From contig JADHYG010000015.1 of the NCBI GenBank assembly GCA_016782545.1, positions 1 through 20,024 on the forward strand: a DNA stretch of 20,024 bases, read 5' to 3'. Position numbers and translations under genes: made by a program. Of this stretch, positions 1 to 20,024 are shown piece by piece; within the stretch, counting starts at the first letter, position 1, and every line of letters begins with the position of its first letter. Source of the stretch: Candidatus Microgenomates bacterium. GTDB lineage: Bacteria > Patescibacteria > Microgenomatia > JADHYG01. The notes under the pieces were generated by a model. That model was given only the letters and a program-made list of their open reading frames with translations. It was not told the origin of the DNA and made no database searches.

Positions 1-141
1 ATCAAATATGTTAAATTAAAATATATGTTAATTAGATTGTATAGGCAAGCTTTTTTGTTTTGTAAAAAATTAACCATAGAGCTGGTTATATCAAGAAAGG
101 CGAAAACCACCCCGCTGATCGGGATGGATGAGCCGATATAA
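1..141 (+). CDS. 3' end of an unrecognised gene, cut by the window edge
   Basis: Frame 1 is open from the first base to a TAA at 139-141, giving 46 residues that end KTTPLIGMDEPI. The tail is basic and mixed, with no motif I can assign. It is followed directly by two GC-rich hairpins resembling the end of the IS200-type element found later in the window, so it could be the tail of a transposon gene. That is inference from position only. The AT-rich first 60 bases could also be open by chance. Confidence 0.25.
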   Translation: MKYVKLKYMLIRLYRQAFLFCKKLTIELVISRKAKTTPLIGMDEPI

Positions 142-147
142 ATAAGT

Positions 148-206
148 CACTCGCCGAAGGCGAGTGTACAGAGCGAAACAGAGAACCACGGGCTTTGCCC
201 GTGGGT
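148..206 (+). repeat. Solitary IS200-like end (two hairpins)
   Basis: The first hairpin has stem cactcgcc (148-155), loop gaa and ggcgagtg (159-166). The second has stem ccacgggc (186-193), loop ttt and gcccgtgg (197-204). Bases 178-206 match 6618-6646, at the left end of the IS200 element, in 28 of 29 positions. The two-hairpin layout is also the same, although the first stem sequence differs and the gap between the hairpins is longer. No tnpA follows, so this is a solo end, a decayed copy or a non-autonomous derivative. Confidence 0.65.
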
Positions 207-252
207 ATCTATATTAACTGAACGACTTCAAGTTTAAACAGTATTAATATTT

Positions 253-459
253 ATGACTACACAAAAAGAAACTGATAACTTGGGAGGTGAAGAACCGGTT
301 GATGAAAAACCCTCGCGTTTTGAGCGGTTAATGCTGGAAATGGCAAGACCAGGCATGACGGCAGGAGAGGCAATGAAAATAGTTGGTAATGAGATTTCGG
401 CAGAACTGCAGAATCCGCAGAATCAAGAAGGGCAGAATCAAGAAGAGAGTGAAGCTTAG
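253..459 (+). CDS. Small acidic hypothetical protein, 68 aa
   Basis: This is an open frame from ATG to TAG with no recognisable family. Residues 1-20 are polar and acidic. The middle (about 20-50, including FERLMLEMARPG and GEAMKIVGNEISAEL) looks helical, and the tail is a Gln/Asn/Glu-rich repeat (NPQNQEGQNQEESEA). There is no signal peptide or membrane segment, so it should be cytoplasmic. No clear Shine-Dalgarno precedes the ATG; the upstream bases are AT-rich (tattaatattt). The absence of a plausible competing frame and the ordinary composition favour a real gene, but support is modest. Confidence 0.45.
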   Translation: MTTQKETDNLGGEEPVDEKPSRFERLMLEMARPGMTAGEAMKIVGNEISAELQNPQNQEGQNQEESEA

Positions 460-908
460 AGAGCAAGCTAAATAACAGAAATTTGAATATCGTTCATAGA
501 AAAACAAGTAATTTACCTCTTCCCAAAACCCTCAATAGTGATTGTTTTTTCTAATTATTGATTTCCTCTTTACTTCTTTTTAAACGATCGTCGGGCTAGA
601 GGTAAAGAGAGTCCACCTGATCTATCCGATGTGGCCTTACATATTTTATGGCATCTTCAATTTGTTTATTGATTTTATCAATTTTTGCTAAAATAATCTT
701 ATATGCTTGAGAGACTAAAGAAAACTATCACATTATCAAAAATAAATACACCTTATGTGTCTTTCCCTTGACACCTTGGGAAAATTTCTCCCCAAAAACC
801 ACAACGGTGATTGTTTTTTCTGTTAATTAAAATTTATTAAGCCATTCTTCGTTACAAATCGTAAACTTGACAAATAAAAAACTTAGTGATAGGGTAATTC
901 TACTTTTT
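460..908. other. Gene-poor intergenic stretch with repeats
   Basis: No convincing gene lies here. It contains two related segments of about 37 bases, at 522-558 and 791-827, both starting cccaaaa and sharing gtgattgttttttct exactly (538-552 and 807-821). It also contains a REP copy at 748-786, which is listed separately. A TTGACA hexamer at 867-872 has only weak -10 candidates downstream (tagggt at 890, taattc at 895). A 42-codon open stretch on the minus strand (596-724) has no start codon. Confidence 0.5.
748..786 (+). repeat. Dispersed copy of the RAYT-associated REP
   Basis: From ctttcccttg to the end of gacaccttgggaaaatt this segment is nearly identical to 7526-7566, the repeat directly upstream of the RAYT transposase gene. 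The first hairpin is degraded here (acaccttatgtgt instead of acaccttcaaggtgt), leaving gtgtc/gacac pairing. It is a stand-alone copy about 6.8 kb from the transposase, as expected of a REP family mobilised in trans. Confidence 0.75.
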
Positions 909-944
909 AATGTCCTGCCTCAATACAAGGCAGGACATTTTTTT
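909..944 (+). terminator. Intrinsic terminator directly before the 945 gene
   Basis: The stem atgtcctgcc (910-919) pairs perfectly with ggcaggacat (929-938) across a 9-nt loop, and a seven-T run (938-944) follows. The next base is the A of the ATG at 945. It may end a short transcript from the upstream region or act as an attenuator for the gene it abuts. Confidence 0.8.
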
Positions 945-1502
945 ATGAAAGTAAAAAAATTGACATTTTCAAAATTATTTAAACTGTTGATAATTTTAGC
1001 CATTCTTTTTATTGGCTATCAATTAATAGTTCGGCCGCGTCTTTTTCAAAAACCATTTTTTTCTCAAAAAACAACCTCAATTAGTTCAGTCATAGCAATA
1101 ACAGATGTTAAAAAGAGCTTTGAATTTGAAGCCATTGTCGTTAAAGGGAAAGGAGCAGAAAGAATTGTTTTTACTATTGTTTCGGCTGAATTAAAAGAAG
1201 AAATTAAAGTTAAAGGAGAATCAAGAAAGGTTAATGAGGGAAAACAATTTTTACTTTTGCGACTGGAAATTGAAAATGACACTACAGAAAAACTAGCGAT
1301 GATTACCAGTGATTTGATTCGTCTGGTTGATAACGAAGACAAAAAATATGCCCCTGATTTTCATAATGCCACTGTTGTTATTGATCCTCTTTCTGTCAGA
1401 AAAGATCTGGTTTCCTTTATTGTTGATGCAAAATTAAAAAGCTTTAAGTTGCTAGTGGGAGGATTAGAAAAGGAAAAAGAAACAGTTGAGATAAATTTCT
1501 AA
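945..1502 (+). CDS. Membrane-anchored protein with DUF4352-like domain
   Basis: The 185-residue protein starts MKVKKLTF. It has one N-terminal membrane segment (about residues 12-28, LLIILAILFIGYQLIV) with a basic cytoplasmic end, then a short linker and an extracytoplasmic beta-rich domain. The pattern EGKQFLLLRLEIENDT, then LIRLVDNEDKKYAP, then PLSVRKDLVSFIVD fits the DUF4352/immunoglobulin-like family of lipid- or membrane-anchored proteins, whose function is mostly unknown. A TTG at 867 would add 26 residues but would run the coding region through a terminator hairpin, so ATG 945 is preferred. No Shine-Dalgarno is visible, because the T-tract occupies that position. The gene ends 19 bases before the DUF2292 gene. 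Confidence 0.75.
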   Translation: MKVKKLTFSKLFKLLIILAILFIGYQLIVRPRLFQKPFFSQKTTSISSVIAITDVKKSFEFEAIVVKGKGAERIVFTIVSAELKEEIKVKGESRKVNEGKQFLLLRLEIENDTTEKLAMITSDLIRLVDNEDKKYAPDFHNATVVIDPLSVRKDLVSFIVDAKLKSFKLLVGGLEKEKETVEINF

Positions 1503-1521
1503 TCTGTTTCTACCCAAAACA

Positions 1522-1701
1522 ATGGTTGATTATTTCACCAAAAAAATCAGCAATGATCTTTTATCAGAAATAAAATCCGCTTTAAAAAATATCCGTGGTT
1601 GGGGAAGTGTCGAGCTTTATGTTCAAGATTGGCGGGTAGTGCAGATAACCGAAAGAAATATAAAAAAGACAACTCATGCTTTAAGAAAGAAGCACAAATA
1701 A
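1522..1701 (+). CDS. DUF2292 (YezD-like) small protein, 59 aa
   Basis: ATG at 1522 opens a 59-codon frame ending TAA at 1699-1701. The core, from about residue 18 to 42 (IKSALKNIRGWGSVELYVQD, then WRVVQI), matches the DUF2292 consensus of an alpha helix, a Gly-x-Val-Glu strand and a D-x-x-V-V-Q-I strand. The family's role is unknown; members are small soluble proteins. The C terminus is basic (KKTTHALRKKHK), which could suggest nucleic-acid contact, though that is only inference. It probably shares a transcript with the upstream DUF4352-like gene (19-bp gap) and is followed five bases later by a strong promoter. Confidence 0.75.
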   Translation: MVDYFTKKISNDLLSEIKSALKNIRGWGSVELYVQDWRVVQITERNIKKTTHALRKKHK

Positions 1702-1706
1702 GGCAC

Positions 1707-1735
1707 TTGACAAATTTTTGAGAATTATATATAAG
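1707..1735 (+). promoter_or_regulatory. Strong sigma70-type promoter
   Basis: A perfect -35 TTGACA (1707-1712), a 17-base spacer and a -10 TATAAG (1730-1735) predict a start near 1742. Only 88 bases separate this start from an intrinsic terminator, so it appears to serve a short RNA. Confidence 0.7.
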
Positions 1736-1741
1736 TAATTC

Positions 1742-1829
1742 ATCTAACCCATAAGAAAATTTAATAAGAAACTAAGCAATTATTGCTGACCGCACCCGGA
1801 GGCAATCCTGAAAAAGGATTGCCTTTTTT
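1742..1829 (+). ncRNA. Candidate small RNA of about 88 nt
   Basis: The unit is bounded by a consensus promoter (1707-1735) and a textbook terminator (1800-1829), with no ORF inside. An internal agcaa/ttgct mini-hairpin lies at 1775-1787, followed by gctgaccgcacccgg, and no known RNA family was recognised. A second TTGACA begins three bases after the terminator T-tract. The RNA and the downstream secreted-protein gene may therefore be separately transcribed, or this may be an attenuated leader of that gene. Confidence 0.5.
1800..1829 (+). terminator. Intrinsic terminator of the small RNA unit
   Basis: Stem aggcaatcct (1800-1809), loop gaaaa and aggattgcct (1815-1824) form a perfect 10-bp hairpin that runs into six T residues (1824-1829). 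Confidence 0.85.
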
Positions 1830-1831
1830 AG

Positions 1832-1861
1832 TTGACAATCGAATTTTTCTTTAACAATCAA
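1832..1861 (+). promoter_or_regulatory. Probable promoter of the small secreted repeat protein
   Basis: A perfect -35 TTGACA lies at 1832-1837. The -10 is unclear: candidates at 1855-1863 (caatca, tcaaat) are weak. The position between a terminator and a gene with a very strong ribosome binding site supports a promoter here. Confidence 0.4.
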
Positions 1862-1881
1862 ATTATGAAGAATTTCTAACG

Positions 1882-1892
1882 AAAGGGGGTGA
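1882..1892 (+). promoter_or_regulatory. Unusually strong Shine-Dalgarno site
   Basis: The sequence aaagggggtga lies 9 bases before ATG 1902 and is nearly fully complementary to the 16S rRNA 3' end. Most genes in this window have weak or no such site, so it points to high translation and fixes the start. Confidence 0.8.
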
Positions 1893-1901
1893 AAAAATAA
1901 T

Positions 1902-2393
1902 ATGGTTAAAAAAATTGTTGCTTTAACCGGTGCTGGAGCTGTTCTTTTATCCTTGGCTGTACCAGTATTTGGCTGGACCCCACGTAAGGATATCGCCATC
2001 ATTGAGAACAATGAAATTAGTGCAAGCGCAAATACTGGCATGAATAGTCAAGATGTTACAGCTAAGGCTCAAAAAGGTGGTGATGTATACGCTAATGGTA
2101 CCCGTACTATTTCTACCGGTAATGCTCACGCCAAGGCCAAAGGAGTCATTGTGGCTAACACTCACGTTGGTTGCGGTCCTTTCGGTGGAGAACCACGGCA
2201 CAAAGACGTAGCTGTGGTTAAAAACAACGTAGTTTATGCCGATGCTAATACTGGACTTAACTGGCAGGATGTTGAAGCTAAGGCTCAAAAAGGTGGTGAG
2301 GTAAACGCTAGCGGTACGCGTACTATCTCCACTGGCCATGCTTGGGCAAAGGCTAAAGGTTATGTTGTTGTTAACACCCACTTGAGTTTGTAA
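1902..2393 (+). CDS. Small secreted two-repeat surface protein, 163 aa
   Basis: Residues 1-24 form a signal peptide (MVKK, hydrophobic stretch, then VPVFG) with cleavage likely before Trp25. The mature protein is two repeats of about 60 residues (about 29-91 and 100-163). Each begins D[IV]A[IV][IV]xNN, continues ANTGxNxQDVxAKAQKGG, then GTRTISTGxAxAKAKG, and ends VxNTH. They are joined by a Gly/Cys/Pro linker (HVGCGPFGGEPRHK). The same grammar recurs in the 982-residue protein downstream. Such regular Gly/Asn/Ala patterns suggest a beta-solenoid or fibre subunit. Codon use is richer in C-ending codons than in neighbouring genes and the ribosome site is very strong, so high expression is inferred. 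No membrane anchor remains after cleavage. No named family was recognised. Confidence 0.85.
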   Translation: MVKKIVALTGAGAVLLSLAVPVFGWTPRKDIAIIENNEISASANTGMNSQDVTAKAQKGGDVYANGTRTISTGNAHAKAKGVIVANTHVGCGPFGGEPRHKDVAVVKNNVVYADANTGLNWQDVEAKAQKGGEVNASGTRTISTGHAWAKAKGYVVVNTHLSL

Positions 2394-2409
2394 AGTTGCG
2401 GTGGTGCTT

Positions 2410-2443
2410 CTAAACAGTCAACCCTTGACTGTTTAGGGCTTTT
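2410..2443 (+). terminator. Probable terminator after the small secreted protein
   Basis: Stem ctaaacagtca (2410-2420), loop accct and tgactgtttag (2426-2436) form a perfect 11-bp hairpin. It is followed by ggcttttc, so the T run is short (four) and termination may be partial. Confidence 0.6.
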
Positions 2444-2444
2444 C

Positions 2445-2470
2445 GGAAGGAGAAGAATTCTTCTCCTTCC
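2445..2470. repeat. Perfect 26-bp palindrome
   Basis: The half ggaaggagaagaa (2445-2457) is followed directly by its exact reverse complement (2458-2470), with no spacer. It lies 8 bases after the terminator stem. It could strengthen termination as RNA or bind a dimeric protein as DNA. Confidence 0.75.
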
Positions 2471-2500
2471 CATAAAGCCGGAGAACTAATTTTTACATAG

Positions 2501-2525
2501 ATCCTGAATCAAGTTCAGGATGACA
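2501..2525 (+). repeat. REP-like palindrome (atcctgaa type)
   Basis: Stem atcctgaa (2501-2508), loop tcaag and ttcaggat (2514-2521), followed by gaca. This is a half-unit of the longer paired palindrome at 12776-12846. Confidence 0.7.
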
Positions 2526-2552
2526 GAGGTACTATTTTAAAGTAAAAAACAA

Positions 2553-5501
2553 ATGAATCTTAAAAAACTTTTAGCCGCAATTTTGGTTTTTCTTTTAATC
2601 TTCAATCCTTTTGTTATTCCTTTAGCTTTTGCTCAAGAAGAAAATCCTGAGGCGGCTACTCAAGAAGAACAGGGAGAGGAAGAGGAAGAAAAGGAGGAAG
2701 ATAAGGGAGAAGGGGAAGAGGAAGAAGATGAAGAAGGTCAAGAAGAGCAAGAAAAAGAACAAGATCAGGAAGAAAAAGAGGCCCGAGATAATCAAGAAAT
2801 TGAGGAAGAAGTAGAAGGAGATACTGATGGAATTGATACTCCAGAAGACTTTAAGACAACACCAACTCCTTTATCCAGCATTACTACCGGTGATACCGCT
2901 TCAGAGGCAGAGACAAAAACCATTCTTAATTACTATCAGGAAGAAGTAGAGGGAGAAATAACTGGTGGCGACTGCAGTCTTGAAGGAGAAATTGAATGCT
3001 CGATGGCGCATGCAAACGAGGCAGACTCAGAGTCTTCAGCCGACGCTCAAAGTACTACCGGCGAAAATGAAATTCTTAACACTCCCGGTGACGCTGTGAT
3101 AGATTCAGGAACAGCCACTGCCATTGCCGAAGCTGAAAGCATCATTAATACTAATATTACTGAGTTAATACCGGCAGATAATCTGGAAGCTGATAGTTTT
3201 GGTGAACTTGAGGATGATGAGGAAGATGGTGGGCATTATGTAATCAATAACAACGAAGCGACGACTGAAGATACCAGTAATGTCGAGGCCAGCAGTGGTG
3301 ATAATAAAGCCAACGGAAACCAGGGAGATGCCACGGTTACTACTGGTCCAGCCTATGCCTCAGCCAATCTTGTTGATATTATCAATACCAATATTTTGGG
3401 TTCCAATTTTGAGGTTCTTTTATTTGATATTAATGACGAAACCGGCGATATTAACTTATTGATGATTTGGAATCAGCTCGAGCAAGAAACAGGCAAGGAT
3501 CTTTCCGGTGTTTTGGTTTTGAATTCAAATTCAACCAATCTCTTAATAGTCAATCACAACGAAGCTCAGTCAGACAGTTTAGCAACGGCCATTGCTGATT
3601 CGGGCGGCAACGAGGCGTCTAATAATGAAGGGAAAGCAACAATAGAAACCGGCGATGCTTATGCCAGCGCCAACATTTTTAAATTAGTTAACACCAACAT
3701 TATTGGCGGAAAATTTCTTTTTGTCGTCATTAATATTTTTGGAGACTTTAGTGGTAATATTATTGTCCCCAGCCGCGAGCGATTTTTAGAGGGACAAAGT
3801 ACTGATCTAGACAGTGATAGTGATGGGAGTTTTCCTCAAATAGTCAATCAAAATGAGGCAGTAGTTGAGGGTGGTGTTCTGGCGATTGCTGATAGCGGCA
3901 ATAATGAAAGCAATAATAATGGTGGCGACAACATGATGGAAACTGGGTCGGCGGCGGCTCAGGCCAATGCCATCTCAGTAGTTAATCTTAATATTCATAA
4001 AGACAACTGGTACCAGATTCTTTTCAATAATCTTGGTGAGTGGTTGGGGAAGATCTCGGGTTGGTCAAGTCCAGATGCTCAAGAGACAGCTGAGGAGGGA
4101 TTGATTGATCTAAGTTTTGACGGAAATCACGAAAATGGTGACTCAGGACAAGAAACTCAAGCCCAAAGTGGTGATAATGACAATGGCACTTCTCCTCTTT
4201 TTGTTTTTAATCAAAACAAGACCCAAAGTTCTGATCAGGTAATGGCTCAGGCTAAAACAGGAGGTAATCAGGTCAATAATAACGATGGAGGAGTGACGAT
4301 AAAAACAGGGGCGGCTAAGGCAATTGCCAATCTTGTTCGTTTTGTTAACGTTAATATTTTAGGTGGTCGGTTTTTCTTTCCTATTATCAATCTTTTTGGA
4401 CGCTGGACAGGGAATCTTATCTTTGCTTATCCTGAGATTGCCGTTAATTTGACCAATGGCATAGGTCGGGTTGTCCCCGGAGAAATATATCAATATACGG
4501 TTAATTTTGTTAACCAAGGATATGATAGAGCCAGTGATGTGTTTTTACAGCTTGAACTGCCTGATGGCGTCATTTTTCTTGGCGATTCAAGTGGAATAAC
4601 TCCTCAAGTAATAGGAGGAACTTGTATTTGGTCTCTTGGCAGTCTTGAGGTAGGTGAAGCGGGAACTTTTAAAATTAAAGTTCAGATTGACTCCGAGTTT
4701 TCAGGTGAAGAGCCACTTTCTTTTTGGTCAAAGTTGATTCCTCAAGCCCATGCGGCGGAAAGTGAAAGAGAAAATGAAGTTATTACTACAGTTTCAATTG
4801 AGACAGTCGATCCCGAACCTGATTTTTCTAATAATGTTTCTTCAGCAAAAACCACAGTTTATTTTCCCATATCAGAAGAAGCAAAAGATGATATGAGTAA
4901 CCAAGGAAAAAATCAGACGGGAGAGGAAAATGCTGATTCATTACTACCACTACCACAACTCGAAATTACCGCTTGGAATAATGTGGGTGAGTTTGTTTAT
5001 CCTGGAGATACAGTTACTTTTGAAATCACAGTTAAAAATATAGGTGAAGGAATTTCTTATGATACTTATGTTACCCAAGAGCTTTTTAATGGCCTGCCAG
5101 AAAAAGATTTTGGGACAGCCAAATTTGAGATTGGAAAGCTTGATGTTGGCAAAGCGGCTAAGCTTACCTTCGGCTTAAAATTAGACAATGGTGAAATGTT
5201 ATCAACAGGATTTTATCATACTGTGGCTCAAGCATATGGTTATAGCTTTAGCGGAGTTGAGGTTAAATCAAATGAGGCTAAGACGCAGTTTGAAATAAGA
5301 ACTGGCAAAAATTCTTTTTTTCCAGGAAAAGTAAAAGCCGCTGAAGGAGAAATTCTTGCCAATACTATTGCTTGCCCTTCTTGTAAAAAAGAAGAAGACA
5401 TTCTTCCTTATCTTTTGCTTTTTCTTTTAAGTTCTACTTGGCTTGTTAATTGGGGTAAAATGAAGTTGGCAAAAAAGGAGGTATCGGCCCAAAAAACATG
5501 A
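2553..5501 (+). CDS. Large secreted repeat/DUF11 surface protein, 982 aa
   Basis: The signal peptide covers residues 1-27 (ends PLAFA). Residues 28-95 are an extreme Glu/Lys/Gln-rich segment. From about 115 to 625 come roughly five loosely repeated units of about 100 residues. Each has N-x-NEA, an A-x-SG-x-N block, G-x-A-x-x-x-TG-x-A-x-A-x-AN, then (V/I)NTNI and a hydrophobic FFxxxNxFGxxxGN end. Two DUF11-like beta-sandwich domains follow (about 630-740 and 805-920; GEIYQYTVNFVNQG and GDTVTFEITVKNIGE). A CPSC motif, a membrane segment (about 949-966) and a basic tail (KMKLAKK) close the protein. It is probably anchored in the membrane with the repeats outside the cell. The repeat grammar matches the 163-residue neighbour. 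No Shine-Dalgarno is visible, and the gene overlaps the next by 4 bases. Confidence 0.85.
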   Translation: MNLKKLLAAILVFLLIFNPFVIPLAFAQEENPEAATQEEQGEEEEEKEEDKGEGEEEEDEEGQEEQEKEQDQEEKEARDNQEIEEEVEGDTDGIDTPEDFKTTPTPLSSITTGDTASEAETKTILNYYQEEVEGEITGGDCSLEGEIECSMAHANEADSESSADAQSTTGENEILNTPGDAVIDSGTATAIAEAESIINTNITELIPADNLEADSFGELEDDEEDGGHYVINNNEATTEDTSNVEASSGDNKANGNQGDATVTTGPAYASANLVDIINTNILGSNFEVLLFDINDETGDINLLMIWNQLEQETGKDLSGVLVLNSNSTNLLIVNHNEAQSDSLATAIADSGGNEASNNEGKATIETGDAYASANIFKLVNTNIIGGKFLFVVINIFGDFSGNIIVPSRERFLEGQSTDLDSDSDGSFPQIVNQNEAVVEGGVLAIADSGNNESNNNGGDNMMETGSAAAQANAISVVNLNIHKDNWYQILFNNLGEWLGKISGWSSPDAQETAEEGLIDLSFDGNHENGDSGQETQAQSGDNDNGTSPLFVFNQNKTQSSDQVMAQAKTGGNQVNNNDGGVTIKTGAAKAIANLVRFVNVNILGGRFFFPIINLFGRWTGNLIFAYPEIAVNLTNGIGRVVPGEIYQYTVNFVNQGYDRASDVFLQLELPDGVIFLGDSSGITPQVIGGTCIWSLGSLEVGEAGTFKIKVQIDSEFSGEEPLSFWSKLIPQAHAAESERENEVITTVSIETVDPEPDFSNNVSSAKTTVYFPISEEAKDDMSNQGKNQTGEENADSLLPLPQLEITAWNNVGEFVYPGDTVTFEITVKNIGEGISYDTYVTQELFNGLPEKDFGTAKFEIGKLDVGKAAKLTFGLKLDNGEMLSTGFYHTVAQAYGYSFSGVEVKSNEAKTQFEIRTGKNSFFPGKVKAAEGEILANTIACPSCKKEEDILPYLLLFLLSSTWLVNWGKMKLAKKEVSAQKT

Positions 5502-6322
5502 AGAAAATCTTAAGAAAACTTTCAGAGATAATATTTGTTGTTTTTATGCTGGCGGTTTTTCTTTACTCCGGCCATCGGGTTCTTTCTTATCTTAAAGTCA
5601 TTAAGACCAAAAGCCTTGAGGCTTTTAGTGAAGACGTTTCTCAAGACGAAAATTGGAATTGTGGATGTTGTGGTTCTAATACTCGACCATGTGAATTGGG
5701 AGAGAGTTTGTGTGAACGATTAGAAGAATGGTGTGGAAAATTTTGTCATCGACCAACTCCCACTCCAACATCTACGACTGTTTTCACTCCTACGCCGACT
5801 TTTCCATCAGAAGAGCCAACTTCTACTCCAACACCGTCTCCTACAGCTACACTAGGATCAGGACCAACAGCAACCCCAGGACCGGCAGCTGACGGACCAG
5901 TAGGAGGAGGATGTGATGCAGGGGTACCAATTGCTCCAAAACTCATTTCAGCGATTAAAGTAGGAAGCGAAGCAAGTTTGCTTTGGAATCCTGTTTTACC
6001 CGTAACTCATTATGCTATTGCTTATGGAACTGTTTCTGGAAGCTACCAATATGGTGTTTCTAATACAGGTAATGTGACTGCTTATAAAGTGGGAGAATTA
6101 AATTCAGCTAGCGATTATTGTTTTGTAGTAGCGGCAGTCAATGACTGTGCTTCTTCACCTTACTCAAATGAAGTTTGCACCGGTGTTGCTATTGGCGAAG
6201 GGAAGGTTTTAGGCTTGGCGGTTACTAGCGGGGAAGAATGGATAGAGCTGGCCTTTTCTCTTATTGGTCTGGCATGTATTTTAAACGGCTTAAGATTAGT
6301 AAGGCCTTTAAGAAGAAGATAA
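5498..6322 (+). CDS. FN3 surface protein with sorting-signal-like C terminus, 274 aa
   Basis: An N-terminal hydrophobic segment (about 8-30) acts as signal or anchor. A Cys-rich knot follows (about 54-85, with NCGCCG), then a Pro/Thr linker (86-130, TPTPT repeats) and a fibronectin type III domain (about 145-232). The C terminus is tripartite: LGLAVTSG at 238-245, a hydrophobic stretch at about 248-267, and a basic RPLRRR end. This is the layout of a sortase substrate, with LAVTS resembling the LAxTG motif known for class E sortases. The sortase gene directly downstream supports this reading. The ATG overlaps the previous stop (ATGA) and is preceded 15 bases upstream by aaggaggt, so the two surface genes are translationally linked. 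Confidence 0.8.
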   Translation: MKKILRKLSEIIFVVFMLAVFLYSGHRVLSYLKVIKTKSLEAFSEDVSQDENWNCGCCGSNTRPCELGESLCERLEEWCGKFCHRPTPTPTSTTVFTPTPTFPSEEPTSTPTPSPTATLGSGPTATPGPAADGPVGGGCDAGVPIAPKLISAIKVGSEASLLWNPVLPVTHYAIAYGTVSGSYQYGVSNTGNVTAYKVGELNSASDYCFVVAAVNDCASSPYSNEVCTGVAIGEGKVLGLAVTSGEEWIELAFSLIGLACILNGLRLVRPLRRR

Positions 6323-6602
6323 AAAAGGCCAAGAAAAGATTTATTAAAGACAAAAAAATCTTTGGTATTATTTTAATCTTCGTTGGTCTTTTTTTCTTTC
6401 TTTTCTTTCCTTTTGTTAAATTTTTCTCAAAAATTTCTTTGGAGCCGAAAAGCGAGAAAGAATCAAAAACTGTAAAAAAAGAGATTCAAAGAGAAAATTT
6501 TAGTCCAATAAAAATCGATTCCCAACTTTTATCTTTAGAAGAACCTTATCAATTACCTCAAAGAATCATTATTCCTAATCTTAACATTGACCTTTCTATA
6601 CG

Positions 6603-6644
6603 GTCCGCTTTTAGCGGACAGAGAACCACGGGCTATGCCCGTGG
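6603..6644 (+). repeat. Left-end hairpins of the IS200-type element
   Basis: The first hairpin is gtccgct (6603-6609), loop ttt, agcggac (6613-6619). The second is ccacgggc (6626-6633), loop tat, gcccgtgg (6637-6644). The second hairpin recurs at the right end and at 186-204, and these are the structures TnpA is expected to bind. Confidence 0.8.
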
Positions 6645-6683
6645 GTGAATGAGTGCGGCGACGATATGCGGTAAAATAGAAGA

Positions 6684-7118
6684 GTGAAGGTAATACATTC
6701 CGGCCATGGGGTATATACAGTAGAGTATCATGTTTGCTGGATAACTAAATATCGTAGACGCATCCTGAATCCTGGAGTTCAAGGATACCTAAAGAAACTT
6801 TTTCCTAAGGTATTAAGAAGCCTTCCAGGAGTAGAAATAGAGGTAGTTGGTATGGAAGTTGATCATATTCATCTGGTGATGATTATTCCACCAACAGTTT
6901 ATGTTGTCAGTCAGGCAATAGGAAAGATAAAACAATTTACATCAAGTAAACTGAGGAAAAAGTTTCCTTTCATCAAGAAAGTTTATTGGAAAGAAGCTGT
7001 TGTTTGGTCACCTGGCTATTATGTTTCTACCATTGGTTTGGATGAGAAACGAATCAAAAAATACGTTGAATGGCAGGGAAGACAGGATTCAGGTCAACTT
7101 CAGCTGAAACTCAGCTGA
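6684..7118 (+). CDS. tnpA: IS200/IS605-family Y1 transposase TnpA
   Basis: The 144-residue length is typical of the single-domain HUH (Y1) transposases that cut and rejoin single-stranded DNA hairpin ends. The HUH motif is His61-Ile-His63 (DHIHLVM). The catalytic tyrosine is Tyr127 with Gln131 in YVEWQ, the same spacing as in the characterised IS608 enzyme. The GYYVSTIGLD segment before it is also typical. The start is GTG at 6684, since no ATG lies near the N-terminal beta strand (HGVYTVEYHVCWITKYRRR). All key residues are present, so it is probably active. The stop codon lies inside a 12-bp inverted repeat (7096-7122). Confidence 0.92.
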   Translation: MKVIHSGHGVYTVEYHVCWITKYRRRILNPGVQGYLKKLFPKVLRSLPGVEIEVVGMEVDHIHLVMIIPPTVYVVSQAIGKIKQFTSSKLRKKFPFIKKVYWKEAVVWSPGYYVSTIGLDEKRIKKYVEWQGRQDSGQLQLKLS

Positions 7119-7122
7119 AGTT
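7096..7122 (+). repeat. Inverted repeat over the tnpA stop codon
   Basis: The arm aacttcagctga (7096-7107), loop aac and tcagctgaagtt (7111-7122) form a perfect 12-bp stem. The bases gtaaaaaa follow rather than T residues, so it is not a standard terminator for tnpA. It may limit translation or read-through at the gene end. Confidence 0.65.
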
Positions 7123-7130
7123 GTAAAAAA

Positions 7131-7166
7131 GTGAAGAAGCCACGGGCTATGCCCGTGGAGCTTCAC
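7131..7166 (+). repeat. Right-end hairpin of the IS200-type element
   Basis: The core is ccacgggc (7140-7147), loop tat, gcccgtgg (7151-7158). It is extended by gtgaag (7131-7136) pairing with cttcac (7161-7166) across a small internal loop. The core is identical to the left-end hairpin. Confidence 0.8.
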
Positions 7167-7525
7167 AGTAGAGGCAAAAGTAGTAGAAGGGTTTTGGGAA
7201 CTTTCTAAAACTTCTGCTTCTCACGGAATTGGTTCAGCTAATCCCGGAGAAAAAGGCAATATCGTTATCTTTGCTCATACTAAAAAGGGACTCTTTCTTC
7301 CTTTAAAAAAGATCAGTCAAGAAGAAGTCATCTATATCCTAACAAAAGATCATTGGTATCGTTATCAAGTAAAAGAGATAAAAGACGTTTTTCCTGATCA
7401 AGTCGAAGTTATAAAGCCAACAGAAAAGGACACTCTTACTCTTTTTACCTGCACAGGCTTTGCCGACACCAAGCGTTTAATCGTCATTGCCGAAAGAATT
7501 GAGAATTAAATGATACACCAATGAT

Positions 7526-7566
7526 ACACCTTCAAGGTGTCTTCCCCTTGACACCTTGGGAAAATT
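7526..7566 (+). repeat. REP upstream of the RAYT gene
   Basis: Two alternative hairpins share an arm. One is acacctt (7526-7532)/aaggtgt (7534-7540). The other is aaggtgtc (7534-7541), an 8-nt loop and gacacctt (7550-7557). The unit ends gggaaaatt and is repeated at 748-786. Confidence 0.8.
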
Positions 7567-7575
7567 AGATAATAC
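7548..7575 (+). promoter_or_regulatory. Candidate RAYT promoter built on the REP
   Basis: TTGACA (7548-7553) is part of the REP. A 16-base spacer leads to taatac (7570-7575). The predicted start, about 7582, is only four bases before ATG 7586, and no Shine-Dalgarno is present. Confidence 0.45.
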
Positions 7576-7585
7576 TTAAACTAGA

Positions 7586-8266
7586 ATGCCAGGAAGAAAT
7601 GTAGTTTTAGCAACAGGAGAGATTTATCATATTTTTAATCGAGGCAATGCCTATCGGCCAACCTTTTTAAATATTAGAGATTATCAACGATTCTTAAAAA
7701 CACTTACCTTTTATCGACACTTATCATTACCATTAAGACTTTCTAAATACCTTCTTCTTTCTCAAGAAAAAAGAATTTTGCTAGAAGATAAATTAACTGA
7801 AAAAGACAAGTCTCTTGTAGACATTTTCTGTTTTTGTCTTATGCCCAATCATTATCATTTACTCTTAAGACAAAAAGAAAAAGAAGGAATCTCTAAATAC
7901 ATGAGTCAATTACAAAATAGCTATACAAGATATTTAAACGTTAAAAGAAAACAAGTTGGTTCTATTTTTCAAGGCCATTTTAAAGCAGTAAGAATAGAAA
8001 CCGATGAGCAATTAATTCATCTTTCAAGATATATTCATCTTAATCCCTATTCTTCTTTTGTTGTAAAATCAATAGAAAGACTTAAAACTTATCCATGGTC
8101 ATCTTTGCCTGATTATTCAAACGATGGAAAACACTCTTTTCTTAAAAAGAGATTAATTCTTGATTTTTTCAAAAACATTGAAGACTATCAAAAATTTGTT
8201 TTTGATCAAGCTGATTATCAAAAGAATCTAGAAAAAATCAAACATTTGACTTGGGAAAAGAAGTAG
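7586..8266 (+). CDS. REP-associated tyrosine transposase (RAYT), 226 aa
   Basis: The N terminus (EIYHIFNRGNAYRPTF) and the following DYQRFLKTL fit the RAYT branch of Y1 transposases. The HUH motif is His89-Tyr90-His91 (MPNHYHLLL). The probable catalytic tyrosine is Tyr113 in the SYTRYLN segment, followed by GSIFQGHF and RYIHLNP, both conserved in the family. The length of 226 residues is normal for RAYTs and much longer than the IS200 TnpA next door. RAYTs nick and join REP hairpins and are usually kept as single-copy chromosomal genes. The flanking inverted REPs and the distant copy at 748 give it obvious substrates. The protein is unrelated to the interrupted sortase just upstream, whose stop lies 77 bases before this ATG. 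Confidence 0.88.
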   Translation: MPGRNVVLATGEIYHIFNRGNAYRPTFLNIRDYQRFLKTLTFYRHLSLPLRLSKYLLLSQEKRILLEDKLTEKDKSLVDIFCFCLMPNHYHLLLRQKEKEGISKYMSQLQNSYTRYLNVKRKQVGSIFQGHFKAVRIETDEQLIHLSRYIHLNPYSSFVVKSIERLKTYPWSSLPDYSNDGKHSFLKKRLILDFFKNIEDYQKFVFDQADYQKNLEKIKHLTWEKK

Positions 8267-8267
8267 T

Positions 8268-8305
8268 TTTACCAAGGTGTCCTACCTGAGACACCTTGAA
8301 GGTGT
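8268..8305 (-). repeat. Inverted REP downstream of the RAYT gene
   Basis: Arm aaggtgtc (8274-8281), an 8-nt loop, gacacctt (8290-8297), then aaggtgt (8299-8305). Read on the minus strand it repeats 7526-7566, apart from differences in the loop. Confidence 0.75.
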
Positions 8306-8343
8306 ATCCCTGTATCCCTTTGTGTGTTCGAAATTTGGATGAG

Positions 8344-8384
8344 AGAAAAAGTGCAACCTCTAAAATTATTTACGCACTTTTTCT
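8344..8384. terminator. Hairpin between convergent genes, possible terminator
   Basis: Arm agaaaaagtgc (8344-8354), a 19-nt loop and gcactttttct (8374-8384). The A and T tracts are inside the stem, so it could end transcripts from either side, both the RAYT gene and the minus-strand gene at 8428-8709. The long loop makes this moderate. Confidence 0.45.
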
Positions 8385-8427
8385 TGAACCTCATATACTT
8401 TGTTGTTTAATGCAATCAAAAGCCGGC

Positions 8428-8709
8428 TTAGGGCAAGAATGCAGCAAACGGCCAATAAATTAAAGACGCCAGTACGACAAAGCCTAGTTTACCAACTTTG
8501 TTTCGTTTTAAAACAATAATTGAGGAAATAATAATGAATAGTTCGGGTGGTACTGTAACATAGTCACAATAAGGTTTGCACCACCGATGAGGGCCGCTTG
8601 GTGTGGTAAGGAGGTTGTCAATATCAAAAATTTGCAGGATATCTCGAACGAAGTGGATTGTAAAAACGATTATCAGAACTGTAAAAATCGTTTTCCATGT
8701 TTTGTTCAT
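8428..8709 (-). CDS. Small membrane protein, unrecognised, 93 aa
   Basis: The protein starts MNKTWKTIFT. It has an N-terminal membrane segment (about 5-22), an extracytoplasmic loop containing HRWCKPYCDY with two cysteines that could form a disulfide, and two further hydrophobic stretches (about 56-68 and 75-90, ending LIYWPFAAFLP). A TTG at 8736 would add nine residues, but the ATG at 8709 is preferred. No Shine-Dalgarno stands out. It is the only convincing minus-strand gene in the window and is divergent from the CAP gene, with an extended -10 promoter upstream. The function is unknown and no family was recognised. Confidence 0.6.
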   Translation of the reverse strand: MNKTWKTIFTVLIIVFTIHFVRDILQIFDIDNLLTTPSGPHRWCKPYCDYVTVPPELFIIISSIIVLKRNKVGKLGFVVLASLIYWPFAAFLP

Positions 8710-8783
8710 CTTAGGCTTTTGATTATTTCCAGACAACTTGTTTTTATATGAAATGTTTTCGTAATTTCAACTAATTCCTGTGT

Positions 8784-8792
8784 ATTATAGCA
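8784..8792 (-). promoter_or_regulatory. Extended -10 promoter for the minus-strand gene
   Basis: On the minus strand the bases read tgctataat: a perfect TATAAT (8789-8784) with an upstream TG. No good -35 is visible. It predicts a leader of about 65 bases to the start at 8709. Confidence 0.5.
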
Positions 8793-8836
8793 AGAACGGT
8801 AAAGTCATACACTGCGGCGAGAATTTATATTCTGGC

Positions 8837-8866
8837 TTGACCTTATGACCCCACCTTCTCTATAAT
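8837..8866 (+). promoter_or_regulatory. Promoter of the CAP/rhamnose gene row, probably leaderless
   Basis: TTGACC (8837-8842), an 18-base spacer and a perfect TATAAT (8861-8866). The predicted start, about 8873, falls on or next to ATG 8874, so the first gene's mRNA would have almost no leader. Confidence 0.75.
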
Positions 8867-8873
8867 AAATCTT

Positions 8874-9818
8874 ATGAAGACTTTGGCAATGCATCTTTTT
8901 TTACCTCATCATTCTAATAATCATCGGCCAAAGGTTTTACAGCCTCAAGCGGTAATGCTTTATGTGGTTTTCTTTTTTATTCTCCAAATGGGTTTTCGGG
9001 TGGGGAAATTTATCTACCCGAATATTTTAGGAATAGCGACTAATATTACTGCTAATGATTTACTTTCTTTAACTAATCAAAAAAGGCAGGAAAATGGACT
9101 TTCCTCTCTTAATTTAGACAACACTCTTTCTATGGCGGCGGCAAAAAAAGCCCAAGACATGTTTATGAAAAACTATTGGGCTCATATTTCTCCTGATGGA
9201 ACAACGCCCTGGCAGTTTATTGAGGGAAGCGGCTATGTTTATCTTTTTGCCGGCGAAAACCTGGCTAAAGATTTTGCTGATTCTCATGGTGTTGTTGCCG
9301 CTTGGATGGCCTCTCCAACCCACAAAGACAATATTTTAAAAAGTGAATATCAAGATATTGGCTTTGCTATTGTCAATGGTCAGCTTAACGGTGAAGAAAC
9401 AACTTTGGTTGTCCAGATGTTTGGGCAGAAAAAGAGTGCTTTAGCCTCTAAACCATTGCTTGTGCCGGCGAAAGCAGCCATTGCTCAAAGTCCTTTAGAA
9501 AGCCCTTCGCAGCCAAAGCCGACTTTAGTGCCGACGATGATTACGCCAACGCCAGTATTAGTAAAGATTTCGCCAGTTGTTTTTTCTTCTTCAATAGAAG
9601 CGGCGGTAATTAAAAAACCATTAATTGACATTCTTAGTTTAGAAAGAGTTCTTTCTTTAGGTTTAGTCAGTCTTTTGCTTTTTGTTTTAATAGTTGATGG
9701 TGTTTTTATGTTAAAAAGAAAAACAGTCAGAGTAGTTGGTCATAACATTGCTCACATTGTTTTCTTAATTACTCTTATCAGTTTAATATTCTTAACTAAT
9801 CAAGGAGTGATCTTATGA
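8874..9818 (+). CDS. CAP (SCP/PR1-like) domain membrane protein, 314 aa
   Basis: An N-terminal membrane segment (about 27-48) is followed by a CAP domain (about 60-186). It shows His104 (WAHISPDG), Glu128 (AGENLA) and His150 (SPTHKDNIL), the usual CAP cavity residues. A Pro-rich linker (about 196-228) leads to two C-terminal membrane segments (about 253-276 and 290-310). The CAP domain should lie outside the cytoplasm. The family's molecular role in bacteria is largely unknown; some members act on or bind envelope components. It opens the long gene row under a leaderless-type promoter, has no Shine-Dalgarno, and overlaps the next gene by 4 bases, so it is co-expressed with the sugar genes. 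Confidence 0.85.
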   Translation: MKTLAMHLFLPHHSNNHRPKVLQPQAVMLYVVFFFILQMGFRVGKFIYPNILGIATNITANDLLSLTNQKRQENGLSSLNLDNTLSMAAAKKAQDMFMKNYWAHISPDGTTPWQFIEGSGYVYLFAGENLAKDFADSHGVVAAWMASPTHKDNILKSEYQDIGFAIVNGQLNGEETTLVVQMFGQKKSALASKPLLVPAKAAIAQSPLESPSQPKPTLVPTMITPTPVLVKISPVVFSSSIEAAVIKKPLIDILSLERVLSLGLVSLLLFVLIVDGVFMLKRKTVRVVGHNIAHIVFLITLISLIFLTNQGVIL

Positions 9819-10072
9819 TTACGAGGATAAAAAATCATTTTTTTCCATATTTGATTCTTTTCAGTCTTTTAAGCTTGGGAGCAATAAGTTTTCTTTTATC
9901 TGCCGGCAATAAACATTCGCAGTTCAAAATCGTTGTTCTCACATCTTTTTTTTATGTAGTTTGGGGGATGATTCATCATTTTTTGGACAAGACGCTTTAC
10001 CTTAAAATTGTGATAGAATATATTGCTGTGGCCATGTTGGCGATAGTTGTTTTAGGAGGACTTTTATTATGA
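9815..10072 (+). CDS. Small three-helix membrane protein, 85 aa
   Basis: The protein is almost entirely hydrophobic: predicted membrane segments lie at about 10-30, 37-54 and 64-85. The second helix ends in VVWGMIHHFLDKT, where a pair of histidines and an aspartate stand out. The start is supported by aaggag (9802-9807), seven bases before the ATG. It overlaps the CAP gene and rmlA by 4 bases on each side (ATGA), so it is translationally coupled to both. No function is recognised. Confidence 0.7.
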   Translation: MITRIKNHFFPYLILFSLLSLGAISFLLSAGNKHSQFKIVVLTSFFYVVWGMIHHFLDKTLYLKIVIEYIAVAMLAIVVLGGLLL

Positions 10073-10791
10073 AAGGCGTTATTTTAGCTGGCGGCAAAGG
10101 GACAAGACTTTATCCTTTGACTTATGCTACCAACAAACATCTTCTTCCCATTTACAATAAACCAATGATTTTTTATCCAATTAATACTTTAGTTCAGGCG
10201 GGAATAAAAGAAATCATGATCGTTACCGGCGGTCCTCATGCTGGTCATTTTATCCGCGTTTTAAGAAATGGAAAAGAGTTGGGAGTTAAACATTTAGAAT
10301 TTGCTTATCAGGAAAACGAAGGCGGCATTGCTGAAGCCCTTTCTTTAGCAGAAGATTTTTCTGATCAAGGACCATTGGCAGTTATTTTAGCAGACAATAC
10401 GACTGATGCTGATATTTCTAGAGAAGTTTCTTCATTTAAAACAGGGGCGACTATTTTTATCAAAAAAGTGCCAGACCCCGAACGTTTTGGCGTGCCTGTT
10501 TTTGATGAAAAAAATCCTCAGAAAATTATTAAAATTGAAGAAAAACCTAAAAATCCCAAGTCTTCATATGCAGTGACTGGTCTTTATATTTATGACAAAA
10601 AAGTCTTTGACTATATTAAGAAAACTAAGCCTTCGCAAAGAGGAGAATTAGAAATTACTGACGTTAATAATCTTTATATTAGAGATAAAAAGCTTAAATG
10701 GGCTGAGCTTGGAGGATTTTGGTCTGATGCTGGTAAGTTTAAAACTCTTTTTTTAGCTAATAAATATTGGGCGGAGAAAGGAGATAGATGA
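10069..10791 (+). CDS. rmlA: Glucose-1-phosphate thymidylyltransferase (short RmlA)
   Basis: This enzyme joins glucose 1-phosphate and dTTP to make dTDP-glucose, the first step to dTDP-L-rhamnose. The nucleotide-binding signature GGKGTRLYPLT (8-18) is intact, followed by NKHLLPIYNKPMIFYP, the metal-site loop LADNTTD (about 105), EEKP, and the C-terminal ELEITDVNNLYI and FWSDAGKF. At 240 residues it is about 50 shorter than the classical bacterial enzyme and lacks the extra C-terminal helices used for allosteric control, so dTDP-rhamnose feedback may be weak. That is inference. A strong aggagga lies 8 bases before the ATG, and the gene overlaps both neighbours by 4 bases. Confidence 0.9.
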   Translation: MKGVILAGGKGTRLYPLTYATNKHLLPIYNKPMIFYPINTLVQAGIKEIMIVTGGPHAGHFIRVLRNGKELGVKHLEFAYQENEGGIAEALSLAEDFSDQGPLAVILADNTTDADISREVSSFKTGATIFIKKVPDPERFGVPVFDEKNPQKIIKIEEKPKNPKSSYAVTGLYIYDKKVFDYIKKTKPSQRGELEITDVNNLYIRDKKLKWAELGGFWSDAGKFKTLFLANKYWAEKGDR

Positions 10792-11228
10792 TGATTAAAG
10801 GTGTGGTTTTAAAAAAAATAGTTCGTCATCCTGACGAGCGGGGATTTTTTGAAGAGTTAATTAAAACAACCGACCCTTTTTTTAAAGAAGGTTTTGGTCA
10901 ATGGAGTCATTCTTTTAAAAAAAAGGGAGTTGTTGTTGCTTGGCACTATCATCCTACTCAGATTGACTGGTGGTTTGTTTCTCGAGGAACATTAAAGGTT
11001 GGCCTTTATGATCTACGGGAAAAATCAAAGACTGAAAATGAGATTAATGAGTTTGTTTTAGGCGAAGAGGGAAAGAATGTGATTTTGAAGATTCCGGCTA
11101 TGGTGGCTCACGGTTTTAAGGTTTTAAAAGGACCAGCCGAACTTTTTTATATTACCTCCAAAATTTACAATCCTAAAGAAGAGGGAAGAATTGCTTGTAA
11201 CGATCCTAAAATTAATTATGAGTGGTAA
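10788..11228 (+). CDS. rmlC: dTDP-4-dehydrorhamnose 3,5-epimerase-like cupin (RmlC)
   Basis: RmlC epimerises C3 and C5 of the 4-keto-6-deoxy sugar. The pattern HPDERGFFEEL, SHSFKKKGVV, AWHYHPTQ (catalytic His where RmlC has GLHYQ), WWFVSRGTLKVGLYDLR, IPAMVAHGF and the final YITSKIYNP is clearly RmlC-like. At 146 residues it is shorter than the usual 180 or so, and the Arg before the catalytic His is replaced (VVAWH rather than LRGLH). A related sugar isomerase role is therefore possible, but the flanking rmlA, rmlB and rmlD favour RmlC. It starts at an ATG overlapping the rmlA stop, after aaaggaga. Confidence 0.85.
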   Translation: MMIKGVVLKKIVRHPDERGFFEELIKTTDPFFKEGFGQWSHSFKKKGVVVAWHYHPTQIDWWFVSRGTLKVGLYDLREKSKTENEINEFVLGEEGKNVILKIPAMVAHGFKVLKGPAELFYITSKIYNPKEEGRIACNDPKINYEW

Positions 11229-11757
11229 AAAATGGAAAACTCTATCTTCTAAAATTGTTTATAAAAATCCCTTTATGAAAATAAGGGAAGACAGTGTGCT
11301 GAGACCGAATGGCAAAGCAGCCCCTTTTTATGTTTTGGACAGGTTTGGTCCTTTTTCAGTCGTTATTCCTTTAGAGAACAACTTAACCACCTATCTTGTT
11401 GGTCAATACCGCTATTCAACTCAATATTATTCTTGGGAGTTTCCGATGGGAGGGGTAATTGGTCTTTCTCCTTTAGCAATAGCTAAACAAGAATTAAAAG
11501 AAGAAACAGGTTTATCAGCAAAAAAATGGCAGCAACTGGGAAAGTTTCAGGTTTCTCCAGGCCACTCAAGTCAAGAGGGTTTTGTTTTTTTAGCTCAAGA
11601 TTTAAAAGAAGGGGAGTTTGAACCTGAAGAAGATGAGTTTTTAGAGATTAAAAAAACACCCATCCAAAAAGTAGGCGAAATGATTAAAAAAGAAGAAATT
11701 TTAGATGGGCCAACCATTATTGCTTATCATTTCTTAGAACAACATTTACAGATATGA
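11218..11757 (+). CDS. Nudix hydrolase, ADP-ribose pyrophosphatase-like
   Basis: The 179-residue protein starts MSGKKWKTL. The layout is that of ADP-ribose/nucleotide-sugar pyrophosphatases: VLDRFGPFSVVIPL, then QYRYSTQYYSWEFPMGG, then the Nudix box at 78-99. Within the box Glu92, Glu95 and Glu96 (QELKEETGL) keep the metal-binding core. The usual Arg is Gln91, the early Glu is Leu, and the loop after GG is one residue short, so substrate or rate may differ. A TTG at 11191 would add nine residues within rmlC; ATG 11218 overlaps it by 11 bases and is preferred. Its place between rmlC and rmlB suggests it acts on a sugar nucleotide or clears a by-product, which is inference. Confidence 0.85.
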   Translation: MSGKKWKTLSSKIVYKNPFMKIREDSVLRPNGKAAPFYVLDRFGPFSVVIPLENNLTTYLVGQYRYSTQYYSWEFPMGGVIGLSPLAIAKQELKEETGLSAKKWQQLGKFQVSPGHSSQEGFVFLAQDLKEGEFEPEEDEFLEIKKTPIQKVGEMIKKEEILDGPTIIAYHFLEQHLQI

Positions 11758-12767
11758 AGATTTTAGTCACTGGCGGGGCAGGTTTTATCGGCAGTAATTT
11801 TGTTCTTTATTGGCTGAAAAAATATCCAAAAGACAAGATTATTAATTTGGATAAATTAACTTATGCTGGTAATTTAGAAAATCTTAAAGAGTTAGAAAGT
11901 AATTCAAATTATCAGTTTATTAAGGGTGATATTTGTGATCCCCAAACAGTTGATCAGGCGATGGAAGGTGTAGAAATAGTTATTCATTTTGCCGCCGAAT
12001 CTCATGTTGATCGATCAATTTTAAATCCAGCCGAATTTATCATGAGCAATGTGGTAGGAACACAGGTTTTATTAGATGCGGCTTTAAAATATAAGCTTAA
12101 AAAATTTCATCATATTTCTACTGACGAAGTTTTTGGCAGTTTAAAACTTGATGATGCTGAAAAATTTAATGAAGAAACAATTTATAGTCCTCGCAGTCCT
12201 TATGCGGCCAGCAAAGCCGCCTCAGATCATTTAGTCAGGGCCTATCATATAACTTATGGTCTGCCAATAACCATTACTAATTGTTCTAATAATTATGGAC
12301 CATTTCAATTTCCAGAAAAGCTAATCCCTTTGGCGGTGACTAATATTTTGGAAGGTAAAAAAGTACCTATTTATGGAGATGGACTTTATGTTCGTGATTG
12401 GCTTTATGTTGAAGACCATTGTCAAGCTATTGATTTAGTTTTAGAAAAAGGCAAAGCAGGAGAGACTTATTGTGTGGGGGGATTAACAGAAGATATTAAC
12501 AATTTAACCGTGATTAAGAAAATTTTAGAAATTTTAGGAAAAGATGAAAGTTGTCTTGAATTTGTTAAAGACAGACCCGGTCATGACCGAAAATATGCTC
12601 TTGATTGGTCAAAAATCAAAAAAGAACTCGGTTGGCAGCCCAAATATGATTTTGATACTTATCTTGAAAGAACAGTGAACTGGTACAAAGAGAATGATAA
12701 TTGGTGGAGAAGAGTAAAATCAGGAGAATATCAAGAATATTATAAAAGACAGTACAATCAGCAATAG
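11754..12767 (+). CDS. rmlB: dTDP-glucose 4,6-dehydratase
   Basis: The enzyme converts dTDP-glucose to dTDP-4-keto-6-deoxyglucose using tightly bound NAD. This is a full-length short-chain dehydrogenase at 337 residues. The Rossmann motif GGAGFIG is at 7-13, the dehydratase triad Thr123-Asp124-Glu125 is in ISTDEVFG, and Tyr150 with Lys154 is in YAASK. NCSNNYGP and YGDGLYVRDWLYVEDH are diagnostic of RmlB. The ATG overlaps the Nudix stop by 4 bases, and no strong ribosome site is seen, suggesting coupling. The gene is followed by a paired palindromic repeat before rmlD. Confidence 0.95.
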   Translation: MKILVTGGAGFIGSNFVLYWLKKYPKDKIINLDKLTYAGNLENLKELESNSNYQFIKGDICDPQTVDQAMEGVEIVIHFAAESHVDRSILNPAEFIMSNVVGTQVLLDAALKYKLKKFHHISTDEVFGSLKLDDAEKFNEETIYSPRSPYAASKAASDHLVRAYHITYGLPITITNCSNNYGPFQFPEKLIPLAVTNILEGKKVPIYGDGLYVRDWLYVEDHCQAIDLVLEKGKAGETYCVGGLTEDINNLTVIKKILEILGKDESCLEFVKDRPGHDRKYALDWSKIKKELGWQPKYDFDTYLERTVNWYKENDNWWRRVKSGEYQEYYKRQYNQQ

Positions 12768-12775
12768 TTTGTTAA

Positions 12776-12846
12776 TGTCATCCTGAATTTATTTCAGGAT
12801 CTCGAAATTTAGAAGATATAGATTCTGAAACGAGTTCAGAATGACG
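12776..12846. repeat. Paired REP-like palindromes between rmlB and rmlD
   Basis: The first hairpin is atcctgaa (12780-12787)/ttcaggat (12793-12800). The second is attctgaa (12822-12829)/ttcagaat (12835-12842). The outer ends gtcatcctgaa and ttcagaatgac are themselves inverted, so the unit is a BIME-like pair. A half-unit lies at 2501-2525. Confidence 0.75.
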
Positions 12847-12858
12847 TTTGTAATGAAT

Positions 12859-13812
12859 ATGAAACAAAAGATTATTGGTATTGGACTTTCAGGTATGGTG
12901 GGTTCAAGAATAGTTGATCTTTTAAAAGATCAATATCAATTTGAAAATTTAAGTCTAGAAACAGGAGTTGATATTAGGGACAAAGAGCAGGTAAAAGAAA
13001 AGATATCTAAATCAACCGCTCAAATCATCCTTCATTTAGCCGCCAAAACTGATGTTGATTCATGTGAGAAAGATAAAAAAGAAGATATTAGGATATTAAA
13101 ATATCAAGATATTAAGAAAAAGCAGGAGTATTTTAGAACAACTAATAGTGCCTGGGCGGTTAATGTTATCGGCACAAAAAATATTGTTGATGCTTGTAAG
13201 AAATTTGACAAAAGAATGATTTATATTTCCACTGATTTTGTTTTTGACGGCAAAAATCCGCCAACTGGTGGATATACAGAAAAAGATAGTCCTCATCCAA
13301 TCAATTGGTATGCACAAACCAAATATGAAGGAGAGAAGATTGTCAGAAAATCAAAATCTTCTTATCTTATTTTGCGCATTGCTTTTCCATTTAGAGCCTT
13401 TTTTGCCCAAAAAAAAGACTTTGTGAGGAGCATTTTAGAAAAATTAAAAAAAGGAGAAAAAATCAAAGCTTTTTCTGATCAGATTATTACGCCTACTTTT
13501 ATTGATGATATTGCTTATGCTTTAAATTTTTTGATTCAGAAAAATGCAATTGGAGTTTATCATTTAGTTGGCAGTCAATCTTTAATACCATATAAAGCAG
13601 TTTGTTTAATTGCTTCACAATTTAATCTTGACACCAAGCTTGTCAGCTGTGTTAGAATAGATGATTATTATAAAAATAAAGCGTCAAGACCAAGAAAATT
13701 GGTTTTGAGCAACGATAAGATAAAAAAAATAGGCGTGAAAATGAGGAGTTTTGAAGAGGGAATAAGAGAAGTTAAGAAACAAAGATTAAAATTTTCAATT
13801 TCTAATTTTTAA
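12859..13812 (+). CDS. rmlD: dTDP-4-dehydrorhamnose reductase
   Basis: RmlD reduces the 4-keto sugar to dTDP-L-rhamnose, the last step of the pathway. Numbered from ATG 12859 (MKQKIIGIGLSGMVGSR), it shows the cofactor motif near 7-15, Ser124-Thr125-Asp126 (STDFVFDG), Tyr151 and Lys155 (YAQTK) and the C-terminal RPRKLVLSNDKIKK typical of RmlD. Two oddities are visible. A Lys-rich insertion of about 15 residues (EDIRILKYQDIKKKQEYF) precedes the AWAVNVIGT helix. The last residues, KFSISNF, are encoded by an AT-rich repeat. The upstream ATG at 12841 lies inside a REP palindrome and 12853 is also possible; 12859 fits the fold best. No Shine-Dalgarno is visible. Confidence 0.85.
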   Translation: MKQKIIGIGLSGMVGSRIVDLLKDQYQFENLSLETGVDIRDKEQVKEKISKSTAQIILHLAAKTDVDSCEKDKKEDIRILKYQDIKKKQEYFRTTNSAWAVNVIGTKNIVDACKKFDKRMIYISTDFVFDGKNPPTGGYTEKDSPHPINWYAQTKYEGEKIVRKSKSSYLILRIAFPFRAFFAQKKDFVRSILEKLKKGEKIKAFSDQIITPTFIDDIAYALNFLIQKNAIGVYHLVGSQSLIPYKAVCLIASQFNLDTKLVSCVRIDDYYKNKASRPRKLVLSNDKIKKIGVKMRSFEEGIREVKKQRLKFSISNF

Positions 13813-13890
13813 TTTTCATTGAATTTTCAATGATTCAATTTACAAACTTACCTACCGGCAGGCAGACTGTTTGAAAATTGTAAATTGCGA
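13793..13890. repeat. AT-rich intergenic repeat with nested inverted repeats
   Basis: cattgaa (13817-13823) pairs with ttcaatg (13826-13832), and caatttacaa (13836-13845) with ttgtaaattg (13878-13887). The latter pair encloses a GC-rich island (ctaccggcaggcag) at 13852-13865. The run attttcaatttctaattttt at the left end forms the 3' end of rmlD. It looks like a small non-autonomous repeat. Confidence 0.5.
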
Positions 13891-13895
13891 ATTAT

Positions 13896-15197
13896 ATGAC
13901 AATTACTTTTATTGGTCATGGTTATGTAGGCTTGGTAACAGCAGCAGTTTTTGCTGATTTAGGCAATACTGTTTGGTGTGTGGGTAGAACCAAAGAAAAG
14001 ATTAAGAAATTAAACAAAGGAGAGGTTCTTTTTTTTGAACCCGGGTTGGCGGAAATAGTGAAAAGAAATCTTCAAGCCGGCAGACTTAAATTTACCTTAG
14101 ATTATACCCAAGCCGTTCCACCCGCAGAAGTTGTTTTTATTTGTGTGGGCACACCGTCAAAAGAAAACGGTGAGGCAGATTTATCTCAAGTTTTTTCAGC
14201 CGCTTCGGAGATTGCCAAAAATTTAACCAATTACACGGTTGTTGTGACCAAGAGCACTGTTCCAGTTGGAACCAATGAAAAAGTTAAAGATTTAATTTCT
14301 AAGTTAAAGAAAAAAGAGGCAAAATTTAATGTTGCTTCTTGTCCTGAATTTTTACGTGAAGGAACGGCTATTGCTGATACTTCTCATCCCGACAGGATTG
14401 TGATTGGCACCGATTCAAAAAAAGCTCAGAAAATTCTTCTTGAACTTCACAAGCATGTTAATGGTGAACGGGTTCTACTTTCTACTAAAGAAGCAGAAAT
14501 GATTAAGTATGTTTCCAATACTCTTTTGGCAACAAAAATTTCTTTTGCCAATATGATTGCTTTTTTATGTGAAAAAGTGGGTATTGATGTTGAAAAAGTC
14601 CTTGATGGTGTTGGTTTAGATAGAAGATTGGGGCGGGTTTTTCTTTATCCCGGTGTTGGCTATGGAGGTTCTTGTTTTCCTAAAGATGTTAAGGCTTTAA
14701 TTAAAACCGGTCATCAATTTGGAGAAACAATGAATCTTATCAAAGAAGTAGAAAATATCAACCAGGAAGCGGTTAATAGATTTTGTCAAAAAATCATTGA
14801 CACATTTAAGGATAATAAAAAAAAGAAAACAATTGCTGTTTTGGGTCTTGCTTTTAAACCAAACACCGATGATCTTCGGGAAGCGCCTTCTTTAAAAATA
14901 TTGATGGCTTTAAAAAGAAGACGGCCCGATTTTAAAATTAAGGTTTATGATCCTCAAGCAATGGAAAAAGCTCAAGATTATTTAAAAGATGTGGTATACT
15001 GTAAAAATCCTTATCAAACAGCACAAGATGCTCATGTTTTGGTAATTTTTACTGAATGGAATGAGTTTCGTCAGCTTGATCTTAAGAAGATTAAAAAATT
15101 AATGCAGACACCAATAATTCTGGACGGAAGAAATATTTATGATCCAGAAAAAATGAAAAAAATTGGCTTTAAATATTTAGGAGTTGGCAGGAGGTAA
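13896..15197 (+). CDS. ugd: UDP-glucose 6-dehydrogenase
   Basis: It oxidises UDP-glucose to UDP-glucuronate with two NAD. All three domains are present in 433 residues: an N-terminal Rossmann domain (GHGYVG at 7-12; FICVGTPS at 81-88; TKSTVPVGT at 118-126), a central helical domain with SCPEFLREG and EMIKYVSNTLLATKISF, catalytic Cys260 in GYGGSCFPKD, and a C-terminal UDP-binding domain (LGLAFKPNTDDLREAPS). The related GDP-mannose dehydrogenase is the main alternative; motif and length fit UDP-glucose dehydrogenase better. It starts just after an AT-rich repeat, with no Shine-Dalgarno. The next gene begins three bases after its stop. Confidence 0.9.
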   Translation: MTITFIGHGYVGLVTAAVFADLGNTVWCVGRTKEKIKKLNKGEVLFFEPGLAEIVKRNLQAGRLKFTLDYTQAVPPAEVVFICVGTPSKENGEADLSQVFSAASEIAKNLTNYTVVVTKSTVPVGTNEKVKDLISKLKKKEAKFNVASCPEFLREGTAIADTSHPDRIVIGTDSKKAQKILLELHKHVNGERVLLSTKEAEMIKYVSNTLLATKISFANMIAFLCEKVGIDVEKVLDGVGLDRRLGRVFLYPGVGYGGSCFPKDVKALIKTGHQFGETMNLIKEVENINQEAVNRFCQKIIDTFKDNKKKKTIAVLGLAFKPNTDDLREAPSLKILMALKRRRPDFKIKVYDPQAMEKAQDYLKDVVYCKNPYQTAQDAHVLVIFTEWNEFRQLDLKKIKKLMQTPIILDGRNIYDPEKMKKIGFKYLGVGRR

Positions 15198-15200
15198 AAA

Positions 15201-16157
15201 ATGAAAAAAAAAGCTTTGATTACTGGTATTACTGGTTTTGTTGGTTCACACTTAGCTGAATTATTGCTTAAAAAAGATTTTATGGTTTATGGAACAACAA
15301 GACCACGAAGTAAAACAGAAAATATTGATCATATTGAAAACAAGCTTGAGCTTTACGATGCCGATCTTTTAGATTCTCATAGTTTTTATTCATTAGTAGT
15401 TAAAATTAAGCCTGATTTTATTTTTCACTTGGCCGCTCAGAGCTTTGTGCCGACTTCATGGGCTTCACCAGCCAATACTTTGGAAACTAATATTCTTGGC
15501 TCGGTTAATCTTTTTGAGGCAGTGAGAAGAGCAGAAATTAACCCCGTCATTCAAATTGCTTGTTCTTCAGAAGAATATGGCTTAGTGCGTAAAGATGAAG
15601 TCCCGGTCAAAGAAACTAATCCGTTGAGACCTTTATCACCCTATGCAGTTTCAAAAGTAGCCATGGATTATTTAGGCTATCAATATCATCAAAGCTATCA
15701 GATGAAAATTATTATGACGAGGGCTTTTAATCATACTGGTCCGCGGCGAGGAGATGTTTTTGTTTGTTCAAATTTTGCCAAACAAATCGCCTTGATAGAA
15801 AAAGGAAAACAATCATCAACAATTTTTGTTGGCGACCTTTCTTCTCAAAGAGATTTTACTGATGTACGTGATGTTGTTAAGGCCTATCTTTTGTCTGTTC
15901 AAAAATGCACGCCAGGAGAAGTTTATAATATTGCTTCAGGCAAGACCTGGGAAATAAAAAAAGTTTTAGAAATACTTCTCTCTTTTTCTAAAGTAAAAAT
16001 AGATATTAAAAAAGATCCTGAAAGGTTTAGACCTTCAGATGTGCCTATTCTTTTAGGCGATTCAACTAAGTTTAGAAAAAAAACCGGTTGGCAGCCGGAA
16101 ATTTCTTTTGAAAAAACCTTAAAAGACCTTCTTAATTATTGGCGTGAAAGAGTTTAA
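15201..16157 (+). CDS. GDP-mannose 4,6-dehydratase / GDP-6-deoxy-4-ketomannose reductase family
   Basis: This is an extended short-chain dehydrogenase of 318 residues: GITGFVG at 9-15, Ser122-Ser123-Glu124 in CSSEEYG, and Tyr148 and Lys152 in YAVSK. NHTGPRRGDVFVCSNFAKQI, GDLSSQRDFTDVRDVVKAY and the end RPSDVPILLGDSTKFRKKTGW resemble the RMD-type reductases that make GDP-D-rhamnose. The N-terminal KKALITGITG and the missing Thr of the dehydratase triad leave some ambiguity with GMD. Either way it would act on GDP-4-keto-6-deoxymannose chemistry, a second deoxyhexose route beside the dTDP-rhamnose genes. aggaggt lies 5 bases before the ATG. Confidence 0.8.
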   Translation: MKKKALITGITGFVGSHLAELLLKKDFMVYGTTRPRSKTENIDHIENKLELYDADLLDSHSFYSLVVKIKPDFIFHLAAQSFVPTSWASPANTLETNILGSVNLFEAVRRAEINPVIQIACSSEEYGLVRKDEVPVKETNPLRPLSPYAVSKVAMDYLGYQYHQSYQMKIIMTRAFNHTGPRRGDVFVCSNFAKQIALIEKGKQSSTIFVGDLSSQRDFTDVRDVVKAYLLSVQKCTPGEVYNIASGKTWEIKKVLEILLSFSKVKIDIKKDPERFRPSDVPILLGDSTKFRKKTGWQPEISFEKTLKDLLNYWRERV

Positions 16158-16162
16158 CTTTA

Positions 16163-17263
16163 ATGAAGGTTGTTTACATTCTCCCCACTTATAACGAAAA
16201 GGACAATATTGCTTCAATGTTAGAGGCACTCCTCAAAATTTTTAAGAAAAATTCTCAATATCAATTTCAAATTTTAGTTGTTGATGACAATTCTCCTGAC
16301 GGAACAGGAGAATTAGTTAAACAATATATTAAAAAACACTCTTTAATTCATCTGATGACCGGTCCTAAAAAAGGCTTGGGCTTTGCTTATATCAGGGGAA
16401 TGAAGTATGCGGTTAATAAATTAAAGGCAGATATTTTTTTTGAAATAGACTCAGATTTATCTCATGATCCTAAACTCATTCCTTCTTTTTTAAAAGAAAT
16501 AGAGAAAGGAGCTGATTTAGTCATTGGCAGTCGTTATATTAAAGGTGGATCAATTCCTCGGGAATGGGCTTGGCAGCGCAAGGTTTTTTCCATTTTTGGC
16601 AATTTAATTGCTCGATTTGGACTAATGATTCCAAGAGTGCATGAATGGAGTAGTGGTTATCGGGCGATCAAAGCTGAAGTTTTTAAAAAAGTTGGTGCTG
16701 ATTTAGAGAAATATACTGGCTATACTTTTCAAATTGCTTTTTTGCATCGTACTATTCAAGCGGGTTTTAAAGTCGTGGAAATTCCTTTGAATTTTATTGA
16801 TAGAAGGCATGGCAAGTCTAAATTTATTCCTCTTGATTATATTATCAATGTCTTGCTTTACATTTTTTTAAACTCAAGCTTTATTCGTTTTTGTTTGGTG
16901 GGCACCATTGGTTTTATTATTAATCTTATTGGTCTGGAAATTTTTTATCGTTTAGGCATGAGTCCTGGAACTGCGGCGGCTTTAGGGGCGGAGTTTTCAA
17001 TTATTTCCAACTTTCTTTTTAATAATTTTTGGGCTTTTGCTCATAAAAAGATTGAAAAAGAAGAAAGTCTTTTGAAGAAATTTTTACAGTTTAACACTGT
17101 TTCTATTGGAGCAGTTATTATTCAATTCATAGTAGTTAGTTTGGGAACCTCTATTTTTGGCGATCAAACAAGGTTTATTTTTCTGGTTTTAGCCGTAGGA
17201 GTTTTTATTATTCCTTATAGCTATTTTATGTACAATAAGTTTATATGGAAGACAAAACATTAA
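16163..17263 (+). CDS. GT2 polyprenyl-phosphate sugar transferase fused to GtrA domain
   Basis: Residues 1-230 are a dolichol-phosphate-mannose-synthase-like GT2: LPTYNEKDNI at 7-16, DDNSPDGT at 41-48, Asp96-Ser97-Asp98 for metal binding, and SRYIKGGSIPREWAWQRK. Residues 241-366 are a GtrA-like domain with four membrane helices (IRFCLVGTIGFIINL, then NFLFNNFWAF). The fusion would transfer a sugar from a nucleotide donor to a lipid phosphate and help present it across the membrane, feeding lipid-dependent transferases such as the next gene. The GT2 transfer is established for the family; the flipping role is inferred. It starts five bases after the previous stop without a clear ribosome site and overlaps the next gene by 19 bases. 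Confidence 0.88.
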   Translation: MKVVYILPTYNEKDNIASMLEALLKIFKKNSQYQFQILVVDDNSPDGTGELVKQYIKKHSLIHLMTGPKKGLGFAYIRGMKYAVNKLKADIFFEIDSDLSHDPKLIPSFLKEIEKGADLVIGSRYIKGGSIPREWAWQRKVFSIFGNLIARFGLMIPRVHEWSSGYRAIKAEVFKKVGADLEKYTGYTFQIAFLHRTIQAGFKVVEIPLNFIDRRHGKSKFIPLDYIINVLLYIFLNSSFIRFCLVGTIGFIINLIGLEIFYRLGMSPGTAAALGAEFSIISNFLFNNFWAFAHKKIEKEESLLKKFLQFNTVSIGAVIIQFIVVSLGTSIFGDQTRFIFLVLAVGVFIIPYSYFMYNKFIWKTKH

Positions 17264-18861
17264 AGAGAGAAAAATATATAAAGAAAGTGCAAGCGAGCCA
17301 AGGGAAAAAGCTTAGCTTTAATATAAAAAAGCTAAGCTTTGAGGAATTGGCAAGCGGTAAAATCATTATTTTAATCATTATTTTACTGATTGGCGCCTAC
17401 TTGAGACTTTATCGGATTGCGGATTATTTAACTTTTCTAGGCGATGAGGGAAGAGATGTTCTAGTGGTAAAGAGGATGATTGTTGATAAAAAGTTTACTC
17501 TTCTGGGACCCACTGCCTCAGTCGGCGGCTTTTTCTTGGGACCAATTTATTATTATTTTATGCTGCCGTTTTTATGGCTTTGGCGTCTTGATCCAGTCGG
17601 CCCGGCGATAATGGTGGCTTTATTTGGCGTGGCGACTATTTTTTTGATCTATCAAGTCGGTAAGGAATTTTTTAATGAAAAAACAGGTTTATTGGCTTCG
17701 TCTTTATATGCTTTTTCTCCTTTAGTGATTGCTTATTCTCGTTCTTCTTGGAATCCCAATCTGGTGCCGTTTTTTTCTCTTTTGTATATTTATAGTTTGG
17801 GTAAATTAGTTAAAGAAAAAAGATGGTTTTGGTGGTTTTTAGCAGGTTTAACGGTTGGTATTGGTCTTCAGCTTCACTATCTTTTTACTTTTCTTATTCC
17901 AATTGGATTTTCTTATATTTTTCTCTTTAAAAGAGGGAAGCCTTTTATAAAAAAATATGGCTTATTTATTTTAGGATTTTTAATTGGACTAGCTCCATTT
18001 TTAGCTTTTGAAATCCGCCATCGTTTTACTAACATTCAAACGATTATTAAATTTTTATTCACCGGCAAAGAAACAGGATTTGCCGAAATCAAAACAATCG
18101 TTATTCTTGGTGATTTGATCTTTAGACTTTTTGGCCGTTTAATTTTTTATTTTCCTCCTCCAGAACAGTTTTCTCTTTATTCTAAAAACATTCTTTTTTG
18201 GTGGAGATTTTTTGTTATTATGGCCGTTATTAGCTCATTAGCTTATTTGGTTGTGAGAATAATTAAAGATAAAAAAGCAGTTCATATTTTAATTTTGCTT
18301 TGGTTTGTCTTTGGGATAGGACTTTTTTCTTTTTACAAGAAGGATATTTATGATTATTATCTAGGTATTTTGTTTCCCTTGCCTTTTTTGCTTTTAGGAA
18401 ACTTATTTTCTTTTTTTTGGCAAAAAAAGATTTTAAAACTATTTGTTGGTATTGGCTTCACTGCTCTTTTAATTTTTAATTGGTCTGGAAGACCTTTCAA
18501 GTTTCCTGCTAATCGTCAGCTTGAGCAGGCAAAAACAATTTCCCGTTTTGTTTTGGAAAAAACAGAAAACAAGCCTTTTAATTTTGCTTTGATCACAGCG
18601 CAAAATTCAGATCATGCTTATCGTTATTTTCTGGAAATTTGGGACAGAAAACCAATCATTATTGAAAATTCTCAGATTGATCCAGAAAAAAAGACAGTTG
18701 CTGATCAGCTTTTAATAGTTTGTGAAGATATAAATTGTCAGCCCTTGGGTCATTCCCTTTGGGAAGTGGCTGGTTTTGGCAGGGCAGAAATTGCTGGTCA
18801 ATGGGATGTTTCAGTAGTGAAAATTTATAAATTAATTCATTATCAAGAAGAATCTTTATGA
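17245..18861 (+). CDS. Membrane glycosyltransferase, PMT/GT39 (ArnT-like) family
   Basis: The 538-residue polytopic protein has about ten or more hydrophobic segments from residue 40 to about 415 and a soluble C-terminal part to 538. The first external loop has the family acidic pair Asp67-Glu68 in FLGDEGRDVLVVKRM, followed by a GPIYYYFMLPFLWLW loop-helix. Such enzymes take a sugar from a polyprenyl phosphate and attach it to a protein or glycolipid on the outer side. The preceding GT2-GtrA, overlapping by 19 bases, is the natural donor-maker. Acceptors may be the Ser/Thr/Pro-rich surface proteins, which is speculation. Its stop codon is embedded in a perfect inverted repeat. Confidence 0.82.
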   Translation: MEDKTLKREKYIKKVQASQGKKLSFNIKKLSFEELASGKIIILIIILLIGAYLRLYRIADYLTFLGDEGRDVLVVKRMIVDKKFTLLGPTASVGGFFLGPIYYYFMLPFLWLWRLDPVGPAIMVALFGVATIFLIYQVGKEFFNEKTGLLASSLYAFSPLVIAYSRSSWNPNLVPFFSLLYIYSLGKLVKEKRWFWWFLAGLTVGIGLQLHYLFTFLIPIGFSYIFLFKRGKPFIKKYGLFILGFLIGLAPFLAFEIRHRFTNIQTIIKFLFTGKETGFAEIKTIVILGDLIFRLFGRLIFYFPPPEQFSLYSKNILFWWRFFVIMAVISSLAYLVVRIIKDKKAVHILILLWFVFGIGLFSFYKKDIYDYYLGILFPLPFLLLGNLFSFFWQKKILKLFVGIGFTALLIFNWSGRPFKFPANRQLEQAKTISRFVLEKTENKPFNFALITAQNSDHAYRYFLEIWDRKPIIIENSQIDPEKKTVADQLLIVCEDINCQPLGHSLWEVAGFGRAEIAGQWDVSVVKIYKLIHYQEESL

Positions 18862-18888
18862 GGTTGGACCTCCAGGAGGTCCAACCTC
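18860..18888. repeat. Perfect 14-bp inverted repeat spanning a stop codon
   Basis: gaggttggacctcc (18860-18873), a single a, then ggaggtccaacctc (18875-18888). It includes the last two bases of the upstream TGA. No T-tract follows (tatagaaaaatt), so a classical terminator is unlikely. It also hides an aggaggt 20 bases before the next ATG. Confidence 0.75.
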
Positions 18889-18900
18889 TATAGAAAAATT

Positions 18901-19548
18901 ATGACTATTATCATTGATAAAATTTTTGCTTCCATTAAGACTTATGGTGTTTTTAGTGTTTTTTTAGGAGGAGTAATTGAAGAAATTATTGTGCCTATTC
19001 CTTCACCTTTGATTTGTATGGGGGCCGGTTATCTTTTAATTGAACCAAACTTATCTTTAGGAGCAGCTATTTTTAAGATTGTAAGTGTTATTTCTATTCC
19101 ATTTGCGCTTGGAGCCACTTTAGGCTCACTACTTGTTTATGGGATAGCTTTTATAGGCGGTAAAACTTTGATTGATCGATTTGGAAAGTTTTTTGATTTT
19201 TCTTGGAAAACAATTGAAATCGTGGAAAAACGCTTTACTAAGGGTAAAAGAGATGAGTTTTTAATTTTTATTACTAGAGCGATACCTGTTGTTCCTGTTT
19301 CTGTGATTTCAGCCACTTGCGGTTTTTTACGCATTCCTCCTAAAGAATTTCTTCTTTTTACTTTTTTGGGTATTGTTGTTCGTTCTTTTGTTTTGGCTTT
19401 ATTGGGCTGGCAAGTAGGGGAGGTTTATCATAATTTAGCAGAGGGGATTGACACGGTTGAAAGCATGGTGACTATTTTTCTTTTAGCGCTAGCAGGAATT
19501 CTTTTAGGGTTTTTATATTTAAAAAGAGAAAAGATTTTAAACAAATGA
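18901..19548 (+). CDS. DedA/VTT-family membrane protein
   Basis: The 215-residue protein has the DedA layout: an amphipathic start, a re-entrant loop with Glu27-Glu28 and VPIPSP, a hydrophobic helix, a second re-entrant loop TRAIPVVPVSVISATCGFLRIPP with Arg126 and Gly141, and two final helices. The family is linked to membrane homeostasis and lipid-carrier (undecaprenyl-phosphate) recycling. Between lipid-linked sugar transferases that would make sense here, though the specific role is inferred. The second Arg of the canonical RxxPxxR loop is absent, which places it among divergent members. No Shine-Dalgarno near the ATG; a hairpin precedes it. Confidence 0.85.
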   Translation: MTIIIDKIFASIKTYGVFSVFLGGVIEEIIVPIPSPLICMGAGYLLIEPNLSLGAAIFKIVSVISIPFALGATLGSLLVYGIAFIGGKTLIDRFGKFFDFSWKTIEIVEKRFTKGKRDEFLIFITRAIPVVPVSVISATCGFLRIPPKEFLLFTFLGIVVRSFVLALLGWQVGEVYHNLAEGIDTVESMVTIFLLALAGILLGFLYLKREKILNK

Positions 19549-19560
19549 AGGTGGATCATA

Positions 19561-20024
19561 ATGAATAAAACCATTTTTCTGTCTGTGGTCATTCCTTGCT
19601 ATAACGAAGAAAGAAATTTACAGCGCGATGTGCTGGAAACGGTTGGTAAATTTTTGAAAAACAAAGAGTATTTATGGGAAGTGATTATTGTTGATGATGG
19701 TTCAGAAGATAAAAGCAGGGAAATTATAAAAAAGTTTCTGAAGACAAATTCTCGGTTTACTTTAATTGAAAATCCTCATCAAGGTAAAGGGGCAACCGTG
19801 ATTGCTGGCATCTTAGAAAGCAAAGGCAAATACGTTTTATTTACTGACCTTGATCAAGCAACGCCAATTTCTGAAATTGACAATTTTCTGCCTTGGTTTG
19901 AAAAAGGCTTTGACATTGTGATTGGTTCAAGAAAAGAAAAAAGAAAAGGAGCGCCTTTTTTTAGATTGTTGATGGCTAGAGGTTTTTCTGTGCTTCGTAA
20001 TCTTATTTTAGGCCTTAAGGGAAT
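19561..20024 (+). CDS. GT2 glycosyltransferase, dolichyl-phosphate glucose synthase-like (partial)
   Basis: ATG 19561 opens a frame that runs off the window after 154 codons. aaggtgg at about 19549-19555 is a good ribosome site. Motifs seen are VVIPCYNEERNL (about 9-20), VDDGSEDKS (about 44-52), NPHQGKGATVIAGI, and Asp-Leu-Asp in FTDLDQATP, then IGSRKEKRKGAP. The D-x-D followed by ATP is characteristic of the ALG5-like branch that charges polyprenyl phosphate with a sugar. It begins 12 bases after the DedA stop and continues the gene row. The C-terminal part is outside the window. Confidence 0.85.
   Translation, partial: MNKTIFLSVVIPCYNEERNLQRDVLETVGKFLKNKEYLWEVIIVDDGSEDKSREIIKKFLKTNSRFTLIENPHQGKGATVIAGILESKGKYVLFTDLDQATPISEIDNFLPWFEKGFDIVIGSRKEKRKGAPFFRLLMARGFSVLRNLILGLKG

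Follow-up and report, generated by a model that had tools for sequence, protein, structure and literature searches.

Two neighbouring genes encode secreted proteins built on one shared repeat in many ultrasmall, mostly uncultured bacteria, and the two products probably co-assemble into a surface fibre or coat. The pair was analysed from DNA of a Candidatus Microgenomates bacterium (GCA_016782545.1, contig JADHYG010000015.1, forward strand, positions 1-20,024; this whole stretch of 20,024 nucleotides is the window). The sequence-based parts of the case are the shared unit, the gene pairing, the anchoring features, the sortase association, the intergenic hairpins and the codon bias. If the reading is right, a surface structure has gone unrecognised in a huge bacterial branch. 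The Patescibacteria form a very large group, known chiefly through their genomes. How these cells touch their hosts is an open question, with type IV pili mostly credited (PMC6744442; PMC13293708). A conserved two-gene system, with its own repeat family, a partner often linked to sortase and RNA hairpins through which the subunit ratio may be set, offers a concrete candidate, open to testing, for a second appendage or coat.

The ORF list bears out the coordinates and lengths originally given for the two genes, which lie among the following features:

1902..2393, + strand: small repeat protein, 163 aa (ORF); likely secreted, no C-terminal anchor; proposed major subunit
1902..1976, + strand: small-protein N-terminal hydrophobic region, putative signal, residues ~1-25 (sequence; helix 3-23 in the model)
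2007..2168, + strand: repeat unit S1, residues 36-89 (unit model, 34.7 bits)
2211..2384, + strand: repeat unit S2, residues 104-161 (unit model, 36.2 bits)
2394..2552, + strand: intergenic RNA with strong hairpins, not terminator-like (-60.7 kcal/mol, z -7.15, none of 200 shuffles equally stable)
2553..5501, + strand: large repeat protein, 982 aa (ORF, relatives, model); proposed membrane-anchored base or nucleator
3012..3158, + strand: repeat unit L1, residues 154-202 (unit model, 38.9 bits)
3246..3395, + strand: repeat unit L2, residues 232-281 (unit model, 53.2 bits)
3552..3701, + strand: repeat unit L3, residues 334-383 (unit model, 59.0 bits)
3846..3995, + strand: repeat unit L4, residues 432-481 (unit model, 43.6 bits)
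4209..4358, + strand: repeat unit L5, residues 553-602 (unit model, 46.4 bits)
4437..4850, + strand: DUF11 domain, Ig-like fold, large-protein residues 629-766
4959..5303, + strand: second Ig-like domain, large-protein residues ~803-917
5403..5495, + strand: large-protein C-terminal membrane helix and basic tail, residues 951-981 (model helix 951-981; sequence)
5498..6322, + strand: Cys-rich, Pro/Thr-rich, fn3-like protein (PF00041, 25.0 bits, at the cut-off; related ORFs in 8 loci including the window)
6238..6648, + strand: 5' piece of an interrupted sortase gene (weak class E sortase match, E 0.076, far under the cut-off; adjoins 7150-7509; gene order in locus L002)
6684..7118, + strand: IS200/IS605-type transposase between the two sortase pieces (PF01797, E 1.1e-25; NF033573)
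7150..7509, + strand: 3' piece of the sortase gene, reads TLTLFTC (TIGR01076, 55.2 bits against a cut-off of 39.35); the frame was opened at 7150, and its first residues may come from the IS element

A unit model finds a single 51-residue unit in two copies in the small protein and in five copies in the large one, in agreement with the seven units first counted; the window's units were part of the model's seed, so their bit scores locate the units and are not an independent test. That the two proteins carry the same repeat is upheld by profile and motif scores that exceed shuffled controls. Specifically, TG-x-A-x-A-x-A occurs at residues 72 and 144 of the small protein and at 264, 366, 464 and 585 of the large one, against means of 0.003 and 0.0015, respectively, in 2000 shuffles, and a small-family profile (55 members) scores 52.1 bits on the repeat part of the window's large protein, where the best of 1000 shuffles reaches 8.0. 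The margin is weaker in the other direction, in which a large-family profile (28 members) gives 17.5 bits on the mature small protein and 10.6 on the best of 1000 shuffles. The finer grammar of the original prediction fared less evenly: the N-x-N claimed for the small protein gave no match to the patterns tried (N.N.A, N[NTHQE]N), and the units there are spaced by 72 residues rather than about 60. The proposed (V/I)NT[NH] holds for the second unit of the small protein (157) but not the first, which reads ANTH, and for three units of the large protein (198, 277, 379) but not the last two, which read VNLN and VNVN; the period of about 100 residues in the large protein proves to be a spacing of 98-121. 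The hydrophobic insert described for the large protein is real and conserved and carries N-x-x-G-x-W-x-G; across 28 sequences including the window's, N394, N613, W618 and G620 are invariant and G401 and G616 nearly so. As in the first reading, which recognised no named family, Pfam and NCBIfam searches gave no model for the repeat unit, and none of the 55 small-family members matches any Pfam family at E 0.01; the repeat family appears to have been missed by both collections.

In predicted secondary structure, the difference that would have told against the first reading is not seen: the predictions for the two repeats agree at both conserved core turns. The model of the small protein is mostly beta, the repeat units of the large protein have a confident beta model, and the common core as read from the models is a strand, an A-x-TG-x-N turn and a strand, followed later by a strand, a TG turn and a long strand. 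Fold-search matches to the large model, Ig-like and other, fall almost wholly within residues 626-918 in the VIA list (matches from the viral library, which come without residue ranges, were excluded), and a sequence search of solved structures returned nothing credible. PF01345 (DUF11) scores 52.3 bits in the window's large protein against a cut-off of 24.6. As in other DUF11 surface proteins, these domains exceed the cut-off; they differ here in forming only the stalk, while the repeat units lie outside them and belong to no family found.

The pairing of the genes across Patescibacteria, on which the original prediction depended, is well borne out. A same-strand repeat gene lies within 900 bp upstream of the large gene in 109 of the 115 loci with at least 700 bp of upstream sequence, and the remaining 6 have a farther repeat gene or a small-family profile match. 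Among mechanical ORFs of at least 120 aa, units occur in 111 of the 126 that lie on the large gene's strand up to 900 bp upstream of it, in 42 of 143 up to 900 bp downstream and in 19 of 883 elsewhere in the loci; loci L033-L067 were left out of the analysis. In a search that began from the small family (60 hits), 44 of the 53 top matches sit no more than 3 kb upstream of the top large-family match, counted over the 110 of 145 genomes with the best large hits (E 4.4e-33 or better). Of 372 genomes sampled from one class, at least 110 have the repeat family. A phylum-wide count of 120 of 379 genomes at E 1e-10 was set aside because many rows match the DUF11 part only; on a reading of the listed rows, about 41 of these genomes reach the repeat part. 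Viral contigs yielded no confirmed relative in any of the searches, including one with the small protein alone, and none of the 16 pattern hits from a scan of genome contigs for the small family was confirmed. The small family was later found in loci of the same collection, and the confirmation step may have been too strict for short Asn/Ala/Gly-rich proteins. None of the literature matches listed, a scope without preprints and most subscription papers, describes the gene pair.

The anchoring features behind the division of labour proposed for the two proteins likewise recur in their relatives. The window's small protein has no anchor, and 109 of 112 upstream partners have no C-terminal transmembrane segment (TM); the membrane helix predicted at the C-terminus of the large protein recurs as a C-terminal TM in 97 of 124 large proteins. 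A hydrophobic segment at the N-terminus is present in 104 of the 112 partners and in 104 of the 124 large proteins. Furthermore, the units behave as modules whose number varies: of the partner ORFs, 47 are under 260 aa and 65 are longer, usually with 2 and 4 units, respectively, and 114 of 124 large proteins have 4-6 units.

The RNA between the genes points to unequal production. Of the stretches between the pair that are 40-300 nt long, 93 of 96 have a folding z score below -2, compared with 14 of 119 stretches after the large gene. Intrinsic terminators were rejected as the explanation: only 4 of the 96 have at least four T among the 8 nt that follow the best hairpin, and the window's intergenic stretch has no listed terminator-like site on its + strand. 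An Rfam search of positions 1500-2700 gave one match that is not credible (E 0.5; 21.6 bits against a gathering score of 70). The fraction of C-ending codons is 14/29 in the small gene and 0.09-0.26 in the 13 other window genes tested, making the small gene the highest of the 14, and the partner exceeds the large gene in 82 of 103 pairs. Together, the strong intergenic hairpins and the top C-ending codon fraction suggest that the cell probably makes more of the small protein than of the large one.

These data are compatible with a model, about evenly balanced between right and wrong, in which the two genes form one co-assembling surface fibre or coat with the small protein as major subunit and the large one as membrane-anchored base or nucleator. 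For its mechanism we infer the export route, small-protein abundance, stacking, polymerisation and nucleation by the large protein. Both proteins would probably be exported through Sec. The small protein, produced in excess, would present two beta-rich units without an anchor, and the large protein would carry five units on two Ig-like (DUF11-type) domains, its C-terminal membrane helix holding the array. If units stack edge to edge and in register, the membrane-held array becomes a template onto which free small proteins would add, such that the fibre or coat grows from the membrane outward, with a sortase-anchored neighbour contributing a wall-linked part. At matched numbers, same-position coupling is 2.23 between adjacent units and 1.87 and 1.53 between more distant ones, against 0.33 for a decoy; as proof of stacking it was judged not decisive, since duplication could give the same pattern.

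By analogy, the pair may work like curli or Fap. Like CsgA and CsgB, the major subunit and nucleator of curli, it comprises secreted, related proteins with Asn-rich beta repeats, one a proposed major subunit and the other a surface-held minor protein, but the minor protein here has its own membrane helix and Ig-like domains. Membership in curli was rejected: curlin PF07012 passed its cut-off in none of 32 genomes (one sub-threshold match, in genome G004, E 0.107) and did so in one control genome of the same search, with E. coli listed, and the CsgG export pore is absent from 31 of the 32. The sole genome with CsgG is a 3.6 Mb bin labelled as a spirochaete. According to PMC12392863, each imperfect repeat of FapC is one cross-beta layer held by conserved Asn/Gln, with the first two repeat cores at residues 45-96 and 110-161; the unit here similarly spans 51 residues, is Asn-rich and has several short predicted strands. 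FapC chains take ranks 1 and 2 of the Foldseek list, in which matches to solved amyloids are not significant. A broader proposal is more tentative, with the balance leaning against it: Patescibacteria would have a functional-amyloid-like fibre system of their own, with no sequence relationship to curli, in which a free 2- or 4-layer subunit polymerises on a 4-6-layer template in the cytoplasmic membrane, the intergenic hairpin sets the excess and sortase links the fibre base to the wall. If so, some of the appendages resembling pili that have been observed on ultrasmall cells could be this fibre.

A non-polymeric receptor or adhesin, with the large protein as membrane-held stalk and the small one bound at one-to-one or low stoichiometry, either as a cap or as a soluble co-receptor, is unlikely. 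With its Ig-like domains and TM the large protein does resemble an adhesin stalk, and nothing obliges the repeat unit to polymerise; many beta-solenoid proteins use the solenoid as a scaffold rather than as a unit of polymerisation (PMC10192328). However, the hairpins and codon bias favour more small than large protein, and a partner whose copy number differs by lineage, usually 2 or 4 units, would be odd for a fixed cap. Rather improbable is a two-dimensional coat in which copies of the small protein cover the cell in an S-layer-like sheet, anchored by the large protein, and form no fibres. An abundant secreted subunit and a membrane anchor would suit it, as would the membrane structure, of composition not established, that cryo-TEM found on ultrasmall groundwater cells and that repeats at 10 nm and 3.8 nm (PMC7906910); yet no lattice-forming domain is seen, and the unit grammar seems to favour one-dimensional stacking.

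The predicted proximity to sortases holds for about half of the loci, with a sortase-like ORF in the analysed flank of 63 of 124. In 51 loci such an ORF lies on the same strand within 1.5 kb downstream; an ORF intervenes in 41 of these, and in 36 of the 41 it has a sorting-like motif. These associations would fit a covalent pilus that sortase assembles from the repeat proteins as its pilins, an already weakened and very improbable reading, since the shaft pilin of known sortase pili bears the sorting signal, whereas a TM plus sorting motif occurs in none of the 112 upstream partners (the proposed major subunits) and is missing from 123 of 124 large proteins, a difference from Gram-positive sortase-assembled pili. 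The combination is found in 25 of 42 downstream repeat proteins. TasA-like and SipW-like genes, as in the TasA/SipW biofilm fibre operon, lie just downstream of the pair in locus L025, where the domain scan reached neither equivalog cut-off, and look-alike genes occur in L026 (the domain scan covered L025 only); the pair belongs to another protein family, and the resemblance is limited to these two related loci. In the window, the sortase gene is split by the IS200-type element, and its 3' piece passes the general sortase model only, class cut-offs being out of reach for a piece. The product of 5498..6322, which ends in GLAVTSG, a hydrophobic stretch and RRR, is likely a sortase substrate.

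The two open reading frames of the original prediction, spanning 1902-5501, are both present:

1902-2393, + strand: small protein of 163 aa, with an N-terminal hydrophobic segment followed by two repeat units
2553-5501, + strand: large protein of 982 aa, with a hydrophobic segment at the N terminus, an acidic low-complexity stretch and five repeats, then a pair of DUF11-type Ig-like domains and, at the C terminus, a membrane helix

All seven units are found by a 51-residue model that was seeded with these same window units and rebuilt with units of relatives, so that the match locates the units and is not an independent test. The independent test comes from cross-matching the family profiles. 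Specifically, a profile of the small family only scores 52.1 bits against the repeat part of the window's large protein (1000 shuffles, at most 8.0), and the reverse match, from large to small, scores 17.5 bits (1000 shuffles, at most 10.6). The proposal that both proteins carry the same repeat is thereby borne out; its finer grammar needs revision. The N-x-N motif claimed for the small protein was not found there, the spacing of its units is 72 residues and not about 60, and the (V/I)NT[NH] motif occurs in one of the two small and three of the five large units and is missing from the others.

The pair is conserved in relatives. Scanning the genomes of named species yielded 32 loci, from Shapirobacteria, Roizmanbacteria, Amesbacteria, Woesebacteria, Levyibacteriota, Moraniibacteriota, Paceibacterota and other lineages, together with a short contig from a bin with a spirochaete label. 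In the class of the Roizmanbacteria genome G003 (locus L003), 145 of 372 genomes have a large-family match at E 0.001; the best 110 of these 145 (E 4.4e-33 or better) were used, 19 of which were already among the 32 loci, and the other 91 were added. A large open reading frame with at least two units is present in 124 of 124 loci, window included. Among the 115 loci with at least 700 bp of sequence before the large gene, 109 have a unit-bearing gene on the same strand no more than 900 bp upstream, the partner, which is the counterpart of the window's small gene. As for the exceptions, the unit-bearing gene lies 1.4 and 1.6 kb upstream in loci L008 and L151, the upstream gene matches the small-family profile in L010, L024 and L030 (E 3.3e-19, 1.1e-5 and 9.9e-9), and genome G115, which holds L090, has a small-family match about 0.4 kb from its large-family match. 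Unit-bearing reading frames elsewhere in the 124 loci are rare (19 of 883). Since the loci were picked via the large gene, the reverse test matters: among 53 class genomes with a small-family match at E 0.001, the best small match lies within 3 kb upstream of the best large match, on the same strand, in 44. The other nine comprise one at 3.2 kb, two inside the large match, three on a different contig from the best large match and three with no large match among the 110 rows used.

Partners are either short, as in the window (47 reading frames below 260 aa, usually with two units), or long (65, usually with four units), and 109 of 112 have no C-terminal membrane segment. By a simple hydrophobicity rule, 97 of 124 large proteins do have one, and some of those without it stop at contig ends (for instance in L009). 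Additionally, 42 of the 124 loci have a third repeat gene within 900 bp downstream of the large gene, and 25 of these 42 proteins have a C-terminal sorting motif (LPATG, LPVTG and similar) with a membrane segment.

The original prediction recognized no named family, and in the scans made no Pfam or NCBIfam model covers the unit above cut-off. For the window pair and 55 small-family members, the only Pfam model above cut-off was DUF11, in the window's large protein, and the long partners and downstream repeat proteins scanned from relatives had none. Of the NCBIfam models, only a DUF11-type repeat passed its cut-off in the two window proteins, while a single long partner and a single repeat protein encoded downstream had no match at E 0.01. 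The small protein weakly matches a PHROGs family of unknown function (E 9.6e-5). With the best 7994 candidates scored, one profile round gave 60 small-family matches at E 0.001; the large repeat region, scored likewise, had 158 matches, and the names given among the 120 listed are Patescibacteria lineages, one row reading just 'bacterium'. Two phyla were sampled. On the Patescibacteria side, a phylum-wide set of 379 genomes has 120 with a match at E 1e-10, many rows through DUF11 only, and about 41 reach the repeats by a reading of the rows listed. The second is the phylum of the spirochaete bin, labelled Brevinema andersonii, which carries a Patescibacteria-type pair on a 3582-bp contig (L012); the only match among 198 genomes of that phylum is this bin itself, on that short contig, which is therefore probably mis-binned.

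The spacer between the two genes points to unequal expression. When the 110 nt that follow the partner stop codon are folded (or all of a shorter spacer), 93 of 96 partner-large intergenics of 50-267 nt have z below -2 relative to shuffles (median -5.0), against 14 of 119 stretches of 110 nt behind the large gene (median -0.09); the 159-nt window spacer has a z of -7.15. Intrinsic terminators were rejected as the identity of these hairpins on terminator checks of the loci and the window. A GCACUUC hairpin loop lies between partner and large gene in 30 of 96 intergenics (L076, L077, L086, L088, L103 and 25 others) against 0.3 expected under mono-shuffling; since these 30 were picked by that loop, its invariance among them follows from the choice. 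Their stems covary, with 79 cells changed on both sides (26.2 in shuffles) and 10 covarying pairs (8.0 in shuffles, 14 of 500 of which reach 10), a signal mostly lost when the pairing positions are slid against each other. Other loci have different strong hairpins, such as a group whose hairpin contains ATCCTAG; those of the window have no GCACUUC loop, and the Rfam search, covering window 1500-2700, likewise a stretch without it, gave a single match that is not credible (E 0.5, 21.6 bits against a gathering score of 70). Furthermore, 14 of 29 two-fold pyrimidine sites in the window's small gene have a C-ending codon, compared with fractions of 0.09 to 0.26 in 13 other genes tested, and in 82 of 103 pairs the partner has higher C-ending codon use than the large gene. 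From the hairpins and this codon bias, we infer that the upstream protein would be made in excess over the large one. In E. coli, structured RNA that shields parts of operons from decay is described as yielding unequal mRNA levels, the protective structures lying mostly within coding regions (PMC5927463). Just upstream of the small gene, 1798-1826 holds a terminator-like hairpin with a T run, a kind of site not above shuffle frequency; transcription may therefore begin with the pair itself, or the pair may carry a leader.

Sortases lie near the pair in about half of the loci: 63 of 124 have a sortase-like reading frame in flanks of differing length, a count that leaves out the window's split gene. 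TLxTC is present in 37 of the 68 sortase-like frames, and the looser T-[LIV]-x-TC in 39. In 51 loci the frame is on the same strand and no more than 1.5 kb downstream, and 41 of these have a reading frame between large gene and sortase, with repeat units in 28 and a sorting-like motif in 36 (permissive pattern, without shuffled control). At many loci, genes that precede the sortase encode a recurrent non-canonical, sorting-like GL[SA]xT[SAG] at their C-terminal end in place of LPxTG; the window's fn3-like protein (5498-6322) ends in GLAVTSG, a hydrophobic stretch and RRR. In the window, the sortase gene (6238-7510) is interrupted by a transposase element of the IS200/IS605 type that has CCACGGGC...GCCCGTGG hairpins close to its ends; L002, whose gene order is the same, has an intact 194-aa sortase-like frame at this place. 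Another Y1 transposase, of the REP-associated tyrosine type (Y1_Tnp), lies close to the sortase at 7586-8266. A Pfam sortase occurs somewhere in 26 of 32 genomes, and one family survey reports a sortase that is near ubiquitous in Microgenomates (PMC6744442).

Taken together, these features are compatible with a fibre or coat, with the assembly as the weakest link. A free subunit would be supplied in excess, the anchored multi-unit protein would act as the membrane-held template from which the structure grows, and some lineages would add a third component linked to the wall. Closest in logic are curli, where CsgA is nucleated by CsgB (PMC10192328), and Fap, where FapC forms one cross-beta layer per imperfect repeat (PMC12392863); tested for curli membership, the pair did not qualify, and in a fold search, matches to solved amyloids, with FapC chains at ranks 1 and 2, were not significant. 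None of the papers listed by literature searches bearing on the pair was seen to describe it. For contact with hosts, type IV pili are credited by the family survey (PMC6744442) and by a 2026 review, the main text of which mentions neither amyloid nor sortase (PMC13293708), and cryo-TEM of ultrasmall cells is reported to reveal appendages resembling pili, as well as a membrane structure with a periodic pattern (PMC7906910).

Several neighbouring genes were also recorded. Directly downstream of the pair, locus L025 has a TasA/camelysin-like gene and a SipW-like signal peptidase (12166-14388), as does L026 (11972-14217), the domain scan covering L025 only; the cluster may hold a further system of the fibre type here. 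In the window, a CAP-domain protein with hydrophobic segments precedes a small DUF5656-like membrane protein (8874-10072), and such genes are near the pair in five loci, window included. Further downstream, 10069-16157 holds what we take to be a series of genes for nucleotide sugars (dTDP-rhamnose type, UDP-sugar dehydrogenase, epimerases), so that the pair presumably adjoins a surface-sugar cluster.
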